This document shows positions 1 through 64,000 of a stretch of 64,000 nucleotides of DNA, piece by piece; positions within the stretch are counted from its first letter, which is position 1, and every line of letters begins with the position of its first letter. The stretch is from a virus: IMG/VR virus record IMGVR_UViG_3300008262_000188, positions 1-64,000 of that record. One strand, given 5' to 3'. The notes beneath the pieces are model-generated. The model did no database searches and had not been told where the DNA came from. It worked only from the letters and a program-made list of their open reading frames with translations. The translations under genes were made by a program, and so were the position numbers.

Positions 1-542
1 CTCTCGTACATTTCTTCTTGATATCTTTTAATTGTATCGAAATCTTTTTTGTTCTTTTTTATGCAATTTTGAAATGCATGGTATGCTACTTTAGTAAAAT
101 AAGAAAAAGGATTGTAGCCAGCATTACATTTAAATCGTTTTCGTCTCAAAGCAGTCATCATTTTAACGATTGCGTCTCCTTGCATTTCGGTTTTAAAGCT
201 GTAGGAGTAAAAATTTCTAGCTAAACCTAGTCTAACAGCAATTAATTGTACCATTTCTGCAAGACTCTCGGAAAGCACTCCCGTTGAATAAAACTCATGT
301 ATTTTACGCTCCATTTCGACTGGGTCGATATAAACATCTTTAAGCTCCTCTTTAGTTCTTCTCACGCGTTTTTGTTGAGGTAAAGCTACAGCTTTAACTA
401 TTTCGTCTGGCAAATCGTCTGCTTGTTTCTTTTTTGAAGAAGATAACAATAACTTGCCTTTGGGTTTAGAAATCTTTACGTTTGCTATTTTAGATTGAAC
501 CTTTTTAGATTTTAAATCAGGTTTTTTTGTCTTTTTTTCCAT
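1..542 (-). CDS. 55: T4 gp55-like late-transcription sigma factor (3' end outside window)
   Basis: The gene reads leftward from the ATG at 542 and is open to the window edge, so the C-terminus is missing. The first ~60 residues are Lys-rich and unlike T4. The following part matches T4 gp55 in order: a stretch reading LGLARNFYSYSFKTEMQGDA, then NPFSYFTKVAYHAFQNCIKK, which corresponds to the T4 segment [20 protein letters not shown]. In T4 this protein binds core RNA polymerase and directs it to TATAAATA late promoters. Nine such boxes occur in this window next to start codons, which fits. It lies just downstream of uvsW in the same direction. The family assignment rests on recalled motif similarity; I am fairly sure. 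Confidence 0.85.
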   Translation of the reverse strand, partial: MEKKTKKPDLKSKKVQSKIANVKISKPKGKLLLSSSKKKQADDLPDEIVKAVALPQQKRVRRTKEELKDVYIDPVEMERKIHEFYSTGVLSESLAEMVQLIAVRLGLARNFYSYSFKTEMQGDAIVKMMTALRRKRFKCNAGYNPFSYFTKVAYHAFQNCIKKNKKDFDTIKRYQEEMYE

Positions 543-593
543 TACTCGCAAAGTATAGGTATTATTTTAAATAAATCAACGACGTCCAATAAT

Positions 594-2033
594 TTACGAT
601 TCATAATGCGTGGAAGAAACAACGGGAATGCGCTCGGATTCGTATAATCTAACTCTCTCGTCAAAATGCTTCTTTCCGTAAATTAAGCATGTGTCTGCTA
701 TGTCAAATATAGTGGCTATTTCTTTTGTGTGATGCAATCTCAAACTTCTTCCAATTGATTGAATTATTTTAATTCTTGCTTTTCCTATTGCTGCAAATAT
801 TATATTATGTAAATTTTTAATAGAAATACCTGTAGAAAATATTTTAGAAATTGCTATGCACACAACTCCAGACTTTTCTTCCATAAGCTTTCTCATGTTC
901 TCCCTTTCTTCCAATTCAACAGATCCTTGTATAAAATATATTTCTTTATTAGTGTGATCTTGTAAAAACTGCAAAAGATGCTCTCCGTGTACTATACGGT
1001 CAACCAATATTAAAGTGTTAGTTTCAAGTTTATTTATTAGTTTCGATATTATAGAATTTCTGTACAAGTTGGTATGAAGCCATGTGATTTCTTCTTCATA
1101 TCCTGCTGTTGGGTCGTTAACGGATGGTTTTGAAAACTGTGGTATGTCTTTATAGTTAAGCTCTAAAGAAACTACTCGCACTTTTGAAATATATTTATCC
1201 TGTCTAAGATCTATAGATTTCTTATGAAAGATAATAGAACCAAAAATTCTGTTTATAGACCAAACGTCAAATTTCGATTCTGGCAAAGAACCTGTAAATC
1301 CAAATATTCTTTCACACTTCAAATTCTTAATAAGCTTTGAAATTTTTTCAGCTGTAGCGAATTTGTGACACTCATCAACAATAATCGTCGAAAACGATGA
1401 AAGAACGTTTTGGTCTTGTTTTTCTGATAAAAGTATTTGATTGTTTGCTATTACTATTTTTGAGTTAGTAAATTCATGAGAGCCAGTCCATCTAGAAATC
1501 AACGAATCGTCAATTCCGTATTCTAAAAAATCTTTGTATGTTTGTTGAACTAATTGAATGTCTGGAACTAAAATTAGTACGTTATCACTACTGTGTTTTA
1601 AAATGGTTGAAGTTATTAAAGCAATTACAAGTGTTTTGCCTGCTGAAGTTGGAAGAACTACCACCCCTCTTCCTTTTTGTAATGCTGTTTCGGCAGAAGA
1701 TTTTTGATAATCTCTAGGTGGAAAGTTGAGTGTGACTAACTCTTCGTTTATACTTTTATTTGATAATCGGATTACTAGCTCATCAGTAAAATGGATTTTA
1801 GCAGAAGGAAATTTTGACTTAAGTTCTTGACAAATAGTTCCAGTAAAAGGCAAATCATACATTCCTTTATTTGTAATAGCATATTTTCTTACGGGTAAGT
1901 TTCTGCCAGTTCTTTTTCTTAAAAATAATAAAGCTTTGTCTTCTACTGAAAAATGCTCTCTAATTTGAGGCAAAAATTCGGATATGATTTTAGGTTTTCT
2001 GGAAACTGTATCAAAATCAAATGTTATATTCAT
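594..2033 (-). CDS. uvsW: UvsW-like RNA/DNA helicase
   Basis: SF2 helicase of 479 residues, close to T4 UvsW (about 500). An N-terminal ~100-residue region precedes the motor. Visible motifs: TSAGKT (Walker A, about 129-134), DECH (about 220-223), FTGS (about 246-249) and QSIGRSLRLHHTK near 430 (motif VI). T4 UvsW unwinds branched recombination intermediates and R-loops and helps switch off origin-dependent replication. It is followed at 10 bases upstream by the Nudix gene and then uvsY, giving a leftward recombination operon. Start at 2033 is the first ATG and gives a full N-terminal domain. Confidence 0.88.
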   Translation of the reverse strand: MNITFDFDTVSRKPKIISEFLPQIREHFSVEDKALLFLRKRTGRNLPVRKYAITNKGMYDLPFTGTICQELKSKFPSAKIHFTDELVIRLSNKSINEELVTLNFPPRDYQKSSAETALQKGRGVVVLPTSAGKTLVIALITSTILKHSSDNVLILVPDIQLVQQTYKDFLEYGIDDSLISRWTGSHEFTNSKIVIANNQILLSEKQDQNVLSSFSTIIVDECHKFATAEKISKLIKNLKCERIFGFTGSLPESKFDVWSINRIFGSIIFHKKSIDLRQDKYISKVRVVSLELNYKDIPQFSKPSVNDPTAGYEEEITWLHTNLYRNSIISKLINKLETNTLILVDRIVHGEHLLQFLQDHTNKEIYFIQGSVELEERENMRKLMEEKSGVVCIAISKIFSTGISIKNLHNIIFAAIGKARIKIIQSIGRSLRLHHTKEIATIFDIADTCLIYGKKHFDERVRLYESERIPVVSSTHYES

Positions 2034-2042
2034 GTAAAATTT

Positions 2043-2468
2043 TTATCTTAAAACTTGATTTAAAACTTCATGAAAACGCCAAAAAATTTTAAGTTCACTT
2101 TCTTGTTTTGTTAAAAACCCGGCCCAATCAATTTCATCTAATTGCAATTGGGTTTTCGGTACGACTAAATTCGTCAGTCCTATTTCCGATAAAGAATGAA
2201 TTTTTAATAAAAATAATATTACTTTTTTAACTATCTTTTTTTTGTTTTTATTATAGTATTCTACTTCGTATTTGGATGCAAATTTGGGATTATATAAACT
2301 TATTCCAATTTCTTCCTTGCATTCTCTTATTGCTGTTTCTTCAAACGTTTCTCCCTCATCAACTTGTCCTTTTGGAAAACTAAAGCTGTTATTATAAGAA
2401 GCGTTTGTAGGATGACAAAGAAGTACTTTGTTGTCAAATAAAAAAATAATACCAGCAGAAATCTTCAT
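2043..2468 (-). CDS. Nudix hydrolase
   Basis: A 141-residue protein with an intact Nudix box GQVDEGETFEETAIREC followed by KEEIGI (about residues 34-56), matching G-x5-E-x7-R-E-U-x-E-E-x-G-U. Such enzymes hydrolyse nucleoside diphosphates linked to another group; the substrate cannot be read from sequence. The stop codon of uvsY overlaps its ATG by four bases (ATGA type), so it is translated in the uvsY-Nudix-uvsW operon. Small Nudix proteins are common in T4-like phages (T4 NudE), but orthology is not shown here. Confidence 0.85.
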   Translation of the reverse strand: MKISAGIIFLFDNKVLLCHPTNASYNNSFSFPKGQVDEGETFEETAIRECKEEIGISLYNPKFASKYEVEYYNKNKKKIVKKVILFLLKIHSLSEIGLTNLVVPKTQLQLDEIDWAGFLTKQESELKIFWRFHEVLNQVLR

Positions 2469-2872
2469 GTCGTTTCTAATGTAATTATTTTAGTAAGATT
2501 AGTCATTCCGTATTGAGTGTCTCTAAAGTTAGCTTCGACCTTGCTGAGATATTCTACCAAAAACTCGTTATTTGCTATTTCATCATCAATTTTTAAGATA
2601 ATTTCATTCGTTGCTATGGATTCGCTGATAGTTTTAATGCTGAGAGTAACTGGCGATTCTTCTTCTAATTTTGCTTTAATGGTTTTGCTTGCTTTTTCTT
2701 TTGCTTTTTTGAGTTTTATAATTTGTTGTTTGTGATACATTAGCCGACCTACCCAATAATGTCTAACGGATGGTAGTGCCATTTGTGAGTCTTTAATGTT
2801 TAATTCATCAAATTTCAAAAACGTCTCAATTTTTTCATGATATTCTTGAAAAAGATTAGATGCATCAGCCAT
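2465..2872 (-). CDS. uvsY: UvsY-like recombination mediator
   Basis: A mostly helical, charged protein. T4 UvsY is 137 residues; from the ATG at 2872 this is 135. The reading frame can be extended to a TTG at 2893, but ATG 2872 gives the T4-like length and N-terminus. Recognisable features are the sequence MALPSVRHYWVGRLMYHKQQ near residues 33-52 and the Lys-rich helix that follows, as in UvsY, which loads the UvsX recombinase onto gp32-coated single-stranded DNA. Position upstream of uvsW supports the call. UvsX is not in this window. Confidence 0.8.
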   Translation of the reverse strand: MADASNLFQEYHEKIETFLKFDELNIKDSQMALPSVRHYWVGRLMYHKQQIIKLKKAKEKASKTIKAKLEEESPVTLSIKTISESIATNEIILKIDDEIANNEFLVEYLSKVEANFRDTQYGMTNLTKIITLETT

Positions 2873-2894
2873 ATCGTTAATGATATACGTCAAA

Positions 2895-3300
2895 ATAGGT
2901 TATTCAACAGCAAAAAAGGCTTAAAAGGTCTTTAAGTTCCGGTTATTCAGATTGAAGGAGGGAGGTCCCCCATTATTGGGATAACCTCCTGTCTTTGAAA
3001 TTCCGTATAAAACGAGTCTCAGTCGGGTTAACAAGCTTCAAAATTTTGCAAAGCAAAAAATATGCCCCCTCGGTTGTTCTGTAAGGGCTGGCTTGAGCGG
3101 TCCTGGCAATGGCCAAACAACGGTCACGCATAAAGCGCACATCGAGTAGTGTTTTTATTTATTAATCGCTGACTCCTGTTTATTTATCTCCCAACGAAGA
3201 CCCGCGTTGAAACGCTTTGGCTGGCACTAACAGCGACTGTTTTAAATTATGTTATTTTTTAAAAAAAGCAACATTTTGTTGTCTTTTTTAATTTTTAGTT
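2895..3300. ncRNA. Candidate structured non-coding RNA region
   Basis: About 400 bases without a convincing gene on either strand, and strikingly GC-rich compared with the surrounding DNA (34 of 60 bases are G/C at 3061-3120; 31 of 60 at 3181-3240). Complementary segments visible by eye: GGAGGT 2961-2966 with ACCTCC 2984-2989 enclosing CCC/GGG; GCCC 3064-3067 with GGGC 3085-3088; GTTGTT 3073-3078 with AACAAC 3116-3121, which would interleave with the previous helix as a pseudoknot; TCGCTG 3166-3171 with CAGCGA 3231-3236, enclosing CCAA 3191-3194/TTGG 3217-3220 and GCGTT 3204-3208/AACGC 3211-3215. It does not show RNase P, SRP, 6S or group I intron landmarks. Strand is undecided; a weak hairpin plus T-run near 2913-2935 would suit leftward transcription. 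Confidence 0.55.
3279..3284 (+). promoter_or_regulatory. TTGTCT -35-like box
   Basis: TTGTCT lies 36 bases before the ATG at 3315. It is one of a recurrent set of TTGWCW boxes at near-constant distance from start codons. Confidence 0.45.
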
Positions 3301-3314
3301 TGAAACTTTAGCCA

Positions 3315-3842
3315 ATGAATATCTTTTGCACCAATAACGATCCAGTGATATCAGCTCAAGAGCTTTGTGATCAGCATTGTAGGTCTAAAATGCAAATTGA
3401 ATCAGCAATTTTGCTTCAACATTGCTTTTCTAATCAAACATTACTGTCAGCTCCTTTGACTAAAAAAGGATCCCCACGTAAATCTGGCAAAGGGTATTAC
3501 AATCATCCATGTGCTGTATGGACAAGAGAGTCAACATCAAACTTTTTGTGGCTTTGTGATCATGCTTTAGAAATGTTTAATGAGCGAACCTATCGATGGA
3601 CAACTTCTAACGAGCATTTTACCAAATCATTTATAGAATGGTGCAAAAGCAATGTAGATAAAACAGAGCATTGTAAAAAAAGCGAATTGACTCCCTTTGC
3701 AATCGCTATTAACTTAGAATCTAAGTGCAGAAAAATTGCTGGTTTTGATCAACTTTCTACTATAGACAAATACAAACAATACATTCGGTTAGATAAAGCT
3801 TTTGCAACTTGGACAAAGCGCTCTAAGCCGTCTTGGTATTAG
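3315..3842 (+). CDS. Conserved phage protein, 'NHPCAVWTRES' family (pyrimidine-dimer glycosylase-like)
   Basis: A 175-residue soluble protein beginning MNIFCTNNDPVISAQELCDQ and carrying HCRSKMQIESAILLQ and YYNHPCAVWTRES. This pattern (MNIF..D.DP..cA...CD.H..KM..E.aQ...NHPc..W.R.S) is a widespread phage family that I recall being annotated as pyrimidine dimer DNA glycosylase-like; no catalytic proof is visible. It would cut beside UV-damaged bases if that annotation holds. It is preceded by a TTGTCT box at 3279 and stands alone. Confidence 0.55.
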   Translation: MNIFCTNNDPVISAQELCDQHCRSKMQIESAILLQHCFSNQTLLSAPLTKKGSPRKSGKGYYNHPCAVWTRESTSNFLWLCDHALEMFNERTYRWTTSNEHFTKSFIEWCKSNVDKTEHCKKSELTPFAIAINLESKCRKIAGFDQLSTIDKYKQYIRLDKAFATWTKRSKPSWY

Positions 3843-3848
3843 TCTTTA

Positions 3849-3965
3849 TTATTTTTTCTTTACGCAATTAGGGACAACCTTATTGCCCTTCTTCTTTACT
3901 CCCTTTTGTTGGTATCCCTTCCAACATTTTTCCATTATCATAGATACTAATTTGTCAAATTTCAT
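3849..3965 (-). CDS. Small Lys-rich phage protein (38 aa)
   Basis: A short leftward gene from ATG 3965 to TAA 3849. It reads MKFDKLVSMIMEKCWKGYQQ and then a basic tail ending PNCVKKK. The pattern KGY..KG.KKK.GK..PNCV recurs in small proteins of marine T4-like phages, so it is probably real although very short. It is divergent from the gene at 3988, with 22 bases between the starts. Function unknown. Confidence 0.5.
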   Translation of the reverse strand: MKFDKLVSMIMEKCWKGYQQKGVKKKGNKVVPNCVKKK

Positions 3966-3987
3966 ATATTTTTATTAAATATTATTT

Positions 3988-4251
3988 ATGACAAAAAGCT
4001 TTAAAGAAGCGTATAATGCAGCTCTTTCTTTTATATCGAACGATTGTTATACCAAAACGAACAGCATTAATGAGGATTCTGAGGGGGGTGCAACAAGTTC
4101 GTCGTTTGGCGATGGAATAGATTCAACATCTACAGCTTTTAGTGGTGACAATTACGCCAAAGATGATGCTAGAATTCCTTATGGTATATACGGAGGAGTA
4201 ATAACTCGTTATGGAATGAAAAAAAGCAGAAAAAAACGCAGAAAAAAGTAA
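3988..4251 (+). CDS. Small Ser/Gly-rich protein with basic C-terminus
   Basis: An 87-residue protein of unknown function. The N-terminus MTKSFKEAYNAALSF resembles the start motif shared by the putative internal head proteins at 8349, 12322 and 9555 (aromatic, acidic residue, Tyr, aliphatic), but no clear L/I-x-E cleavage site follows. The middle is Ser/Gly/Asp-rich and probably disordered. The last 14 residues are almost all Lys and Arg, suggesting nucleic-acid binding. It is followed after one base by the GIY-YIG-like gene. Confidence 0.5.
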   Translation: MTKSFKEAYNAALSFISNDCYTKTNSINEDSEGGATSSSFGDGIDSTSTAFSGDNYAKDDARIPYGIYGGVITRYGMKKSRKKRRKK

Positions 4252-4252
4252 A

Positions 4253-4669
4253 ATGGATTTAGGACATTGGATTTTAGCGGAGAATTTAAGCTTTAGTGAA
4301 GATGCATTCGGGTTTATTTATGAAATTACCAATAATGCCTTAGTTTGTCCAAAAAAGTACATTGGTAAGAAGCAATGCAGGTTTAAAGTAAAAAGAAAAC
4401 CACTTAAAGGAAAAAAGCGCAAACGTCTCGACACAAAAGAATCGGACTGGAAAACATATACTGGGTCATCTAAAGAGCTTAATGAAGATATTAAAAAATA
4501 CGGCAAAGAAAACTTTAGCTTTGTAATTTTAGAGTGGTGTTTTTCTAAATTCGAATTAGGATATAAAGAAATAAAAAGGCAAATCCAAGAAGACGTTTTA
4601 TTAAAAGAAGATTATTATAACGGAATAATAAATTGCCGTTTGGGTCGTGTTCCTAAGAACTTTAAATAG
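4253..4669 (+). CDS. GIY-YIG-type endonuclease (SegE-like)
   Basis: A 138-residue protein with GFIYEITN near residue 20 and KKYIGKKQ near residue 35, the two halves of the GIY-YIG nuclease core, followed by the Lys/Arg-rich segment and DWKTYTGSSKELNEDIKKYG typical of the phage Seg-like subgroup. These are free-standing homing endonucleases or small DNA-cutting enzymes in T4-like phages. It sits between two unknown genes with no gap on either side, so it is co-transcribed. The target site cannot be predicted. Confidence 0.7.
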   Translation: MDLGHWILAENLSFSEDAFGFIYEITNNALVCPKKYIGKKQCRFKVKRKPLKGKKRKRLDTKESDWKTYTGSSKELNEDIKKYGKENFSFVILEWCFSKFELGYKEIKRQIQEDVLLKEDYYNGIINCRLGRVPKNFK

Positions 4670-5122
4670 ATGAGAACTAAAATTTTTCCGAAGTCTAGAA
4701 TATGTGCTATAGATGTATATCCGTATTTTGAGTCAGCAATTAAACAGTCAATAAAATTCGCAACCAAACACAATATTTCATTAAATTCAGCTGATGGAAA
4801 AAAAATAATTATAAGCTTTTTTATAAATGAACTGGCCGAAAAATTTTATAAAATAAACAGCTCTTTTCCTAAAGTAGTATTTATTTCTACTAAATCAGCT
4901 AATTCGAGATTTAAAACGTTTATTACAAAGCATATTACAAAACTTTTAGAAAAAACCCCATTTTATTACTGCGGAATACATGAAATAGATTCACCAGAGT
5001 TAGAAATGGCCGCATCAAAATGCTTAGAACAACAGCAAAAAACTAACAACAAACAATTTATTAAAACTGCTGTTCGTTTGAAAATTAAAAACGCTAAAGA
5101 GATTAATTTTAGTAGAGCTTAG
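4670..5122 (+). CDS. Hypothetical protein (150 aa)
   Basis: Unrecognised. It begins directly after the stop codon of the GIY-YIG gene. The sequence is predicted alpha/beta, soluble, basic at the C-terminus, and has no signal peptide or membrane segment. It ends four bases inside the convergent P-loop gene. Codon use is like that of its neighbours. No function is proposed. Confidence 0.6.
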   Translation: MRTKIFPKSRICAIDVYPYFESAIKQSIKFATKHNISLNSADGKKIIISFFINELAEKFYKINSSFPKVVFISTKSANSRFKTFITKHITKLLEKTPFYYCGIHEIDSPELEMAASKCLEQQQKTNNKQFIKTAVRLKIKNAKEINFSRA

Positions 5123-5763
5123 ATTGCTGAAGTGTCTATTAAGCTGCCGTCTTCTTCACCATATCCAATCCCACTATCTTTAATGTATAGTTTCATTTGA
5201 GGCAATCTCATGTCTGGAGGTCCGTCGAGCCTAATGACAGCGGGACAATCTTCTAAAGGAAAAAACGCTCCTGTGTTTTTCTCATATGAAGAAACCATCG
5301 AATCAAATATATTGTCAATCTCTTCTCTAAAAATAGGATCAACTTCTCTTCCCTCTCTAGGAGTTAACGGAATTTCAGGCCTAGCCGGAACATAAAAAAT
5401 TACATCTATATGTTTAAGTGAGAAAGCTGCAATTGTTTTACAATCCATTACAAAATCCGAAGTAAATCCCTCTGTCCCTTTTGCATGATGCCATAACGTA
5501 TATACAACGTTATCAATAGGGCATCTATCAAAAATAATAAATTTATCGTCTGACGTACTGGCTGTTTGCAATTCGTCTATTAAAGCATTTAATATTATTT
5601 TTTGAGAATCTTTAGTTCCTTGTTTGTTTATTGATAATTGTTTTTCTTTAATAATTTCTCTATAAGTCTTAGAAGGCCTTTTATACATAGGCCATTGTTT
5701 AAGAATTTGTTCTATTAGTGTCGTTTTGCCCACACAATGAGCACCCATTAAAGCTATACGCAT
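5119..5763 (-). CDS. P-loop NTPase / small-molecule kinase-like (AAA_28 type)
   Basis: A 214-residue P-loop protein. Walker A is GAHCVGKTT at residues 7-15 immediately after the first beta strand, and IIFDRCPIDN near residue 95 supplies the acidic residue and a DR lid motif as in nucleoside and NadR-type ribosylnicotinamide kinases. Phage relatives are usually annotated AAA_28/NadR-like ATPase. The substrate is unknown; nucleotide or NAD metabolism is the reasonable guess. A TTGACA box lies 34 bases upstream of the ATG, inside the end of queE. Confidence 0.65.
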   Translation of the reverse strand: MRIALMGAHCVGKTTLIEQILKQWPMYKRPSKTYREIIKEKQLSINKQGTKDSQKIILNALIDELQTASTSDDKFIIFDRCPIDNVVYTLWHHAKGTEGFTSDFVMDCKTIAAFSLKHIDVIFYVPARPEIPLTPREGREVDPIFREEIDNIFDSMVSSYEKNTGAFFPLEDCPAVIRLDGPPDMRLPQMKLYIKDSGIGYGEEDGSLIDTSAI

Positions 5764-5791
5764 GGAGTATATTTACGCTTGTTAATGAATA

Positions 5792-5797
5792 TGTCAA
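5792..5797 (-). promoter_or_regulatory. TTGACA -35-like box
   Basis: On the minus strand TTGACA begins at 5797, 34 bases before the ATG at 5763. It overlaps the last codons of queE. Confidence 0.5.
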
Positions 5798-6543
5798 ACT
5801 TTTAAAGCCATGTCCCAAATTAGAAGATGCATTCTTGGGCTAAAGTTAACATGCATTGCTTTTGCATATTCAGCAACAGCAGGAGCTCTTTCGATGTGTT
5901 CTTTTCTTGATCCACAACAAGGCATGAACCAAACTCGATTTAGTGGGACATTAATGCCTTTATCGTCGTTTACATATTTTCTCCAAATTTCTTCGATGTC
6001 TTTATCCGAAGTAATGACGAACTTAAACCCAGAATTGTGTTTAACGTGCCACTTCAAAGCCTCTGGTTTGTATGTTTTTTCTTCTGGGTCTCCATTAGTA
6101 GTAAGTTTCGGAGAAGTAGTAAACGTAGCTTTAAATTCTCGTATCCAACGTTCATCTGGAATTAATGTAGCATTTGTTTCAAAATCAATTCTCGGAACAA
6201 ATTTATATCGCCCAATAAATTCTTCAATAAATTTAAGAAGTTGCTTTTGATTTATTAATGGTTCTCCACCAGTTAGCTTAAAAATAGCATTATTTCGAAG
6301 ATGCTCGATATAATTTTTTTCTTCCATTAATTGAAAAATGTCTTCAAAAGACATTTTATTTTTTACTGACCACGAAATAAAAGAATCACAACCATTTGGA
6401 CTATTTTCTGAAGCAAAACCTTTACAGGTAAGATTGCACATAGACATACGCATAAAAACAGAAGGTTGTCCGATATATTCCCCTTCTCCTTCTAATGTGT
6501 AGAAGATTTTATCATCAGATAAGAATAAAAAATTATTAGTCAT
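5794..6543 (-). CDS. queE: 7-carboxy-7-deazaguanine synthase
   Basis: Radical SAM enzyme of 249 residues that rearranges 6-carboxytetrahydropterin to 7-carboxy-7-deazaguanine, the second-to-last step towards preQ0. Cluster cysteines are C36, C40 and C52 in MRMSMCNLTC...NGCDS, an expanded loop (C-x3-C-x11-C) as in QueE relatives rather than the classical C-x3-C-x2-C. GGEPL at 92-96 is the SAM amino-group motif. The ATG overlaps by one base the stop of queD, so the two are coupled. QueC and FolE are not in the window, so the host or another phage region must supply them. Confidence 0.88.
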   Translation of the reverse strand: MTNNFLFLSDDKIFYTLEGEGEYIGQPSVFMRMSMCNLTCKGFASENSPNGCDSFISWSVKNKMSFEDIFQLMEEKNYIEHLRNNAIFKLTGGEPLINQKQLLKFIEEFIGRYKFVPRIDFETNATLIPDERWIREFKATFTTSPKLTTNGDPEEKTYKPEALKWHVKHNSGFKFVITSDKDIEEIWRKYVNDDKGINVPLNRVWFMPCCGSRKEHIERAPAVAEYAKAMHVNFSPRMHLLIWDMALKV

Positions 6544-7028
6544 TAAATTTCCTCGCGTACGGTTGTTCCGTGTTGATCATCAATTTCTGTATATACTGCT
6601 GAATTTTCTTCATGTTCCCATACTTCAACTTTAGAGACCCAGCAACGCTTATATGTTTCTTCATTTGACTCCAAAAACAATCTTGCGGTTTTAAAGCACC
6701 ACTCAGCTACTTTTTCAATCCCAACTGCATCCATTACTCGTATATCGCATCCTCCTTGGTTGTGTAGTTCTTGAAAATTAGCTAAAAGAGGATCATCGAC
6801 AGCTATACACAACGTGTGGTCGAATTGTTGTTGCAACATTCGCTTAAGTTCTTTTAATCCTCCAAAATTTACTGCCCAATTCCGATGATCTAGCTTAGAG
6901 CACTCAAACCAAAATTTAGCCATCAATCGATACCCATGAACAAATCTACAGTGCGTTCCTTCAGCTTTCCATTGTCTAAATGCACAAGAGCCTAATTCGA
7001 TTACTTTAGTTGAAGTGTATTTTTTCAT
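6543..7028 (-). CDS. queD: 6-carboxytetrahydropterin synthase
   Basis: QueD/PTPS-family protein of 161 residues. The zinc and catalytic segment reads GTHCRFVHGYRL (about 24-35) where cellular QueD has C...HGHN; the third His is Tyr here, as I recall from phage versions. FDHTLC near residue 74 and VEVWEHEENSA near the C-terminus (Glu/His) are the other active-site parts. It converts 7,8-dihydroneopterin triphosphate to 6-carboxytetrahydropterin, the substrate of QueE encoded directly downstream. The product may feed tRNA queuosine or 7-deazaguanine DNA modification. Confidence 0.8.
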   Translation of the reverse strand: MKKYTSTKVIELGSCAFRQWKAEGTHCRFVHGYRLMAKFWFECSKLDHRNWAVNFGGLKELKRMLQQQFDHTLCIAVDDPLLANFQELHNQGGCDIRVMDAVGIEKVAEWCFKTARLFLESNEETYKRCWVSKVEVWEHEENSAVYTEIDDQHGTTVREEI

Positions 7029-7310
7029 TTAAATATTTTCAAAAGATATAATTTCCAGATTTTGTTCAAACTCCTTCAATAATTCTTGGGTCGTAACATC
7101 TTCATAATTTTCTTCTCTCAAAAATTGTATATCAGTAATTTTTACGTCCGGTTTATATACTTTTAGTCGTTTAGCTAACTCAAACAACTTTTGCTGATAT
7201 TCTTGGCTGGTGTTCGAAACGATATTCACAGAGCAAGAAAATAAAAGTGCAGAAAGAACTGTAGAAAAATCTTCATCAGTTAACGAAATGTTTATACTAT
7301 TTTTAGACAT
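7029..7310 (-). CDS. Hypothetical protein (93 aa), first gene of the queDE operon
   Basis: Unrecognised acidic protein, N-terminal MSKNSINISLTDEDFSTVLS, without membrane segments or motifs. It abuts queD with no spacing and has its own TTGACA box 34 bases before the ATG, so it leads a three-gene leftward operon with queD and queE. No function proposed. Confidence 0.6.
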   Translation of the reverse strand: MSKNSINISLTDEDFSTVLSALLFSCSVNIVSNTSQEYQQKLFELAKRLKVYKPDVKITDIQFLREENYEDVTTQELLKEFEQNLEIISFENI

Positions 7311-7338
7311 GAATGAATCATATCTTATTTTTGAGTTA

Positions 7339-7344
7339 TGTCAA
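7339..7344 (-). promoter_or_regulatory. TTGACA -35-like box
   Basis: Minus-strand TTGACA begins at 7344, 34 bases before the ATG at 7310, in the gap between this operon and the zinc-motif gene. Confidence 0.5.
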
Positions 7345-7357
7345 GCTTTGTTAACTA

Positions 7358-7987
7358 TTAACCTTCAAGAAGATTCAATATATCTTCTAAACTTAAGCCT
7401 GCAGCGTTAGCTTCATCGATAATTTTGTACAAATCATTTATATTATCTCTAATCTTATCTTTATGTTCTATCAGCAGTTTATATTTGTCTAAACTTTCGC
7501 GATTTAGTTTGCTTGATTCTGTTAGAGAGGTTGTTGCTTCAAATAAATCAATTTTAGGGCCAATAAACCTTTTAATTTTTAGAAGAGTTTTAATTAACGG
7601 AGAGTATGATTGTTTCTCTTCAACGGTAATCGGCATTTTTATAGCTTGTCCCTTTTCATTAATAATACCCAATTTATAAGCATCGAATTCGACAAAAGGT
7701 TTTTTAAGTTCTTCTGTTAATACTTTATTAGTCAAAAAGCTTTGCACAAATTCTCTATACATATTATTATATGTAACTCCATGCACATGTAAATCTCCAG
7801 TTGGGTTTATTTTACATCCTCTTCCAAAGCTAGGAGATCCACAATAAGAACACTTCGTTGAATCGTCTGGATGGAAGTGTACTCCATGAGGACCATATCT
7901 GCAACCCTTTCCTCTATTTATAGAGCCACAAAACATGCAACGACTTCTTTGTAAACCTGGCTTGTTAGTAGCCTGCATGCTATTCAT
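7358..7987 (-). CDS. Double zinc-motif phage protein (209 aa)
   Basis: The first 70 residues hold two copies of one zinc-binding unit: C17-x2-C20 with C29, H37 and H39, then C46-x2-C49 with C58, H67 and H69. Both copies share the pattern C.yCGS...GrGC...P.G.H.H. The rest is helical with a coiled-coil-like tail ending LEDILNLLEG. Related proteins occur in marine T4-like phages near head genes. The position beside putative internal head proteins suggests a virion or assembly role, which is inference. Confidence 0.6.
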   Translation of the reverse strand: MNSMQATNKPGLQRSRCMFCGSINRGKGCRYGPHGVHFHPDDSTKCSYCGSPSFGRGCKINPTGDLHVHGVTYNNMYREFVQSFLTNKVLTEELKKPFVEFDAYKLGIINEKGQAIKMPITVEEKQSYSPLIKTLLKIKRFIGPKIDLFEATTSLTESSKLNRESLDKYKLLIEHKDKIRDNINDLYKIIDEANAAGLSLEDILNLLEG

Positions 7988-7995
7988 ATCATGCT

Positions 7996-8349
7996 TTAAA
8001 CCTTCTTTTGCTGATTATTTTGTTGTTGATTATTAGCTTGAGGTTGATTTTGTTGCTGGTTGGTATTGTTGTTTTGTTGAGGTGCTGGCTGTTGGGTGTT
8101 AGTTTTAGCAGCAGCTTGTTGCTGCTGTTGTTGCTGTTGATTAGCCTTAGCAGCTTGTTGAGCAGCTTGTTGAGCTTGCTTCATTTGTTTTTCTAGTTCT
8201 TGAAAAAGGGCTGGATTGTCTTTATGTTTTAAAAACAATCCTTGTAAATCTTTTTGTAAATTGGCTGGATTCGCCATTGGAGTTGCTGGAGCTGGAACTG
8301 TGTTTTCAGCGAGTGTAGCATTGTAAATTTCATCAAACGTCATTTTCAT
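7996..8349 (-). CDS. Gln/Asn-rich putative internal head protein with capsid-targeting-like N-terminus
   Basis: A 117-residue protein whose C-terminal half is almost only Gln, Asn, Ala and Pro, so intrinsically disordered. The N-terminus MKMTFDEIYNATLAEN matches the short start motif shared with the proteins at 12322 and 9555. L13-A14-E15 fits the L/I-x-E cleavage rule of the T4 prohead protease gp21. A minus-strand AATAAATA late box lies five bases before the ATG. I infer a protein packaged into the prohead; its job is unknown. Confidence 0.55.
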   Translation of the reverse strand: MKMTFDEIYNATLAENTVPAPATPMANPANLQKDLQGLFLKHKDNPALFQELEKQMKQAQQAAQQAAKANQQQQQQQQAAAKTNTQQPAPQQNNNTNQQQNQPQANNQQQNNQQKKV

Positions 8350-8354
8350 ATGTT

Positions 8355-8362
8355 TATTTATT
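8355..8362 (-). promoter_or_regulatory. Late promoter-like AATAAATA
   Basis: Minus-strand AATAAATA ends five bases before the ATG at 8349, the position expected for a gp55-type late promoter starting transcription at about the ATG. Confidence 0.5.
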
Positions 8363-8374
8363 ATATTTAATCAT

Positions 8375-9490
8375 TTATTCCATTTTGTCTTTAAAAGGAT
8401 TTGCTCCCTGCAAATCTCCAGCTTTAGGAATATATAAAATTGAAAGCAAACGCTTTAAAAAAGTATCAGCAGTATAGAACGTTTTTCTATTGGCAGATTT
8501 TCCAAATTCTCCAACTTTTTTTATTTTATCATAATTATGAATAAATTGTTCACAAAGCCTTCTAAATTCTGAAAAAAACTTCATAGTTTCTACTGAGAGA
8601 GGGTGAGTGCCGTGATACCTTACGTCTTCATCTCTTTCTGCAAACTCAGCAGAAGCTTTTGGGTTTTTTTTGGTTGCCTCCAATAACGTTAAATTAAAAT
8701 AGTTTTTAAAATTTTGATTTTCTGCAAATACTTTCTCTAAATCATTTTTAATTGTTTTGTATGTTTCGGGATCTTTTTGTTTTAAATTAGCTACTACCGT
8801 CACAAGTTTGCTGTAATCAGGAGTTGGAACTCCTGAAATTCCAGCTGATTTAGCATCACCTGTCGGTTTAATGCTAATGCTCGAAGGAGGAGTAGTAAAA
8901 TTAACTCTTTTCGGAGCTGATGCTGTCACTTCAGTTGATTCAGGCTTATCTGAGGAAGGTGCTGGCTCCGGAGTTGGTGCTACACCACGGCTAGGCACAG
9001 TTGGTGCAGACGGCACAGCACTAGAACCATCTTTACTTCCCGATTCTATACCTGAAGCTGTACCTCCGCTTACATCAGATACTGAACGGGGAGAAGATGA
9101 GGAAGCAGACGGATTATTCTTTATATAATTTGGAGGATCCTGCAAGAATTTTTGAGCTTCTTTAATTGCGTTTAGCTGTTTAGTAAATGACGAATTAGCA
9201 TTTTGCTCTGTGCTCAGCAAAGTAGATTGTTGTTTTAAATATTTTTCGATGGCATTTAAGGTTTTATTTCTAAACGAATTCCAAAGAGTTTGTACTTGAG
9301 CTTCTACTGGATTTTTTTGATTTTCTGGAGCTCTAACTACATTAGCTAATCTATTTCCAACATTAGAAGCCATTCCACCTAAAGCTCCAGCAGCATTAGA
9401 GGCTTTATGTTTTATTTGATCCCAAACTCCTTCTTCTAAAATTTGTTCAGAATAAACTTGTTCTAACAATTGTTGATCTTCAATTTTCAT
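8375..9490 (-). CDS. Large Ser/Pro-rich putative structural or internal head protein (371 aa)
   Basis: Unrecognised protein with three parts: a helical N-terminus (MKIEDQQLLEQVYSEQILEE), a Ser/Pro/Thr-rich linker at roughly 130-215, and a conserved-looking helical C-terminal domain with many aromatic and basic residues. I17-L18-E19 before EG would be a prohead-protease site. A CATAAATA box stands 13 bases before the ATG. It is next to, and co-oriented with, the Gln-rich gene. A head role is inference from the start motif and late box. Confidence 0.5.
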   Translation of the reverse strand: MKIEDQQLLEQVYSEQILEEGVWDQIKHKASNAAGALGGMASNVGNRLANVVRAPENQKNPVEAQVQTLWNSFRNKTLNAIEKYLKQQSTLLSTEQNANSSFTKQLNAIKEAQKFLQDPPNYIKNNPSASSSSPRSVSDVSGGTASGIESGSKDGSSAVPSAPTVPSRGVAPTPEPAPSSDKPESTEVTASAPKRVNFTTPPSSISIKPTGDAKSAGISGVPTPDYSKLVTVVANLKQKDPETYKTIKNDLEKVFAENQNFKNYFNLTLLEATKKNPKASAEFAERDEDVRYHGTHPLSVETMKFFSEFRRLCEQFIHNYDKIKKVGEFGKSANRKTFYTADTFLKRLLSILYIPKAGDLQGANPFKDKME

Positions 9491-9503
9491 TTAAATGCTC
9501 AAT

Positions 9504-9511
9504 TATTTATG
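9504..9511 (-). promoter_or_regulatory. Late promoter-like CATAAATA
   Basis: Minus-strand CATAAATA ends 13 bases before the ATG at 9490. It is 29 bases from the divergent late box of the 9555 gene. Confidence 0.45.
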
Positions 9512-9540
9512 TCATATTGGAGTTTTTTTGTAGTTTAACA

Positions 9541-9548
9541 AATAAATA
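9541..9548 (+). promoter_or_regulatory. Late promoter-like AATAAATA
   Basis: AATAAATA ends six bases before the ATG at 9555, which would put the late transcription start at about the base before the start codon. Confidence 0.5.
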
Positions 9549-9554
9549 ACTTTA

Positions 9555-10847
9555 ATGTTTGTAAATTTTAAAAACTTAATCGAATCAGTTCTTACTGAAA
9601 ATACTCTACAAAAGACCGAAGAAGCTGAACCACTGGTTTCAGACGATACGTCTAAAGAAACAACTGACGATTCAAAGGAAGACGAAACTCCTACTGAAGC
9701 TACTTTAGATGCAAAACCTTTATTTGAATTATTTTTTGATGTAGATAAACCAGCAAGTGACGGAAAGGCATCAGAAAGCTCGGATGTGGTCTTTACTCCG
9801 AAAAATTTAACGCGAGAAATTAATGAAGTTAATGTAATTTATCAAAACGCTTATGGTCCAGGATCTGCACCCACCTTAGACGTTTTAACTAAAATTTTTA
9901 ATATTTGGATAAAATGCTGGACAAGAACTTCTGCCTCTCAATTTTTCGAGTACTCACAATATTTACCTTATATTGAGCTTATGGCTCAAGTAGCAAATTT
10001 AGCTCCAGGCAACCCATCTTCTGTAGTAGAAAGATTTAAAAAAGCTCCAATTTCAATAACCGCTTTTAAAACTCAACTTGACAAATTTAAAGTATCAATT
10101 CAAAACAGAACTACAGCTAATCCTATAGACTTTCCTGTCGCAACAGCTGAAGGACAATATGTAGCTACTCAAATAAGAAAGCAATTACAACAAAATTATG
10201 TAGGACAAATAACGCTCGATAAATTTGCAGGCAACAGCATTAAAGATGCTATATTTTACATTTTAGAAGCAAGAAAAAAAGCAAGATTAGCTACACTTTC
10301 AACAACAAGTGTTCCCGATCAAGGTCCAGCTGTAACAGACGTATTACTACATCCAAAGAAATACGCTGGAGGAACCTACGCATTTAGCAATAAGGTTAGC
10401 AGCGACAAAATATACACAAGAGCGATACATACAGAATTATTAAACATAGGTCTAGCAGGCAAGAGATTTTTTGATTCTGAAATTAATAGATTATTTCCAA
10501 AGGACGAACAAGGTAAGTTTAAACCTCCTGGCCCTAAAACTGGCGATACTGCATATGAAGTATTTTTAAGTAACTCCTCAAAAGAACAAGGATTTTATGC
10601 ATTTGATGCAGAAGAAGGCAAAGTTGTATTGGCTAAAGACGTCGGAAAAGGAGGATATACGATCGGCAATATAAAATCGATCATGGGCAACAACGAAGCA
10701 GCTAAAGATTTATATGAATTATTAATGACTCTTGCTAATTACGTAAGAGAAGGAGAAATCGTAGATTGGTTGTCTGTAATTCGAGGAGCTGGTAAAATAG
10801 CTGATGGGTTAAGTTTTGGTGCACCTACCGTTGGTGGAAAACGCTAA
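9555..10847 (+). CDS. Putative internal head/virion protein (430 aa)
   Basis: Unrecognised 430-residue protein. It starts MFVNFKNLIESVLTEN, the same short motif as the internal-head candidates, with L13-T14-E15 as a possible prohead-protease cut. An acidic, Thr/Glu-rich linker follows (about 16-60), then a well-folded-looking body. Two regions are rich in Gly and aromatic residues (near 255 and 340). A late AATAAATA box lies six bases upstream. It converges on the primase gene with a four-base overlap of stops. Function unknown; virion location is inferred. Confidence 0.55.
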   Translation: MFVNFKNLIESVLTENTLQKTEEAEPLVSDDTSKETTDDSKEDETPTEATLDAKPLFELFFDVDKPASDGKASESSDVVFTPKNLTREINEVNVIYQNAYGPGSAPTLDVLTKIFNIWIKCWTRTSASQFFEYSQYLPYIELMAQVANLAPGNPSSVVERFKKAPISITAFKTQLDKFKVSIQNRTTANPIDFPVATAEGQYVATQIRKQLQQNYVGQITLDKFAGNSIKDAIFYILEARKKARLATLSTTSVPDQGPAVTDVLLHPKKYAGGTYAFSNKVSSDKIYTRAIHTELLNIGLAGKRFFDSEINRLFPKDEQGKFKPPGPKTGDTAYEVFLSNSSKEQGFYAFDAEEGKVVLAKDVGKGGYTIGNIKSIMGNNEAAKDLYELLMTLANYVREGEIVDWLSVIRGAGKIADGLSFGAPTVGGKR

Positions 10848-10866
10848 AAAGCGCTTAGTATTTTTT
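10842..10866 (+). terminator. Possible rho-independent terminator at convergent stops
   Basis: CGCT (10842-10845), AAAA loop, AGCG (10850-10853), with a run of six T at 10861-10866. The stem is only four base pairs, so it is weak. It covers the stop codons of the two convergent genes. Confidence 0.3.
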
Positions 10867-11851
10867 GCTTAATCAATGCACCGCTTCCCTTAAAACTGTG
10901 TTTTACTATAAACTTCCAATCAATCTCATTTAGCTTTAACTCACAACACACTTCATTTATATCTTTGAATCTCTTAAACTCTTTGGGCCAAATAAATACA
11001 GTCTTACCGTCTTTGATTGTCTTTTCTATTTTTTTAGACGTTTGTTTATTGTTTTTATCATTATCAAAAACGTAAATTTTCTCGTAGCCCAATAAATTGT
11101 TGAGCTCTTCTGTCTGACTTTCTGTTGGCGATAAAGCTGCAATTGCAACTCCGTTTTTCACAAACATAGAATCAATTGGTCCTTCGAATATAAAAACATA
11201 AGGTATATCAGAAATAATATTTGTTATATTAAACACATGTTTCTCTCCAAATTTAGTCAAATACTTTGGATGTTGGTCAGCTGTTAATGCTCGAGTTTGA
11301 TAACACACCACTTTGTCGTTATCACCGTAAAACGGAAGAATCAATCTATTCTTATGAATTTTATCTTCTAATGAAACATAAAAATGCTTACAGCGGTTTA
11401 TAGCTGTAAGCAAACGTCTGTGTTCACAATAGTTTATAGCATTTTTTACAACCTGACTCGAATTAAAAAATGCAACCTGAGACGCGTCTTCTATATCTAT
11501 ACTATTTTCTGGAAGATCAGGTATGTCCTTCACTAATTTAGAATGTGTTACTGTTTTTTTAATAAATGGCACTACCGAATTAGATTTTTCGTTATTCCGT
11601 TTAATAATTTCTGGTACTGAAAGTCCAGTCACTTCTTTAACCCACTCAAAAGGTTTCCAAGATTTTGAACAGTTATGGCAAAAAAAATATTGTTTATTTG
11701 GAAAATAGAATAAACGTCTAGTTCTACCTGCAGATTTTCCCTCCTTACATATAGGACATTCTGCGTTAAATATATTTTGATAACGTTTATGCATTGCCCT
11801 TTTACAATGCACGTAAATCATTTCAACCAAAAACTCTTGTGAAAGTTCCAC
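10844..11851 (-). CDS. DnaG-type DNA primase
   Basis: A 335-residue primase. The N-terminal zinc ribbon uses C32/C35 (CPIC) and C58/C61 (CHNC), and the TOPRIM domain shows EGPID at 223-227 and DNDK at 263-266, the metal-binding acidic residues. The gene is short compared with bacterial DnaG and lacks a helicase domain, fitting a phage primase such as T4 gp61. It lays RNA primers for lagging-strand synthesis. No late box is seen upstream; the partner helicase is outside the window. Confidence 0.83.
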   Translation of the reverse strand: MELSQEFLVEMIYVHCKRAMHKRYQNIFNAECPICKEGKSAGRTRRLFYFPNKQYFFCHNCSKSWKPFEWVKEVTGLSVPEIIKRNNEKSNSVVPFIKKTVTHSKLVKDIPDLPENSIDIEDASQVAFFNSSQVVKNAINYCEHRRLLTAINRCKHFYVSLEDKIHKNRLILPFYGDNDKVVCYQTRALTADQHPKYLTKFGEKHVFNITNIISDIPYVFIFEGPIDSMFVKNGVAIAALSPTESQTEELNNLLGYEKIYVFDNDKNNKQTSKKIEKTIKDGKTVFIWPKEFKRFKDINEVCCELKLNEIDWKFIVKHSFKGSGALIKQKILSAF

Positions 11852-11899
11852 TAAGGAACTATACTAAAAAAATAAATTTTTTTCAACAAAAATAACAAA

Positions 11900-12322
11900 T
11901 TAACGCTTAACAGCATTAATCATAAAGCTTTTTAGTTTTTCTGAAATCGATAACAAGGTTTCTGCTACACTAACAATGTCAGCTTTTGTTCTTCCAGAAA
12001 TTCCATCAAAAGGTGTTCCAGGTCTATCTAGTGAAGCTACTAAACTCTGTAAAGAACTACCTTCCATTCCATTAAGCTTTTCAGCAAAATCTTCTAACTG
12101 AAAAATATAATCTTTTAAAGTAGAAGCAGTAGGAACTTCTGAATTGACTGGTTGTCCTTCTTCTGTTTCAGTTGCTGGCTCTGCTTGAGGAATTGGTTCG
12201 ACGTCATCAAAATCTTCTGGCATAGGAACTGTAGATCCACCCTCTGTCTCGGCAGGTAAGTCCGCAGATTGCTTTTCTTCTTCAGCCAAATAAACGCTTT
12301 TGTATAATTCGTCAAACTTCAT
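11900..12322 (-). CDS. Acidic putative internal head protein with capsid-targeting-like N-terminus
   Basis: A 140-residue protein beginning MKFDELYKSVYLAEEE, the clearest example of the shared start motif; L12-A13-E14 is a good prohead-protease site. The middle is Glu/Pro-rich and disordered, the C-terminal ~50 residues are helical and end in a basic tail. A CATAAATA late box stands five bases before the ATG. By analogy with T4 internal proteins it would be packaged, cleaved and stay in the head; this is inference. Confidence 0.55.
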   Translation of the reverse strand: MKFDELYKSVYLAEEEKQSADLPAETEGGSTVPMPEDFDDVEPIPQAEPATETEEGQPVNSEVPTASTLKDYIFQLEDFAEKLNGMEGSSLQSLVASLDRPGTPFDGISGRTKADIVSVAETLLSISEKLKSFMINAVKR

Positions 12323-12327
12323 AATTA

Positions 12328-12335
12328 TATTTATG
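12328..12335 (-). promoter_or_regulatory. Late promoter-like CATAAATA
   Basis: Minus-strand CATAAATA ends five bases before the ATG at 12322, predicting an essentially leaderless late mRNA. Confidence 0.5.
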
Positions 12336-12710
12336 TATTTAATGGAGTTTTTCTATTGTATTGGTTGGATAAATTTATTAATGTTTATTTGGTTTGCTAC
12401 TAATGCAGCATATTCTTATTTAGAATTGTTCCATTTATTTACAAAATTAAGAATTCAGTATGCTCTTTTTTTATCATCAGCTCCTAATGAAGGGTTTTTA
12501 GAGTTTTTAAAACATCAAAGCGAGCAACCAAACATTTCTGCAGTTGTGCGATTTTTTTTAAAATTAATAACTTGCCCTTTATGCATATGTATGTGGCTAT
12601 CGTTGATAGCATGCTTTATGTATGATGATATTATATTAGTTCCGTTTGTATATTTTTCATCTCTGCTGATATTTTTGACTCTGCAAAAATTAATCCAAAA
12701 GCTTCTTTAA
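12333..12710 (+). CDS. Small membrane protein with CPLC motif
   Basis: Predicted membrane protein with three to four hydrophobic segments (the first covering roughly residues 5-35, others at about 80-100 and 103-122). The segment LITCPLCICMWLSL resembles the CPxC..W membrane motif of DUF1360-like phage and bacterial proteins. I start it at ATG 12333; an in-frame ATG at 12300 would overlap the start of the divergent gene. Its last 80 bases overlap the end of the convergent nuclease gene. Function unknown. Confidence 0.5.
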   Translation: MYLMEFFYCIGWINLLMFIWFATNAAYSYLELFHLFTKLRIQYALFLSSAPNEGFLEFLKHQSEQPNISAVVRFFLKLITCPLCICMWLSLIACFMYDDIILVPFVYFSSLLIFLTLQKLIQKLL

Positions 12711-13470
12711 TTTTTTCTTGTATATCTCGAAGCTCAAATACTTTGAATGTATCATTATCAGCATTTAACCAAACTATTTTCAAACCAGTAATTTTAATAT
12801 TTGTATACTTTTCTATAATATATTTGTAAGAATTCAATTGTATTGTATAGTGAGTCAACTCACAATCCGGCATATCTTCAAATGGAGCCTTTAAAATAGA
12901 ATTGTATTTGGATGAAACATTAATGTTTTTGTTTGTTTTAAAATCGATAATTTCAAAAGAATCCGTCAAACTATTATAGGAAAGCAAATCTACCATGCCA
13001 CATATTCTCGTTTCATCTAAATCACCAACGACCAATTCTGTCTTAGCGCACAGCAAGTGAGAATAAAACAGTTGAAATTGCTGAAAATGTCTTACTAAAA
13101 TAGGCAATCGCTCTATTAATTTTTGCTTCTGGTCTGTTTGTAAGTGTTCGGATACTAAAGCATGTTCTATTGCAATTTTTTTATTAGCATAAAAGTTTTC
13201 AATATATTTGTGTAAAATGCTGCCAAGAGTTGTAGAAAATTTATTTTTTAAAGTCCATTCTTGTTTTACTATATCTTGACTAACCCCTCTTCTTTTTGCC
13301 ACTCTTAAAGAAGCTCCTTCTACATCAAATACTGGTTTGAATCTTTTAATCAATCCAGTTACCGATAGTGTGCCAGCTAAATGACCGTCTATCAAATACG
13401 TATGGGTTTTTTCTACAAATGTAATTCTATTGAATGTTGATAGATCTTTAAAAATATTCACTCGATGCAC
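12631..13470 (-). CDS. RecB/Cas4-like PD-(D/E)XK nuclease
   Basis: A 279-residue exonuclease-type protein. GSILHKYIE at about 83-91 is the conserved His motif of RecB-family nucleases, GMVDLL gives D161, and FEIIDFKTN gives D176 and K178 of the D-x-K pair. Phage members act in DNA degradation or recombination. The C-terminus overlaps by 80 bases the end of the convergent membrane-protein gene, and the start overlaps the upstream 74-residue gene by 13 bases, so it belongs to the leftward group 12631-14751. Confidence 0.75.
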   Translation of the reverse strand: MHRVNIFKDLSTFNRITFVEKTHTYLIDGHLAGTLSVTGLIKRFKPVFDVEGASLRVAKRRGVSQDIVKQEWTLKNKFSTTLGSILHKYIENFYANKKIAIEHALVSEHLQTDQKQKLIERLPILVRHFQQFQLFYSHLLCAKTELVVGDLDETRICGMVDLLSYNSLTDSFEIIDFKTNKNINVSSKYNSILKAPFEDMPDCELTHYTIQLNSYKYIIEKYTNIKITGLKIVWLNADNDTFKVFELRDIQEKIKEAFGLIFAESKISAEMKNIQTELI

Positions 13471-13682
13471 GATACATTAACAATAATAAAAAGCTCCTCA
13501 TTTTGCCCAAAATGTCTCAAAGTTCCAAACATTTTTTTACCCTCCCAAAAAAATTTAATATTGTCTCCGCTTTGAAATCTTAGCGATTTATCAATAGATA
13601 AGTGATCTCCTTCGTTGTAGCATTCTAGATCAAAATAAAATTGATCTCCGTCTTTATAAATAAAATCAGATAAGTTAATCAT
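13458..13682 (-). CDS. Hypothetical beta-rich protein (74 aa)
   Basis: Small acidic protein, MINLSDFIYKDGDQFYFDLE..., predicted mostly beta strands, no cysteine motif except C22 and C72. Overlaps the nuclease gene by 13 bases and abuts the SprT-like gene, so it is translated as part of that operon. Unrecognised. Confidence 0.55.
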   Translation of the reverse strand: MINLSDFIYKDGDQFYFDLECYNEGDHLSIDKSLRFQSGDNIKFFWEGKKMFGTLRHFGQNEELFIIVNVSCIE

Positions 13683-14120
13683 TTAAATTGAATTATAGTC
13701 TGCTAACCAAGCTGAAAGCTGACCTTTTCTTGCTTTTGGGTAACTAAATTGATAATTGCCCCACTGTTTAATGTCTACATATTTAAGCCAAAGTGATTTG
13801 GCTATTAAATCTATTTTATTTTCAATAGCAAATTGTTTAGAAGGAGCAATATCAGAATCTGTTCCTTCATGATACGACATCCATTTTTTTTGTTGAACTG
13901 CAACATGATGAGCTAACTCGTGAAAAAACACGCAGAGCATGGTTTTTTTGCGTTGTTTATTGTTAATAAAAATGCTATTTTTATTGAAGTTGTAAGAACC
14001 ACCAAGAGACTTTGCTTGACTATTAAATGACAACTGCGTGACTTTATAATCAACAGCAATAAGATGCATCAAATATCTTATTTGCTTTTTAGGTAATGCT
14101 GCATCAATAAACAACTTCAT
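13683..14120 (-). CDS. SprT-like zinc metalloprotease
   Basis: A 145-residue protein with HELAHH at 67-72, the HExxH zinc site, embedded in a SprT-type domain (TMLCVFFHELAHHVAVQQKK). SprT/Spartan family proteins digest proteins crosslinked to DNA or act as general small metallopeptidases; the third ligand is probably a His downstream (SYHEGTD). A minus-strand AATAAATA box lies 11 bases before the ATG. Phage copies are of unknown target. Confidence 0.7.
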   Translation of the reverse strand: MKLFIDAALPKKQIRYLMHLIAVDYKVTQLSFNSQAKSLGGSYNFNKNSIFINNKQRKKTMLCVFFHELAHHVAVQQKKWMSYHEGTDSDIAPSKQFAIENKIDLIAKSLWLKYVDIKQWGNYQFSYPKARKGQLSAWLADYNSI

Positions 14121-14131
14121 GAGGAAACTAT

Positions 14132-14139
14132 TATTTATT
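14132..14139 (-). promoter_or_regulatory. Late promoter-like AATAAATA
   Basis: Minus-strand AATAAATA ends 11 bases before the ATG at 14120, overlapping the end of the upstream 70-residue gene. Confidence 0.4.
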
Positions 14140-14347
14140 GTTTATTAGAGCTGTTTTTACTTCGCTCATGGGTTATTAATTCCAACAAGGCTTGTTCAAA
14201 AGAAACGAAATTAATCTGATTGCTAGGAATAGTTGTGGTTTCGTGTCCATGTTTTTTTTCTATAATTTCTAATATTCTCAAACTTGTCTTAGAAGTCAAC
14301 TCATCTACATCAGGATCTTTTATTATACTACAGCCAAAATAACTCAT
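14135..14347 (-). CDS. Hypothetical protein (70 aa)
   Basis: Small soluble protein starting MSYFGCSIIKDPDVDELTSK, unrecognised. Its ATG overlaps by four bases the stop of the tail-anchored gene upstream, indicating translational coupling. Confidence 0.5.
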   Translation of the reverse strand: MSYFGCSIIKDPDVDELTSKTSLRILEIIEKKHGHETTTIPSNQINFVSFEQALLELITHERSKNSSNKQ

Positions 14348-14751
14348 TTTACTTTTAAATATATAGCAACTATTTGGATTAACGCATTAAGAATAAACAT
14401 AGCAATAGAACCATATAATGCTAATGTTGCCTTGCTTTTAGTTGCTAAGTGGTCATCTAAATCCAAATCACGCTCAACTTTAGATAAACGTTTGTACATA
14501 CCATGCTCTTCGTACAACTCTTTATCTACATCCGATCTCAAACTTTCGAGATCAGACATTACTTTTATTTTCCACATTTTAGACTCCGCATCAGCAACCG
14601 CATTTAATTGTTTCACTTCAACAATTTCTTTGTTTAAATTTTGAAGCACGGCATTATGATCTTTTAATTGCTGCAACACGAGCATTTGATATTTAGACCA
14701 CCCGTTTCCTTCATAACTATTTCCTATATTATTATCAAATTCCGTATTCAT
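14344..14751 (-). CDS. Tail-anchored coiled-coil protein (135 aa)
   Basis: A long charged helical region (about 20-100, with repeated Leu/Val heptads) followed by one C-terminal transmembrane segment at about 107-131 and the short tail LKVK. This layout resembles XhlA-type phage membrane proteins that assist holins. It begins one base after the stop of the PAS gene and lies about 1 kb from the lysis genes, so a membrane or lysis-timing role is possible but unproven. Confidence 0.5.
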   Translation of the reverse strand: MNTEFDNNIGNSYEGNGWSKYQMLVLQQLKDHNAVLQNLNKEIVEVKQLNAVADAESKMWKIKVMSDLESLRSDVDKELYEEHGMYKRLSKVERDLDLDDHLATKSKATLALYGSIAMFILNALIQIVAIYLKVK

Positions 14752-14752
14752 G

Positions 14753-15661
14753 TTAGTTATGATGTAAATGTATAAATCCGCTTTCTGAGTTCGGTGACCA
14801 TTCGTATTTTGTTCCTATTTTTTCTGAAATGTCTCGTATAATTCCTATAAAATGAGCAATTATATTATTTTCTTTTACTGCAGAAATAGCATATCGAGCG
14901 TAAAATAGCTCTCCGGTTGCCTTGTGACATTGCAATAAAACATCACAATTTGTTCCATTTAACATACACGTTTTAATGGTAGAAAATGCTCTAGAGTGCA
15001 AACTTTCATTGGTTAAGTTATTCCAAAAAGATTTTCCAATTAGCTCTTCGGACGGTGTGTTCATCATTCTTTCGTAAGCTTGATTTACATAGACTGCTGT
15101 TGCAGATTCTTCAGCAGATTCTATAATTACAATTCCATCTGTCGACGAATTAACAGCATTTTGCAATAATTTAAAATTATAAAAATGATTATTACCAAAT
15201 TGTGAAATATCTGAAGCTACTCCTATAACTTTATCTTCTTTTTCATCACATAAAGAAAAACGCCAAACCAAACGTACTTTTTGGCCTTCTTTGGAAATCC
15301 AATTGTTTATAAAAGCATTGTTACCTGTAAAATATGATACGCTCTTGGTTTTAATTTGATTGAATTTTTCTTTAGAGTCTTTTAAATCTTCTGTTGAAAT
15401 AAATTCCCATAATGAGCGACCTATCAGCTCAGCTCTAGTATATCCTAAAATAGTAAATGCTGCATCACTGATTTTAATAATATCAGCGTTTTTATCTAAA
15501 AATACTATAATATCAGGAGACGCAGCAAATATTAAAGCTAATTGACTTTCAAGCTCAATGAGATATGAAGACAAATTATTTAAACTGCCTTGTCTCGAAT
15601 GAATTGTTTCTAGCAATTTTTCGTTCTCTAAAATTAGCTGGCTTTTAGTCATCGTTTTCAT
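14753..15661 (-). CDS. Double PAS-domain sensor-like protein
   Basis: A 302-residue protein: an N-terminal coiled coil (about 1-40), PAS1 at about 41-150 (ASPDIIVFLDKNADIIKISD, GYTRAELIGRSLWEFI), and PAS2 at about 165-285 (DGIVIIES, VYVNQAYERMM, LIGKSFWNNL, IAHFIGIIRDISE). There is no kinase, cyclase or DNA-binding output domain. PAS domains sense small molecules, redox state or light through a bound cofactor, and signal by dimerisation. It lies immediately downstream of the endolysin gene with one base between them. No conserved Cys of LOV type is visible. Unusual for a phage. Confidence 0.8.
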   Translation of the reverse strand: MKTMTKSQLILENEKLLETIHSRQGSLNNLSSYLIELESQLALIFAASPDIIVFLDKNADIIKISDAAFTILGYTRAELIGRSLWEFISTEDLKDSKEKFNQIKTKSVSYFTGNNAFINNWISKEGQKVRLVWRFSLCDEKEDKVIGVASDISQFGNNHFYNFKLLQNAVNSSTDGIVIIESAEESATAVYVNQAYERMMNTPSEELIGKSFWNNLTNESLHSRAFSTIKTCMLNGTNCDVLLQCHKATGELFYARYAISAVKENNIIAHFIGIIRDISEKIGTKYEWSPNSESGFIHLHHN

Positions 15662-15662
15662 A

Positions 15663-16280
15663 TTAAACGCAAGCTTCTATTAATGTTGCTTCTGCTTCAC
15701 GTCTTTCTAACAACCCGTCTAATCCTTTTCCTACCCAGAGACGCTTCATCGCTCGAATTTCTTTTGCTATTTTTTTGTAATTTTTATCAGGAATGAGATT
15801 TTTAATGTTAACCATTTCTTTTCTAGAATTTCCCACTAAGCTAGTTCCTCTATTAAACACTAAAGAAACTATTGCTCCATAAGCGTCAGGTTTCAACTCT
15901 TTTAAACCAGGAAATGTTTTTTCTGCCAATTTAGTAAACTTTGGCCATGTTAAATTCTCAAAAATCTGGAGCGCTTCTTCCCAGTTCACTACAATTCCCT
16001 TTGCTCTCAATGTTGCTGTGTATTCCTTACCAGACAATCCGGTTTTTCCTGAAGCTTGCTGAATCATTTTTATTTGTTCATCAGGCAAAAAGCTAAAAAT
16101 GTGTTGTAATTCCGATTTCGAATAGTATGCACAATCAACTCCTATTGCTATCGTCGGTCCTGAAGCTCCTCCTGGCCATGTAAATTTGGAAAGATATTTT
16201 TCGTAATAATGCTTACCACCACCTACTTCATATTGTAAAAGTAAACTTAATGTATTTTCTGAAGGTTTATTTGAGTTCAT
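15663..16280 (-). CDS. Endolysin (lysozyme-like muramidase)
   Basis: A 205-residue lysozyme-fold protein. The likely catalytic Glu is E18 in LLLQYEVGGG, and the segment GPTIAIGVDC at 41-50 carries the Thr/Asp of the E-8-D/T type active site as in pesticin/T4-lysozyme relatives. RAMKRLWVG and LLERREAEATLI near the end match the C-terminal helices. It should cut peptidoglycan at lysis. No signal peptide, so it needs the holin encoded directly upstream, whose gene overlaps its start by 14 bases. Confidence 0.8.
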   Translation of the reverse strand: MNSNKPSENTLSLLLQYEVGGGKHYYEKYLSKFTWPGGASGPTIAIGVDCAYYSKSELQHIFSFLPDEQIKMIQQASGKTGLSGKEYTATLRAKGIVVNWEEALQIFENLTWPKFTKLAEKTFPGLKELKPDAYGAIVSLVFNRGTSLVGNSRKEMVNIKNLIPDKNYKKIAKEIRAMKRLWVGKGLDGLLERREAEATLIEACV

Positions 16281-16698
16281 AATCCTCCTCTTTAATATTA
16301 GTTTGAATAACTGTTAATGTTTCTACAGTTTCTTGATGGGTGGTGCTTTCTAGACTTACGTTCGACTTACTTCCATATTTTAAATCAACAACCGCCTGAG
16401 CTCCAACATAAGCTGCTATTATTATAGATAAAATTTCAATTGTTTTAGAAAAAATAGTAACAAATCCTGTAAAAAATTCAGGAGTTCCTTGAGGAATTAA
16501 AAATAATATACCTATGCTTGCAAAATAAAAAAACGCAAGAATAATAACCGAAGTCATTACTATATAAAATTTTTTTGACTCCATGTGATTTATAGATTTT
16601 AATCTTTCTATTTCGCATTCAGGAGTATTAGGCGGAGCTTTCGTTGAGCTCAAAAACGATAATCCAGTTGTTATAGCATTTTTAAGATTAAACAACAT
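16267..16698 (-). CDS. Holin-like membrane protein
   Basis: 143 residues with two hydrophobic segments, about 44-68 and 84-105, separated by a short loop, and a charged C-terminal tail ending KEEDYELK. The order spanin-holin-endolysin in one leftward operon supports a holin role: forming membrane lesions that release the endolysin. The N-terminal ~40 residues are cytoplasmic-looking. Sequence alone does not prove function, since holins are defined by behaviour. Confidence 0.6.
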   Translation of the reverse strand: MLFNLKNAITTGLSFLSSTKAPPNTPECEIERLKSINHMESKKFYIVMTSVIILAFFYFASIGILFLIPQGTPEFFTGFVTIFSKTIEILSIIIAAYVGAQAVVDLKYGSKSNVSLESTTHQETVETLTVIQTNIKEEDYELK

Positions 16699-16701
16699 AT
16701 T

Positions 16702-17382
16702 TTAAAAAATTCCTTTCATTCTAAGATAAATTCCTCCAACAATCGCTCCAAGTAAAACAGCTATCGTTATATATAATTTATAAATCGTAACTTGTTTTTC
16801 TGCTACTTTTGTTTTTAGGTTGTGAAGCTCGTTAAGTAGCTCCGAATTATATTTTTGTTGCTTTGCTAATTCTGCGTCAATATCTTGAGCTAGTTTTTGA
16901 AGATTTGCTTTATCTTGTTCTAATTGCAGATTTATTTCTTTGTTTTTAATTAATTCATTCCATTCTTCTGAATTTTCTATTAATAATTTTGCATGTTTTA
17001 AAAATTCAGGAATAACCAAACGTACTATTTTTTGGTTTTGATTATCTACAGTTGTTGCTGTTATTATGCTAGTAGGTATTACGGACGATTTTTTAGCAGA
17101 GTTACTAGTAATTTTTGTTGAACTGTTAACAGTCTCAATTTTTTTTACATCTTCTGTTATAAGAGGAAGAATGTCGATTTGTTTTTTTGGAGCATAAGCC
17201 AACCGCTTAGCTTGTTCTGCATATTTTGCTGCAAAATCAATTCTAGCGTTTAAAATGCTACTGGAAGTAGCATAGACAGCTTGCGACAAAGCTTCGCTGC
17301 GTTTTTCTGTATATATTGTGCATCCAGTTACTATTATTAAAAGTAACGTTAAAAGAGCTAATTTATGTAGCGAATGCCTCAT
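16702..17382 (-). CDS. Unimolecular spanin-like lipoprotein
   Basis: 226 residues with a lipoprotein signal (hydrophobic 7-19, lipobox IVTGC with C21), a long periplasmic region with a coiled coil at about 150-195 rich in Gln, Lys and Leu, and a C-terminal transmembrane segment at about 203-220 with a basic tail. An outer-membrane lipid anchor at one end and an inner-membrane anchor at the other is the layout of T1 gp11-type u-spanins, which fuse the two membranes at the last lysis step. It is longer than T1 gp11 (about 130). The host is therefore predicted to be Gram-negative. Confidence 0.65.
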   Translation of the reverse strand: MRHSLHKLALLTLLLIIVTGCTIYTEKRSEALSQAVYATSSSILNARIDFAAKYAEQAKRLAYAPKKQIDILPLITEDVKKIETVNSSTKITSNSAKKSSVIPTSIITATTVDNQNQKIVRLVIPEFLKHAKLLIENSEEWNELIKNKEINLQLEQDKANLQKLAQDIDAELAKQQKYNSELLNELHNLKTKVAEKQVTIYKLYITIAVLLGAIVGGIYLRMKGIF

Positions 17383-17429
17383 TATAAATACTACTTATGT
17401 TAAAGTTCGTATTTATAACTTTGGGCTGG

Positions 17430-17633
17430 TTATTGTAGTCCGGCTAACTCGAGATTTGTGTCTAAAAATTCTTGCAATTTATCTTCGTAAATTTCTATAA
17501 GAGCTTCTGCTGATTGTGTTTTTGTCCACATATTATAACGATATTTTTCTACAATTCCTGAAATGCCATCAGTAAGTTCGTCTAAAGGTGGTTTAGTTAA
17601 CAAAAAATAAGCTACTTCCTCAATAGTTGTCAT
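17430..17633 (-). CDS. Hypothetical protein (67 aa)
   Basis: Small acidic helical protein, MTTIEEVAYFLLTKPPLDEL..., unrecognised, between the lysis operon and the tmRNA gene. Its ATG lies 51 bases beyond the tmRNA 3' end. It could be read from the tmRNA transcript or from its own promoter; none is obvious. Confidence 0.5.
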   Translation of the reverse strand: MTTIEEVAYFLLTKPPLDELTDGISGIVEKYRYNMWTKTQSAEALIEIYEDKLQEFLDTNLELAGLQ

Positions 17634-17684
17634 AGGACTTGATTAACATTTGAATTATGAGTTTTTCAACAATTTTTATTTTAT

Positions 17685-18136
17685 TGGAGATGAGGGGAAT
17701 CGAACCCCTGTCCATATAACCTAAGCTAAAAGGTCTTCACACGTTTGGATACATTCAACATTTCAGCCACCTTACGGTGACAAAGACAAAAGGCTGCATG
17801 GTTGTATCAACCGATTTTTATGTCTGCCTGCACAAGTGAGAGGTCTTGTACTACCTCTGTATCAGTTTTTCTATGATCTCTAACAGTTCATCAAAACCTC
17901 TGCGTTTCAAAATAGATTTAGAGGATCCTCTATTAGGCTCTTAGGCTTCGAGAGCACAAGCTTCTTCAACGTCGATGAGAAACTCATCAGCGTTGTTGAA
18001 GATGTAATCAGCTTCAGCTAAGAGATCAGAAGTATTGTCTTCTGCGTTTAGTGTTCAATCGATTTTTAAAGAGGCCATCGATTAACCTCTACATGCGCTT
18101 TTAGTTTCAACTATATGTCGAAACCAGGGCACCCCC
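17685..18136 (-). ncRNA. ssrA: tmRNA (one-piece) with long tag reading frame
   Basis: The 5' end GGGGGUG (18136-18130) pairs with CAUCUCC (17692-17686) to close a 7-bp acceptor stem with A at 17685 as discriminator; CCA is not encoded. GGUUUCGAC near the 5' end and GGGGUUCGAUUCCCC at the 3' end are the standard tmRNA D- and T-arm features. An H-type pseudoknot before the tag (GAGG with CCUC, and AAUCGAU with AUCGAUU) matches PK1 of E. coli tmRNA. The resume codon GCA at 18045-18043 follows UAAAC, equivalent to UAGUC in E. coli. The frame runs 34 codons to UAA at 17943-17941 and begins AEDNTSDLLAEADY, ending VEEACALEA. Trans-translation with phage-supplied tmRNA is the expected role. Confidence 0.93.
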
Positions 18137-18269
18137 TTAAAATAATTTATCAAAGATCAAAAACCATCAAAACTTGCTTTTTTATTTAATATATAAATTT
18201 ATCATTTTTTCTAAATTTTTTGTTTCTTAACCATTTTATACTTTGAAATAAAATATTAAACATATAAAT

Positions 18270-19700
18270 TTAATTGATTCCTCGTTTGTAAAATTTCTTC
18301 CAAGCTACGGCATCGTTTTTATCGTTTAATAAAGGCTGGTTCTTAATGTTTAAACTCGTGTTAAGCAAAATAGGTATCTTCGTTTTATCATACCACTGCT
18401 TTAGTAAATTGTACAAGCCGGAGTGCTGCGATTTGTTTACGGTTTGCACTCTGGATGTACCGTCATAGTGCACAACGGAAGGGATTTCTGCAGGACGTTT
18501 GCATTTTGTTGCGTATTGCATATAAGGTGACGGAAAATTCATATCAAACCACTCGTTAGCATATTCCTCCAAAACGACAGGAGCAAATGGTCTGAACTTT
18601 TCCCGTTGTTTGATTTCATTGACTTTGTCTTTAATAAAAGGATCTCTTGGATCAGCTAATATGCTTCTGTTGCCCAATGCTCTTGGTCCAAATTCCGCTT
18701 TACCATTAGCTACCGCAGAAATACCTCTTGTATTAAGATCGTTTAAGATATTTTGAATCGGATAATCTCCTTCTATGTTATAACCCAAATATGGAGTATT
18801 CCATTCAACGTGCTTTTTATAATATGCAGCAGCAGCACCAAGACTGCTTCCTGCGTCCCCTGGGTTTGGCATAATCCAAATATCATCAAACAAATCCCAA
18901 AGCAACGTATTTGCAGAGCAGTTTAGAGCACATCCTCCCATAAACACCAATTTATTCTTTTTTGTAGTCTTTTTTAAGAAGTGCATGAGTTCCAATAAAC
19001 GTTGTTGATATGTTTTTTGAACTGCAGCTGCTATATCAAATTTAGTTTCTTCTGTTATTGGTATATTCCAATCCCAAATTCCTTTATGAAAATTATATTT
19101 TTGACTGTGTATATTAGGAAAATACTCGTTTACTTCTTTGTATAAAGTGTTTGGATTTCCATACGCAGCCATTCCCATTAATATATATTCCTCTTTGTTA
19201 GCTTCTAAGCCAATTAATTGCGTGAACGCGCTGTAAAACAATCCAAAACTAAAAGGATAATTTTGTTTGAAAATATTTTTTATAGACGTTCCTTCCCCAA
19301 TCCAGCCAGTAGTGGTGTTAAATTCTCCTATAGAATCAACAACAACTATTAGAGCATCATCAAATTTACTAGTGAAATAACCAGATGAAGCATGTGAATA
19401 ATGGTGTCCAAAATTAACGACAGGAACATTTTTTATTTGTGGGTTTCTTTGAAATGCAGATTTTTTACCTAAACCACCTCTTATGAGTAGTCGCAGTTGT
19501 TTTAATAGAGGCTTTTCATAATAAGCAATTACATCGGGCCGACCGTACTTTAAAGCTTCGTTAATTATAGCGTCATTTAAAAACCAGTCATTTTTTATTT
19601 TGCTGTACCGCTCAGAATGAGCAGCAAATAAAATATGTCCGTTTTCTATAACAGTTATTCCTGCATCGTGAGCAGCTTCGTTTATTCCAAAAATAATCAT
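18270..19700 (-). CDS. NodU/TobZ-type carbamoyltransferase
   Basis: 476 residues. The N-terminal YrdC-independent, ASKHA-type domain begins IIFGINEAAHDAGITVIENG and has GHHYSHASSGYF near 98-109, the His cluster that binds carbamoyl phosphate/metal. GGCALNCSAN near 257 and the C-terminal segments AEFGPRALGNRSILADPRDP and NTSLNIKNQPL are diagnostic of the NodU/CmcH family. Family members carbamoylate sugars or antibiotics from carbamoyl phosphate via carbamoyl-AMP. It is somewhat short at the C-terminus compared with 550-600-residue bacterial members. The target may be a surface sugar or modified base; this is open. Confidence 0.85.
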   Translation of the reverse strand: MIIFGINEAAHDAGITVIENGHILFAAHSERYSKIKNDWFLNDAIINEALKYGRPDVIAYYEKPLLKQLRLLIRGGLGKKSAFQRNPQIKNVPVVNFGHHYSHASSGYFTSKFDDALIVVVDSIGEFNTTTGWIGEGTSIKNIFKQNYPFSFGLFYSAFTQLIGLEANKEEYILMGMAAYGNPNTLYKEVNEYFPNIHSQKYNFHKGIWDWNIPITEETKFDIAAAVQKTYQQRLLELMHFLKKTTKKNKLVFMGGCALNCSANTLLWDLFDDIWIMPNPGDAGSSLGAAAAYYKKHVEWNTPYLGYNIEGDYPIQNILNDLNTRGISAVANGKAEFGPRALGNRSILADPRDPFIKDKVNEIKQREKFRPFAPVVLEEYANEWFDMNFPSPYMQYATKCKRPAEIPSVVHYDGTSRVQTVNKSQHSGLYNLLKQWYDKTKIPILLNTSLNIKNQPLLNDKNDAVAWKKFYKRGIN

Positions 19701-19789
19701 AAAGAATTAATAATTTTATTGTAATACATTTCAGCAATTATTTTTGCGGCTTTTTTACCTAAATGTTCGCCGTCTCTTTGCTTTTTCAT
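19697..19789 (-). CDS. Possible 30-aa upstream peptide of the carbamoyltransferase gene
   Basis: ATG 19789 to TGA 19697 overlaps the carbamoyltransferase ATG by four bases (ATGA). It reads MKKQRDGEHLGKKAAKIIAE and ends INSL. The flanking 19790-19905 holds another open stretch reading FAIPSRETFDYVMNEP without a start, so this area may be the ruin of an older gene. Coupling makes the peptide possible but not proven. Confidence 0.25.
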   Translation of the reverse strand: MKKQRDGEHLGKKAAKIIAEMYYNKIINSL

Positions 19790-19905
19790 TTTGTGGTTCG
19801 TTCATTACATAATCAAAAGTTTCTCGTGAAGGTATTGCAAAATTGCGAAACGCTAGCAATTTCACAAAACTACTTACTCGGCCATAATATGTAAAGCAAC
19901 CGTTT

Positions 19906-20376
19906 TTATTTTATATAAAACTGTAAAACGCCTTCATCTGCACTCTCCTTGTATAACATAGTTACTTCTTCGTTATATAAATTTACTTTTTCATCTAGTT
20001 TCAACAGGTCGTGTTGTAGGTTTTGGATTTCAGGAATTTGCATTTCAAATAAAAGCAAAATACGCCCTTCTTTAAATAATATTGTTTCTAAAAACGTATT
20101 AATATGTTCAGTAAAGCTAAATTTCCAATCAATTATTTGCGGCATTTCTCCAATTCCTTCCCAAAGACAACTGATTTCTCCAAAGTTTTCGATTGATACA
20201 AATATAGGCGTATCTAGCTCTTCAATTATCGTTTTTTGGTTCTTCTCTAACTTTTGTAAACGTGCAGTAAGTTCAGGATTTTTATTTTCTAACTCGTAAA
20301 CTTCTTGTTGAATTAAAGCTATTTTAGCAGTCAAATCAGCAAGTTGTTGTCTTTTTTGCAAAATATTTAATCCCAT
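19906..20376 (-). CDS. Coiled-coil protein (156 aa)
   Basis: Unrecognised. The first ~50 residues form a coiled coil (LQKRQQLADLTAKIALIQQE...), followed by a mixed region with Trp and Phe residues and a second helical pair at about 115-145. No membrane segment. Divergent from the 20436 gene with 59 bases between. Function unknown. Confidence 0.55.
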   Translation of the reverse strand: MGLNILQKRQQLADLTAKIALIQQEVYELENKNPELTARLQKLEKNQKTIIEELDTPIFVSIENFGEISCLWEGIGEMPQIIDWKFSFTEHINTFLETILFKEGRILLLFEMQIPEIQNLQHDLLKLDEKVNLYNEEVTMLYKESADEGVLQFYIK

Positions 20377-20418
20377 AAAGAGCCACTTTCACTTATATTA
20401 GAAAGCAAACAAAATCAA

Positions 20419-20426
20419 TATAAATA
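20419..20426 (+). promoter_or_regulatory. Late promoter TATAAATA
   Basis: A perfect match to the T4 late consensus, nine bases before the ATG at 20436. Confidence 0.6.
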
Positions 20427-20435
20427 AATATTGAT

Positions 20436-21005
20436 ATGTTACCTTTTATAGAAATTTTATTGTCCAATAGTACGCACCAAGAAGCTAAACTATACGGTCC
20501 GTCTGAAAAAGCGATAGCTCGGCCTGATACAGGAATAATAATTCAAAATCCAGGTGCGTATCATGTAATAAAGGATTGCGCTAGATTAGCAAACGGTTAT
20601 ATTCCGTTGTATGTATTCGAACATTACTTACAACCATTTGAAGCCCTTAAAGGTAAAGTCAAAATTGTAGAATTGCAACAAATTGTAGAAGCATCAGTAA
20701 ACGACGTATTTATGAGACATTTAGTCGTTGTGATGGTAAATAAAGCTATCACGTTATATCCGCAATACTCTCATCCCGACACAGTTGAAGTCGCTCCAGC
20801 TCAAGTTGCTTTAGAATTAGATTACACTCCATTTGACTCTACGCGAGAACGCAACTCCCCAACTGCTCCAGACCCATATGGAGTATACGGAATAACGGAT
20901 TCTGATGTAAAATATGAGTCCACTATACAACAAATTATTCACAAAAACACTACTCCAGAATACAGTTTAAATATTCTAATAAAAGCGTTTGACTGTAAAG
21001 TATAA
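20436..21005 (+). CDS. Late-expressed phage protein, probably structural (189 aa)
   Basis: Unrecognised 189-residue protein, MLPFIEILLSNSTHQEAKLY, rich in Pro and Tyr in its second half (DPYGVYGITDSDVKYES). It is the only gene in this window preceded by a perfect TATAAATA box, so late expression is likely, which suggests a virion or assembly component. It converges on the 21007 gene with one base between stops. Confidence 0.55.
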   Translation: MLPFIEILLSNSTHQEAKLYGPSEKAIARPDTGIIIQNPGAYHVIKDCARLANGYIPLYVFEHYLQPFEALKGKVKIVELQQIVEASVNDVFMRHLVVVMVNKAITLYPQYSHPDTVEVAPAQVALELDYTPFDSTRERNSPTAPDPYGVYGITDSDVKYESTIQQIIHKNTTPEYSLNILIKAFDCKV

Positions 21006-21006
21006 A

Positions 21007-21318
21007 CTAAAAAGTTTGTTGTTGATTCAATAAACAAATAGCTTTTTTTGTTTCAGCTATTGCTTTGGAATATATAGCAAGCTTTAGTTGCAGCTCTTCT
21101 TCATTTGAAATATAAAGCTCATCGTTTTTACTAAGCAATACTTTACGCTCGTTATTAAAATTTTGAATTATATAACCAAAATCGTCTCCTGAGTAAAGAT
21201 GATGCCAAATAGAAAAAACAAATAATATTTTACCGTAATTGTTTTCTATGTACTCATGAAGTTCATTTTTTGTAACAAAATTTGAAATTAGCATAAAATT
21301 ATTTCTTCTTCTTATCAC
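21007..21318 (-). CDS. Hypothetical protein (103 aa)
   Basis: Starts MIRRRNNFMLISNFVTKNEL and ends in a helical tail. Overlaps the exonuclease gene by 20 bases; a later ATG (MLISN, residue 9) would avoid most of the overlap and is a plausible true start. Unrecognised. Confidence 0.5.
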   Translation of the reverse strand: MIRRRNNFMLISNFVTKNELHEYIENNYGKILFVFSIWHHLYSGDDFGYIIQNFNNERKVLLSKNDELYISNEEELQLKLAIYSKAIAETKKAICLLNQQQTF

Positions 21319-22114
21319 TTTCTTTCATTCTGTCTTCAAATCTACTGTTTCTCATGTAATATTTTTTAAACGTAACTTTATCTGAGATTGTTTCAAAGTG
21401 TTTATCAAACATAAGTTTAAAGAAGTTTTCAACTAAATCTTTTAGCATTTCTACATCAGCCATTGCCTGATGCCAATTTCCAACGCTTCCTCTTAATGCT
21501 CCAATTAATGAAGAAAGACTATTTGAAATGTTAAGTCTTTGACCGCTTTTGTAGTACGTTTTTGTAATTTTATCTAAAATGTCTTTAGCTTTTTTTCTAG
21601 ATGTTTCGTTTTTGCTACTTTGTTCAATTGTAATAAGAGCTGGTACAAAAAATCTTCTTGAAAACGCTAACGTATCATAAACTGGAATATTTTGTAAATA
21701 ATCAATTCCATACATTTTGCATCTATGGTTAATCATTTTCATATCAAACGTAGCATTATGAGCAAGTAATATTGAAGAGCCCTTACAAAAAGCGACAAAT
21801 TCCTCTAAAGCGTTTTTTTCGGAACTGTCGGACGATGTGTTATGATAACCTGACATTGCTAACAATTCTTCTATAGTTTTATCTTTTTTTGTTTTTGGTA
21901 CAAAATTTTGCCTTTCATCTTCTATTTTTGTTTTAATTTCATCAGTAAGATGAATTTTTTTATAAAATTTTTCAGACCCTTTAATAGCAGCTATTTCAAC
22001 TATCTGTGAAGTTGCAGGATGCAATCCTGTAGTTTCTGTATCAAAATAACAAATTGCATTTAGATCTAACCCTTCAAAAGGGTTTTTTTTATTTAAATTA
22101 AAAGGACTAAACAT
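21299..22114 (-). CDS. DnaQ-like 3'-5' exonuclease (DEDD family)
   Basis: 271 residues with all three exonuclease motifs: DTETTG at 25-30 (Exo I), LLAHNATFDMKMINH near 117-131 (Exo II), and WHQAMADVEML near 218 (Exo III, the H-x4-D type). It can proofread or trim DNA or RNA from the 3' end; free-standing members also degrade small oligonucleotides. The insert at about 150-200 is larger than in compact DnaQ domains. A minus-strand AATAAATA box lies seven bases before the ATG. Confidence 0.82.
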   Translation of the reverse strand: MFSPFNLNKKNPFEGLDLNAICYFDTETTGLHPATSQIVEIAAIKGSEKFYKKIHLTDEIKTKIEDERQNFVPKTKKDKTIEELLAMSGYHNTSSDSSEKNALEEFVAFCKGSSILLAHNATFDMKMINHRCKMYGIDYLQNIPVYDTLAFSRRFFVPALITIEQSSKNETSRKKAKDILDKITKTYYKSGQRLNISNSLSSLIGALRGSVGNWHQAMADVEMLKDLVENFFKLMFDKHFETISDKVTFKKYYMRNSRFEDRMKESDKKKK

Positions 22115-22121
22115 GTTTAAC

Positions 22122-22129
22122 TATTTATT
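22122..22129 (-). promoter_or_regulatory. Late promoter-like AATAAATA
   Basis: Minus-strand box ending seven bases before the ATG at 22114; predicted leader of about two bases. Confidence 0.45.
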
Positions 22130-22155
22130 CCATTTAATAATTAAAACTAGATTGA

Positions 22156-22228
22156 GGGGGTATAGCTCAGTTGGTAGAGCGCCAGCTTTGCAAGCTGGAT
22201 GTCAGGGGTTCGAATCCCCTTGCCTCCA
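22156..22228 (+). tRNA. tRNA-Ala (TGC)
   Basis: Acceptor GGGGGTA pairs with TGCCTCC, anticodon loop TTTGCAA, T loop TTCGAAT, discriminator A. CCA is not encoded. It stands alone, 1.8 kb before the main array. Confidence 0.93.
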
Positions 22229-22240
22229 CTTTAATTAAAG

Positions 22241-22246
22241 TTGTCT
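22241..22246 (+). promoter_or_regulatory. TTGTCT -35-like box
   Basis: TTGTCT 33 bases before the ATG at 22274, directly after tRNA-Ala. Confidence 0.4.
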
Positions 22247-22273
22247 TTTGTTTTTTATTAACTAAATTAATTA

Positions 22274-23041
22274 ATGAGCACAAGTCAAAATCATCCTCTT
22301 GGAGAAACAACACTCGCAAATAATAAAAAAGCGTGGTCAACTCCAGGAAGCGACACCTTTAGAGGAGAAGGATGGAGCAATGCTTTTGGCGGAAGCGACT
22401 CTCAATGGTGGACTACAATATTTCCCAGAATTAGAAAATATATTAATTCACACTGCATTGTAGAAATAGCTTGTGGTTGGGGTAGGTGGTCTCGGTTTTT
22501 AAACAACACGTGCAACAAGTTCGTTGGCTATGACATTAACGATACAGGAATTAAGAATTGTGAGCAGCAATTCTATTTCGACATCTTAAATAAAAAAGCT
22601 TTCTTTTATTTAAATGACGGAAAAACATTAACTCATACCGAAGACAATTCGGTAGATTTTATATTTAGCTATGATTCGCTAGTTCACTCTCAATTGGATG
22701 TAATAGAAAGCTATATTAAAGAAGCAAAACGAACTCTAAAGCCCGGAGGAACCATGTTTTTACATCACAGCAATTTGCAAAATTGCAATACATCGAATAA
22801 CAAACACTGGAGATCTCCAGATGTAGGGTTTGAGTTAGTTAATAACTTAACTAAAGCCAACAATTTATCAATAATTAGTCAAGAGATGTTCTCTTATGAT
22901 ACAACAAACGACAGCAAGTCGTTACACGATTGTTTCACAGTAGTACGAAACTCTCCACAAGCAAATGAAACTATTTTTTTTAACTTAAATTATAACGACG
23001 AAATGACTAATTGCAAAAGAATAGCTCAAACATACAGCTAA
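22274..23041 (+). CDS. SAM-dependent methyltransferase
   Basis: 255 residues, class I methyltransferase fold. VEIACGWGRWSRFL at about 63-76 is motif I (SAM-binding glycine loop), DFIFSYDSLVHSQLD near 135 is motif IV region, and AKRTLKPGGTMFLHHSN near 160 is the post-IV/V strand. This is the type found in glycan and small-molecule methylation. It is followed after one base by a 90-residue fragment-like gene. The substrate may be a sugar, given the rest of the genome; not demonstrable. Confidence 0.75.
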   Translation: MSTSQNHPLGETTLANNKKAWSTPGSDTFRGEGWSNAFGGSDSQWWTTIFPRIRKYINSHCIVEIACGWGRWSRFLNNTCNKFVGYDINDTGIKNCEQQFYFDILNKKAFFYLNDGKTLTHTEDNSVDFIFSYDSLVHSQLDVIESYIKEAKRTLKPGGTMFLHHSNLQNCNTSNNKHWRSPDVGFELVNNLTKANNLSIISQEMFSYDTTNDSKSLHDCFTVVRNSPQANETIFFNLNYNDEMTNCKRIAQTYS

Positions 23042-23042
23042 A

Positions 23043-23315
23043 ATGAACAGCAATTTGCCGTGTTTAAATAAAACCTCGTGGAAAGGAGTACATAACGGAA
23101 ATTACGAATTTGACCATTTAATTGAAAAATCAGCACTAGCTGTTCATTTTTTAAGCATGGTTCTTACATTGGCTAAATGTAAATGGATAATAACTACAAC
23201 AACAAATGTTTCTTTGTGGATGGTACTTTATAGAGGAAACACAACAAATGTGCACCAGTGGACTGAAATTGAAAAGGATTCTGAAGGAAAATGGATATAC
23301 GGTTGGAATTGTTAG
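23043..23315 (+). CDS. Short protein, probably C-terminal remnant of a larger enzyme
   Basis: 90 residues, MNSNLPCLNKTSWKGVHNGN then AVHFLSMVLTLAKCKWIITT and LWMVLYRGNTTNVHQW. The last 50 residues have the look of the conserved C-terminus of a longer sugar-related protein (a strand ending in ..TNvSLW..lyRGN..NV), without the catalytic N-terminal part. I therefore suspect a truncated gene attached to the methyltransferase operon. Identity uncertain. Confidence 0.4.
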   Translation: MNSNLPCLNKTSWKGVHNGNYEFDHLIEKSALAVHFLSMVLTLAKCKWIITTTTNVSLWMVLYRGNTTNVHQWTEIEKDSEGKWIYGWNC

Positions 23316-23325
23316 AAGTCCTACC

Positions 23326-23877
23326 TTATAAAATTTTTGATAACTGATTAGTTAAAATTATTTTAATGTCATTTGTTGTACGATTTATAGAATCCAACTT
23401 AATTGATATTCCTCCGCTTTCTGTCCAAGCTTTAAGATACGGATCATAATCATCAATTAATATATTAGGCTGTCCACTTTCACTAATAGCCCACTTAGCT
23501 TTATTTTGAGTCAGTATTATTTCGCTTGGAGGATTTTTAACTAAATATTTTTTAATCCAGCGAATTTTTCCTTTTTTTGATGCTTCTATATCAATTTGAG
23601 CAGGCTTAGAGCATATTTTATAAAAAGGATCGAACCCCGACACGATTTCTACGATTTGTTGAGTTTTGTCTTCAAATTCGAGCAAATCAGCAAAAAATGA
23701 TTCTACTCCTCCGAAATTATTAAAAAAAGCTGAAGCACGCTTTTTGTCCTTCCAAATTGCTTTTGCGTTTAATATTTCATCTTGTGTGAGTTCCAAGTAA
23801 GTCTTATTAAACATTTCTAACGCAATTTTTCCATACAAATCAACAAGGACACCATCCATGTCTAAAAATATATTCAT
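23326..23877 (-). CDS. HAD-family 5'(3')-deoxyribonucleotidase-like phosphatase
   Basis: 183 residues. LDMDGVLVD at 5-13 is HAD motif I with nucleophile Asp and acid/base Asp; ILIDDYDPYLKAW near 139-151 is motif IV with paired Asp; a Lys-containing strand lies between (EIILTQNKAKWA). This arrangement matches phage NT5C-like deoxyribonucleotidases, which dephosphorylate nucleoside monophosphates. Monocistronic, leftward, before the tRNA array. Confidence 0.72.
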   Translation of the reverse strand: MNIFLDMDGVLVDLYGKIALEMFNKTYLELTQDEILNAKAIWKDKKRASAFFNNFGGVESFFADLLEFEDKTQQIVEIVSGFDPFYKICSKPAQIDIEASKKGKIRWIKKYLVKNPPSEIILTQNKAKWAISESGQPNILIDDYDPYLKAWTESGGISIKLDSINRTTNDIKIILTNQLSKIL

Positions 23878-24049
23878 GTGTTAACTATACTCCATTATCT
23901 ATAAAAGCCGACTGTTTATTATTTTACCGTAATTTAATTTATTTTTTGATTTTTTGTTGCCTTTATAGAGTAAATAACGGACAGTAGTCAAACAATAAAG
24001 CTAATTCAAAACTAGCAAACAATGATCTTTGAAAAGTACAACAAAAATT

Positions 24050-24124
24050 TGGCGAGTAGCTCAGTGGTAGAGCGGTCGGCTGTTAACCGATTGGTCGTAG
24101 GTTCGAATCCTACCTTGCCAGCCA
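24050..24124 (+). tRNA. tRNA-Asn (GTT)
   Basis: Acceptor TGGCGAG/CTTGCCA, anticodon loop CTGTTAA, T loop TTCGAAT, discriminator G, CCA encoded at 24122-24124. Confidence 0.93.
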
Positions 24125-24140
24125 CTTTAACATTGTTTTT

Positions 24141-24226
24141 GCTCGGATGGCGTAATGGCAGCCGCAACGGACTTAAAATCCGTTGGTCTAACGACCGTGA
24201 GGGTTCGAGTCCCTCTCCGAGTACCA
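24141..24226 (+). tRNA. tRNA-Leu (TAA)
   Basis: Class II tRNA: anticodon loop CTTAAAA, long variable arm, T loop TTCGAGT, acceptor GCTCGGA/TCCGAGT, CCA encoded. Confidence 0.92.
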
Positions 24227-24234
24227 CTTTCTAC

Positions 24235-24311
24235 GTTTCCATAGCTCAACTGGATAGAGCAACGCTCTTCTAAAGCGTAGGTTGCTGGTTCGATTCCAGC
24301 TGGGAACGCCA
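24235..24311 (+). tRNA. tRNA-Arg (TCT)
   Basis: Acceptor GTTTCCA/TGGGAAC, anticodon loop CTTCTAA, T loop TTCGATT, CCA encoded. Confidence 0.93.
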
Positions 24312-24320
24312 TTTTATAAT

Positions 24321-24393
<73 letters not shown>

Positions 24394-24401
24394 TTTTTTT
24401 T

Positions 24402-24496
24402 GCAAGGTTAGTATAACTGGATAGTACCGACAGACTTATAATCTGTGTGCCCTAGATGTGGGCCGAGCGTGGGTTCGATTCCCACACCTTGCACCA
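24402..24496 (+). tRNA. Class II tRNA with TAT anticodon (Ile by codon)
   Basis: Acceptor GCAAGGT/ACCTTGC, D stem GTAT/GTAC, anticodon stem ACAGA/TCTGT with loop CTTATAA (anticodon TAT, reads AUA), then a 22-base variable arm containing GCCC/GGGC, T loop TTCGATT, A73, CCA encoded. A long variable arm is normal for Leu, Ser and Tyr, not for Ile. Confidence 0.85.
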
Positions 24497-24520
24497 TTTT
24501 TAAACAAAACAATATTTTGC

Positions 24521-24605
24521 GGGTAGTTCGTATAGCGGCAATTACCGGAGACTGTAAATCTCCTGCCTTCGGGCTTCGCAGGTTCGAGTCCTGCACTACC
24601 CACCA
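24521..24605 (+). tRNA. tRNA-Tyr (GTA)
   Basis: Class II: acceptor GGGTAGT/ACTACCC, anticodon loop CTGTAAA, variable hairpin GCCTTCGGGC, T loop TTCGAGT, CCA encoded. Confidence 0.92.
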
Positions 24606-24655
24606 CTTCAGGAAGATTTGAACTCGATGTACAAATTGTATAAATAAACCAACTT

Positions 24656-24727
24656 CGAGTACGAGGAAGAAAGAAATCCGCCTGGTTTGGGACCAGGAAA
24701 TACTCGGGGCAGTACCGAGGTACTCGA
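24656..24727 (+). tRNA. Degenerate tRNA-Pro-like element (TGG)
   Basis: A complete cloverleaf can be drawn: acceptor CGAGTAC (24656-24662) with GTACTCG (24720-24726), D stem GGA/TCC, anticodon stem CCTGG/CCAGG with loop TTTGGGA (anticodon TGG), T stem CTCGG/CCGAG. C1:G72, A73 and the TGG anticodon are the bacterial proline identity set. But the D loop (AGAAAGAAA) lacks GG and the T loop (GGCAGTA) lacks TTC, so the normal elbow cannot form. No CCA. It sits three bases before tRNA-Gly. Confidence 0.6.
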
Positions 24728-24730
24728 TAT

Positions 24731-24804
24731 GCGGGATTAGTTTAATGGTAAAACAGGAGTTTTCCAAACTTCGGTTGGGAGTTCGATTCTCCCATCCCGC
24801 ACCA
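24731..24804 (+). tRNA. tRNA-Gly (TCC)
   Basis: Acceptor GCGGGAT/ATCCCGC, anticodon loop TTTCCAA, T loop TTCGATT, CCA encoded. Confidence 0.93.
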
Positions 24805-24809
24805 TTTTC

Positions 24810-24883
24810 AGACCTATAGCTCAGTTGGTTAGAGCAGTTCATTGATAATGAACAGGTCGTTGGTTCAAGTCCAACTAGGTCTA
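24810..24883 (+). tRNA. tRNA-Ile (GAT)
   Basis: Acceptor AGACCTA/TAGGTCT, anticodon loop TTGATAA, T loop TTCAAGT, A73, no full CCA. Confidence 0.92.
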
Positions 24884-24894
24884 CATTTATAATA

Positions 24895-24920
24895 GGCGGA
24901 GTTAGCTCAGCGGTAGAGCT
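24895..24920 (+). pseudogene. 5' fragment of a tRNA gene broken by the HNH gene
   Basis: GGCGGAGTTAGCTCAGCGGT and the following AGAGCT form the acceptor 5' strand and a complete D arm of a tRNA, then the sequence stops abruptly. No matching 3' half exists between 24921 and 25526. The tRNA identity is lost with the anticodon. Confidence 0.75.
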
Positions 24921-25468
24921 AATTTTTTAATTCTATATCTTTTATTATAAGATGAACGTTTGGTGTTTTTAATGTTCCGTCCACAAAATGTTTCAGTTTG
25001 TGAGTGACAATTTGGACATAACAATCTTAAATTCTCTAAAAAATTGTTATCAGAATTACCGTCTATGTGATCCAAATGCAAACTTAAACGTTTTCCGTTC
25101 CATTCTGTAATGCCACAGCAAAAGCATTTGTGCTTTGTTTTAAATTCTATTACACGTTTTAATGTCGAGGATTGGTTTATTAGTCCTTGCTCAGCTCTTA
25201 AAAGAGTTTCATTAAGAAATTGAAAATCTCTTTGACATTTATTACTGCAATATGTTCCAGTAGACGCATGACAAGAATACACAAACTCGACTTTACAATT
25301 TTTACAGTTGCTTTTAAATGAGGTTGTATTTTTATACTCTCTTTGCTTGTTATTATATGAAGCTGCACAAGATCGATTACAGAATTTTTTTAAACGCTCT
25401 TCTTTGCATTTGTTTTGAAAAAAAATACTAGTACAATTTTGACAAACTGATTCAATTAGATTAGGCAT
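24902..25468 (-). CDS. HNH homing-type endonuclease with zinc fingers
   Basis: 188 residues. Three Cys clusters in the first ~80 residues (CQNC.., CKNCKVEF, YCSNKCQRDF) are zinc fingers; the HNH core reads CFCCGITEWNGKRLSLHLDH then NFLENLRLLCPNCHSQT (about 115-165). This is the phage-type homing endonuclease layout. Its last six codons and stop (LALPLS) are read from the antisense of the tRNA 5' fragment at 24902-24920, so the gene invaded a tRNA. A CATAAATA box lies six bases before the ATG, suggesting late expression. Confidence 0.85.
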   Translation of the reverse strand: MPNLIESVCQNCTSIFFQNKCKEERLKKFCNRSCAASYNNKQREYKNTTSFKSNCKNCKVEFVYSCHASTGTYCSNKCQRDFQFLNETLLRAEQGLINQSSTLKRVIEFKTKHKCFCCGITEWNGKRLSLHLDHIDGNSDNNFLENLRLLCPNCHSQTETFCGRNIKNTKRSSYNKRYRIKKLALPLS

Positions 25469-25474
25469 GTATAT

Positions 25475-25482
25475 TATTTATG
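25475..25482 (-). promoter_or_regulatory. Late promoter-like CATAAATA
   Basis: Minus-strand box ending six bases before the HNH ATG at 25468. Confidence 0.45.
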
Positions 25483-25526
25483 AGAATAAGACCAAATATT
25501 TCAAAACAAATGGTCTATTTTTCAAA

Positions 25527-25602
25527 GCTCGGGTAACTTAGCGACTAAAGTACCTGCTTTACACGCAGGCTATCGTGGGTTTGAGTCCCACCCCGAGCAC
25601 CA
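25527..25602 (+). tRNA. tRNA-Val (TAC)
   Basis: Acceptor GCTCGGG/CCCGAGC, anticodon loop TTTACAC, T loop TTTGAGT, CCA encoded. Confidence 0.92.
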
Positions 25603-25609
25603 TTTTAAA

Positions 25610-25692
25610 GCTCATGTGGCGAAATTGGCAGCACGCGCCAGACTTAGGATCTGGTTCCGTAAGGAATGTGGGTTCGAGTCCCTCCATGAGCA
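25610..25692 (+). tRNA. tRNA-Leu (TAG)
   Basis: Class II: acceptor GCTCATG/CATGAGC, anticodon loop CTTAGGA, T loop TTCGAGT, A73, no CCA. Confidence 0.92.
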
Positions 25693-25710
25693 TATTTTAA
25701 TTAAATAAAA

Positions 25711-25795
25711 GGAAGGGTGGCAGAGTGGTCTATTGCAGCGGTTTACTAAACCGCCGAGGCGCAAGTCTCCGAGAGTTCGAATCTCTCCTCTTCCG
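25711..25795 (+). tRNA. tRNA-Ser (ACT)
   Basis: Class II: acceptor GGAAGGG/CTCTTCC, G73 as in Ser, anticodon stem GCGGT/ACCGC, loop TTACTAA giving anticodon ACT, T loop TTCGAAT, no CCA. Bacteria normally use GCT here; A34 is unusual. Confidence 0.85.
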
Positions 25796-25801
25796 TTTTT
25801 T

Positions 25802-25876
25802 GCTCCCATAGTGTAGCGGTTAGCACATCTCCCTTTCACGGAGGTAGCAGGGGTTCAAGTCCCCTTGGGAGTGCCA
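25802..25876 (+). tRNA. tRNA-Glu (TTC)
   Basis: Acceptor GCTCCCA/TGGGAGT, anticodon loop CTTTCAC, T loop TTCAAGT, G73, CCA encoded. Confidence 0.92.
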
Positions 25877-25882
25877 TTTTAA

Positions 25883-25955
25883 TACGGAGTAGCACAATTG
25901 GTAGTGCATCAGAATTTGGATCTGAGGGTTATAGGTTCGAGTCCTATCTCCGTAG
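25883..25955 (+). tRNA. tRNA-Gln (TTG)
   Basis: Acceptor TACGGAG/CTCCGTA, anticodon loop ATTTGGA, T loop TTCGAGT, G73, no CCA. The U1-A72 pair is typical of Gln. Confidence 0.92.
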
Positions 25956-25960
25956 TTTTT

Positions 25961-26008
25961 TGTTGTCTTTCAAATAGCTTAATTTAATTATTCGTACAAT
26001 GGGAACAA
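25961..26008 (+). repeat. 48-bp leader repeat, copy 1
   Basis: Identical to 26802-26849. It contains TTGTCT (25963-25968, 36 bases before the ATG) and the first three codons of the sulfotransferase gene. Confidence 0.9.
25963..25968 (+). promoter_or_regulatory. TTGTCT -35-like box
   Basis: 36 bases before the ATG at 25999, just after tRNA-Gln. Confidence 0.5.
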
Positions 26009-26793
26009 AACAGCAAGATAATATAAAACAATTTGCAATATTCTCTTTGCATAGGTCAGGCACGAATCTTTTGACGTGTTTATTGGATAACATTGATCAC
26101 GTTCAATGTTACGACGAAGTATATTGCAGCCAGGATGAGTTGAATCCCAACTATCTTCACACAAAACTTATTATATCTAAACTAGGAATAGAGCAATACA
26201 GTAGATTAGAAGAACAAAAAAAATCTAACCCATTAGCTTTTTGGAATACAATAGTAAGATTGAGTGATAAATCTACTAAAGCTGTAGGATTTAAAATATT
26301 TGCAGGGCACCACGACAAATTTTTAGAGTTTATAGCGAAATCTTCTAACTACGAAAAAATTATATTATTAAGAAATCCTATTGCAAGGTTTATTTCATTT
26401 ACTAGAGCAATCACTACGGGTTTATGGTTGCAAGTAATAGATGACGAACATACAACATTAACAAAGAAACTAATATTTAATCCTGATGAGTTTGAACTTT
26501 TTTTGAAAAAACACAATGAATCCTTTAATTGGTATTTGCATTTAGCTAAACAACAACCACATAAATATTTGATTACAACGTATGAGGACGTTGTAAGTAG
26601 AAAATCAATAAAACTCATTCTCGATAAGTTAACCATCAATTGTCCTCCCAAGTGTAGAATGTTTACAGATTTAGCAAAGCAATCGACTGAGCCAATTGAT
26701 AGTTGTTTTGTAAACTACGAACAAATGAAAGACTATTTAATCTCAAACCATCCGACTCTATTAAATAACCCCGGTTGCCCAGAACTTCCCTAG
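25999..26793 (+). CDS. Sulfotransferase, copy 1
   Basis: 264 residues, PAPS-dependent sulfotransferase fold. IFSLHRSGTNLLTCLLD at about 13-29 is the 5'-phosphosulfate-binding loop, and KIILLRNPIARFISFTRA near 118-135 is the 3'-phosphate-binding motif (R-N-P..R..S). It would transfer sulfate from PAPS to a sugar or other hydroxyl. A second gene with the same leader and a clearly related protein follows, so this is a tandem duplication inside the tRNA array. PAPS must come from the host. Confidence 0.8.
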   Translation: MGTKQQDNIKQFAIFSLHRSGTNLLTCLLDNIDHVQCYDEVYCSQDELNPNYLHTKLIISKLGIEQYSRLEEQKKSNPLAFWNTIVRLSDKSTKAVGFKIFAGHHDKFLEFIAKSSNYEKIILLRNPIARFISFTRAITTGLWLQVIDDEHTTLTKKLIFNPDEFELFLKKHNESFNWYLHLAKQQPHKYLITTYEDVVSRKSIKLILDKLTINCPPKCRMFTDLAKQSTEPIDSCFVNYEQMKDYLISNHPTLLNNPGCPELP

Positions 26794-26801
26794 CTTTTTT
26801 G

Positions 26802-26849
26802 TGTTGTCTTTCAAATAGCTTAATTTAATTATTCGTACAATGGGAACAA
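26802..26849 (+). repeat. 48-bp leader repeat, copy 2
   Basis: Exact second copy of 25961-26008, again covering the promoter-like box and the first codons. Confidence 0.9.
26804..26809 (+). promoter_or_regulatory. TTGTCT -35-like box
   Basis: 36 bases before the ATG at 26840; part of the duplicated leader. Confidence 0.5.
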
Positions 26850-27610
26850 GTCATCAAGATGATATAAAACAATTTGCAATATTTTCTCTGCATAGAACAG
26901 GTTCATCCTTATTGGTAGATATATTAGATCGTATTCCTTCGATTAAATGTTATTATGAATTATACAAACCGGATACAGAATATTCGGATCAGGAATGGAT
27001 AATTCAGCATGGAAGTACACATCAAAATTGGAAAGAACGAAACAAAGCTGAACCTTTAGCTTATTGGAACGAAATAGTAAAGCTGAGTAGTAATTCTAAA
27101 TTTAAAGCTATCGGATTTAAAATATTCTGGGATCAAAATCAAACATTATTAAAGTATATAGCTGATTCACCTAAGTATCAAAAAATTATATTATTAAGGA
27201 ATCCCATTGCGAGGTACATCTCGACGTTGAGAGCTAAAGCTACAGGAAAATGGTTTCAAATTAAGACTGAACCGACCGCAAGAAAACTAGTATTTGATCC
27301 TGACGAGTTTGAACTTTTTTTGAGAGATCATATCTGTGGAGCTCGGTATTATTTGCGAAAAGCAAAAGAATTTCCTGATAAATATTTAAACATAACATAC
27401 GAAGATGTTATTAGTAGAAATTCGATAAAAAACATTTTTGATAGATTAGAAATTAATGATTTTTCTGAGCATAAATTAACCACACAGTATGCAAAGCAAT
27501 TTATCGAACCAATCGACAGTTGTTTTTTAAACTACGACCAAATGAAAGACTATTTAATCTCAAATCATTCATCCTTATTGAATGAACCTGGTTGCCCAAA
27601 ATTTTTCTAA
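26840..27610 (+). CDS. Sulfotransferase, copy 2
   Basis: 256 residues, paralogue of the gene before it. IFSLHRTGSSLLVDILD is the 5'-phosphosulfate loop and KIILLRNPIARYISTLRA the 3'-phosphate motif. Both proteins end with nearly the same stretch (NYDQMKDYLISNHSSLLNEP here). The region after the first motif, which usually selects the acceptor, differs most, suggesting different acceptors. Both lie between tRNA genes. Confidence 0.8.
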   Translation: MGTSHQDDIKQFAIFSLHRTGSSLLVDILDRIPSIKCYYELYKPDTEYSDQEWIIQHGSTHQNWKERNKAEPLAYWNEIVKLSSNSKFKAIGFKIFWDQNQTLLKYIADSPKYQKIILLRNPIARYISTLRAKATGKWFQIKTEPTARKLVFDPDEFELFLRDHICGARYYLRKAKEFPDKYLNITYEDVISRNSIKNIFDRLEINDFSEHKLTTQYAKQFIEPIDSCFLNYDQMKDYLISNHSSLLNEPGCPKFF

Positions 27611-27621
27611 TCATTTTGAAG

Positions 27622-27627
27622 TTGTCT
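27622..27627 (+). promoter_or_regulatory. TTGTCT -35-like box
   Basis: 35 bases before the ATG at 27657. Confidence 0.45.
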
Positions 27628-27656
27628 TTTTAAAAAAATCTTTTAATGTACTAAAC

Positions 27657-27794
27657 ATGAAAACACTCATGGCTATTTTGTCGCTAGCAACTGTAATTGC
27701 TCTTTCTTCTTGTACATCTCCCAAAGCTTGCGTAAAAAATTCTTGTAAACCTGCTGATTGCAAAACCGTTTGTAAACCAGTCCGTTCTAACTAA
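27657..27794 (+). CDS. Tiny Cys-rich lipoprotein (45 aa)
   Basis: MKTLMAILSLATVIALSSC is a lipoprotein signal with lipobox ALSSC (lipidated C19). The mature part is only about 27 residues and has four more cysteines in CVKNSCKPADCKTVCKPV. The frame is open further upstream but would overlap the sulfotransferase; ATG 27657 gives the clean signal peptide and a TTGTCT box 35 bases before. Outer-membrane phage lipoproteins often block superinfection; that is inference. Confidence 0.55.
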   Translation: MKTLMAILSLATVIALSSCTSPKACVKNSCKPADCKTVCKPVRSN

Positions 27795-27805
27795 ATAATT
27801 TTAAT

Positions 27806-27881
27806 CGCGATGGGCTAGGCCAGGTGGTCTGGTGTGTCTCATAAGCACACAAATTGGGTTCGAGTCCCAACGTCGCTACCA
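27806..27881 (+). tRNA. tRNA (CAT), initiator-like Met or Ile2
   Basis: Acceptor CGCGATG/CGTCGCT has a C1.U72 mismatch with six further pairs; D stem CTAG/CTGG, anticodon stem TGTGT/GCACA, loop CTCATAA, T loop TTCGAGT, CCA encoded. The unpaired 1:72 position recalls initiator tRNA, but the three G:C pairs of initiator anticodon stems are absent. Confidence 0.85.
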
Positions 27882-27887
27882 TTTTAA

Positions 27888-27959
27888 GCCGGGTTAGCAC
27901 AGTGGTAGTGCGACGGTTTTGTAAACCGTAGGTCATCGGTTCGACCCCGATACCCGGCT
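27888..27959 (+). tRNA. tRNA-Thr (TGT)
   Basis: Acceptor GCCGGGT/ACCCGGC, anticodon loop TTTGTAA, T loop TTCGACC, discriminator T, no CCA. Last tRNA of the array. Confidence 0.9.
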
Positions 27960-28000
27960 CCCTCGTATAAAATTACAAAGGTTTGATTAAATACTTTATT

Positions 28001-28327
28001 ATGCATAAAGACGAAAAACTTTTAATTGAAGCTTATACTGCTATGACAGAAAAGGCAGAACATTGCAAATATGCTGTAGATGGATGTGAATGTGGAGAAT
28101 GTATTGAATGTTCAGAGCACAAAGCTAATAAATCAAAAGATTTAACAGGTGATGGCAAAGTTAACTCAGAGGATTATTTAAAAGCTAAGGATTTGGCTAT
28201 CAAAAAAGCTCATTTTAAAAGTAAAGAAAAGAAAAACAAAAAAAGCGTAAAAGAATCTTTTGTTCCTAGTCAATCTCTAACAAAATTTGAAGAAGCATAT
28301 AAAGATATTTTAGAATGGTTTGAGTGA
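28001..28327 (+). CDS. Small protein with Cys cluster and dockerin/EF-hand-like loop
   Basis: From ATG 28001: MHKDEKLLIEAYTAMTEKAE, then a compact Cys cluster C22...C29-x-C31-x2-C34-x2-C37, then DLTGDGKVNSEDYLKAKDLA at about 47-66, which fits the 12-residue calcium loop of dockerin/EF-hand proteins (D.TGDGKVN..D). The C-terminus SLTKFEEAYKDILEWFE resembles the head-targeting start motif seen elsewhere, but at the wrong end. An upstream in-frame TTG at 27983 is possible. Function unknown; a calcium- or metal-binding virion protein is plausible. Confidence 0.55.
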   Translation: MHKDEKLLIEAYTAMTEKAEHCKYAVDGCECGECIECSEHKANKSKDLTGDGKVNSEDYLKAKDLAIKKAHFKSKEKKNKKSVKESFVPSQSLTKFEEAYKDILEWFE

Positions 28328-28675
28328 TTATTTATTAATTGTTTCTGAAAGTTTTTGTTTCCAATAAACAGCGTCCTTATCAACATCTTTATTAATTTTT
28401 TTGTAGTTTCCAGAATGACCAACAAAAAGATGGCAAACTACCCCAAAACTTTTGGACTCACAAAGTGTAATCAAATTGCTTGGTTCTAATTCTAAATTAG
28501 GATTTTCGTGAAATGGAACTTTATGGTGAACTTCCAATTTCGTCTTTCCTCCACAAACAGCGCAAGTTGGATTAGTTTTTAAATGTTGTTTTCTGACAGA
28601 AGGCCATTGTTTAGATCTTGTTTTTCCAAAATCTGCCTTTCCTTGAACGACATCTTTTAAGTTTTTTAATACCAT
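28328..28675 (-). CDS. HNH endonuclease (115 aa)
   Basis: Small HNH protein: CAVCGGKTKLEVHHKVPFHE at about 38-57 gives the first Cys pair and the HH of the motif, then NLITLCESKSFGVVCHLFVG with Asn and the second Cys pair, spread wider than usual by an insertion. Such HNH enzymes can be homing endonucleases or packaging-associated nickases. It converges on the dockerin-like gene with no gap. Confidence 0.75.
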   Translation of the reverse strand: MVLKNLKDVVQGKADFGKTRSKQWPSVRKQHLKTNPTCAVCGGKTKLEVHHKVPFHENPNLELEPSNLITLCESKSFGVVCHLFVGHSGNYKKINKDVDKDAVYWKQKLSETINK

Positions 28676-28699
28676 ACCTCTATTTTATTTAAGTTATTG

Positions 28700-28705
28700 T
28701 TGACA
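28700..28705 (+). promoter_or_regulatory. TTGACA -35-like box
   Basis: 36 bases before the ATG at 28736; leads the rightward small-gene operon 28736-30606. Confidence 0.55.
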
Positions 28706-28735
28706 TATTTTAAAATATATAAGAGATTGTACTAA

Positions 28736-28927
28736 ATGGATAGTAAAGTTACAACAGATTCAGAAAAAATGCGTAATGCTATTGTATCGATTGTTCAAAA
28801 AGCTTTAACTTCTCCGTTGTCGGAAGATGTGGATTTTATTTACAGCAAAACTGAAATTTTAAATTTTCTTAAATCGGATATTGATGAATTTATAAAAGAC
28901 TTTATTCTCTTTGAAAAAAGATATTAA
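28736..28927 (+). CDS. Hypothetical acidic protein (63 aa)
   Basis: Helical acidic protein MDSKVTTDSEKMRNAIVSIV..., unrecognised. First gene after a TTGACA box, typical of small phage early genes. Followed after three bases by the next small gene. Confidence 0.5.
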   Translation: MDSKVTTDSEKMRNAIVSIVQKALTSPLSEDVDFIYSKTEILNFLKSDIDEFIKDFILFEKRY

Positions 28928-28930
28928 CAG

Positions 28931-29104
28931 ATGAAAACAATAGACGACAATATAGAACAAACTTTAGAAAAACTATGCTCTCTTCTTTCATATAGTAACT
29001 TAAGTATTGCAGAAACAATACTAGCAGTTATTAAAAGAGCTAAAAACATGTGGAAAGAACATCGTCAAGATAACAATAAAATTATTAATTTGTATGAAAA
29101 TTGA
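28931..29104 (+). CDS. Hypothetical helical protein (57 aa)
   Basis: ATG 28931 to TGA 29104, MKTIDDNIEQTLEKLCSLLS and ending NKIINLYEN. Fully helical, no motif. It overlaps the next small gene by 11 bases and follows the previous one by three, so it is part of the operon. The spacing is the main evidence that it is real. Confidence 0.5.
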   Translation: MKTIDDNIEQTLEKLCSLLSYSNLSIAETILAVIKRAKNMWKEHRQDNNKIINLYEN

Positions 29105-29273
29105 ACCGACTACTCCGATTTATTCTAATTTTTCTCATAGTTTTCAAAAACATTGGAATCGCAACAAGAAACAAAAAGAAAAAAAAGAAACAGAAAATAC
29201 ATCACCAGATACGTTAAACACTAACACTTCGCAAACAGAACTGTCCACTTCTAAACATCTTTGGTACGCATAA
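29094..29273 (+). CDS. Hypothetical Lys/Thr-rich protein (59 aa)
   Basis: ATG 29094 to TAA 29273, MKIEPTTPIYSNFSHSFQKH, then a Lys-rich run and a Thr/Ser/Asn-rich tail ending HLWYA. Probably disordered. Placed between two operon genes with an 11-base overlap on one side and four bases on the other. Confidence 0.45.
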   Translation: MKIEPTTPIYSNFSHSFQKHWNRNKKQKEKKETENTSPDTLNTNTSQTELSTSKHLWYA

Positions 29274-29277
29274 ATTT

Positions 29278-29529
29278 ATGAAATGTAAAACATGTAATGA
29301 TAATATTGAACTCGAAAGACTACAAATTCTGCCAAATACTTTATGTTGTGCTGCTTGCGCACACAAATATAATTTTATTAAACCTAGAAAAGGTATTATG
29401 GTATTTGACGGAAAAACTGGAGGAGTGTTACAAACAATGTCTGCAGAATTTTATGAAAATAACAAACACTATTTCACTCCGATAAAAGCTCAAATGCATA
29501 ATCATTCTATCAAAAAAGAAAACGAATAG
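29278..29529 (+). CDS. DksA/TraR-like zinc-finger protein (83 aa)
   Basis: The first 30 residues are a four-Cys zinc finger of DksA/TraR type: C3-x2-C6, I10, RLQILPN at 14-20, C24-x2-C27, matching C..C...I...RL...P....C..C. DksA proteins enter the RNA polymerase secondary channel, but the coiled-coil hairpin that does so is missing here, so only the finger is kept. TraR of F plasmid is similarly short. A role in modulating host RNA polymerase is possible. Confidence 0.6.
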   Translation: MKCKTCNDNIELERLQILPNTLCCAACAHKYNFIKPRKGIMVFDGKTGGVLQTMSAEFYENNKHYFTPIKAQMHNHSIKKENE

Positions 29530-29530
29530 C

Positions 29531-29767
29531 ATGAAAGACGAAGAAGACGAATCATCAAAACAAAAAAATAGTTTTACAGCTATTAGCGTCAGCATTATTG
29601 CTGTTATTGGAGCTATAATGTTGCTAGCTGCTTGTCCATTAGCAATTATTTGGGCAATTAATGGATTATTTAATTTAACTATTCCTTACGACTTTTTTCA
29701 TTGGTCTTGTGCTGCGGTACTTCTGATCATGCTTAGGGCAGATTTATCATCTCCATCAAAAGATTAA
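29531..29767 (+). CDS. Small two-helix membrane protein (78 aa)
   Basis: Charged N-terminus, then two hydrophobic segments at about 17-43 and 45-68 (IIAVIGAIMLLAACPLAIIW; FFHWSCAAVLLIMLRADL). Starts one base after the zinc-finger gene. Small inner-membrane phage protein of unknown role. Confidence 0.55.
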   Translation: MKDEEDESSKQKNSFTAISVSIIAVIGAIMLLAACPLAIIWAINGLFNLTIPYDFFHWSCAAVLLIMLRADLSSPSKD

Positions 29768-29777
29768 TAAAGGCGTG

Positions 29778-29783
29778 TTGCCA
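29778..29783 (+). promoter_or_regulatory. TTGCCA, weak -35-like box
   Basis: 34 bases before the ATG at 29812; a weaker match to the TTGWCW set at the same spacing. Confidence 0.3.
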
Positions 29784-29811
29784 AAAATTAAAAATTTAAT
29801 AAATTACCTCA

Positions 29812-30396
29812 ATGATTAGCGTAGCAGTTAATAAAAAGGCATCTAAAAGAAAACCTTTTAAACTCGTTCCTGGATTAAAATTAACAGAAGATCAAATTGT
29901 GGTTTTTGTTAAACATTATAATAAACACAAAAGTTTTCCTGGATCAAAAATTCCTTGTAATGTTACTGGAAAACTCACCACAGCAGTAGGACCATGGTTA
30001 AGAAAAAAAGTAAATGAGTTTGGTTCTGCTGAAAAATTACTCAGAAGTTATGTGTGTAGACAAGCAACAAAAAAGCAGAAAACAACTCTAATTTATAAAA
30101 AACGAAAGAAAAAAGATAGAGAAGATTCAAACGCTTTAACGAAAGAAAATGGTAGGTACGATATACCTCTCATTAATATTAACAATCCTTCTAGACCGAT
30201 GACAGAAAGTGAATTATCAAAAGACTCTCAAAGTATGTGTTTAAGGCCTGACATTTTCTTACATAACGGAAGACATTGCGATGGTTGCAAATATTACAAA
30301 ATCTGTGAAAATGATTTGAAAAATTTACCAAAACATATTTCATTTGATGGAATTAAATTCGTTTCAAATGAAATTCCTAAAACTAAAAAAAAATAA
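29812..30396 (+). CDS. Basic protein with C-terminal Cys4 motif (194 aa)
   Basis: Unrecognised. The first 100 residues are strongly basic (KKASKRKPFKLVPGLKLTED, later KKQKTTLIYKKRKKKDRE), suggesting nucleic-acid binding. Near the C-terminus MCLRPDIFLHNGRHCDGCKY and KICEND supply four cysteines for a metal site. It is followed after three bases by an acidic small gene. Confidence 0.5.
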   Translation: MISVAVNKKASKRKPFKLVPGLKLTEDQIVVFVKHYNKHKSFPGSKIPCNVTGKLTTAVGPWLRKKVNEFGSAEKLLRSYVCRQATKKQKTTLIYKKRKKKDREDSNALTKENGRYDIPLININNPSRPMTESELSKDSQSMCLRPDIFLHNGRHCDGCKYYKICENDLKNLPKHISFDGIKFVSNEIPKTKKK

Positions 30397-30399
30397 TTT

Positions 30400-30606
30400 A
30401 TGACAATAGAAACTTCAGTACAAGAAACAATCGATTCAATTAATTCACTGTCCAAATACGTTAAAACTCATCAATCTGCAGTAATTGATTATGATTTATT
30501 AGACGAACTAGAAACGGCGGTATCAGAACTTCAAGAAATTGCGTACGATTTAGAGGCAAGAGCTCAGGATCCAGACGAAGACTTAGAAGGCTACGAAGCA
30601 GTGTAA
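30400..30606 (+). CDS. Small acidic helical protein (68 aa)
   Basis: MTIETSVQETIDSINSLSKY..., ending in the very acidic tail DPDEDLEGYEAV. No family recognised. Last gene of the small-gene group; the next 79 bases hold nothing clear. Confidence 0.5.
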   Translation: MTIETSVQETIDSINSLSKYVKTHQSAVIDYDLLDELETAVSELQEIAYDLEARAQDPDEDLEGYEAV

Positions 30607-30685
30607 AGAACCACATGCTTTGAGCGATTTATTTAAGATAAGATAAAGTTAGTTAAAAAAAAACAATTTTACGTTAAGTAACTTT

Positions 30686-30991
30686 ATGGCAAAACCCATA
30701 AGCCTAAGAGTTGCTCATGAATTATTACTTCAATGTCCTGTAGTTGAGTTAGAAGGGCAATTTTTAGAACCTCAGATTTATGATTTAGTAGGAGAAGACT
30801 CTAACGAATTTTTTTGTCTATCGTGGACGGAAGTAGTCGAGGGAGAAGAAGTATTGGTATTGCTGACTTTCAACGAAAAGGACAACAAACATCCAACGAT
30901 AAATGGGAGTGTTCTAACTTTAATTTCATCAGAAGATAAGGTTAAAGAAGAATTAACTCTGTACACACGTTTGTTTAACGACGGCAAATGA
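30686..30991 (+). CDS. Hypothetical acidic protein (101 aa)
   Basis: MAKPISLRVAHELLLQCPVV..., mixed alpha/beta, no known motif, resembles small phage proteins of unknown function by composition only. Monocistronic, upstream of the RNA ligase gene by 47 bases. Confidence 0.5.
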   Translation: MAKPISLRVAHELLLQCPVVELEGQFLEPQIYDLVGEDSNEFFCLSWTEVVEGEEVLVLLTFNEKDNKHPTINGSVLTLISSEDKVKEELTLYTRLFNDGK

Positions 30992-31001
30992 TTTTTTGCT
31001 G

Positions 31002-31007
31002 TTGACA
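31002..31007 (+). promoter_or_regulatory. TTGACA -35-like box
   Basis: 37 bases before the ATG at 31039 of the RNA ligase gene. Confidence 0.55.
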
Positions 31008-31038
31008 TATACGAAATTTAATCGTAGTTTGATGTTAT

Positions 31039-32043
31039 ATGAAATTAGCATCAATAGAAACCATTAAAAGCTTAAAGAAGCATCCAAATGCTGATAAACT
31101 AGAATTGGCTCAGGTAATGGGGTGGCAATCTGTCGTACAAGCTAATTTACACAAAGAAGGAGATAAAATTGTTTTTATTATGATCGACACAATCCTTCCA
31201 AAAACAGCGTGGTCCGAATTTCTGATTGATAGAAAAAATCCCGAAAAACAAATTAGATTAAAGATGATTAAGCTTAGAGGAGAACACTCAGCTGGAGTAG
31301 TTCTTCCGCTGTCGCTGTTTCCAGACTTACAATTACTTGAAATCGGAGCAGATGTAACAGAATACCTAGGAATTAAAAAGTACATAAAAGAAATTCCTGC
31401 TAATCTGTCAGGAGAAAACGTTGGGGATTTTCCGACTCATCTAGCAACAAAAACAGACGAAGACAACGGACTGTCGAATTTAGATTTAGTAGAAGAAGTA
31501 ATTAAACATTCTTCAGTTACAATTACACAAAAGCTTGATGGTAGTTCTATTACTATAATAGTAGAAAACGGACAAATTTCAGAAGTGTGTTCTCGAAATT
31601 TATCTAAAAAAAATACCGAAGACAGTATTTTTTGGAAAGCTGCTCAAAAGCTAAATTATTTGGAGGGATTTACCGGAGTAATTCAAGGAGAGCTTGTAGG
31701 TCCAGGAATTCAAAAAAATACACTTAAATTAGAAGATCATGAAGTTTTTGTTTTTCAAATAAAAAAAAGCTCTGGAGAATATATGAACTACCAAGAAATG
31801 AAAGGATTTTGCAATATCGAGCTAAAGTGTAATGTAGCACCTTTTGTAGCAGAATGCTCTTTTGTAGGATGCGACTTACAAATCGCTTTAGAAAAACTTG
31901 GAGAATTAGCTGATCAGCAAAAATATTCATCTGGAGAAGTTGCTGAAGGTATTGTAGTACGGCCTACTGCATATCCGAAATCATTTTCTTCTAGAAGGCC
32001 TTTAGGCTTTAAAATCCTTAGCAGAAATTATAAAGATAATTAA
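31039..32043 (+). CDS. RNA ligase, DraRnl/Rnl5-like
   Basis: 334 residues. An N-terminal OB-type domain (about 1-110, MKLASIETIKSLKKHPNADK...) precedes the nucleotidyltransferase domain, the domain order of Deinococcus DraRnl (Rnl5). Catalytic Lys is K165 in KLDGSS; GELVGPGIQKN near 216 is motif IIIa-like; EGIVVRP near 305 is motif IV, and GFKILS near 325 motif V. It seals nicked or broken RNA using ATP. A second, T4 Rnl1-like ligase is at 60688, so the phage has two RNA repair ligases. Confidence 0.8.
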   Translation: MKLASIETIKSLKKHPNADKLELAQVMGWQSVVQANLHKEGDKIVFIMIDTILPKTAWSEFLIDRKNPEKQIRLKMIKLRGEHSAGVVLPLSLFPDLQLLEIGADVTEYLGIKKYIKEIPANLSGENVGDFPTHLATKTDEDNGLSNLDLVEEVIKHSSVTITQKLDGSSITIIVENGQISEVCSRNLSKKNTEDSIFWKAAQKLNYLEGFTGVIQGELVGPGIQKNTLKLEDHEVFVFQIKKSSGEYMNYQEMKGFCNIELKCNVAPFVAECSFVGCDLQIALEKLGELADQQKYSSGEVAEGIVVRPTAYPKSFSSRRPLGFKILSRNYKDN

Positions 32044-32060
32044 CAACTTTCGTTTTATAA

Positions 32061-32327
32061 GTGAAAAGACACGAACCACAAATACCTATGTGTGTAAAGT
32101 TAACGTGCGTTTTAATTGGATATGTAATTATAATTTGTAATTTTTGGTTGTTTGTTTTCTATATAAAAAACGATCGATTTATTAATTCATATTTAAGTTC
32201 TTTTGCTACAAAAAAGAAAGAAACATTTAATTTCGGTCCGTATTCTGATGCTCTTGATAGTAATTTTATTAAAAATAAAAAAATAGTTGAAATGTCCTCC
32301 AGAAAAAAGCAAAATACAAAATTATGA
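32061..32327 (+). CDS. Small single-helix membrane protein (88 aa)
   Basis: Starts at GTG 32061. One transmembrane segment at about 12-33 ([20 protein letters not shown]), then a Lys/Ser-rich tail. Overlaps the LysM gene by four bases (ATGA). Probably an inner-membrane protein working with the LysM protein; no family recognised. Confidence 0.45.
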
Positions 32328-32893
32328 AAACCGAACAACAATACCACATAGATGTAACGCCAGAAGAAGACAATATGTTTCGAACAAAACTTATGAAAAA
32401 GAAAACAACAGACAAAACTATTTCCAATTTTAATGTAATTCTTGGAGTTGTTTTAATCGCTCATCTCATTGGAGCGGCAGCGGTGTTTGGAATTACTCCT
32501 ATTTTAAACTCCAAAGAAAACAGTTCGAATCCAGCACAAACTAACAATTCTACTTTATGCTCGACGACAGAAAATAAAACAACTACGAATGACTCCTCTT
32601 CCACTAAGCCGGCAGTAACTAATGTTATGAAAGACATTAAACCAGTGCAAACAACAAATGCACCAAAAGTATCAAATGCACCTTCCACAAAACATCCTAT
32701 TCAAAATGACTATAGTAATAAAACAGAGTCTGTTTCAACTAATAATCTAATAAGAGAATATACAGTAAAGCCAGGAGATACAATATATGGAATTTCAAAA
32801 CGCTACAAGCTAGTATCGCAAAGATTGATGGATTTAAATCAAATTAAAAATCCTAATCAACTTAAAGTTGGACAAAAACTCAAATTTTTCTAA
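32324..32893 (+). CDS. Membrane-anchored LysM-domain protein
   Basis: 189 residues: short cytoplasmic N-terminus, one transmembrane segment at about 35-58, a Ser/Thr/Asn-rich linker, and a C-terminal LysM domain at about 145-189 ([39 protein letters not shown]). LysM binds peptidoglycan, so the protein should span from the inner membrane to the cell wall. It lies between two other single-helix membrane genes, with overlaps or two-base gaps. Not a lytic enzyme, as no catalytic domain is present. Confidence 0.75.
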
Positions 32894-32895
32894 AA

Positions 32896-33162
32896 ATGCT
32901 TCAGACTAAACCAAAGCCAATAACGTTTAAACAAGCATTCTTTATAACAATTTGTTTGCATATTCTTGGGTTTTGTGGAATTTCTGCGTTTTCTGCATAT
33001 AGAAAAGAAAAACAAAAAGAATATGCATTAGCTAAGCAAATATACAGAGAGCAATTAATGCAAAAAAATTCCTCTTCTTTGTTTCCTAAGCCCGGTCCTC
33101 TTTCCCGCAACAGTTCAACCGCAAACACCTTCTTTTTTAGGAACAGCACTCAACTTAGCTAA
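32896..33162 (+). CDS. Membrane-anchored protein, N-terminal part of a frame-interrupted gene
   Basis: 88 residues, with a transmembrane segment at about 12-32 (FFITICLHILGFCGISAFSA) and a charged helix after it. The frame stops at 33162, but from 33059 another frame, one base ahead, is open to 33673 with fitting Ser/Pro-rich sequence. A run of seven A at 33062-33068 is a likely slip point. Either a +1 programmed shift, a mutation or a sequencing error. It starts two bases after the LysM gene. Confidence 0.5.
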   Translation: MLQTKPKPITFKQAFFITICLHILGFCGISAFSAYRKEKQKEYALAKQIYREQLMQKNSSSLFPKPGPLSRNSSTANTFFFRNSTQLS

Positions 33163-33673
33163 AGATTTAACTTTTAACTCAATTCCAACAAACTCTTTAG
33201 AACAACCTCCGTCGACAAACTCTTTAAGTAATAGTTCATCTGGTATAAATACTGATAAGAAATCGTCTAGCACAAACTCAAGCAAGGAAATTACAGTATC
33301 TAAAACTTCGCCGCAACGTGTTCTTCGGTCAGCTAATAGATTTTTTGATGCATTAAAAGGAGTGGAATTTGATCTTCAGAGTGGCCCAAAAACTCTACAG
33401 AGTCCAACAATTGCACATAAATCAAAAAGCCCAGCAACCAAAGCAAAAGAACTTCAAGAATTTAAAAACGCAACCGATGATTTAAAAGCTCAGTTTTTAA
33501 AAGCAAAAAACCAAATATCATCCGATGTTCATTCCTATTCAAACCAGACTAAAGAGGAAATAGAAAAAACTAAAAATCAATTTATACAAAATCGGATTCA
33601 GCACGAATCTTCTGGGGAAATTATTAAAGAAGAAATTACCAGAAGAATTATTGATTCGCGTATTGTATTATAA
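33059..33673 (+). CDS. C-terminal part of the frame-interrupted membrane protein
   Basis: Open frame without a good start (a GTG exists at 33362) that continues the 32896 gene after a +1 shift. It reads QPQTPSFLGTALNLAKDLTF, a Ser/Asn-rich linker, then a long charged helix (about 33420-33660) with KNQISSDVHSYSNQTKEEIE and ending IIDSRIVL. Joined, the protein would be about 259 residues: membrane anchor, disordered linker, coiled coil, parallel in design to the LysM protein beside it. Confidence 0.45.
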   Translation, partial: CKKIPLLCFLSPVLFPATVQPQTPSFLGTALNLAKDLTFNSIPTNSLEQPPSTNSLSNSSSGINTDKKSSSTNSSKEITVSKTSPQRVLRSANRFFDALKGVEFDLQSGPKTLQSPTIAHKSKSPATKAKELQEFKNATDDLKAQFLKAKNQISSDVHSYSNQTKEEIEKTKNQFIQNRIQHESSGEIIKEEITRRIIDSRIVL

Positions 33674-33782
33674 AAGCCTTAAGGTTTCCCCTAAAAGAAA
33701 CAGCAGAAAGGACAGCAATGCAATAAGCAAAGCTTCTTCTAAATTAAGATTCAAAACAACGTTGTTAGTAAATTCAAAAAAT

Positions 33783-34064
33783 TTAAAATAATTTCTTGAA
33801 TTTACCGATCAACGAATTGACTGCTGATTTAACAAGCATTATCGTGCAGCAACTAGCTTTTTCGTATGCCGTTTTGCCTTCACAGCAATTATCACCGCAT
33901 GTCTGTTGTGGTTCAACTGCAGCTTTAACTTCAACTGATGTAGAAGAGGGTAGAGACTTCTTTTTTGAAGGACGTCCTCTCTTAACTGTTGATGGTTTAG
34001 TTGTAGTTTTTTCTTTTTTCATATCAGAATTACTTATCTCATAAGCTTCAAATTCTCGTTGCAT
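33783..34064 (-). CDS. AT-hook-like protein with Cys pairs (93 aa)
   Basis: KRGRPSKKK near residues 28-36 is an AT-hook-like minor-groove DNA-binding motif. A second part has CGDNCCEG and ASCC, then a helical basic C-terminus SLIGKFKKLF. It is divergent from the 34094 gene with 29 bases between the starts. DNA binding is a fair inference; the target is unknown. Confidence 0.5.
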   Translation of the reverse strand: MQREFEAYEISNSDMKKEKTTTKPSTVKRGRPSKKKSLPSSTSVEVKAAVEPQQTCGDNCCEGKTAYEKASCCTIMLVKSAVNSLIGKFKKLF

Positions 34065-34093
34065 TGTCCACTATAGCAAATTATAGTTAATTC

Positions 34094-34381
34094 ATGGTTC
34101 AAGAAATTACATCTCTTTCTATTTTTGAAGAATTAAAATATAAAAATAATTCTTATGCAGAAGATATCAAACGTATTTGCAAAATCTTTGTAGATTGTAG
34201 TTTAATTTCGATAACAATAAACGACCTTGCAGCAAAGCTGAACTATCAAGAAGATATTAATTATGGAGTACTGATGATTCAGTTAGCACTATCGTTTGGA
34301 CACGAACACGGTTTAATAGAAACAATAAACGAAGATGCATATACTTTGACTGATAAAGGCTGGATGCTGGGTCTTAATTAA
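34094..34381 (+). CDS. Hypothetical helical protein, possibly winged helix (95 aa)
   Basis: MVQEITSLSIFEELKYKNNS, then three helices and a C-terminal DAYTLTDKGWMLGL, which resembles the wing (yxLTdkG) of small winged-helix DNA-binding proteins. A TTGTCC element lies 30 bases upstream. Regulatory role possible, not shown. Confidence 0.45.
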   Translation: MVQEITSLSIFEELKYKNNSYAEDIKRICKIFVDCSLISITINDLAAKLNYQEDINYGVLMIQLALSFGHEHGLIETINEDAYTLTDKGWMLGLN

Positions 34382-34456
34382 AAATGCTTTAGCGAAAAAA
34401 ATAACGAACGAAAATATTTTCTTTATTAATATAAATTCAAGCTATAATTACTTTAA

Positions 34457-35338
34457 ATGTCACAAATCAGAAAAGGAATTGTTCTAGCTGGTGGATCAGG
34501 AACGAGACTTCACCCTCTTACATTAGCTGTTAGTAAGCAATTGATGCCAATTTATGACAAGCCAATGATTTATTATCCAATTTCAACGTTGATGTTGGCT
34601 GGAATTAGAGACATACTGATAATTTCTACTCCATGGGATTTACCGGATTTTAAAAAACTTTTAGGAAAAGGACACCAGTTCGGAGTTAACTTTTCTTACG
34701 CTGAACAACCTGTTCCTTTAGGATTGGCACACTCATTTTTAATTGCTGAAGATTTTTTGGGAAATTCTCCTTCAGCTTTAGTTTTAGGAGATAATTTATT
34801 TTATAGTTGTGATTTCACTAAAACACTACAAGAGGCGAATGAAGATTTAGAGAATTCTACGATATTTGCATATGAAGTTGCTGAACCAAGTTCTTATGGT
34901 GTTGTTGAATTTAACAATGAAGGAGTAGCTGTTTCTTTAGAAGAAAAACCAGCGAAACCAAAAAGCAACTTTGCTGTTCCTGGTTTGTATTTTTATACTA
35001 ACGAAGTAGTGAATCGAGCTAAAGCTATCGGTCCCTCCTTAAGAGGAGAGCTCGAAATAACTAGCTTAAATCAAAGTTATTTGCATGACAATAAACTACG
35101 AGTTAAAAAGTTAAGTAGAGGAACAGCTTGGCTTGATACCGGAACTCACGATTCTTTACTTCAAGCTGCAGAATTTGTTAGAACGATTCAACAGAGACAG
35201 GGGTTATATTTAGGTTGTTTGGAAGAAATTGGTCTTAATCAAAATTTTCTTACTAAAGAACAGTTTAAAAATTGCACAAACAATCTTGGTAATTCGAATT
35301 ATAAAAAATATTTAGAAACGGTATTACTAAAATGTTAA
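34457..35338 (+). CDS. rmlA: Glucose-1-phosphate thymidylyltransferase
   Basis: 293 residues, the standard RmlA length. GIVLAGGSGTRLHPLTLAVS at 7-26 is the nucleotide-binding signature; QLMPIYDKPMIYYPIST, LVLGDNLFY (about 108-116), EEKPAKPKSNFAVPGLYFY and GTAWLDTGTHDSLLQA are all intact. It makes dTDP-glucose, the first dTDP-rhamnose step. Followed after one base by rmlC; rmlB and rmlD are absent from this window, so host enzymes would be needed for the 4,6-dehydratase and reductase steps. Confidence 0.93.
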   Translation: MSQIRKGIVLAGGSGTRLHPLTLAVSKQLMPIYDKPMIYYPISTLMLAGIRDILIISTPWDLPDFKKLLGKGHQFGVNFSYAEQPVPLGLAHSFLIAEDFLGNSPSALVLGDNLFYSCDFTKTLQEANEDLENSTIFAYEVAEPSSYGVVEFNNEGVAVSLEEKPAKPKSNFAVPGLYFYTNEVVNRAKAIGPSLRGELEITSLNQSYLHDNKLRVKKLSRGTAWLDTGTHDSLLQAAEFVRTIQQRQGLYLGCLEEIGLNQNFLTKEQFKNCTNNLGNSNYKKYLETVLLKC

Positions 35339-35339
35339 T

Positions 35340-35897
35340 ATGGAAAAAATAAACACTGATATACAAGATGCTTTTTTATTAAAGCCGAAAGTGCATAAAG
35401 ACAATAGAGGTTTTTTTTTAGAAGCATGGAATGAAAATACGTTTAAAAGTCTAGGCTTAGAGTTAAAATTTATTCAAGATAACCACAGCCAATCAACAAA
35501 AAATGTTTTGAGAGGTTTGCACTTTCAAATTGGTGATGCTGCACAAGGAAAACTAGTCTGGGTTATGTCAGGTTCCGTGTATGATGTCATAGTTGATTTA
35601 CGAGAAAATTCGAAAACGTTCGGTAAATGGGCTGGGTTTACATTGACGTCAGAAAACCATCTTCGGTTATGGGTCCCTCCCGGATGTGCACATGGGTTTT
35701 TGGTTTTAAGTGATGTTGTAGATGTTTATTACAAAGTTACTAAAACGTATCATCAACCATTATTTGATAGAACATTATTGTGGAATGATAATACATTAAA
35801 TATCAAATGGCCTTTACATGAAGCACCAATTGTTTCATCAAAAGACTTATGTGGATTGCCGTTTCAGCTTTGCGAAAAATATACTGTTAATTTATGA
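35340..35897 (+). CDS. rmlC: dTDP-4-dehydrorhamnose 3,5-epimerase
   Basis: 185-residue cupin. KVHKDNRGFFLEAWNENTFK, FIQDNHSQSTKNVLRGLHFQ (active-site His), GKLVWVMSGSVYDVIVDLRE and WVPPGCAHGFLVLSD are the RmlC landmarks. Converts dTDP-4-keto-6-deoxyglucose to the rhamno isomer. Cotranscribed with rmlA. Its stop overlaps an ATG that begins a fucosyltransferase-like remnant, so another sugar gene once followed. Confidence 0.92.
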   Translation: MEKINTDIQDAFLLKPKVHKDNRGFFLEAWNENTFKSLGLELKFIQDNHSQSTKNVLRGLHFQIGDAAQGKLVWVMSGSVYDVIVDLRENSKTFGKWAGFTLTSENHLRLWVPPGCAHGFLVLSDVVDVYYKVTKTYHQPLFDRTLLWNDNTLNIKWPLHEAPIVSSKDLCGLPFQLCEKYTVNL

Positions 35898-35968
35898 AAA
35901 GTCCTACAATTAGCGTTGTTTTAGCAGGTGGTTTAAGCAATCAACTTGTTCTGTGTTTACTATTTTAA
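35894..35968 (+). pseudogene. Remnant of a GT11 (fucosyltransferase-like) gene
   Basis: The 24-residue peptide SPTISVVLAGGLSNQLVL resembles the start of family 11 glycosyltransferases (..v.l.GGLGNQlfq..). It ends at a TAA, and 35996-36046 holds an open stretch reading FDSSELLFKFCEKYS, which may be the old C-terminus, so an internal deletion is likely. It overlaps the rmlC stop as ATGA. Confidence 0.4.
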
Positions 35969-36077
35969 TCTATGGACTATCTCATTCGTTAGAAATATTT
36001 TTGACTCGAGTGAGTTATTGTTTAAATTTTGTGAAAAATATAGTTGAATGTTGTTTGTTTTGAAATAACATTTTTAT

Positions 36078-37241
36078 ATGAAAGAACTATTCCATGTAAT
36101 GGCTAAGCCTATAGGCCCTTTGTGTAATATAGGAGAAAAAATGTTTCCGAAAAACGAAACGTTTAAAATGAAAGAAGAACTTTTAGAAGAATATATAAAA
36201 CAGTATATAGATTCTCAGCCAACTAAAGAAGTTATTTTTACCTGGCAAGGTGGAGAGCCTACAATGCTGGGAATTAAATACTTTGAAAAAATTATTGAAA
36301 TGCAACAACAATACGCCAAAGGGAAAATTGTTTCAAACAGCATTCAAACTAACGGTACTCTATTAAACGATGACTGGGGAAATTTTTTAAAGCAACATAA
36401 TTTTTTAGTCGGTCTCAGTATAGATGGTCCTCCGAAACTACACGATGCATACAGAGTAGATAAAAAAGGACTTCCAACATACGAAAAAGTAATAAAAGGA
36501 CTACGTGTATTGCAAAAGCATGAAATTGAATTTAACACTATAACTGTTGTTAATAATATTAATTCAAAAAAACCACTAGAAGTTTATAATTTTTTAAAAA
36601 AAATTGGCTCAAACTTTATACAATTCATTCCTTTAGTTGAACGGCTACCTGATGTTAAAACTAATCAATTAAGTTTTGATCTAGCTTTTCCACCAACAAT
36701 AAACGACGAGAAAAATTTGCCCGTTACCGAGTGGAGCGTTAAACCTACTCAGTATGGAGAATTTTTAATAACGGTTTTCGATGAATGGTATAAAAAAGAC
36801 AAAGGTAAAGTGTTTGTTCAAATTTTTGATGTAACTTTAGGTAATTGGTCTGGACTGCAGCCGAATAGTTTGTGTGTATTTAGTGAAACGTGCGGTAAAG
36901 CAATTGCTTTAGAGCATGATGGCACAGTTTATTCGTGCGATCATTATGTTTACCCGTCATATAAATTAGGAAGTATAACATCATCATCTTTAGGAGATAT
37001 GATTAGCTCAGAACGGCAAAAAAAATTTGGAAACGACAAGCGGGACACCTTACCAAATTATTGTAAACGCTGTGATGTTAGATTTGCCTGTCATGGTGAA
37101 TGTCCCAAGCATCGTTTTTTAAGAGCACCTGGCGGAGAGTACGGTTTAAATTATTTATGCTCTGGTTACAAAAAATTTTTTCATCATATTGCACCAAAAA
37201 TGCAAACGTTAACAAATGAATTATTGCAACCACTCACATAA
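36078..37241 (+). CDS. Anaerobic sulfatase-maturase homologue lacking two radical-SAM cysteines
   Basis: 387 residues, matching anSME (AtsB/ChuR) enzymes along the whole length: FHVMAKPIGPLCN at the start, TWQGGEPTMLGIKYFEKIIE, SIQTNGTLLNDDW, FLVGLSIDGPPKLHDAYRVD, FIQFIPLVER, and the C-terminal SPASM cysteines (CGKAIALEHDGTVYSCDHYV, YCKRCDVRFACHGECPKHRF). Family members oxidise a sulfatase Cys or Ser to formylglycine. Here C16-N-I-G-E-K replaces C-N-x-x-C-x-Y-C-x-Y-L-E-K: about seven residues with the second and third SAM-cluster Cys are gone, in frame. It may be inactive. The sulfatase gene converges on it with seven bases between. Confidence 0.85.
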   Translation: MKELFHVMAKPIGPLCNIGEKMFPKNETFKMKEELLEEYIKQYIDSQPTKEVIFTWQGGEPTMLGIKYFEKIIEMQQQYAKGKIVSNSIQTNGTLLNDDWGNFLKQHNFLVGLSIDGPPKLHDAYRVDKKGLPTYEKVIKGLRVLQKHEIEFNTITVVNNINSKKPLEVYNFLKKIGSNFIQFIPLVERLPDVKTNQLSFDLAFPPTINDEKNLPVTEWSVKPTQYGEFLITVFDEWYKKDKGKVFVQIFDVTLGNWSGLQPNSLCVFSETCGKAIALEHDGTVYSCDHYVYPSYKLGSITSSSLGDMISSERQKKFGNDKRDTLPNYCKRCDVRFACHGECPKHRFLRAPGGEYGLNYLCSGYKKFFHHIAPKMQTLTNELLQPLT

Positions 37242-37248
37242 AGATAAC

Positions 37249-38676
37249 TTAAGGGGTTACTCTTGTGTTTACACTATAATTTAAAAGAGTTCTTAAGCTA
37301 GTCAACTCCTCTATTGTTTGTTTTAAATGGTCTTGGTCTATCAAATTTGTTGTTTCAGAAGAATCTGCTTCTAAATCATATAATGCAATTGGATGGTTAC
37401 CTACCAGTACATCCCCAGCAAATATTAATTTCCAGTTTAAGTAATAAATCGAGCTTGCTCCTCCCCATTCGTTTTTCGTTTCGTTTATACAACAGTGAGC
37501 ATGATTGATTAATAAATGCTTTCTGTTAGGCTCAAGCGAATTTGTTGTAAGAAGAGGAATTAGACTTTTCGCATCCAGCATTTCATCTTCGTTAATCTGT
37601 ACTTCAATAAGATCTAAAAAGGTTGGTAAAATATCCATAGCACAAACTAAATCTTCACACACTTTTCCTTGCAAAAATTTAGAAGGATAATTAACAATCA
37701 AAGGAACTCTCACTCCTCCCTCGTAGATTGTGCTTTTCCCGTCTCTTAAATGCATATTTCCTTTATCGCCACTGACAGCTCCGTGATCCGAACTGAAGCA
37801 TATGACTGTGTTTTCTTCAAGACCTCTCGTTTTTAAAATTTTACGTAATTCTCCTAAAAGCACATCTGTTTCATAAACCATGTCGTCTCGTCTATTAATA
37901 CACGTATTTAATATCTCGTTCCCTCTTATCGTTTGAGGGGGGTCGTGAGGAGAATGTGCTCCATCACAACAAAAATGCATAAAAAACGGTTTTGCCATAT
38001 CGGTTGTATCTAAAAATTTTTCTACTTTAGTTAAGAGAGTCTCTCCAATTTTTGATAATTCAAAATTAGGATCAACATAATCAAGCCAATTTAAAAAATG
38101 CTGTTCATTGCCTCCACCAACACATTTTTTTTGTCTAGCAAATTCTATTGCTTGCTGACCTCTGATTAAGGTTTTAGGGTCGCAAGTTGGAATATTATTT
38201 TCCAAAAAGATTAAAGGAAGCCATTGATGACCACGAGGTATGATAAACGAATAATCAAATCCCCAATTAGATGGACCATCTACCATTGGAGCTGTCCAGT
38301 CTATTTCTCCTGTTTCTGTCTTGTTGTATAATCCTCCTATTCCCGTCTTGCCAAAAAGACCAGTTCGATAACCATTTTGTTGCAAAATATTCGCTAACGT
38401 TTTTTGATTAGGAGTAATAGAAGATGAGACATCAAATCCCCACTCTCCTTTATTGCCTAATCTTTGTCTATTAGGATAATTGCCGGTCAGAAGCGAATAT
38501 CTAGCAGGAGCACACAATGCTGCTGTCGAATGAGCGTTTGTAAAAATTACTCCACCGTTTGCTAAATCTTCTACGTTTTTTGTTTTAATTTTACTGTAAT
38601 TATTGTAACATGAATAATCCCCTATTCCTACATCTTCAGCAATAATAAATAAAAAGTTAATTGGGGATTTTGTCAT
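37249..38676 (-). CDS. Formylglycine-dependent sulfatase
   Basis: 475 residues, alkaline-phosphatase fold. CAPAR at 55-59 is the Cys-type C-x-P/A-x-R signature that is converted to formylglycine; ALCAPARYSLLTGNYPNRQR is textbook. The metal-binding acidic pair near 14-20 (AEDVGIGD) and CFSSDHGAVSGDKGNMHL near 300 (Asp-His) are present. No signal peptide, so it acts inside the cell or on the virion. It removes sulfate from a carbohydrate; substrate unknown. The adjacent maturase homologue makes a functional pair likely. It overlaps the GT8-like gene by 20 bases. Confidence 0.9.
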   Translation of the reverse strand: MTKSPINFLFIIAEDVGIGDYSCYNNYSKIKTKNVEDLANGGVIFTNAHSTAALCAPARYSLLTGNYPNRQRLGNKGEWGFDVSSSITPNQKTLANILQQNGYRTGLFGKTGIGGLYNKTETGEIDWTAPMVDGPSNWGFDYSFIIPRGHQWLPLIFLENNIPTCDPKTLIRGQQAIEFARQKKCVGGGNEQHFLNWLDYVDPNFELSKIGETLLTKVEKFLDTTDMAKPFFMHFCCDGAHSPHDPPQTIRGNEILNTCINRRDDMVYETDVLLGELRKILKTRGLEENTVICFSSDHGAVSGDKGNMHLRDGKSTIYEGGVRVPLIVNYPSKFLQGKVCEDLVCAMDILPTFLDLIEVQINEDEMLDAKSLIPLLTTNSLEPNRKHLLINHAHCCINETKNEWGGASSIYYLNWKLIFAGDVLVGNHPIALYDLEADSSETTNLIDQDHLKQTIEELTSLRTLLNYSVNTRVTP

Positions 38677-39847
38677 TTTGTGTAAGATTTTTTTGGACTT
38701 TTGTTAAATTTGAAATTAGCTGCTCTTTAAAATTTGAATTTACGTTATAATGTTTAGGAATTTCCGCAACTTTAGTTAGTATGATATTTTTCAAACAGCT
38801 TAGTTCGTACGTTTTCCACAATTCTAAAGCATGTAAAGGAATGTTATCTGTATGTTGCCAAGGTTTATACTGCCCATTAAAATGTATTATGTTAGCTTCT
38901 TTAAACTCTTTTTGAATTTCGGGAGTCGGATGAAGAAGATAATAATAACCACAACCGTAATCAGTCAAGTTCCACGATTTTGGTATTATTCCAACTTTGT
39001 TAAAAAACACAAAATTTAAAAGTCCTTGATCGTTATGAAAAAAAGTATGAAATTTTTTCTGAATAACGACACAATCTTTACAAATTTGCTGGATATTATT
39101 TCGTCTATATTCGGTAAGATCAAACATTAATACTCCAGCATTAAAATGTATTGCGTTTTTTGTGCTTAAATCAGTACAATAGTCTAAGTAATTAATAGGC
39201 GTATTTAATGTACGAGAGCATTCGATAAACCATTTAAACCACTTATCCACATAATATTGAAGAATAGTTTTTCCTCTAATTGGTATCCATTCTTGTTGTT
39301 CGTTAGGTCCTAACGTTGAAAGTTTAAAATCCCAGCACTGAATGGCAGGCCATTCGCACGCATATAAGCTATGCTTAGTTGTTTTGCTCATGTCGTATAC
39401 TAGTTGAAACAAAGATTTTACCGGTTGCTTAAAAACTAAATCTAAATCAATCTGTAACACTAATCCATCTAGTGTAGGCCAAATTGTATCCAAAAATAGT
39501 CTATAATACACAGAACAGGTTTGCAGAGTATTTCTCGATCTACTGAACGGATAGTTTTCAACCAAAAATTTATAAATTTCCTTGCATTCAGTCGGAACAT
39601 GTTTATAATTAAAAATTATCGTTGGAAAAATAGACGTAATATAGCTTTGTATGGCAGGCAAATTAGATAAATTGCCATCATAGCAAACAAAAAATTCTAG
39701 CGTATCTGTTATATTTAATAAATCATTGCTGCAGCGTGACGGATTTGTGTATTGTTTGTGTAACGTGTAAATGTTATTTACAACAGTTAGAAATTGATCT
39801 ATATATGTTTCATCAAAAGAGACAGCTATTTGTAGATTTTGCTTCAT
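38657..39847 (-). CDS. GT8-like glycosyltransferase
   Basis: 396 residues, GT-A fold. It starts with IAVSFDETYIDQFLTVVNNI (a nucleotide-binding strand plus helix), has LVLQIDLDLVFKQPV near 150 with the metal-binding D-x-D, HFNAGVLMFDL near 235 (GT8 acceptor-side Asn/Gly motif), and NDQGLLNFVFF later. Retaining transfer from a UDP-sugar is expected. First of four sugar-related genes reading left from 42602. Confidence 0.7.
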   Translation of the reverse strand: MKQNLQIAVSFDETYIDQFLTVVNNIYTLHKQYTNPSRCSNDLLNITDTLEFFVCYDGNLSNLPAIQSYITSIFPTIIFNYKHVPTECKEIYKFLVENYPFSRSRNTLQTCSVYYRLFLDTIWPTLDGLVLQIDLDLVFKQPVKSLFQLVYDMSKTTKHSLYACEWPAIQCWDFKLSTLGPNEQQEWIPIRGKTILQYYVDKWFKWFIECSRTLNTPINYLDYCTDLSTKNAIHFNAGVLMFDLTEYRRNNIQQICKDCVVIQKKFHTFFHNDQGLLNFVFFNKVGIIPKSWNLTDYGCGYYYLLHPTPEIQKEFKEANIIHFNGQYKPWQHTDNIPLHALELWKTYELSCLKNIILTKVAEIPKHYNVNSNFKEQLISNLTKVQKNLTQNDKIPN

Positions 39848-39855
39848 TTAGTTAA

Positions 39856-40710
39856 TTACTTTATATGAGTTAAAAGGCTACAAAAGCTCATTTTGTTCCT
39901 ATCGTAAAAAGCTAGTTCTGTTTGATAAAGCACATTAAACATATCAACCAACTCTTTCGTAAAGAAACTCATAGCATCAAATTTAGTTATTTTTAAAACA
40001 TTTCTTAATTCAGCTACCGTGTAATCACACATACGTTTCTTGCTGCAGTCAAAATCGAAACGATCAGAACAGTTGGTTGCTAATTTCAAACAACAGCTTT
40101 TATAATTCCACGCTTCTGTTAATCTATCTGCTATTTCTTCGAATAATATTTTTTCTCCCGCCATATCATATAACGATCGTAAATTAGCGGGGTCGTGAAT
40201 TAATTTTCCATCAGGCAACCAAAAGTCCGGAAGAAGATAAAAGACCGCATGTGTTTGTTTAATTAGAAGTTCTTCAAAAAACAAAAAGGACTCACCAGTA
40301 GTTATAGGAAAAAATCCATCAAAAATTTCAATCTGCGAGTTCTCCGAAAAAAACCCCACATTGTATATATGCTCTATAAATTCTCTAAAAGTGTTCGTGT
40401 TTCGATTAATTTCAGGAGTAGGTGAATCAATCGCGACATATTTATCTAAATACAATGAAACAATTCGGTGATATGGATTTCTACCAAAAAAGACTATTTT
40501 GTGATTTTTATAATAATCTACATCTTTATAGTTTGGTTGGTTTTTATAAAAAACCTCGTAAATTTGATGTGTAACATCGTCGTTTCCACCATTATCAAAA
40601 AAGCTTCCGGAGCTATCTAAGTGCATTATTATTTCTTTAAGACACGTAGCTCCACATTTTTGTCCCCAAAACACTAAAACTTGTTGTTGAGTTAATTCAT
40701 GACATTTCAT
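39856..40710 (-). CDS. Sulfotransferase-like protein
   Basis: 284 residues. VFWGQKCGATCLKEIIMHLD near residues 12-31 occupies the place of the 5'-phosphosulfate loop (Lys and Ser/Thr present), and IVFFGRNPYHRIVSLYLDKY near 66-85 is a good 3'-phosphate motif (R-N-P-Y-x-R-x-x-S). Similar in its motifs to the protein at 47697. Acceptor probably a glycan. Reads left, nine bases upstream of the GT8-like gene's start. Confidence 0.6.
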   Translation of the reverse strand: MKCHELTQQQVLVFWGQKCGATCLKEIIMHLDSSGSFFDNGGNDDVTHQIYEVFYKNQPNYKDVDYYKNHKIVFFGRNPYHRIVSLYLDKYVAIDSPTPEINRNTNTFREFIEHIYNVGFFSENSQIEIFDGFFPITTGESFLFFEELLIKQTHAVFYLLPDFWLPDGKLIHDPANLRSLYDMAGEKILFEEIADRLTEAWNYKSCCLKLATNCSDRFDFDCSKKRMCDYTVAELRNVLKITKFDAMSFFTKELVDMFNVLYQTELAFYDRNKMSFCSLLTHIK

Positions 40711-40723
40711 TTCAAACGTTTGG

Positions 40724-41581
40724 TTATAGTATTTTTACTTTATCTAATTGTTCCATTAAAAGCAACGCTATAGACTTAACAGCATTTACGTCAGTTAACT
40801 CTTTGATTAAAGAAGTTATATTGGATTTATTTATACGTTCTTCTCCTAATAATAAATCCAACAAAGATTTCGCATTTTCGTATTTTACATTATATTGATC
40901 TTGAATACAAGAAATCATTTCATTTACTGCTAACTGGTCATTTAAATCCGAAATTCCTCCTTTATAAAAGTTTACTACACACTTATGGACTACAGCCATT
41001 TTCATTTTTTGTAAAAATAAAAGTTTAATCCATTGATAATCTGAAGCAATTGTTAGTTGTTCGTTAAATAAGCCGCAAACATCAAAACATTCTTTAGAAG
41101 CCAATAAGGCTTGATGACAAAACGGCATCAAGCCCATAAGGATTCGTTCATCAAATTCCGATATTTTAAAAATTTTATCGAGTTTTTGTATACTAGGGTC
41201 GATTATTTTCGCATAACCTACAGCAAAATCGGACCGATTTTGCTGTATAGCGTCGAGTAATTCTTGTATACAAAAAGGTTCTAACCAATCATCAGATCCT
41301 AAAATTAATAAGAACTTACCTTTCGATTTCCGAATTGCATAGTTTAACGCAGGATAAATACCAGGTGCTGATTCATATAAGATACGTATATTATGTTGCG
41401 GATTAGCTAACATATAACTGTCAATAACATTATTAGTTCCATCTGTTGACTTTCCTAACACAATTATGTGTTCTATATGCTTATATGTTTGGTTAGCTAC
41501 AGAATTTATGCATCGCTTAATTACAGACTTACTGTTTTTAGCAGCAGTGATTACCGTTACAAGTTTAGGCTGAATAGTCAC
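40724..41581 (-). CDS. GT2 glycosyltransferase
   Basis: 285 residues. VTVITAAKNSKSVIKRCINS at the start, SVANQTYKHIEHIIVLGKST, and LLILGSDDWLEPFCIQELLD near 100 (D-D of the GT2 nucleotide/metal site) are typical. Later CHQALLASKECFDVCGLFNE and ASDYQWIKLLF give the acceptor/catalytic Asp region. Inverting transfer of one sugar to a growing chain. Confidence 0.82.
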   Translation of the reverse strand: MTIQPKLVTVITAAKNSKSVIKRCINSVANQTYKHIEHIIVLGKSTDGTNNVIDSYMLANPQHNIRILYESAPGIYPALNYAIRKSKGKFLLILGSDDWLEPFCIQELLDAIQQNRSDFAVGYAKIIDPSIQKLDKIFKISEFDERILMGLMPFCHQALLASKECFDVCGLFNEQLTIASDYQWIKLLFLQKMKMAVVHKCVVNFYKGGISDLNDQLAVNEMISCIQDQYNVKYENAKSLLDLLLGEERINKSNITSLIKELTDVNAVKSIALLLMEQLDKVKIL

Positions 41582-41587
41582 TCCTAA

Positions 41588-41794
41588 TTATTTTTTATTT
41601 TTTGTAGTAGATAGTATCTCATTCAATATGTTTTTCAGAGTCGTATTGCTGTGATTTTTCGTAGTTTTTTCTTTGTACAACTTTTTAAATAGTTCTTGAA
41701 GAGCAATGCTAAATGTTTTGGTATATTTTTTATTTAATTCCGCTTTTAATATAGTTAATATTTCTTTCTTATTATGGTTTACAATGGTTTTCAT
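41588..41794 (-). CDS. Small Lys/Thr-rich protein (68 aa)
   Basis: MKTIVNHNKKEILTILKAEL..., basic helical, unrecognised. It lies between two glycosyltransferase genes with 6- and 13-base gaps, so it is part of the operon. Confidence 0.45.
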   Translation of the reverse strand: MKTIVNHNKKEILTILKAELNKKYTKTFSIALQELFKKLYKEKTTKNHSNTTLKNILNEILSTTKNKK

Positions 41795-41807
41795 AAATTA
41801 AATGGTG

Positions 41808-42602
41808 TTAACAATTATATAAAGAAGTTAAATGTTCAAGCTGAAATAAGCGATCTGATATATTGCCGGTTAAGTACGGATGGTAACAATAACACTCATC
41901 GATTGCCCACTTAGGTGGATTTGTCCACCTTGTTATCAATCCTCTATGAAGACCAACTATCGAAACGTCTCTTATGTTGATATTTTGTGAAGGATGTTTT
42001 TTTGAAGGCTGATCGATTAGAGAAATAGAAGCAACTTTAGAAAAAATCCACTCATTGGTTGCTATTTGATCGTCTATTAGCTTGGACGTATTTTTTATAT
42101 GATTTTGTATTATATTATTAAAAAAATTTTTAGTATTTTCCTTATATTTTATTACAAAAAACCCACAACACAATACAAAACCGTATTTTTCTGCTAGGTG
42201 CTTGGGATATTCGTTTCCAGTTGAATATATTACATCTTGTTCAAAGCAACTTAGTAAAGGTATTATATTTTTAATCCAAAAGCAATCAACGTCGGTATGT
42301 ATTAACGTTTTTTTTGAACTTGTAAAAATAGAGTTAATAATATCTAAACGAATTGCCCAGAATTCTGGTTTGCAAGAGACAACATATTTAAAATAAATGC
42401 ATGGAATGCATAACTTCTCGATTTCTTGTTTTGTTTTTTCATCTAAGCAAACGACAATCAAATTATTTAACTCGTGGGTTTTCCAAAATTTGTAAAATAT
42501 TCTAAATATTTCAATATATTTGAAATCAACGAACGTTATAACAACGACATCTTCTTTAATTTTATTAGTAATGGCTGTTATTTCGTTTGCGCTTATTTTC
42601 AT
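41808..42602 (-). CDS. GT77-like nucleotide-diphospho-sugar transferase
   Basis: 264 residues. The first strand VVVITFVDFKYIEIFRIFYK and the core KTLIHTDVDCFWIKNIIPLL with D-x-D (DVD) fit the GT77/PF03407 group; CGFFVIKYKENTKNFFNNII and DDQIATNEWIF follow in the right order. A sugar is transferred to protein or glycan. It abuts the clpC gene by one shared base, so the two may be co-transcribed. Confidence 0.6.
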   Translation of the reverse strand: MKISANEITAITNKIKEDVVVITFVDFKYIEIFRIFYKFWKTHELNNLIVVCLDEKTKQEIEKLCIPCIYFKYVVSCKPEFWAIRLDIINSIFTSSKKTLIHTDVDCFWIKNIIPLLSCFEQDVIYSTGNEYPKHLAEKYGFVLCCGFFVIKYKENTKNFFNNIIQNHIKNTSKLIDDQIATNEWIFSKVASISLIDQPSKKHPSQNINIRDVSIVGLHRGLITRWTNPPKWAIDECYCYHPYLTGNISDRLFQLEHLTSLYNC

Positions 42603-45109
42603 TAAAAATAATTCTTTTTACGTTGTTTTTTATTTTGATTTTTTAATAGAGTTATATTATTTTTATTGTCAGCCGATACGGTCGCAATTACTGTTTCTTT
42701 GTTCTTTATAGCACCGCTTAAGATTTTTTCGGCTATTGCATTTTCCAAATAAGTTTCAATCGCTCTTCTAATCGGACGAGCGCCATATTCGTTTTTAGAA
42801 CCCTTTTCTGCAATAAATTCTACAGCTAACTCATCAAGAATTAACGTAATTTGTTTGTTTTCTTTTAATCGATTAATTAAACACAAAGCCTCTAATTGAA
42901 CTATTAATTTAATGTTTTCTGTAGTTAAAGATTTAAAAACAACAATGCTATCCATTCGATTTAAAAGTTCTGGCTTAAAAAAAGACCTAACTTCGCTCAT
43001 AGTTTTTTCTTTCATTGTCTCATAATTCGTGTTTGGTTCATTTTTTACTCCAAATCCCAAGTTAGTTTGTTTTGAAGCAAAGGTAGCTCCAACATTTGAA
43101 GTGAGAATTACAATTGTATTTTTAAAATCTATTTTTCTACCAAGCGAATCCGTAACAATTCCTTCTTCGAATATTTGCAATAACAAATGTAGAGCATCAG
43201 GATGAGCTTTTTCTATTTCATCAAATAGAACTACAGAATAAGGATTTTTTCTGACTTTCTCTGTTAATTGTCCTCCTTCTTCATGACCGATATAACCAGG
43301 AGGAGATCCTATTAATCTGGAAACTGAAAATTTTTCCATATATTCGCTCATATCAATTTGAATAAGCGAATCTTTATTGCCAAAAATTAATTCAGCAATA
43401 TTTTTTGCTAAAAATGTTTTACCGACTCCTGTAGGACCTAAAAATAAAAAAGTGCCTATAGGACGTTTTGGATCTTTTAAATCCGCTCTAGCTCTACGAA
43501 TTGCTGTACTCACAGCTTTTATTGCTTCCTCTTGACCGATAATTCGCTTTTCTAGAGTTTGTTCTAACTGTAATAATTTTTCTGCTTCCTTTTCATCGAT
43601 TCTCGACAAAGGGATTCCTGTCCATTTAGATAATACAGTTATAATATCCTCTTTATTCACCGTAACGATATTTTCTTTGTTAGTTTTCTTCCATTTGTTT
43701 AGAGCTTCAGCTAACGATTCAGTAGCTCTACGCTCTTGATCTCTCGTAGCTGCGGCCTTTTCAAACTCCTGATTTTTAATTGCTTCTTGTTTTTTAGCTT
43801 TTAATTCTGTAATAGAATTTTCTAAGGTAGTAAAATCTTGGGGCTTTATTGTGGAGTTAATTCTTGCTCTAGATCCTGCTTCATCGATTAAATCGATTGC
43901 TTTATCTGGCAAAAATCTATCAGAAATATATCTATCCGACAACAGTGATGCTGATTCTAGTGCCTCGTCTGTATATATAACTTTATGATGCTCTTCGTAC
44001 TTATGTTTGATTCCTTTTAAAATCTGAATAGCGTCATTGACGCTCGGAGCCTCAATTTTAACTTGCTGGAACCTTCTTTCCAGCGCAGTATCTTTTTCTA
44101 TATACTTTCTATATTCATTTAACGTAGTTGCTCCAATGATTTGAAGTTCACCTCTACTTAAAGCAGGCTTAAAAATATTAGAAACGTCCATTGACCCTGA
44201 AGCGGATCCTGCTCCTACGATTGTATGTAGCTCGTCTATAAACAAAATAACATTTCCGTTTTTCTTTACTTCATTCATTACAGTTTTCAATCTTTCTTCA
44301 AATTGACCTCTATACATAGTTCCTGCAACCAATAAAGCTAAATCTAATGTAATAACTTGTTTATTTAACAGTAACTCAGGAACATTATTTGATATAATTT
44401 TTTGTGCTAATCCTTCAGCAATAGCTGTTTTGCCAACACCAGCTTCTCCTATTAAAACTGGATTATTTTTTGTTCTTCTGCAAAGAATTTGAATAGTCCT
44501 TTCGATTTCATTTACTCTACCTATAACAGGATCGAGCTTTCCGTTTTTTGCTAATTCTGTTAGATCTTTTCCGTATGTTTTAAGTGCTGTAGATTTTTTT
44601 GATGAGCTTGATTTTTGAAAATTTTCTTGACCAGCTAGTACAGGTTCATTGCTTTGATAGTTCGGATCGATCTCTTTTAGTATTTGCTCTTTTGCTTTTT
44701 CGTAATTAATATTAAACTCTTGCTGTAGAATTGTTGCAGCAGCTCCCTCAGTTTCTTTCAATAATCCTAGCAATAAATGTTCCGTTCCAACATATGTATG
44801 GCCCATTTTTTTAGACTCTTTTTCCGCTAAATGTAAAACCTTCTTAACTCTAGGTGTAATCGGGATATTCTCTTTTTTAGAATTTAGTAGCGAGTTATTA
44901 TTTTCAGAAGAATTATTTTTAATTATCTCGTAAACAATTTCTATAGTTACTCCTAACTCTTGTAATACTTTTAATGCTAATCCTTGACCTAGTTTTAAAA
45001 ATCCTAGCAACAAGTGTTCTGTTCCTATGTAAGTGTGATTTAAATTTTCAGCTTCTTTTCTTGCTAAAGCTAAGGCTTGCTGAGCACGTGGAGTAAAATT
45101 TTGAGACAT
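42602..45109 (-). CDS. clpC: ClpC-type AAA+ unfoldase
   Basis: 835 residues, a full ClpC. Two Clp_N repeats (about 1-75 and 78-150, both with TYVGTEHLLLG-like cores), AAA1 with GEAGVGKTAIAEGLA near 210 and ALERRF near 335, a middle coiled coil with KAKKQEAIKNQEFEKAAATR (the UVR/M-domain type of ClpC, shorter than in ClpB), and AAA2 with GPTGVGKTFLAKNIAE near 550. NLGFG near 660 is the hydrophobic loop that docks onto ClpP, so it can feed a protease. Phages rarely carry this. No clpP is in the window, so host ClpP would be used. Confidence 0.9.
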   Translation of the reverse strand: MSQNFTPRAQQALALARKEAENLNHTYIGTEHLLLGFLKLGQGLALKVLQELGVTIEIVYEIIKNNSSENNNSLLNSKKENIPITPRVKKVLHLAEKESKKMGHTYVGTEHLLLGLLKETEGAAATILQQEFNINYEKAKEQILKEIDPNYQSNEPVLAGQENFQKSSSSKKSTALKTYGKDLTELAKNGKLDPVIGRVNEIERTIQILCRRTKNNPVLIGEAGVGKTAIAEGLAQKIISNNVPELLLNKQVITLDLALLVAGTMYRGQFEERLKTVMNEVKKNGNVILFIDELHTIVGAGSASGSMDVSNIFKPALSRGELQIIGATTLNEYRKYIEKDTALERRFQQVKIEAPSVNDAIQILKGIKHKYEEHHKVIYTDEALESASLLSDRYISDRFLPDKAIDLIDEAGSRARINSTIKPQDFTTLENSITELKAKKQEAIKNQEFEKAAATRDQERRATESLAEALNKWKKTNKENIVTVNKEDIITVLSKWTGIPLSRIDEKEAEKLLQLEQTLEKRIIGQEEAIKAVSTAIRRARADLKDPKRPIGTFLFLGPTGVGKTFLAKNIAELIFGNKDSLIQIDMSEYMEKFSVSRLIGSPPGYIGHEEGGQLTEKVRKNPYSVVLFDEIEKAHPDALHLLLQIFEEGIVTDSLGRKIDFKNTIVILTSNVGATFASKQTNLGFGVKNEPNTNYETMKEKTMSEVRSFFKPELLNRMDSIVVFKSLTTENIKLIVQLEALCLINRLKENKQITLILDELAVEFIAEKGSKNEYGARPIRRAIETYLENAIAEKILSGAIKNKETVIATVSADNKNNITLLKNQNKKQRKKNYF

Positions 45110-45162
45110 TTAACATAACTTAAGCTATGGTCTGATTAAGGTCAAACACATAAAGATATTAG

Positions 45163-45168
45163 TTGACA
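45163..45168 (+). promoter_or_regulatory. TTGACA -35-like box
   Basis: 34 bases before the ATG at 45197; heads the rightward glycan operon 45197-56507. Confidence 0.55.
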
Positions 45169-45196
45169 AAATGCCAATTTCGATTTAATAATTTTT

Positions 45197-47059
45197 ATGA
45201 AAAATGTTGATCAAATTGTAAATAAAACGTTAGAGACTTCTGATGTTTATGACGTCGTGTTAAACAACATAATACGACTTAAAGAAGACCAAAAAGAATT
45301 AGAGCAGTTTATAGAAACACAAAGTTCTCAAAAAGAAACTTTAATTTTATGCGGAATCACTGCAAAGCAGTTAAATAAACCAAGCTTAGTAAAATATGTC
45401 TTAAACAAACTATACAAAGACGGCGAACCAACCGAACACTCATTAGATCAAATGTGGGTAGAAGCGGTGAATGAATTACAGCAATGGTTTGCTGAGAATG
45501 AAACAACAACAGAACAAAGTATTATAATAAAAAATCACGTAAAAACTTCTAAAATAGAAGCTTCTTTAATCGTAGCATGCATGGACCGTCACGAACACTT
45601 GATTCAAACTTTACCAACATGGTTTGATATACCTCAAATTAAAGAATATATAATCGTAGATTTTAATTCTAAAATTCCTTTATCCGAACTTTCTTTGATT
45701 AAAGAATGGGCCAAACATCAAAAAATCATTATAGTTAGAGTCGAAGAAGAAAATCACTTCAATTTAGGCAAGGCTTACAATTTGGCAGCAGATTTTGCGT
45801 CGTGTGATAAATTATTAAAAATAGACTGTGATCACTTGTGCGTTGATTCTTCCTGGATTACCAGACTTGATAATGCAGTATACGATAGTTCAGAATGTTA
45901 CTTTATTAGAGGAGATTGGAGATTCGGTCATTCGATGAGCGGATTGCTTTTTTGTGATAAAAAGGACTTTGTTTACTACAGAGAAGATTTAAATGGTTGG
46001 GGATTTGATGATTTAGATTTGAGTAGAAGAATAATAGAAACCAAGCCAAGAATGAAAGAAGTAATCTGGCCAGACGCTAGTCTGTTTATCAAACATTTAC
46101 CTCATAATGACGACGAAAGGACTAAAAACTACGAATTAGCAAATAAATCAAAATCTAATATATCTAACAGACTAATTTGTCATCAGCCTCTTGCATCTGT
46201 TCAAAGAACTCCTTATAAAGTTTTTTATAAAACTTCTGAATTCAATGTTAAGTTTATTCCAAACAAATCTATAGAACATGGAGTTTGCGTTACACTTAAA
46301 GACAACCGTGAGAGATGGAAAAAAATTAATTCGGACATACCTTTTATTCAAGAATTTAGCGCCATTGATACTCGGAAAACTCCCGAATTGTGTCTAGATT
46401 ATAATCTCGTAGTAAGACCTTCTACCATTACTTATTCTATGTATTTTAAAGGAGCAAATGGAGCAGTAGGATGTTATTTAAGCCATTATTTAATTTGGGA
46501 ACAAATTGTACAACAAAAGTTATCACATGTTCTCGTGGTTGAAGATGATGTTGATACTCATTCTTTAAACAAATTTTTAAATCGTATGCCAGTAAATATA
46601 GAGGCATACGAATTTATTCAATTGAATAAAAGGTTTAGCTATGTAAAACCAGAGCATAGAGTAATTTTTCATGGAACTGAAAGTTATATTGTTAGTCTTG
46701 AGGGAGCTAAAAAATTAATTAGAGCAACTCAACAACCTAAGTTTTTAGAGCATGTGTATCACTATGATCCACCAAACGTGAAATTAATAGCAAAACAACA
46801 GAAAATTAAACAACCTTGCAAAGTATACGAACCTAACAGTATTATAGCTCCTGCTGATAAGTTTATATCTATGTGCTGTGATCCAAAAAGCGATCCGGAA
46901 GTGCAATTGAAGTTTTTAAACTACCCGTGCGTAGATATTAATGCTGATTGTGCAGCGTCAGATATTGATGGCGGAATGGGCCATATATGGAAAATGTCTC
47001 CCAGTCAAGTTGAAGCACAAATTAACAAATATCCTCTTTGCTTAGATCATTATTTATGA
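45197..47059 (+). CDS. Fused GT2-type and GT25 glycosyltransferase
   Basis: 620 residues with two catalytic units. N-terminal ~100 helical residues, then a GT2/GT27-like domain (EASLIVACMDRHEHLIQTLP, LLKIDCDHLCVDSSW with D-x-D, WGFDDLDLSRRI). From about 365 a GT25 (LPS galactosyltransferase-type) domain: GVCVTLKDNRERWKKI, AVGCYLSHYLIWEQIV, HVLVVEDDVD, and SYIVSLEGAKKLIRAT. Two sugars could be added in sequence by one protein. First gene of a long rightward operon. Confidence 0.8.
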   Translation: MKNVDQIVNKTLETSDVYDVVLNNIIRLKEDQKELEQFIETQSSQKETLILCGITAKQLNKPSLVKYVLNKLYKDGEPTEHSLDQMWVEAVNELQQWFAENETTTEQSIIIKNHVKTSKIEASLIVACMDRHEHLIQTLPTWFDIPQIKEYIIVDFNSKIPLSELSLIKEWAKHQKIIIVRVEEENHFNLGKAYNLAADFASCDKLLKIDCDHLCVDSSWITRLDNAVYDSSECYFIRGDWRFGHSMSGLLFCDKKDFVYYREDLNGWGFDDLDLSRRIIETKPRMKEVIWPDASLFIKHLPHNDDERTKNYELANKSKSNISNRLICHQPLASVQRTPYKVFYKTSEFNVKFIPNKSIEHGVCVTLKDNRERWKKINSDIPFIQEFSAIDTRKTPELCLDYNLVVRPSTITYSMYFKGANGAVGCYLSHYLIWEQIVQQKLSHVLVVEDDVDTHSLNKFLNRMPVNIEAYEFIQLNKRFSYVKPEHRVIFHGTESYIVSLEGAKKLIRATQQPKFLEHVYHYDPPNVKLIAKQQKIKQPCKVYEPNSIIAPADKFISMCCDPKSDPEVQLKFLNYPCVDINADCAASDIDGGMGHIWKMSPSQVEAQINKYPLCLDHYL

Positions 47060-47700
47060 TAAACTCGACGTTTGTTATAATAATGGGCGTTGGGAGATGT
47101 GGGTCTACGTTTGTTATGAATCAACTTAACAGAGATTGTAATACTACAATTTATGGAGAGGATATGGGTACAACTTTAAGTTTATTAAAAACTATTGATT
47201 GTTTAAATGAATTTTTAACTCATATTTCTAACCACCCTCATATAAAAAAAAGCATAAAAACAGTGGCCGATGCTAAATTGCAAACACAAATAGCTGGAGT
47301 TGACTATTATATTGGTAATGAAATGTACCATAATTGCGATGCATATGAAACGTTAAATTATAAATTAATTAAAACTTTAACTACATATTATAACCAACAA
47401 ATTACAGGATTTAAAGAGATTAGATGGGACATGTATGAAAATTTAAATTTTTTAAATATATTAAATAAATTATATCGCACTGTAAAATACATATATTTAA
47501 AACGCTCTGATAACGAAGTATTAACAAGCTCCATGAAAAATTGGTCAGAGAATGAGGAGTCAATAGCAAAAAGAATTAAAAGCAAAAAAGAAAAAATCGA
47601 AACGTTTTTAAATACACAAACTGATATCAATGTTATTCAAGGCGATATAACAAAAGATTCTTATTTTATTGAGCAAATAAAATCATTTATTAAATCATGA
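47056..47700 (+). CDS. Sulfotransferase family protein
   Basis: From ATG 47056 (ATGA overlap with the gene before): VIIMGVGRCGSTFVMNQLNR at 7-26 is a clear 5'-phosphosulfate loop (G-x-G-R-x-G-S/T). YIYLKRSDNEVLTSSMKNWS near 145 is a divergent 3'-phosphate motif. 214 residues. Acceptor unknown, presumably a glycan from the same operon. Confidence 0.7.
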   Translation: MINSTFVIIMGVGRCGSTFVMNQLNRDCNTTIYGEDMGTTLSLLKTIDCLNEFLTHISNHPHIKKSIKTVADAKLQTQIAGVDYYIGNEMYHNCDAYETLNYKLIKTLTTYYNQQITGFKEIRWDMYENLNFLNILNKLYRTVKYIYLKRSDNEVLTSSMKNWSENEESIAKRIKSKKEKIETFLNTQTDINVIQGDITKDSYFIEQIKSFIKS

Positions 47701-48461
47701 AACTTCATAAATTAATAAAAGGAAATTCTAAAGCTGTTTGCTTATGGTCCGATATTTCCCCTTATCCAGCAGTGTTAGAAATTGTAACTCATTTAGAAAA
47801 TGGAGTAATATTAAACAACAAAAAGGAGCAAAACTACAAAATAAACAATAAGATTTATGATAAATTTTATGCTAAACCTGTAACGAATTGTGACAATTTA
47901 GACGAATTTAAATTAATAATTTTTTGGCGCAATCCTTATTATCGGCTTTTTTCGGAATATCTAGAAAATTACTCTCTGAACGATACTCATTTGGAATTCG
48001 AGCGTTCGTTTTCTTCTTATATTGAACATAAAACTGAAGATTGCACTCAAGAAGAAGTTAATAAAATCAAAGAATGGATTTTAACGCATTTTGAAAAGAA
48101 AGTTAGTAGTCTTAATACATTTGTTGCTTTGCTTCCGAACCGTATTTCGTCTACGTTAAGCTTATTTTATGACACTTCTGTCGTCGAACGTATATATAAA
48201 TTTATTTGGAGAAAGCAGTATTATGATAAGATCAAACATTTACACAAAAAAACAAACAATATATTCAATAACATTTATAGGATTGAAAACAATGCAGATA
48301 AAAATCAAATCAAACAAATTTCTGCTATAGATATTCATAAAAGTTATAAATATCCAAATATTCGAACTGTGTTTTCCGATGCAACATTAACAAAAATAGA
48401 TTTTTTAATTAAAAACGAACTCGAGTTTTTTAGAAATATTGAAATCAACTTTGATTTATGA
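47697..48461 (+). CDS. Sulfotransferase-like protein
   Basis: 254 residues. LIIFWRNPYYRLFSEYLENY near 74-93 is the 3'-phosphate type motif R-N-P-Y-x-R; the 5' loop is weak (CLWSDISPYPAVLEIVTHLE). It resembles the protein at 39856 in layout. Overlaps both neighbours by four bases, so strictly coupled with them. May be inactive as a sulfotransferase or use an unusual donor loop. Confidence 0.5.
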   Translation: MKLHKLIKGNSKAVCLWSDISPYPAVLEIVTHLENGVILNNKKEQNYKINNKIYDKFYAKPVTNCDNLDEFKLIIFWRNPYYRLFSEYLENYSLNDTHLEFERSFSSYIEHKTEDCTQEEVNKIKEWILTHFEKKVSSLNTFVALLPNRISSTLSLFYDTSVVERIYKFIWRKQYYDKIKHLHKKTNNIFNNIYRIENNADKNQIKQISAIDIHKSYKYPNIRTVFSDATLTKIDFLIKNELEFFRNIEINFDL

Positions 48462-49072
48462 TTTACTGTAAGCCTCTATCTTTCTGCTTCATTGCAGTGC
48501 CAAAAACCGGAACAACTTCTATAGAATCTTTTTTGTCATTGTACTGTGAAGAAAATGACTTTCCACACATTAAAACCAAAGAAACTAATAAACCTTTTGG
48601 TGATGTTAGCGGAAAGCATGCTTCTTTAATGGCAGTAAAACAACATTATAATGTATCAAATATAAATACTATAGGATTTGTAAGAAATCCTTGGGACAAA
48701 GTAGTATCTTGGTATAATTATCTCAAATTACATAAACAAAGTAAATACTCAATCTCAGATAATATTTCTTTTGAAGAATTTATTTTAACTGCTCCGAACT
48801 TTGTGTTTACCGAATCATCAAAGTTTATAACCGATAGCACTGGCAAATTAGACGTCAATTTTCTCGGACGGTTTGAAACAATTAACGAAGACTTTAAGCG
48901 TATATGCAATAATGTCTTAGAAATTGAATGGTCACCATTACTGCAGTTAAATGGGTCAAATAATAAAACACATTATTCGGATTTTTATACTACAAAAACG
49001 AAAAAAATAGTAGAACAATATTTTTTGACAGATATTAAAATGTTTGATTATACATTTGATTTAAACCACTAG
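48458..49072 (+). CDS. Sulfotransferase (family 2 type)
   Basis: 204 residues with textbook motifs: FCFIAVPKTGTTSIESFLSL at 7-26 (5'-phosphosulfate loop P-K-T-G-T-T-S) and TIGFVRNPWDKVVSWYNYLK near 71-90 (3'-phosphate R-N-P-W-x-x-x-x-S). KHASLMAVKQHY contains the likely catalytic His. The best-preserved sulfotransferase in the window and the strongest evidence that glycan sulfation is real here. Confidence 0.85.
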   Translation: MIYCKPLSFCFIAVPKTGTTSIESFLSLYCEENDFPHIKTKETNKPFGDVSGKHASLMAVKQHYNVSNINTIGFVRNPWDKVVSWYNYLKLHKQSKYSISDNISFEEFILTAPNFVFTESSKFITDSTGKLDVNFLGRFETINEDFKRICNNVLEIEWSPLLQLNGSNNKTHYSDFYTTKTKKIVEQYFLTDIKMFDYTFDLNH

Positions 49073-49073
49073 T

Positions 49074-50069
49074 ATGTTAGAATGTATAAAAGAAAATAAC
49101 GTAAACGTAGACACTAATATAGTTGATGTAACCTTAATATGTGTGATATGGAATGAATTGTTATTGCTGCCGTTTTTTATACAGTACTACAAAACCCTAG
49201 GAGTAACTCACTTCATTTTTATTGACAACAATTCAAACGATGGTACTATTGAGTATTTAAAGAATCGGAATGACTTAAATCTAGAATTGTATTCTTGTAG
49301 CGACTCATATTCGAAGGCCAATTATGGAATTGCTTGGGTAAACGAAATTCTTAATTTAAAAATGCACAATAAATGGTGCTTGGTCGTAGATATAGATGAA
49401 ATTTTAGTTCTTCCGAGTAGTAGTACTACAGTACAAGATTCAGTATTACAAATGGAAAACCAAAAAACTAATATTGCACAAACTTGTCTCGTCGACTTTT
49501 ATCCCAAGAGGTTTGATGGAGTTGCATATTCGACCGGAACTTCTTTTTTTGAACATTCATGTTATTTTCACAAGTTTACTGAAAAAACGATATACTCTAA
49601 AGCAGCACCCGACAACTCTTATGAAATAAAAGGCGGTTTGAGACACGTTATTTTAAATGGTAACAAAAAACCTAATTCCAGCTCAGTCTGCTTAACCAAA
49701 AAAAGTTTTTTTAAATATGATTTTTACGATACTCATAATCTTTCTGTGGGGATGCATTGGATATTACCAAAAGATTTTACTTGTTGGTGGCCTCCTGAAA
49801 TTGCATACTCCAACTGGACGGAATCAAACAGACATTTAAATATAACCCAACAACATTTTATATTAGCACATTTTAAATATTTAAAACCTGATATTAAGCA
49901 AGTATTCCAAGAAAGAATTTATAGAAATCAAGATTGGAATAATAGTTGCGAATATAAAAGATATTTGAATTATTTATCAGAAAGCTATTACGATGAAGAA
50001 TTGACTGAGATTTTTACTACTATTTGTAATTTATATAAACATACGGTTTATACGATTCAACGTATGTAA
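49074..50069 (+). CDS. GT92/GT2_4-like glycosyltransferase
   Basis: 331 residues. VTLICVIWNELLLLPFFIQY, TLGVTHFIFIDNNSNDGTIE and WCLVVDIDEILVLP (D-x-D) are the core of the GT92-like group (PF13704). The C-terminal third holds LAHFKYLKP, common at the end of this family. Follows the sulfotransferase gene by one base. Confidence 0.8.
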   Translation: MLECIKENNVNVDTNIVDVTLICVIWNELLLLPFFIQYYKTLGVTHFIFIDNNSNDGTIEYLKNRNDLNLELYSCSDSYSKANYGIAWVNEILNLKMHNKWCLVVDIDEILVLPSSSTTVQDSVLQMENQKTNIAQTCLVDFYPKRFDGVAYSTGTSFFEHSCYFHKFTEKTIYSKAAPDNSYEIKGGLRHVILNGNKKPNSSSVCLTKKSFFKYDFYDTHNLSVGMHWILPKDFTCWWPPEIAYSNWTESNRHLNITQQHFILAHFKYLKPDIKQVFQERIYRNQDWNNSCEYKRYLNYLSESYYDEELTEIFTTICNLYKHTVYTIQRM

Positions 50070-50086
50070 GTTATGCTATACGTTTA

Positions 50087-50094
50087 AATAAATA
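50087..50094 (+). promoter_or_regulatory. Late promoter-like AATAAATA
   Basis: Ends ten bases before the ATG at 50105. The beta-helix gene may thus be late, unlike its neighbours. Confidence 0.45.
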
Positions 50095-50104
50095 AACACA
50101 TAGT

Positions 50105-52684
50105 ATGTTAAAAAACATTACAAATAAAACTTTTTATATAGACTCAATAAACGGTTGTGACGAAAATGTAGGAACCCACGTTAACTGCCCTTGGAAAACT
50201 TTAAATAAATTAGCTTTATATCACATAAATGATCCACTCGGTCCGGGTGACAAAATTTTACTCAAGTCAGGTTCTGTATTTACTGATACAGTAATGTTTA
50301 AAAACTTGCATGGAACTAAAGATAATCCGATTAAAATAAATTGGTATGATAGCTCTTCATCACAACACTTAAAGAGACCCGTCATACTTCCTTCGCCAGA
50401 TAGACACCAATGCATACAATTCAAAAACTGCAGTTTCATTCATATAGAAAATTTAGAAATAAGGCACGGAAAAATATATTTTACATTTGGTAATTTGATA
50501 AATCAATCAACCCACAATGAATTATTTGGCGGGTTTTTTATCAGCAATGTTTATATGCACAACATATATACAGGAGATTCGTCTAAATCATCAATAGAGT
50601 TTAACGTGCTAGGAAATAATATTAAAATAGAAAATATTAGTATAGAAAATTGTGAATTTGAAGGCATTGCATGTCACGCAATTTTACTAAGAACTTCTCA
50701 AACAATTTATTTGGATAATAATGCTAATATTTTTAAAAATGTTATAATAAAAAACAACCAAATTAGAAATACATCTTCTACAGCAATACTCTTAAACCAT
50801 GTAACACATGGTTTAATCGAACTCAATAAAATAACAAGAGCTGGAAAATTTCTAACATCAGATATTTCAACAAAAGGATCTTCGGGTGTTACAATTGAAA
50901 ATTGTTCAAATGTTAAAATATTAAAAAATGAAATAACTTCATGTTTTGGAGAAATTCGCTCAACAGCCGTTTATTTAAAAAAGAACAACCACTCTATTCA
51001 TGTGAACTACAATATTTGTAGAGACAATGCAGGCGGATTTATTAGTGTGATGGGTGGAAATACTAATATAACAATTGAGTATAATATTTCTTTCAATGAC
51101 GGATGTAGAGCTAAACATATATCTAAAGAAAGTACAGTTGGCAGAACAGTGACGGTATCTGACTTCAATAAATGGTCTTATACTCGATCTGAGAATATTT
51201 ATATCAGCAATATTAATGTAATCTTAAGCAAAAACGTGTTTGTAAACATTTTATCCAACCCTGTCACGTTTGCGTTTTTCGGGAAGCATACAGGAATACA
51301 CGTACGAGAGAATAGTTTATTAACCAATAATACAAAGTTTGTTGAAGTTACAACAAATGATTTAAATGAAGACTTTATTATAAAAGATAATATTTCAAAT
51401 GTTTCATGGAATAGTATTGTACAACAAAATTTTAAGTCGCCTATTACGAGCAACGAATTGAACAATAGCAATAATATTCAAAAATTACAAACCGAAATAA
51501 CTTTTGAAAGCTCGCTTATTGTCTTTTTAGAAATTTTAAAACGCAATGATATATTAGAACACATATTAGACATTTCACAATTATTTGAAAAAACCAACGA
51601 TTATATTAATGTTAAACATAAAACAACAGCAAAAAATAACACCCCAAAGCTATTTTGCATGTTTTGTTATGCTCCTAGAAAAGTTTTAAGCCTAATGGAA
51701 TACCTTGCTGCTAACGATCAAATAGTATTTTTAAACGAACGTTTAGCAAAAGAGTTTAAAACGTCTCGGTGGGAGATAACATCGTGGTTTTCTGATCCGT
51801 CTAGAATCTTACATAATACATTAGCCAGACAACTACTCAAGCTAACTGACGAATCAGAACACAGAGCTTTAATTTCTTTATTACGTTACATCTCTCTAAC
51901 AATAAAAGAAGACAGTATTTTATTATTAGGAGAGCAGTTTGTTATGTCAGGAACAGAAATATTTAATTATTTTTACGATGAAATGAATAATTTTCTTGAA
52001 ATTAACTCTATATTTTTAGTAGACAACTTATATGATGATCTAAAATTTAAAGCAATTAAACGGATAGAAAACTCTTCTATAGAAACAATTAAAAATTTTA
52101 ATATAAATCACTATATACAACATTGTTCTACTCAATTTTTTCCTCAAATAGAAACTTTAGTAGGTTCACTGTATACACAATTAAGTCCTGAGCATTTTTT
52201 CCTAATAGATTTTCAACAGCATATTTTGACGGAAACGTTTAACGCTTTTTGGAAAAGACTATCTCATTTATGTCCAGCCAATTTTAAAAAATTGATTAAG
52301 CGACTTAGCCAGTCTGAAAGTACAACTCAAAGTTTAATTTTCGATGAACGTTGTGCAGATCCAGTATTTTTACAGTATATAGTTAATGATTTAAAGAATA
52401 AATCAACAGAACAACAAAAAATCGAATTGACGGAAATCATCGAGGTTCAAACAAAATACAAAATACAAACAGAAAAACATACCTTAATAAATATTAAGAA
52501 AGAGCTAGCTGATAAGTGTAAAACGCACCTTCTTAATTTAGAACGATTAGGAGAATTCAATTACTTTGGTAACACCTCGGTTTTTTATAAAAAAGCTGAT
52601 AATACAACAGACTACATAAAAACAAATTACTACAAAATTAATTTACATCTATTATCTGAAAGCATAATTACAAGCATATGTTAG
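50105..52684 (+). CDS. Right-handed parallel beta-helix protein (859 aa)
   Basis: The first ~440 residues form a right-handed beta helix: FYIDSINGCDENVGTHVNCP, PWKTLNKLALYHINDPLGPG and KILLKSGSVF are the standard entrance of such proteins, then repeated N-x-I rungs (IKIENISIENCEFEGIACHA, NVIIKNNQIRNTSSTAILLN). Such folds bind or cleave polysaccharides and are common in tailspikes. The C-terminal ~400 residues are helical and unrecognised. No signal peptide. It has its own late box, so a virion-borne depolymerase is possible, as is an island enzyme. Confidence 0.7.
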   Translation: MLKNITNKTFYIDSINGCDENVGTHVNCPWKTLNKLALYHINDPLGPGDKILLKSGSVFTDTVMFKNLHGTKDNPIKINWYDSSSSQHLKRPVILPSPDRHQCIQFKNCSFIHIENLEIRHGKIYFTFGNLINQSTHNELFGGFFISNVYMHNIYTGDSSKSSIEFNVLGNNIKIENISIENCEFEGIACHAILLRTSQTIYLDNNANIFKNVIIKNNQIRNTSSTAILLNHVTHGLIELNKITRAGKFLTSDISTKGSSGVTIENCSNVKILKNEITSCFGEIRSTAVYLKKNNHSIHVNYNICRDNAGGFISVMGGNTNITIEYNISFNDGCRAKHISKESTVGRTVTVSDFNKWSYTRSENIYISNINVILSKNVFVNILSNPVTFAFFGKHTGIHVRENSLLTNNTKFVEVTTNDLNEDFIIKDNISNVSWNSIVQQNFKSPITSNELNNSNNIQKLQTEITFESSLIVFLEILKRNDILEHILDISQLFEKTNDYINVKHKTTAKNNTPKLFCMFCYAPRKVLSLMEYLAANDQIVFLNERLAKEFKTSRWEITSWFSDPSRILHNTLARQLLKLTDESEHRALISLLRYISLTIKEDSILLLGEQFVMSGTEIFNYFYDEMNNFLEINSIFLVDNLYDDLKFKAIKRIENSSIETIKNFNINHYIQHCSTQFFPQIETLVGSLYTQLSPEHFFLIDFQQHILTETFNAFWKRLSHLCPANFKKLIKRLSQSESTTQSLIFDERCADPVFLQYIVNDLKNKSTEQQKIELTEIIEVQTKYKIQTEKHTLINIKKELADKCKTHLLNLERLGEFNYFGNTSVFYKKADNTTDYIKTNYYKINLHLLSESIITSIC

Positions 52685-54360
52685 ATGCAATTTTTATACA
52701 ATCTTGCTCAAAAGAAATCGAAGATGGACGATTAGCACGACTTATCAAAAGCATTTTTAAACACAAAACAAGAATAATAGACATTTGTGTGTTTTTAGAT
52801 AAAGAAAGTTTTAAAGCCAACCTATCATCTTTAATTGGCTTTAGTTCTTTAATACAATTCATTGTCGTTGACGACACAACCGTATTGAATCCAACAACAA
52901 AAGTTTTTCATTTTTTAATAAATTATGAACCAGAAAAGTATAAAAAAATTCTTTTGTTGGAATCTGATTGTGCCATATTTCCAAGATTTGACGAACATCT
53001 TAATCGTGAGATTTTATCCTTAAATAAGTCTGAATGGTTTATTTGTGGTTCAACATACTACGGAAATAAATGGAAAACGGTTGAAAACACCCCACAAGAT
53101 TATTCAAACCACATGAACGGAGTAGCTGTTTATAACAGAAGTAGTAAATTTCTACAGTTATTAAACGAGCTTTTCTTAACTCACAATCTTGAAAACATTC
53201 ACACAAATTATGATTTTGCTTTACATCAAGCAATGAAAGACAGCTATTCATCATATTGTGTTGACAGTAAATCAATATTAAACCTTTCAGATATTGATGA
53301 TTTCAATTTACATCACAAAGACAAAAAAAATGAAGCTGTCGTAATTCACACGAAAAACTTCTATTATACTCATATAGATTTAATTAAAAAACTAAAAACG
53401 CAAAAAAACAACATTAAGCAGAATCTGTCAAATAATTGTCGAAAAGTCCCCGTATTTCTCCATATACCAAAATGCGCAGGAACTTATATAGAAGGAGTAC
53501 TAACTCGAGTAATGACATGGTATGGGTTACAAAACAAATGGAACGAAACGTCTAGCCATTTATGGAATTTTTGTCTTCGTAGAGTGTCGGTTTTAACAAG
53601 AACGGACCAAACTTGCTTAACTTTATTAGTCTATGATTATCAAAACTTATGCGAAGAAAACGAGAAGGTTGAAAGAGTGGATGATTATAGTTCTACTATA
53701 TATCTAGACGATTTACTTGCAAACATACACAGCTTTCGTTTTTTTGTTTTTGCTATTGTAATACAATCACACGGCATTCAGTTTATTTTATCGGGTATAA
53801 TTGAAGCTATTTGTGACAACTGGGGTCTCGATCCTGTTCTTTTTACAACCATGCGAGATTCTTTCACTAAAGCAAAATCAATGTTTTCATATCTCTCAAG
53901 TGCTGCTTCACAGCACGAAACAACACATAAGGCTATAAAATCAGAAACATTCGAGTCATATCTAAGCTCCTTCGAATGTGAAGATAGTTGGTTGATACGA
54001 GAATTGTTGAGATTAAAACCAAGCGAAATTATAACTGAACAACATTATGAAAATACGACACAATATTTAAATTCATTTTTTGTTATAGATAGCACAAAAA
54101 AAACGAATTTAGTATTAACAAAAATATTACAAGAATGTTATGAAATAGATTACAGCAAATTGCCAAATGAGTTTAACGGACAATTAGTTTCGAGAAATGA
54201 AAGCACCAATAAGCCAAAAACGACTTTTAATGATTTAAACGAAGAAGCTAAAGAGTTTTTCTATAATAGAACTATGTACGATCAAAAATTATATGAAAAG
54301 TATTGTTCGAGAACTCTTAATATAGACAACAAACAAAATGAAAATTTACACATATCATGA
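52678..54360 (+). CDS. Glycosyltransferase-sulfotransferase fusion
   Basis: 560 residues. About 1-245: GT-A-like domain (AIFIQSCSKEIEDGRLARLI; KYKKILLLESDCAIFPRFDE with E-S-D-C in the metal position; MNGVAVYNRSSKFLQLLNEL). From about 258: VPVFLHIPKCAGTYIEGVLT, a sulfotransferase 5' loop (P-K-C-A-G-T); DPVLFTTMRDSFTKAKSMFS near 385 resembles the 3' motif with R and S. One protein could add a sugar and sulfate it. It overlaps the beta-helix gene by seven bases and the next by 23. Confidence 0.65.
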   Translation: MLDAIFIQSCSKEIEDGRLARLIKSIFKHKTRIIDICVFLDKESFKANLSSLIGFSSLIQFIVVDDTTVLNPTTKVFHFLINYEPEKYKKILLLESDCAIFPRFDEHLNREILSLNKSEWFICGSTYYGNKWKTVENTPQDYSNHMNGVAVYNRSSKFLQLLNELFLTHNLENIHTNYDFALHQAMKDSYSSYCVDSKSILNLSDIDDFNLHHKDKKNEAVVIHTKNFYYTHIDLIKKLKTQKNNIKQNLSNNCRKVPVFLHIPKCAGTYIEGVLTRVMTWYGLQNKWNETSSHLWNFCLRRVSVLTRTDQTCLTLLVYDYQNLCEENEKVERVDDYSSTIYLDDLLANIHSFRFFVFAIVIQSHGIQFILSGIIEAICDNWGLDPVLFTTMRDSFTKAKSMFSYLSSAASQHETTHKAIKSETFESYLSSFECEDSWLIRELLRLKPSEIITEQHYENTTQYLNSFFVIDSTKKTNLVLTKILQECYEIDYSKLPNEFNGQLVSRNESTNKPKTTFNDLNEEAKEFFYNRTMYDQKLYEKYCSRTLNIDNKQNENLHIS

Positions 54361-55042
54361 AGATCTTAGGTTCGAACATTCAAACAGACTTTTAAAAATA
54401 TGGAAACAAAGTTGGCAACAGAATGGATTTATTCCAATAGTTTTGTCGAGAAAAGATTGTATTGAGCATCCATATTACACAAGCTACTCAAATGAACTTA
54501 GAAAAATTTCAATTGAAATAAGTGGAAAACCTCCAACCGAATATGGATTAGCTTGTTGGCTACGCTGGCTAGCATATTCTACACAAAACGATGAAGAATT
54601 TTACGTAAGTGATTATGACGTTATAAATCATAACTTTTATCCAACAAAACCGCTCGTAGGGTTATATATGTTGGATCACACTTGCCCGTGCATTGCTAGT
54701 GGTAGACCAAAAGATTTTGAGTGGTTGTGCAAAACCTTAATACATACAGTAAATAATAATAAAGATTTTTTTAAAAAAATTTATAAGAACATGCAAGAAA
54801 CTTACTGGTTTAATGATCAAGAATTTTTTCAAATTGTTAACGAGCTGGATCATAACTTAATTAAAATGACTAGAAATAGGGAAACGTTTTTAAGCACTCC
54901 ACTCATGCACGAATTTTGGAAAAAGCCTTTAGTACATTATGGTAGTGCTTTATGTGATTTATATTTACAACGTTTTTTGAAAAAATTTACTCCACAAGCT
55001 CGAGTTAATTTAATCGAAGAATCCTTAAAGAAAAATTCATGA
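54338..55042 (+). CDS. Glycosyltransferase-like protein, tandem paralogue 1
   Basis: 234 residues. MKIYTYHEDLRFEHSNRLLK, GLACWLRWLAYSTQNDEEFY and VSDYDVINHNF: a nucleotide-sugar transferase-like core with D-Y-D in the D-x-D place. Later YWFNDQEFFQIVNELD and MHEFWKKPLVHYGSA. Two related proteins follow directly, overlapping or spaced by two bases. Family not named with certainty. Confidence 0.6.
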   Translation: MKIYTYHEDLRFEHSNRLLKIWKQSWQQNGFIPIVLSRKDCIEHPYYTSYSNELRKISIEISGKPPTEYGLACWLRWLAYSTQNDEEFYVSDYDVINHNFYPTKPLVGLYMLDHTCPCIASGRPKDFEWLCKTLIHTVNNNKDFFKKIYKNMQETYWFNDQEFFQIVNELDHNLIKMTRNRETFLSTPLMHEFWKKPLVHYGSALCDLYLQRFLKKFTPQARVNLIEESLKKNS

Positions 55043-55740
55043 AAGTGTATACATATTTTAACAATATTGGATTTGAACATCAAGACGAATTACTAAGTTT
55101 ATGGAAACTAAGCTGGAGTAATCAAGGATATCAACCAATCGTACTATCTCAAGTTGATGCTGAAAATCATTTATTGTATAATGAGTTTAAATCTAAACTT
55201 TTAGAGTTTCATATACAAATAATGAGCAAACCTCTCAGCGATTACGGCTTAGCTTGTTGGTTGCGTTGGTTGGCTTATGCTACTCAACCTGAAGAAAAAT
55301 TTTACGTTTGTGATTATGATGTTATAAATCATCATTTTCCTATCAGCGAGCCAGATGATCAATTACATTTTTTAAATGGGTGCTGTCCTTGTGCCGCAAG
55401 CGGTACTTCATCTCAATTCGGAAAAATGTGTCAAACGCTTTTAAGTTTTACAGAAGAAAACTTAAAAGACGTTATTAAGATAGTTCAGCAGAACCAATTT
55501 ATTCATTTTCATGATCAGGAATTTTTATTAATTACTCATTTTTTAAACCCGATTTTGTTTAAAAAGACAGAGGAAAGGACAAAGAGATTCGGATTTCCAG
55601 GAGAAGGCATTTTTTGGGAAAAAGAACTAGTTCACTATTCTACTGCTTCATGCCGTTCTTATTGCCAGCAACAAAACATTAACTACAACAGACATGTTAG
55701 ATGTGAAATTGTTAAACGTTATTTGCAAAAAACCAACTAA
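55039..55740 (+). CDS. Glycosyltransferase-like protein, tandem paralogue 2
   Basis: 233 residues. MKVYTYFNNIGFEHQDELLS, GLACWLRWLAYATQPEEKFY, VCDYDVINHHF, and IHFHDQEFLLITHFLN align with paralogue 1 over the whole length. The Cys-rich bit NGCCPCAASGTSSQF parallels DHTCPCIASGRPKDF in copy 1. Overlaps copy 1 by four bases. A tandem duplication with clear divergence. Confidence 0.6.
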   Translation: MKVYTYFNNIGFEHQDELLSLWKLSWSNQGYQPIVLSQVDAENHLLYNEFKSKLLEFHIQIMSKPLSDYGLACWLRWLAYATQPEEKFYVCDYDVINHHFPISEPDDQLHFLNGCCPCAASGTSSQFGKMCQTLLSFTEENLKDVIKIVQQNQFIHFHDQEFLLITHFLNPILFKKTEERTKRFGFPGEGIFWEKELVHYSTASCRSYCQQQNINYNRHVRCEIVKRYLQKTN

Positions 55741-55742
55741 AC

Positions 55743-56507
55743 ATGCGTATTTGTACATATTATGAGGACATACGTTTTGATCAACAAGATCAACTTTTAG
55801 AAATATGGAAAACAAGCTGGGAAAATCAAGGCTTTACAACGTTAGTTCTAAATTTAGAACATGCAATTCAATGCTCATATTATAATAATTTTTTTAGTAA
55901 TATTGATCAGTTGTATATAAAAATTACTAAGCAGTCATTAAAAAAATATGGTAAATCTTGTTATTCGAGATGGTTAGCATATGCTAGTTTAAATACGGAA
56001 GAGCCATTCTTAGTTTCAGACTATGATGTTATAAATTATAACTTCTCAGTAAATGATGCAAGAAACCAAATTACCAATAAATTAACATTTTTAGATCGAT
56101 ATTGTCCTTGCTTGGCGATAGGAACTTCAGAGCAGTACTTAAATTTTACAAAGCAAATTATTAATTTTTCTGAAGAATTTGCTGAACCGTTAACTTATTA
56201 TTACCAACAATATAACTTACAAACGTTCCATGATCAAGATTTTTTGTGGTTGATTCATAAAATTCAGCCTTTTTTTAATTCTGTTAATGAAAACGGATGG
56301 TTGGCAACTCCTCTTAATGTCACCATACCAAAAGAAAGTAAAGTATATCTTTATAATGGTGAACAACAAAATCATCAATTATATCATATATCAAATGATA
56401 GCGTAATTAATTTAAAAACAACAAATTCTAACTTAAATTTGATTTGCAATGGAGTTCTCAAACAACGTATTGCTAAAAATATCTTAACGACAAAAAACGC
56501 AAAATAA
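55743..56507 (+). CDS. Glycosyltransferase-like protein, tandem paralogue 3
   Basis: 254 residues. MRICTYYEDIRFDQQDQLLE, KYGKSCYSRWLAYASLNTEE, VSDYDVINYNF, DRYCPCLAIGTSEQY and TFHDQDFLWLIHKIQ keep the family pattern, but the central LACWLRW has become KSCYSRW, and the C-terminus is extended. The most divergent copy and the last gene of the rightward operon. Confidence 0.58.
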   Translation: MRICTYYEDIRFDQQDQLLEIWKTSWENQGFTTLVLNLEHAIQCSYYNNFFSNIDQLYIKITKQSLKKYGKSCYSRWLAYASLNTEEPFLVSDYDVINYNFSVNDARNQITNKLTFLDRYCPCLAIGTSEQYLNFTKQIINFSEEFAEPLTYYYQQYNLQTFHDQDFLWLIHKIQPFFNSVNENGWLATPLNVTIPKESKVYLYNGEQQNHQLYHISNDSVINLKTTNSNLNLICNGVLKQRIAKNILTTKNAK

Positions 56508-56510
56508 AAT

Positions 56511-56540
56511 TATTGACTTTTAAATGTTTTCGACGAATAT
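56511..56540 (+). repeat. 30-bp direct repeat, copy A
   Basis: Matches 58361-58390 at 29 of 30 positions. It contains TTGACT (56513-56518) facing right, but the next rightward gene is 1.8 kb away behind two leftward genes. Confidence 0.85.
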
Positions 56541-56563
56541 GATGTTAATTATTAAACAGTATT

Positions 56564-57256
56564 TTATGATGGACTTTGATGGTAAAAATGGCGATGTCCA
56601 TTGGGATCCTTATATACTTCGAAAAAATTTGTGTCGTTATACAGAATCCATCTTTCATATAAAAACCGCACATTAGTTTCAGAAAGGTTTAAATGAGACA
56701 TGTTCAGACTAGGCAATGTTCTCACATGGGATGCTTTTGTCCAAAAAAAATTTCCTGCAAAATGTTTTTTGTGTGGAGGAAAAACATTAGGATAAAAATT
56801 ATTATCAGGTCCTGCATCGTGTAGATAACATCCGAGCACATCATACCTTTTTAAAAGAGATATACACTCATTATAGTTTGTTATTAAATGTTTTTGAAGC
56901 ATTTGTCTCCATTGTTGAACAAAAATATTGTCTTTATGACAAACTCCCTTTACGTGAAAATAAAAAATATTATAATCTTTATTAGTTTCAGCAGCATCGT
57001 TTTGCATTAGCACAAAAGAAGGACGCTCATACAATAGTAAGTCGTTGCTATAAAAATATAAATTGAATTTTTTATGAGTTTCCAGTAAAAAATTAATATT
57101 TTTTCTATCTTTACCTAAAAATGATATTTTTATTTCTTTTGCTAAGTCAAATAACCCGGTCTCTACCAATAAAGCTTTTTGCTCTAAAACAATATCTTTC
57201 CAATGGTTAATTTCAGCAATTTGCCAATATATATATATATATATTTCCGGTTGCAT
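56564..57256 (-). CDS. Glycosyltransferase-like protein (HFAGNFFW family)
   Basis: 230 residues. FYFHVKGVCHK, DVLGCYLHDAGPDNNFYPNV and KKHFAGNFFWTKASHVRTLP follow a pattern seen in phage and bacterial glycan-cluster proteins of glycosyltransferase type (..HFsGNfWWa.asyi..LP). Reads left from 57256, six bases downstream of the GT61-like gene. Lies inside the 30-bp repeat pair. Confidence 0.6.
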   Translation of the reverse strand: MQPEIYIYIYWQIAEINHWKDIVLEQKALLVETGLFDLAKEIKISFLGKDRKNINFLLETHKKFNLYFYSNDLLLYERPSFVLMQNDAAETNKDYNIFYFHVKGVCHKDNIFVQQWRQMLQKHLITNYNECISLLKRYDVLGCYLHDAGPDNNFYPNVFPPHKKHFAGNFFWTKASHVRTLPSLNMSHLNLSETNVRFLYERWILYNDTNFFEVYKDPNGHRHFYHQSPS

Positions 57257-57262
57257 ATTAAT

Positions 57263-58312
57263 TTATATACTAAGACATTTTAAAAATTCCTGTAAATTGC
57301 ATATTTCAATTGAAGTACATGAATTAGTTGATTCTTTATTAAAAGGTATTAAAAAATATTTGAACAAATCGTTCGGCAAATGTCCATATAGCATATTATA
57401 GTGCTTTATAAACGATCCTGCATAAATTATATTTTCAGTGCCACTTGTAAATTCACATATACTGCAATTGTTTTTAGGATTTAAATATATAATATTAGCC
57501 ATTGCACTACCATGAGGTCCGATTACCACTGTTGCCTCACTAAACAGTTTTAGTTGGTTTAAGTGACTCATCGTTTTTCCATTTTCTTCTCCGTTAAAAA
57601 GTGTAAAAATTAAGTTATTTTGAACACAAAACTGCTTCAACAATAAAATTATTTCAGCTTCATTAGCTGGTTCCATTTTTCTGGCATGAGTAACATCTTT
57701 ACTGTTTCTGGAACAATATATTAAGCGGTTTGAGATAACGGTTTTGTATTGTTTTTCAATAACATTATCGATTTGCGCTTTCAGCATTTTAATTTTGTTT
57801 TTGTCTCTGTAATGAAATGACTCGTGATTTTCAACAATTATTTCGTTTGCAAAAATTTGTAATTCTGTATTGTTCAATAGTACCACTTTGCTGAATTTAA
57901 TTTGAAATAATGATACCAACGAATTTAAAACCGGACTAGAACACACGTACACAACATCACAATCCGTATTTGCTTCTTCATATATTATTTTAGGAATCAC
58001 GTCATGTAAACAGTGACCATAGTTTTCACCCCAAGGTACATTTAAAATTTTAACTTTTGAAAAGGTTAAAATGTTTTCGTTTTTGTTTTGTAAAAAATAA
58101 TAATAATTACCAGAGGTCACTTCTAATCCATAGATTCCTTGAACACTTATATTTTGTTGAGTTTTTATAATGAAAGGAGAAGGAGAGATACTATGTCCTT
58201 TTGAAAAATTTTTAATGATATTAATATGCTTATCACTTATTGGAAACTTTGAAATATCTTCACAAGGATATTGAAATTCTTTATCGGATTGCACTTGGCT
58301 GATGATTTTCAT
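57263..58312 (-). CDS. GT61-family glycosyltransferase
   Basis: 349 residues. ILNVPWGENYGHCLHDVIPK near 88-107 (the N-Y/W-G-H...D..P motif) and VVIGPHGSAMANIIYLNP near 265 (G-x-H-G-S/A) with CEFTSG after it are the GT61 hallmarks. RLIYCSRNSKDVTHARKMEP supplies the R..R nucleotide contacts. Together with the 56564 gene it forms a two-gene leftward cassette between the 30-bp direct repeats. Confidence 0.8.
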   Translation of the reverse strand: MKIISQVQSDKEFQYPCEDISKFPISDKHINIIKNFSKGHSISPSPFIIKTQQNISVQGIYGLEVTSGNYYYFLQNKNENILTFSKVKILNVPWGENYGHCLHDVIPKIIYEEANTDCDVVYVCSSPVLNSLVSLFQIKFSKVVLLNNTELQIFANEIIVENHESFHYRDKNKIKMLKAQIDNVIEKQYKTVISNRLIYCSRNSKDVTHARKMEPANEAEIILLLKQFCVQNNLIFTLFNGEENGKTMSHLNQLKLFSEATVVIGPHGSAMANIIYLNPKNNCSICEFTSGTENIIYAGSFIKHYNMLYGHLPNDLFKYFLIPFNKESTNSCTSIEICNLQEFLKCLSI

Positions 58313-58360
58313 AGTTATTTGTATTTATCATTATTCATAAAATATAAAATATTTTAACTC

Positions 58361-58390
58361 TATTGACTTTTAACTGTTTTCGACGAATAT
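58361..58390 (+). repeat. 30-bp direct repeat, copy B
   Basis: Partner of 56511-56540; here it is the apparent promoter region of the 58397 gene. Confidence 0.85.
58363..58368 (+). promoter_or_regulatory. TTGACT -35-like box
   Basis: 34 bases before the ATG at 58397, heading the thyX gene pair. Confidence 0.55.
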
Positions 58391-58396
58391 CGTGAA

Positions 58397-58660
58397 ATGA
58401 GTAATAAATTTGATAAATTTCTCAAAAAGGCTTTAGATAAAATGTTTACATATGTAGGGTTTAAGTGTTTTAATGAAGATTTTACTAGGAACTCTGAAGA
58501 TTGGTACAATCAAAAAACCTGGACTGAAGCTCAATCAGAAGACTTTAAAAAATGGTTTATTACTGAAGCTAAAAAAGATTTAAAGTTCAACAAAACCATG
58601 ATTGAAAGAGAATATGAATGGTTTAATTTAAAATGGGGATGGAAAGTTCTTAATTCTTAA
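58397..58660 (+). CDS. Conserved small phage protein upstream of thyX (87 aa)
   Basis: MSNKFDKFLKKALDKMFTYV, WTEAQSEDFKKWFITEAKK and EYEWFNLKWGWKVL form a pattern I recognise from other phage genomes as a small conserved protein of unknown function. Helical, aromatic-rich. Its stop is immediately followed by the thyX ATG. Confidence 0.6.
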   Translation: MSNKFDKFLKKALDKMFTYVGFKCFNEDFTRNSEDWYNQKTWTEAQSEDFKKWFITEAKKDLKFNKTMIEREYEWFNLKWGWKVLNS

Positions 58661-59317
58661 ATGGAAAATCGAGTTGAATTAATTGGCCATTATGGCTCAG
58701 ACGAAATTATTGCATGCTCTGCTTGGACTTCCACATCAAGAGAATTAACGGAAGAGAAAAAAGGCAGAGTCGGAAACTTGATTAGAACTCTTTGGGAAAA
58801 TGGTCATGAAACTCCCTTTGAAAAAGCTACGGTTCACTTTTTAATAGATTGTGATATTGCAAGTCATATTCATTTACTTAAACACAGAATAGCTAGCATC
58901 AATGCAGAGTCAGCAAGATATAAAGAATTGAAAGAAGATAAAACATATCTTCCTGACGATTGGGAAGGAGTAAGGGTTTTATCTTTAAAAGGAGGAGATC
59001 CAAATATGACTTGGAAAAGATTGTTAGAAATATATACAGATTTAGGTAATACATATTATCATGCATGCATAAAGGATTTAGAGCCCTTGGTAGGGAGAAA
59101 ACGAGCCAAAGAATCTGCTAGGTTTTTTAAAACTTATAATTCGCAAATACAATCTGATGTTATGTTTAACATGAGAAGTTTTGCAAATTTTCTTAAATTA
59201 CGACACAGCGAACATGCTCAAAAAGAAATTAGAGAAATTGCTCAAAGCATGCTGAGACTGGTTCAGCAAATAAATGGTAGCCCATTTAAGCATACTCTCA
59301 ATGCATGGAAGGTTTAA
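58661..59317 (+). CDS. thyX: Flavin-dependent thymidylate synthase
   Basis: 218 residues, usual ThyX length. The signature reads KHRIASINAESARY at 74-87, matching R-H-R-x7-S-x-R except that the first Arg is Lys. GHETPFEKATVHFLIDCDIA before it and the C-terminal RSFANFLKLRHSEHAQKEIR (second FAD/dUMP region) are intact. Makes dTMP from dUMP with methylene-tetrahydrofolate and FAD. Confidence 0.93.
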   Translation: MENRVELIGHYGSDEIIACSAWTSTSRELTEEKKGRVGNLIRTLWENGHETPFEKATVHFLIDCDIASHIHLLKHRIASINAESARYKELKEDKTYLPDDWEGVRVLSLKGGDPNMTWKRLLEIYTDLGNTYYHACIKDLEPLVGRKRAKESARFFKTYNSQIQSDVMFNMRSFANFLKLRHSEHAQKEIREIAQSMLRLVQQINGSPFKHTLNAWKV

Positions 59318-59321
59318 GTTG

Positions 59322-59327
59322 TTGACA
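59322..59327 (+). promoter_or_regulatory. TTGACA -35-like box
   Basis: 38 bases before the ATG at 59360; leads the operon 59360-62576. Confidence 0.55.
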
Positions 59328-59359
59328 AAACCATTTTTTGCGTTTATTGTTGCTTGTAG

Positions 59360-59926
59360 ATGATTAATAAAATAAAAATAACAAATTTAGCTGATGCTGA
59401 AAGTTACAGCTATAATAAAAACAACACCGAATGGGATGTTTGGATATCGGTTGTTGGAGAAGAAGATAGAAAACAAATAAATCGGATGAGAAAAAATTTT
59501 CAAGAAAAAAATGTAAAGTTTTTTCATCAATTTTTTGCAGATTGGTCTGATGATGACGGAATAGAGTGGGAACATTTAAAACGCGAAGCCCCTCAAATAC
59601 AGCACATTCAAAACATTATAACATTTATTAAACCTTATACGCAAGATCTTAAGCCGCATTGTTTAGGAGTAAATTGTTTTGCTGGTATTTCAAGATCAAC
59701 AGCTATTGGTATTACTGCGCTAGTAATGTCAGGCAGAACTGCAGAACAAGCCTTAACAGAAATTTTAAAAGTTAGACCTGTAGCTTGGCCTAACTTAAGA
59801 ATTTTAGGTTTTGCATCACAAATTTTAAATATAGACATTAAGACTCCCATAGCAAATTGGAAAATGCGTTGTCTTAATTCGGAAGAATTGTTTATAATAC
59901 CTGATCGACAACAAAAGGAAGAATAA
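59360..59926 (+). CDS. Dual-specificity-phosphatase-like protein
   Basis: 188 residues with the Cys-phosphatase loop NCFAGISRST at 105-114 (C106-x5-R112-S) and an upstream Asp-containing WSDDDG near 62-67 that can serve as general acid. Members dephosphorylate proteins, or RNA 5' triphosphates in the PIR1/BVP branch. Its position three bases before a gene leading to an Rnl1-like RNA ligase makes an RNA-end role worth considering. Confidence 0.75.
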   Translation: MINKIKITNLADAESYSYNKNNTEWDVWISVVGEEDRKQINRMRKNFQEKNVKFFHQFFADWSDDDGIEWEHLKREAPQIQHIQNIITFIKPYTQDLKPHCLGVNCFAGISRSTAIGITALVMSGRTAEQALTEILKVRPVAWPNLRILGFASQILNIDIKTPIANWKMRCLNSEELFIIPDRQQKEE

Positions 59927-59929
59927 TAG

Positions 59930-60691
59930 ATGAAAACTTCGAAGACCGTTTCTAAAAAAATTCAAGTAGAGTTTGATGCAGAACATTTACCTGTAATTAT
60001 TTCGGCTTTAGAAACATATTCCCGGCTGCAATCCGGTCAAGTTTCAATTGCTATGGATGAAGTTTATGCTGATAGATGGCTTACCCATGACGAGAGAAAT
60101 CACATCGAAAATACTATAAGATATGCAGCGTTTCCAAAAAATCTTAAAAGAGAGTATGATGGTCACGGAGGTTTTTATGATCAATACAACAACGTATACG
60201 ATGAGAATGGGAGCGTTGTAGAAGAAAGCGAAGAGTGGAAGCAAAAAAAGGCAAGACCTCATTTAGATCATGCTAATTCTTCCTTTGGAGTCGGTTGCAA
60301 AGAAATGACACGTGGCACGATTGCATGGGAGATCAAAAAAGCACTTCAAGAGTATTTACATTATGAGCGAAACAACGGTTATAGAGATATGGGTGTGGAT
60401 GGTGACGGTGTTCTTAATATTTCTGGCGTTCCTAGTGCGAAAGTAATTGATCCAGAAACAAAAAAATACTGGAAACCCATAAAAAAAGTAAAAATACCAC
60501 AACGATATCAACAAAAAATAAAACAATTAGTCCAAAATAAACAATATAGCGAAGTTTGGAATGTAATCGATAAAGGATTTAAACGAACTCCTCTTCCGCA
60601 AGGCTCTCAATATGCTATAGAGGAAGAGGCAGGAACTTTTTTTGTAATAATTGAAAAACCGTTTAAACCTATTAAACTTCTATTTCAATGA
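59930..60691 (+). CDS. Hypothetical protein (253 aa)
   Basis: Unrecognised. A His/Asp-rich middle (REYDGHGGFYDQYNNVYDEN, RPHLDHANSSFGVGCKEMTR) might bind metal; the C-terminus is basic and helical then beta-rich. It overlaps the RNA ligase gene by four bases and follows the phosphatase gene by three, so the three are coupled. Confidence 0.55.
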   Translation: MKTSKTVSKKIQVEFDAEHLPVIISALETYSRLQSGQVSIAMDEVYADRWLTHDERNHIENTIRYAAFPKNLKREYDGHGGFYDQYNNVYDENGSVVEESEEWKQKKARPHLDHANSSFGVGCKEMTRGTIAWEIKKALQEYLHYERNNGYRDMGVDGDGVLNISGVPSAKVIDPETKKYWKPIKKVKIPQRYQQKIKQLVQNKQYSEVWNVIDKGFKRTPLPQGSQYAIEEEAGTFFVIIEKPFKPIKLLFQ

Positions 60692-61776
60692 AAGTTAAGT
60701 TGCCAACCGAAAACGAACAGTTTTATATAAACGAAGGAGTTTTTTGCGGTATAGATTCATACTTAATTACACCCAAAATTAGTGCTGAATGGAATTCGAA
60801 TAACTTATTTTACCGTTCTTTAATAGTTGGTAGAGAAACCCAACAAGTACTTTCTTGCGGTTGGCCAAAATTTTTTAATTTAGGCGAAGCTTCCTCATTG
60901 TATCCTAATCCAGAAGAGTTTAAAGATTGGTCAATACAAGAAAAGTTAGACGGTTCGTTGTTAATCGTGGATCACGTAAATGGTCAATTCTCTATGAGAA
61001 CGAGAGGCTGTTTTAATTATCTCCAGCAAGACAATTCACAGGACTTCACTTTATTGTGTACAAAATACCCAAAAGTTGTAGAATTTTTAAAAAACAATTC
61101 TCATTTAACTTTGTTGTTTGAAATAGTAACTCCAAACAACGTCATTGTAATACGACCAAAAGAGGTTGAATTTTATTTTCTTGGAGCAATTAATAAAAGT
61201 TGTATGCAAATAGTTTGTCAACAAAATGTATTGGATATTTGGAGACAAATCGGCTGCATGCCAACTCCAAAAACCTTTCAAATCGAAGAGCTTAAAACAA
61301 TTGCAGATTTAGCAAATGCGATAAAGCATTGGAAGGGGCAAGAAGGGGTAGTTGTTTGTTATAATAACAATCAAAACAGAATAAAATTAAAATCTGATTG
61401 GTATCTGTTTTGCCATCGAGTCAAATCTCAATTAAACTCTGAAGATAATTTAATTGATTATTATATTGAATCTGAATTGCCTGATTTTGAAGAATTTTTC
61501 GAAAAAATTAAAACGAACTTTGATTTTGAAATTGCTGTTCAATTGACTGACCAAATACATAAAATAGTTGATGCTGGAATTTTAGCAAAAGAATACATAA
61601 GCAAAGTGATGAGCGTAGTACACGATATTAGAAATGTTAAAACGAGAAAAGAGCAGGCTGAAATGATAAAAAGAAATTTTTCTTCAAACTCTTCTTATGC
61701 TTTTACTCTATTAGACAACAAGCCTCTAACCAGTCTGCAATGGATCAAACTTATAAAAGAGCAGCTTACCAACTAG
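60688..61776 (+). CDS. rnlA: T4 Rnl1-like RNA ligase
   Basis: 362 residues (T4 Rnl1 is 374). The adenylated Lys is K86 in EKLDGSLLIV; RTRGCF is motif Ia-like; LLFEIVTPNN near 140 is motif III; GVVVCY near 228 is motif IV and KLKSDWYLFCHR near 234 motif V. T4 Rnl1 rejoins tRNA cut by host anticodon nuclease. Here the phage also carries odd tRNAs and a second ligase. The partner Pnkp is not in the window; the phosphatase two genes upstream may contribute. Confidence 0.82.
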   Translation: MKVKLPTENEQFYINEGVFCGIDSYLITPKISAEWNSNNLFYRSLIVGRETQQVLSCGWPKFFNLGEASSLYPNPEEFKDWSIQEKLDGSLLIVDHVNGQFSMRTRGCFNYLQQDNSQDFTLLCTKYPKVVEFLKNNSHLTLLFEIVTPNNVIVIRPKEVEFYFLGAINKSCMQIVCQQNVLDIWRQIGCMPTPKTFQIEELKTIADLANAIKHWKGQEGVVVCYNNNQNRIKLKSDWYLFCHRVKSQLNSEDNLIDYYIESELPDFEEFFEKIKTNFDFEIAVQLTDQIHKIVDAGILAKEYISKVMSVVHDIRNVKTRKEQAEMIKRNFSSNSSYAFTLLDNKPLTSLQWIKLIKEQLTN

Positions 61777-61777
61777 T

Positions 61778-61999
61778 ATGAAAGTCAAAGATTTAATGCA
61801 GTTGCTGAGTGAAAAAAATCCTGAGCTGATAGTTGTTGTTGATGGGTATGAATGCGGTTTTGATGAAGTAGATAAAATTAAAGAAGTGCTTATTATTCCT
61901 AATTCCGAATCAAAAAAGAAAACCTGGGAGGGAGAATATCACGAAGACTACTTAAAATTAAAAGGAAAGCCAGCACTTTTATTGCCCAGAAAATCATAA
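61778..61999 (+). CDS. Small conserved protein (73 aa)
   Basis: MKVKDLMQLLSEKNPELIVV followed by VDGYECGFDEV is the start of a widespread small phage/bacterial family in which the first strand-loop-strand reads ..v.V.gy..G..d. Function unknown. One base after the RNA ligase stop. Confidence 0.6.
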   Translation: MKVKDLMQLLSEKNPELIVVVDGYECGFDEVDKIKEVLIIPNSESKKKTWEGEYHEDYLKLKGKPALLLPRKS

Positions 62000-62014
62000 A
62001 TTATTTTTAAAAAT

Positions 62015-62290
62015 ATGAAAAAACGTTACGATTATTATACTGATGGAGAATGGAGAGTTTGTAAACCATTAACAAAAGATTGTAAAGACATAGTTGGTGA
62101 TCTCATGAATTCGGTTAATGTAGCACACCATTGGCCAAAAGAAAAACAACAACAATACTTCGAAAGAATTATTTCGGTTACTTATGATCTTGCTACCAGA
62201 AAACCTAAAACGAAGACGCGTAAATTTGCTGAATTCATAAAGGATAAATTTTTTAGCGTCGCTTCTCGATTAGTAATTTATGTACCTTAA
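62015..62290 (+). CDS. Hypothetical protein (91 aa)
   Basis: MKKRYDYYTDGEWRVCKPLT..., basic and helical, ending in a hydrophobic VASRLVIYVP. Overlaps the next gene by 11 bases. Unrecognised. Confidence 0.5.
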   Translation: MKKRYDYYTDGEWRVCKPLTKDCKDIVGDLMNSVNVAHHWPKEKQQQYFERIISVTYDLATRKPKTKTRKFAEFIKDKFFSVASRLVIYVP

Positions 62291-62576
62291 TTTTTCAATT
62301 AAAAATTTTTTTTATAAAAAAAACAATTTTAAAGGTTTTTTTTCATTTCATAAAAAACTTACTGAATACAAATACTTTGAATTTGAGTGCCTCAGAGATT
62401 CTTATCACTTACTAAATTTAGAATTTAAGGTTAGTTTTAAAGAAGATCATGCGGGGATTAGACTTGCAATTAGTTTGCTTGGCGTAGAACTTTATGCACA
62501 AATTTATGATAGTCGACACTGGGATTTTGCTAATAATTGTTGGCAAAGCAATCCAAATAATTTAGATGGATTTTAA
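62280..62576 (+). CDS. Conserved phage protein with HAG and RHWD motifs (98 aa)
   Basis: FEFECLRDSYHLLNLEFKVS, KEDHAGIRLAISLLGVEL and YDSRHWDFANNCW match a small beta-rich protein that recurs in phage genomes. Its first 25 residues overlap and differ. No known activity. Confidence 0.55.
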   Translation: MYLNFSIKNFFYKKNNFKGFFSFHKKLTEYKYFEFECLRDSYHLLNLEFKVSFKEDHAGIRLAISLLGVELYAQIYDSRHWDFANNCWQSNPNNLDGF

Positions 62577-62603
62577 CCGTCGACGACATACAATATTAAT
62601 GTT

Positions 62604-64000
62604 TTATTTTACAAAATATTCTAGCCAAATGTTTAAAATATCAATGTCTAGTTGTTTAATTATATTTTGATTTAGCAAGTTTTTATAAATTTGTTTAAGT
62701 AAATCCCGTGTTGAAATTAATCCTTCAGTATTTTCTTCGATTATATCAGCAATATACTCATTGTGTTTGTACATTTCTATTTCACTCTCTAAATCTTTAA
62801 ATGTATCGTGGTTGTTTCTATTTTGAACTACATTAGGAGCAACAAACATTAAATTTTTATTTAGTTTCTTTAATATTATATTTGTTATTACGCCTCTTAA
62901 TATGTCGCAATATCTAAAAGATACCGAAGAAGGGATCAATAAACAAGCAAATATATCTTTATCGATCCAAAATGTATTTTGGGTATTGAATGGACAAATA
63001 TTTTTATTATCTACAACTATATCTTGACAATGACTCCAATGTATATTTTTATGTGCATGAGTTAATCTGTAAATAGCGTCTACGTCAGGTTCGTTCTCTA
63101 TGAGACCATTAATAATCGAAGGTTGTGTATTTGTATATTCAACAGCAAACTCTGTAGATTTATATGCTTGAGAAAGTGGAAGACCTCTAGGCCATATACT
63201 ATTATTTTGTCGTTGAGCCTCTGATAAAGGCAGTCCTTTCAACCATAAGTTTATAGTATCTCCAAAAAAAAGATTGAAGATGTTTATCCACTGACTGTTT
63301 ATTTGCTTAACCAGCAATGCATTTTCGCTCTTATTTATTAAACATTTATCGAAATCATTGTTTGGAATATTGTCGTCATCGGTTTCGTATATAACTTCGT
63401 ATCCTTTTTGAATGGCATACAAATAACCAAGATTTTTTCTGCAATAATGATTAAACGGAATTAACTTACTCAATTCAGGAAATAAACGATATTGTGAATC
63501 AATGTCTAAATAAATGCAGTTTAAATCTCGATATTCTCCTGAAGGTGTATTTTCATCTGCTACAATAATGGTGTCATACTCTTCATTTAAAACATGTTTT
63601 AATATTGTCTCACTTGGTGAATTTATTGTTGTTATAACTACACATTTTTTTTTGCAAAAAATATCCCGTAGCCATTGTTTTGTTTCTGGTACATGTTGAT
63701 AATCGGTAGAAGCACTATTAAATTTTAAAGGATGTAAAGCAAATGTGTGGGTTTGGTTAAAAGAATTCTTTATATAAGAAAAATTTGTTAAATTTTGCCT
63801 TAACTTATTCCACAGATAGGTAGCATGTCCAAATAATTGATAATCATTTTTATTAGGTATAAGATGACTTATAATAGTTGGAATTGCAATCTCGAGGAAA
63901 ACCTTCATTTTTGCAAAAATATCCATTGCATCAACAAAATCTTGATTAAAATGTTTTCGTGGTATAAAAAAATAATCACTAAGAGAATGGATTCCATCCT
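62604..64000 (-). CDS. STELLO-type glycosyltransferase (5' end outside window)
   Basis: CVVITTINSPSETILKHVLN, TIIVADENTPSGEY, RKNLGYLYAIQKGYEVIYET and TDDDNIPNNDF are the STELLO/PF03385 signatures (D-D-D-N metal site). An ATG exists at 63926, but the frame stays open to the edge and reads DGIHSLSDYFFIPRKHFNQD before it, in keeping with the family, so the true start is probably beyond 64000. STELLO proteins are best known from plants and some bacteria and sit in glycan pathways. Confidence 0.78.
   Translation of the reverse strand, partial: DGIHSLSDYFFIPRKHFNQDFVDAMDIFAKMKVFLEIAIPTIISHLIPNKNDYQLFGHATYLWNKLRQNLTNFSYIKNSFNQTHTFALHPLKFNSASTDYQHVPETKQWLRDIFCKKKCVVITTINSPSETILKHVLNEEYDTIIVADENTPSGEYRDLNCIYLDIDSQYRLFPELSKLIPFNHYCRKNLGYLYAIQKGYEVIYETDDDNIPNNDFDKCLINKSENALLVKQINSQWINIFNLFFGDTINLWLKGLPLSEAQRQNNSIWPRGLPLSQAYKSTEFAVEYTNTQPSIINGLIENEPDVDAIYRLTHAHKNIHWSHCQDIVVDNKNICPFNTQNTFWIDKDIFACLLIPSSVSFRYCDILRGVITNIILKKLNKNLMFVAPNVVQNRNNHDTFKDLESEIEMYKHNEYIADIIEENTEGLISTRDLLKQIYKNLLNQNIIKQLDIDILNIWLEYFVK

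Follow-up and report, generated by a model that had tools for sequence, protein, structure and literature searches.

When a virus keeps every stem of a tRNA and departs from consensus in both its D and its T loop, is the product a working tRNA, and what then holds its elbow together? The question is raised by a tRNA-Pro(UGG) element (Table 1) in the window, by which we mean the whole 64,000-nucleotide stretch analysed, taken from a virus record of 69 kb. All 20 of its stem pairs are Watson-Crick, the acceptor, anticodon and T stems have 7, 5 and 5 bp, the anticodon and T loops have 7 nt each, and the proline features UGG, U33, G37, C1:G72 and A73 are all present. The cloverleaf is the minimum free-energy fold (-28.6 kcal/mol, z -3.9; equalled by 0 of 200 shuffles) and its cloverleaf score was 22.8, against 21.4 for the best chance structure in 60 Markov copies of the window; these controls rule out a chance cloverleaf as its source. 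The initial annotation had described the stems and coordinates, the anticodon, C1:G72, A73, a GGCAGTA T loop and a D loop without GG, and all of these were confirmed.

Table 1. Positions in the window of the tRNA-Pro(UGG) gene, its parts and its neighbours
Feature	Position	Strand	Remarks
tRNA array	24050-25955	+	Asn, Leu, Arg, Met, Ile, Tyr, Pro, Gly, Ile, Val, Leu, Ser, Glu, Gln
tRNA-Tyr	24521-24602	+	upstream flank of tRNA-Pro
Whole tRNA-Pro(UGG) gene, positions 1-73, rewired tertiary core	24656-24727	+	72 nt; CGAGTAC-GA-GGA(AGAAAGAAA)TCC-G-CCTGG(UUUGGGA)CCAGG-AAAUA-CUCGG(GGCAGUA)CCGAG-GUACUCG-A
Acceptor stem, 5' strand	24656-24662	+	CGAGTAC, C1; covaries among relatives
G8 A9	24663-24664	+	G8 in place of U8; G8-G14 coupling
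D arm	24665-24679	+	GGA-AGAAAGAAA-TCC; G14, A18, G19, A21; uridine-free loop
Anticodon arm	24681-24697	+	CCTGG-TTTGGGA-CCAGG, G37; anticodon TGG at 24688-24690
Variable loop	24698-24702	+	AAATA
T arm	24703-24719	+	CTCGG-GGCAGTA-CCGAG; G54, G55, C56, A57, G58, A60
Acceptor stem, 3' strand, and discriminator	24720-24727	+	GTACTCG, A73; TAT next, CCA unencoded
tRNA-Gly	24731-24801	+	3 nt downstream of tRNA-Pro
HNH gene	24902-25468	-	splits the tRNA array

What sets the element apart is its tertiary core. In tRNA, G18-U55 and U54-A58 are regarded as almost universal; here positions 18 and 55 are A and G, and neither canonical reverse Hoogsteen pair is present, U54-A58 being replaced by G54/G58 and U8-A14 by G8/G14. 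The core therefore reads G8-G14, A18-G55 and G54-G58, and the canonical G19-C56 is kept. As had been anticipated for standard finders, the gene was missed by both programs used: ARAGORN did not report it, and Rfam did not report it as a tRNA either at the gathering threshold of RF00005, below which it falls, or at E ≤ 10. In the same loci, ARAGORN recovered 59 of 316 tRNAs with such an exchanged core (hereafter switched) vs. 867 of 882 standard ones, and phage tRNA repertoires are therefore undercounted. An elbow swap of this kind is shared by hundreds of other predicted virus tRNAs, most of them missed by ARAGORN. Judged from its sequence, the window element passes as a tRNA on all features tested, apart from the consensus of the core and the thresholds of the finders.

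A strict DNA pattern for relatives gave no match. A pattern composed of the anticodon and T arm of the window element matched 46 viral contigs, 45 of which hold a full tRNA-Pro cloverleaf with a GGCAGUA loop, and an anticodon-free pattern returned 62 relatives; C1:G72 and A73 are likewise found in relatives. When the window element was aligned with Val and Asn tRNAs identified in the same contigs by our own cloverleaf finder, G8, A9, A13, G14, A18, G19, A21, G53-G54-G55-C56, G58, A60 and C61 proved invariant. An isotype-blind pattern built from these core positions matched 19 contigs when the D loop was set to 7 nt and at least 120 when it was set to 8 nt. Among the matches listed, 135 of 142 in new loci proved to be complete cloverleaves, 80 of them Asn, 25 Val, 19 Pro and 11 Cys; the discriminators are G73 in Asn, A73 in Val and Pro, and U73 in Cys.

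The stems of these relatives bear out the suspicion, raised in the initial annotation, that they are under selection. In an alignment of 49 distinct rows to the model, pairing held in 97.7% of cells and two-sided changes occurred at 19 of the 20 pairs; the alignment was fitted to the structure, so that the pair count leans that way, and the margin is large, with a covariation score of 0.984 vs. 0.209 for shuffles and at most 0.165 for slid structures. A decaying pseudogene would account for D and T loops that are off consensus and for a gene that the finders miss, but decay would leave broken stems and unconstrained loops, whereas here the stems are perfect and covary, the loops and identity bases are conserved, and the element is the sole supplier of its anticodon. 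We regard a pseudogene as extremely improbable.

Whether the elbow nucleotides had been lost, as first supposed, or exchanged was examined by counting base combinations in good cloverleaves of the fetched loci, with every pattern-matched tRNA left out. After clustering at 80% identity, which reduces shared descent and does not remove it, a D-loop GG (G18-G19) accompanied U55 in 310 of 319 clusters and a D-loop AG (A18-G19) accompanied G55 in 50 of 56 (Fisher p ~2e-43); C56 was retained in 53 of the 56 G55 clusters. Six G55 clusters lack the D-loop AG. Several apparent combinations of GG with G55 are in fact A18-G19-G20. One exception to the coupling, a tRNA-Pro on the minus strand of contig L034 (6269-6339), joins a standard D arm to a GGCAGUA T loop and is perhaps a recombinant. 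Mutual information was highest for 15-48, 54-58, 54-60, 18-55, 58-60 and 8-14, among which 15-48, 54-58, 18-55 and 8-14 are textbook tertiary contacts. Positions 54-58 are U-A, G-G or A-U in nearly all clusters, and 8-14 are mostly U-A or G-G. Further, of the distinct tRNAs with G8-G14, all 26 that have A18 also have G55, and all 10 that have G18 also have U55.

The clearest illustration comes from close sisters. When Pro elements were used as BLAST queries against cultured phages, two yielded no convincing tRNA match, and a third led to standard-elbow sisters in phages GiJojo and BillNye. Their tRNA-Pro genes (GACGGCAA with UUCGACU and GACGGUAA with UUCGACC) and those of the viral contigs L135 and L145 (GACAGCAA with GGCAGCA) all have G8-G14, and the difference between them is G18/U55 vs. 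A18/G55. The initial annotation had reasoned that relatives with a normal tRNA-Pro, together with random decay here, would speak against a working molecule; normal-elbow sisters do exist, but the change that separates them is coordinated rather than random. Because the combination of G8-G14, A18-G55 and G54-G58 with a retained G19-C56 recurs among relatives, the elbow nucleotides are better described as replaced than as lost: many phage tRNAs, belonging to several isotypes, carry this mutually compensating set. As contacts, A18-G55 and the G-G pairs are predicted from this covariation, and an alternative loop fold, for example one with a G54-A60 contact, is also to be considered, since 54-60 covaries as well.

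In the tRNA-Val gene of the same array (25527-25599) the D loop carries GA and the T loop UUU; this A19-U56 in place of G19-C56 is, as read from the gene, a second compensated elbow change in this array. At 24894-24930 lies the 5' part of a further tRNA (GGCGGAGTTAGCTCAGCGGTAGAGC...), which breaks off at the HNH endonuclease gene, and no 3' half for it was found nearby. The window also encodes a tmRNA (17685-18136) with a long tag, EADYIFNNADEFLIDVEEACALEA; a permuted tmRNA of cyanobacterial type occurs at 12312-12571 of contig L009, which also carries switched Pro and Val tRNAs. A protein-based search for relatives of the exonuclease of the window gave none.

The window contains no proline tRNA other than this one, as far as was found, and few switched tRNAs have a standard copy with the same anticodon in the same locus. 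Since this standard partner is usually absent from mixed arrays, the switched tRNA replaces rather than supplements it. This bears on the suggestion that the element might be a tRNA-like regulator or a decoy for nucleases that takes no part in translation. In four contigs (L003, L014, L027 and L039) ARAGORN sees no other tRNA at the locus, as might be expected of a stand-alone regulator or decoy. Nevertheless, anticodon and discriminator are kept across many isotypes, arrays use the switched tRNA instead of a standard one, and such a main role is unsupported because the anticodon loop carries UUUGGG in 62 of the 62 relatives from the anticodon-free pattern and the expected N73 is present in 62 of 67 clusters of switched tRNAs; we consider it quite unlikely.

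Taken together, conservation and covariation of the stems, the coupled core, the identity bases and the position in an array in which it is the sole supplier uphold the earlier notion of a working but divergent tRNA. Very probably the element is a working tRNA-Pro(UGG) of a tailed phage, with a tertiary core rebuilt by compensating contacts around the retained G19-C56. It would be transcribed together with the array and then trimmed, receive its CCA from a host enzyme, adopt an L shape in which A18-G55 and G-G are in contact, and be charged with proline and used in translation. At the tRNA elbow, G19-C56 is the flat face that lies exposed (review PMC4810234). Its retention fits this role, and for the same reason the L shape and the main recognition platform are probably preserved.

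Two lineages carry the exchange through nearly a whole tRNA set. Contig L133, which seems to represent the same virus as L138, holds on its plus strand, at 826-4034, 28 tRNAs in ~3.3 kb, 27 of them with G55, and the minus-strand array of L141 has G55 in 24 of 25 tRNAs. In both arrays U55 is confined to the CAU tRNA, probably the initiator given its mismatched or wobble 1-72 pair. The L133 virus encodes a gpA-type terminase and RtcB, and the L141 virus encodes RtcB and, within ~500 nt of the array, RlaP. An unannotated, conserved tRNA-Ser-like stretch (L278:6001-6097, L279:5001-5108 and L133:3155-3252) is common to Caulobacter phages, phage DSS3_MAL1 and the L133 array.

Why would a core be exchanged? 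Tentatively, we favour evasion of those host factors that recognise the standard core: an altered core would confer resistance to nucleases (host- or phage-borne) or independence from modification enzymes, and translation would continue when standard tRNAs are damaged. The enzymes escaped could include those for which U8, G18, U54, U55 and the uridines of the D loop are sites of modification. In a comparison in which part of the switched set had been found by patterns that fix some of these bases, switched tRNAs had 1.04 uridines per D loop vs. 1.91 in standard ones (p 6e-10), U8 in 60% vs. 93% and U54 in 34% vs. 100%; in the L133 and L141 arrays, where the pattern matches were the Pro genes only, D-loop uridines numbered 0.86 vs. 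1.68 for standard tRNAs with GC-rich acceptors. With fewer D-loop uridines, U8 and U54, many substrates of core modification therefore vanish. Precedents for escape exist: changes in the anticodon loop have been proposed to let phage tRNAs evade anticodon nucleases (PMC10264068), and T5 tRNA-Tyr is described as resisting cleavage by retron-Eco7 through a distinctive variable loop (PMC11555353, as relayed in PMC13096335). RtcB in both fully switched viruses, accompanied in one by RlaP, and an RNA ligase in the window phage (31039-32043, related to the Naegleria gruberi RNA ligase and 5 kb from the tRNA array) would fit such escape. Against this, RNA ligases are common in large phages, RtcB is missing from 10 of 11 other records examined, and the probable initiators of both switched sets have remained standard, which disfavours a simple model of a nuclease that attacks all tRNAs.

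The swap may instead be neutral, a reading that we hold possible with some doubt: the tRNAs would be functional, weaker cores would be tolerated, and compensating changes would have spread through drift and through recombination among tRNA genes. Intermediates are indeed many (U54-A58 with G55; A54-U58; A19-U56, as in the tRNA-Val of the window), most arrays have one or few switched members, and different isotypes share D arms, as do the window tRNA-Pro and the fMet tRNA of contig L086. Drift is less easily reconciled with two lineages in which essentially every elongator tRNA is switched, with the recurrence of G8-G14, A18-G19 and GGCRGNA together in at least four isotypes, or with the depletion of modifiable D-loop uridines given above, in its partly pattern-selected set. 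Returning to escape, it is conceivable, albeit rather uncertain, that some phages have changed the rules of the tertiary core for their entire tRNA set, with A18-G55 in every elongator and immunity to host nucleases or modification enzymes that recognise the core; the window tRNA-Pro would then be a single-gene example.

Among cultured phages, Synechococcus phages S-N03, MA10, MA01, ME01 and MC09 carry a switched tRNA-Val, and Microcystis phage Mwe-JY26 has four switched tRNAs (Pro, Thr, Asn and Glu); none of these records annotates a tRNA at the switched sites. The S-N03 gene lies on the complement strand of MT162466.1 at 100779-100851; the host of this phage is Synechococcus MW02, and that of Mwe-JY26 is Microcystis wesenbergii. 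In 84,980 bacterial and archaeal species the Pro pattern gave 4 matches and no cloverleaf. A covariance model, by which the best candidates of a loose first pass were scored, found none in 1,092 genomes of three phyla, and the isotype-blind pattern found none in 398 and 398 genomes of two phyla (0 of 796). A cellular origin thus finds no support in the pattern and covariance-model scans of the sampled genomes. The class may be confined to phages, with none in the samples, which for bacteria are limited and in which cyanobacteria and actinobacteria are not sampled separately.

A search of the open-licence literature turned up no earlier description of an A18-G55 tRNA class. Laboratory work on functional tRNA cores by Zagryadskaya and Steinberg (2003, 2004; cited in PMC7912444) may already have yielded such combinations. 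A large natural set of coupled exchanges would show which core contacts can be exchanged and which, such as G19-C56, cannot; it would provide a directly testable example of covariation in tertiary structure, and it would suggest that phage tRNAs are under pressure at sites beyond the anticodon.

Compared with known systems, the window element shares with canonical bacterial tRNA-Pro(UGG) the cloverleaf lengths, UGG, G37, C1:G72, A73 and G19-C56, and differs from it in G8-G14, A18-G55 and G54-G58 and in being missed by ARAGORN and RF00005. The tRNA-Pro of the Streptomyces phages GiJojo and BillNye resembles it in a D arm of G8/G14 type (GAGGAAGACGGCAATCCG) and a similar acceptor stem, but has G18-G19 and a UUCGA T loop of its own, and is found by ARAGORN and annotated as tRNA-Pro. 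Defence-evading phage tRNAs (PMC10264068; PMC11555353) likewise depart from their host counterparts at a functional site; they are changed in the anticodon or variable loop, whereas evasion through a core swap is here putative. Eukaryotic initiator tRNA, with its A54-A58 (PMC7912444), offers a precedent for a purine-purine pair at 54-58; the window class, by contrast, has G-G there, is also changed at 18-55 and 8-14, and consists mostly of phage elongators. Finally, tRNA-Pyl and mitochondrial type II tRNAs (review PMC7609411) are functional without the consensus bases of the D and T loops, but in them the contact between the loops is lost or remodelled, often with altered arm lengths, whereas the class described here keeps standard arm lengths and exchanges the contact positions in a coupled way.

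Follow-up and report, generated by a model that had tools for sequence, protein, structure and literature searches.

The gene pair and its surroundings

The analysed stretch, termed the window in the following, covers bases 1-64000 out of the 69,126 in the virus record and contains a gene for an anaerobic sulfatase maturase (anSME) convergent to a gene for a Cys-type sulfatase. The features of this locus are:

35894-35968 (+): short ORF (MKSPTISVVLAGGLSNQLVLCLLF / MKSPTISVVLAGGLSNQ), overlapping the rfbC stop in ATGA and ending after 24 codons (direct reading)
36078-37241 (+): maturase ORF of the radical SAM/SPASM type without the radical-SAM cluster loop, 387 aa (TIGR03942, Pfam, Foldseek)
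36110-36115 and 36128-36133 (+): two copies of the hexamer TATAGG, the second at the deletion junction (direct reading)
36123-36137 (+): deletion junction TGT AAT ATA GGA GAA, C16-N-I-G-E; a gap of nine residues that takes in Cys2, Cys3 and the beginning of helix 1 (alignments, homolog survey, AlphaFold pLDDT)
36246-36263 (+): QGGEPT, the SAM-binding GGE motif, retained (G58, G59 and E60 invariant in alignments)
36873-37160 (+): SPASM domain with the acid of CDH and 8/8 auxiliary-cluster Cys retained (invariant alignment columns)
37249-38676 (-): Cys-type sulfatase, 475 aa, LCAPAR at residues 54-59 (Pfam Sulfatase, 6.5e-49)

Phage-type genes of the window, namely a UvsW-type helicase, a primase and an exonuclease, match phage families. 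A sister phage of 124 kb (G001), found via UvsW (78% identical), has much of the gene order in common, but the maturase, sulfatase and GT8 genes are absent from it. The maturase-sulfatase pair is therefore regarded as accessory and as inserted into a region for glycan modification, which contains rfbA, rfbC, several glycosyltransferase genes and several sulfotransferase-like genes. A search of the related phages found via UvsW for maturase, sulfatase and RfbA returned none. The short ORF at 35894-35968 matched nothing in Pfam or PHROG; as a lead only, it may be a truncated beginning of a glycosyltransferase gene that was left behind.

Five sulfotransferase-like genes, some of them below the Pfam cutoff, and the gene 47697-48461, which is without assignment, are distributed over 25999-27610, 39856-40710 and 47050-49072. 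Together with the sulfatase and the maturase, these five genes make up a load of sulfate-handling genes that is unusual in a phage. The window furthermore contains 16 tRNA genes (22156-27962, +), a tmRNA gene (17685-18136, -) whose tag EADYIFNNADEFLIDVEEACALEA ends in ALEA as compared to the common LAA-type, a full-length ClpC-like AAA+ unfoldase of 835 aa (42602-45109, -; 73% identical in the sister phage), and a QueE (5794-6543, -) in which CX3CX2C is replaced by CX3CX11C. QueE of the sister phage shows the same spacing, and CX3CX6C occurs in Cellulophaga phage phiSM.

The sulfatase carries the C-x-P-x-R formylglycine site of the type I (S1) Cys-type enzymes, as LCAPAR. Its nearest solved relatives are the sulfatase 7oze and the S1_15 sulfatase 9bau, and its nearest proteins (about 44-46%) are from large Verrucomicrobiota genomes. 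In the metal-ligand columns it carries E14-D15 and D297-H298, as opposed to DD and DN in 17/17 homologs (D14E, N298H), a deviation that the initial annotation did not mention. Glu and His are both able to bind metal, and Asp-His pairs are found in formylglycine-dependent phosphonate monoester hydrolases. Because of the latter, a changed substrate of the phage sulfatase is considered as likely as decay. A signal peptide is lacking and the protein begins at the catalytic domain, in contrast to the Verrucomicrobiota relatives with their hydrophobic N-terminal leaders; it is possibly a cytoplasmic enzyme with a changed substrate. Absence of the GKWH His was rejected as a sign of a dead sulfatase, since the same GKTGIG is present in homolog L123 and GKQGFG in the nearest homologs L240-L244.

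Loss of the cluster loop in an otherwise conserved maturase

The translation of 36078-37241, MKELFHVMAKPIGPLCNIGEKMFPKNETF, matches TIGR03942 over residues 6-380 with 470.5 bits (curated cutoff 349.45) and contains the Pfam domains Radical_SAM (25-173) and SPASM (273-333). The frame is open up to the stop, and apart from the loop the protein is full length, as already proposed in the initial annotation. The proposed reduction of the CX3CX2C motif to a single Cys was confirmed by translation as well: of the radical SAM motif expected for an anSME, C16 (codon 36123-36125) alone remains in PLC16NIGEKMFP, and the next two Cys are absent. In total, nine Cys are encoded (16, 266, 272, 287, 329, 332, 338, 342, and 361), i.e., C16 and the eight SPASM ligands, and thus there is no spare Cys to rebuild the SAM cluster.

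At the position of the lesion, relatives read CNLDCKYCFYLEKEKLFP and the phage maturase CNIGEKMFP. The alignment gap corresponds to nine residues (27 nt), with 24 nt possible if the ancestor was one residue shorter. Accordingly, Cys1 and GGE are 42 residues apart in the phage maturase versus mostly 51, and at minimum 50, in relatives. Two relatives with an apparent spacing of 42 were discarded as parsing artefacts due to a second GGE string. The earlier estimate of about 21 deleted bases was correct with respect to the unbroken frame, but too low in size. A deletion-causing repeat was sought at the junction, where no long repeat but only the TATAGG hexamer was found. As recurrence of a hexamer within 30 nt is reached by chance at 2.4-2.7% of positions, this repeat may be a weak trace of the mutational event or of template switching.

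Outside the gap, the hallmarks of an anSME are preserved. All eight SPASM Cys (C266, C272, C287, and C342 as well as C329, C332, C338, and C361) are situated in invariant columns, in line with the initial annotation, and the CDx general base D288 is present in C287-D288-H289; QTNG is also kept. In an alignment based on 97 homologs, 64 columns outside the gap reach 95% conservation or more, and the phage maturase has 0 substitutions at them. In the larger set of 155 homologs, 0/50 columns at 99% and 1/73 columns at 95% conservation are substituted, which is similar to the intact homologs with a mean of 0.92 substitutions over the same 73 columns. The AlphaFold2 model displays a normal anSME fold (mean pLDDT 92.2), and among solved structures it comes closest to 4k39/4k37 of anSMEcpe (Foldseek E 2e-33, TM 0.83/0.88). 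Considering runs of three or more residues, pLDDT values below 50 occur solely at residues 16-20. As a control, the intact homolog L039 was modelled with the same rows as input and has 0 residues below 50 and a confident helix at 21-27. On paper, the fold would thus survive with the cluster loop alone gone.

Homologs were gathered without the motif as search pattern, using genome-wide GGE and CPK stretch patterns, the order of the nearest genome, and its class. After removal of duplicates, CNxxCxxC is present in 155/155 distinct homologs from bacteria whose N-terminus can be read, and its reduction in the phage maturase goes well beyond chance. Among these, no homolog sharing the layout of the phage maturase, which together with proven activity would have spoken against the initial annotation by its own account, was encountered. 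Two homologs appear without the motif: in L144 it is cut off by the contig end, and L151 (G154:C90), from a Chthoniobacterales MAG, is frameshifted with an internal TGA and represents an inactivated copy or a MAG error. As to the comparison with other phage copies suggested earlier, another copy related to the phage maturase was not detected in IMG/VR, from which near-identical records may be excluded, either by single-protein and alignment scans or by scanning for a degenerate DNA pattern located directly 5' of the junction; the maturases found in other virus and phage records keep the motif, though one of the IMG/VR scans partly used the motif as pattern and is not independent in this respect.

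Since no Cys is left for the cluster and nothing but its loop is affected, loss of radical-SAM catalysis in the phage maturase is strongly supported.

Origin and age of the deletion

In a tree of 123 proteins, a quick tree with support by SH-aLRT only, the phage maturase is nested in a set of 15 rows (98% SH-aLRT), 10 of which derive from the Chthoniobacterales search, and its end branch measures 0.56 changes per site. By tree and identity, its nearest relatives are the intact maturases L039, L125, L126, and L129 of Chthoniobacterales (Verrucomicrobiota) MAGs with 61-62% identity, all of which, unlike the phage copy, read CNLDCxYCFYLEKE. The nested position on a long branch among these maturases indicates that the deletion is late. 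GC and GC3 of the maturase are equal to those of core phage genes, and so the gene has probably been a long-term resident of the AT-rich phage surroundings.

If the protein had been unconstrained since the deletion, 0 changes at 64 sites would limit the time elapsed to at most about 0.047 changes per site (95%, Poisson), which is under a tenth of the end branch. Therefore, either the deletion is young in comparison with the branch or constraint on the protein persists, and a single sequence fits both.

Dead enzyme, retained protein or artefact

Radical SAM enzymes bind a [4Fe-4S] cluster by CX3CX2C and use this cluster to split SAM. Judged from its residues, the phage maturase is most aptly described as an anSME by descent that is catalytically dead, and not as a functional radical SAM enzyme, and both SAM cleavage and the conversion of Cys/Ser to formylglycine are predicted to be absent. 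With anSMEcpe of Clostridium perfringens (PDB 4k36-4k39) and the TIGR03942 maturases it shares the whole fold, GGE, the eight SPASM Cys, the CDx acid, and the adjoining sulfatase, but it differs from them by the lack of CX3CX2C, with Cys2, Cys3 and the first helix turn deleted. An experimental likeness is given by RumMC2, a SPASM enzyme in which exchange of the three CX3CX2C Cys for Ala left a protein without the radical-SAM cluster that holds two clusters with about 8 Fe (PMC8188230). By analogy to this mutant, the phage maturase should hold two auxiliary clusters without splitting SAM, bearing in mind that the A3 mutant of RumMC2, a sactisynthase, carries engineered point changes and not a deletion.

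We favour, with a probability of roughly 0.6, a recent loss-of-function allele that arose by an in-frame deletion of about 27 nt in a maturase of Verrucomicrobiota origin and left the sulfatase to be matured via host anSME or FGE only. The phage lineage would have acquired the anSME gene, which adjoins the Cys-type sulfatase gene, from a Chthoniobacterales-like relative among the Verrucomicrobiota, and the deletion would then have taken out the loop that bears the second and third Cys of CX3CX2C together with the beginning of helix 1. The remaining protein presumably folds and can hold the two auxiliary clusters, but would neither assemble the SAM cluster nor cleave SAM nor produce formylglycine. 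The phage sulfatase would accordingly be matured only in hosts that provide anSME or FGE and would otherwise stay inactive. Such a dependence on a host maturase is suggested by the intact CAPAR and by the presence of maturases at E <1e-100 in 27/147 genomes of the nearest bacterial order. Probably, an accessory region of the phage has simply undergone gene loss of the ordinary kind. The case would then represent an auxiliary gene pair in the course of being dismantled, with the client enzyme left host-dependent, and thus a small and clean example of auxiliary-gene turnover, which warns against scoring such a gene as an active maturase.

The initial annotation had offered a dead enzyme with a host-dependent sulfatase or, alternatively, a new role of the protein; the loss of radical-SAM chemistry has held up well, and both options fit the sequence. 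Of random 27-nt deletions in the maturase gene, about 4% would affect a Cys of the motif, and inactivating lesions mostly disrupt the frame; for these reasons an in-frame lesion restricted to the loop mildly favours, as a counterpoint to recent loss, that the rest of the protein is kept for some use. It is tempting to think of a selected pseudoenzyme that has given up the radical chemistry and still binds the CxPxR segment of sulfatases via barrel and SPASM domain. It could serve the host maturase as chaperone or recruiter, steering it to the phage sulfatase, or it could be a decoy that blocks the maturation of host sulfatases. Retention of the fold, of the eight SPASM Cys, of Asp288-His289 and of the near-invariant sites would fit such a protein, as would the open frame of the neighbouring sulfatase, but a very recent inactivation gives the same pattern, and the auxiliary-cluster Cys, GGE and Asp288 would be unneeded by a pure adaptor. 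Due to the single instance, with no related phage copy in the IMG/VR scans, and to the requirement for a function nobody has shown, we consider selection for a pseudoenzyme unlikely. A literature search on natural radical-SAM pseudoenzymes and phage sulfatase maturases retrieved no direct precedent from the literature covered. If the deletion were fixed and maintained, the phage maturase would be a natural viral radical-SAM pseudoenzyme handling sulfatase activation without chemistry, of which we found no description.

Lower still ranks the explanation that the dominant phage genome has the loop and that the deletion stems from faulty assembly or sequencing or from a minority haplotype. The lesion is known from one virus record only, and the otherwise intact constraint is what a functional true gene would exhibit. 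However, a clean in-frame gap of 27 nt is atypical of short-read or homopolymer errors, there is no long repeat at the junction that could collapse, and the frame is preserved, which renders an artefact improbable. That the phage maturase is still catalytic, by an altered cluster site of C16 and non-Cys ligands or by other chemistry with the auxiliary clusters, is highly implausible, because the non-canonical Cys spacings tolerated elsewhere in the superfamily, such as CX3CX11C in QueE of this phage and its sister, keep three Cys, while the phage maturase has one near the site and none other outside SPASM, at a junction modelled with very low confidence.

A likewise inactivated maturase of the same family is given by L151 of the Chthoniobacterales MAG G154, with the difference that this copy is bacterial (or a MAG error) and is disrupted by a frameshift and a stop instead of an in-frame loss of the loop.
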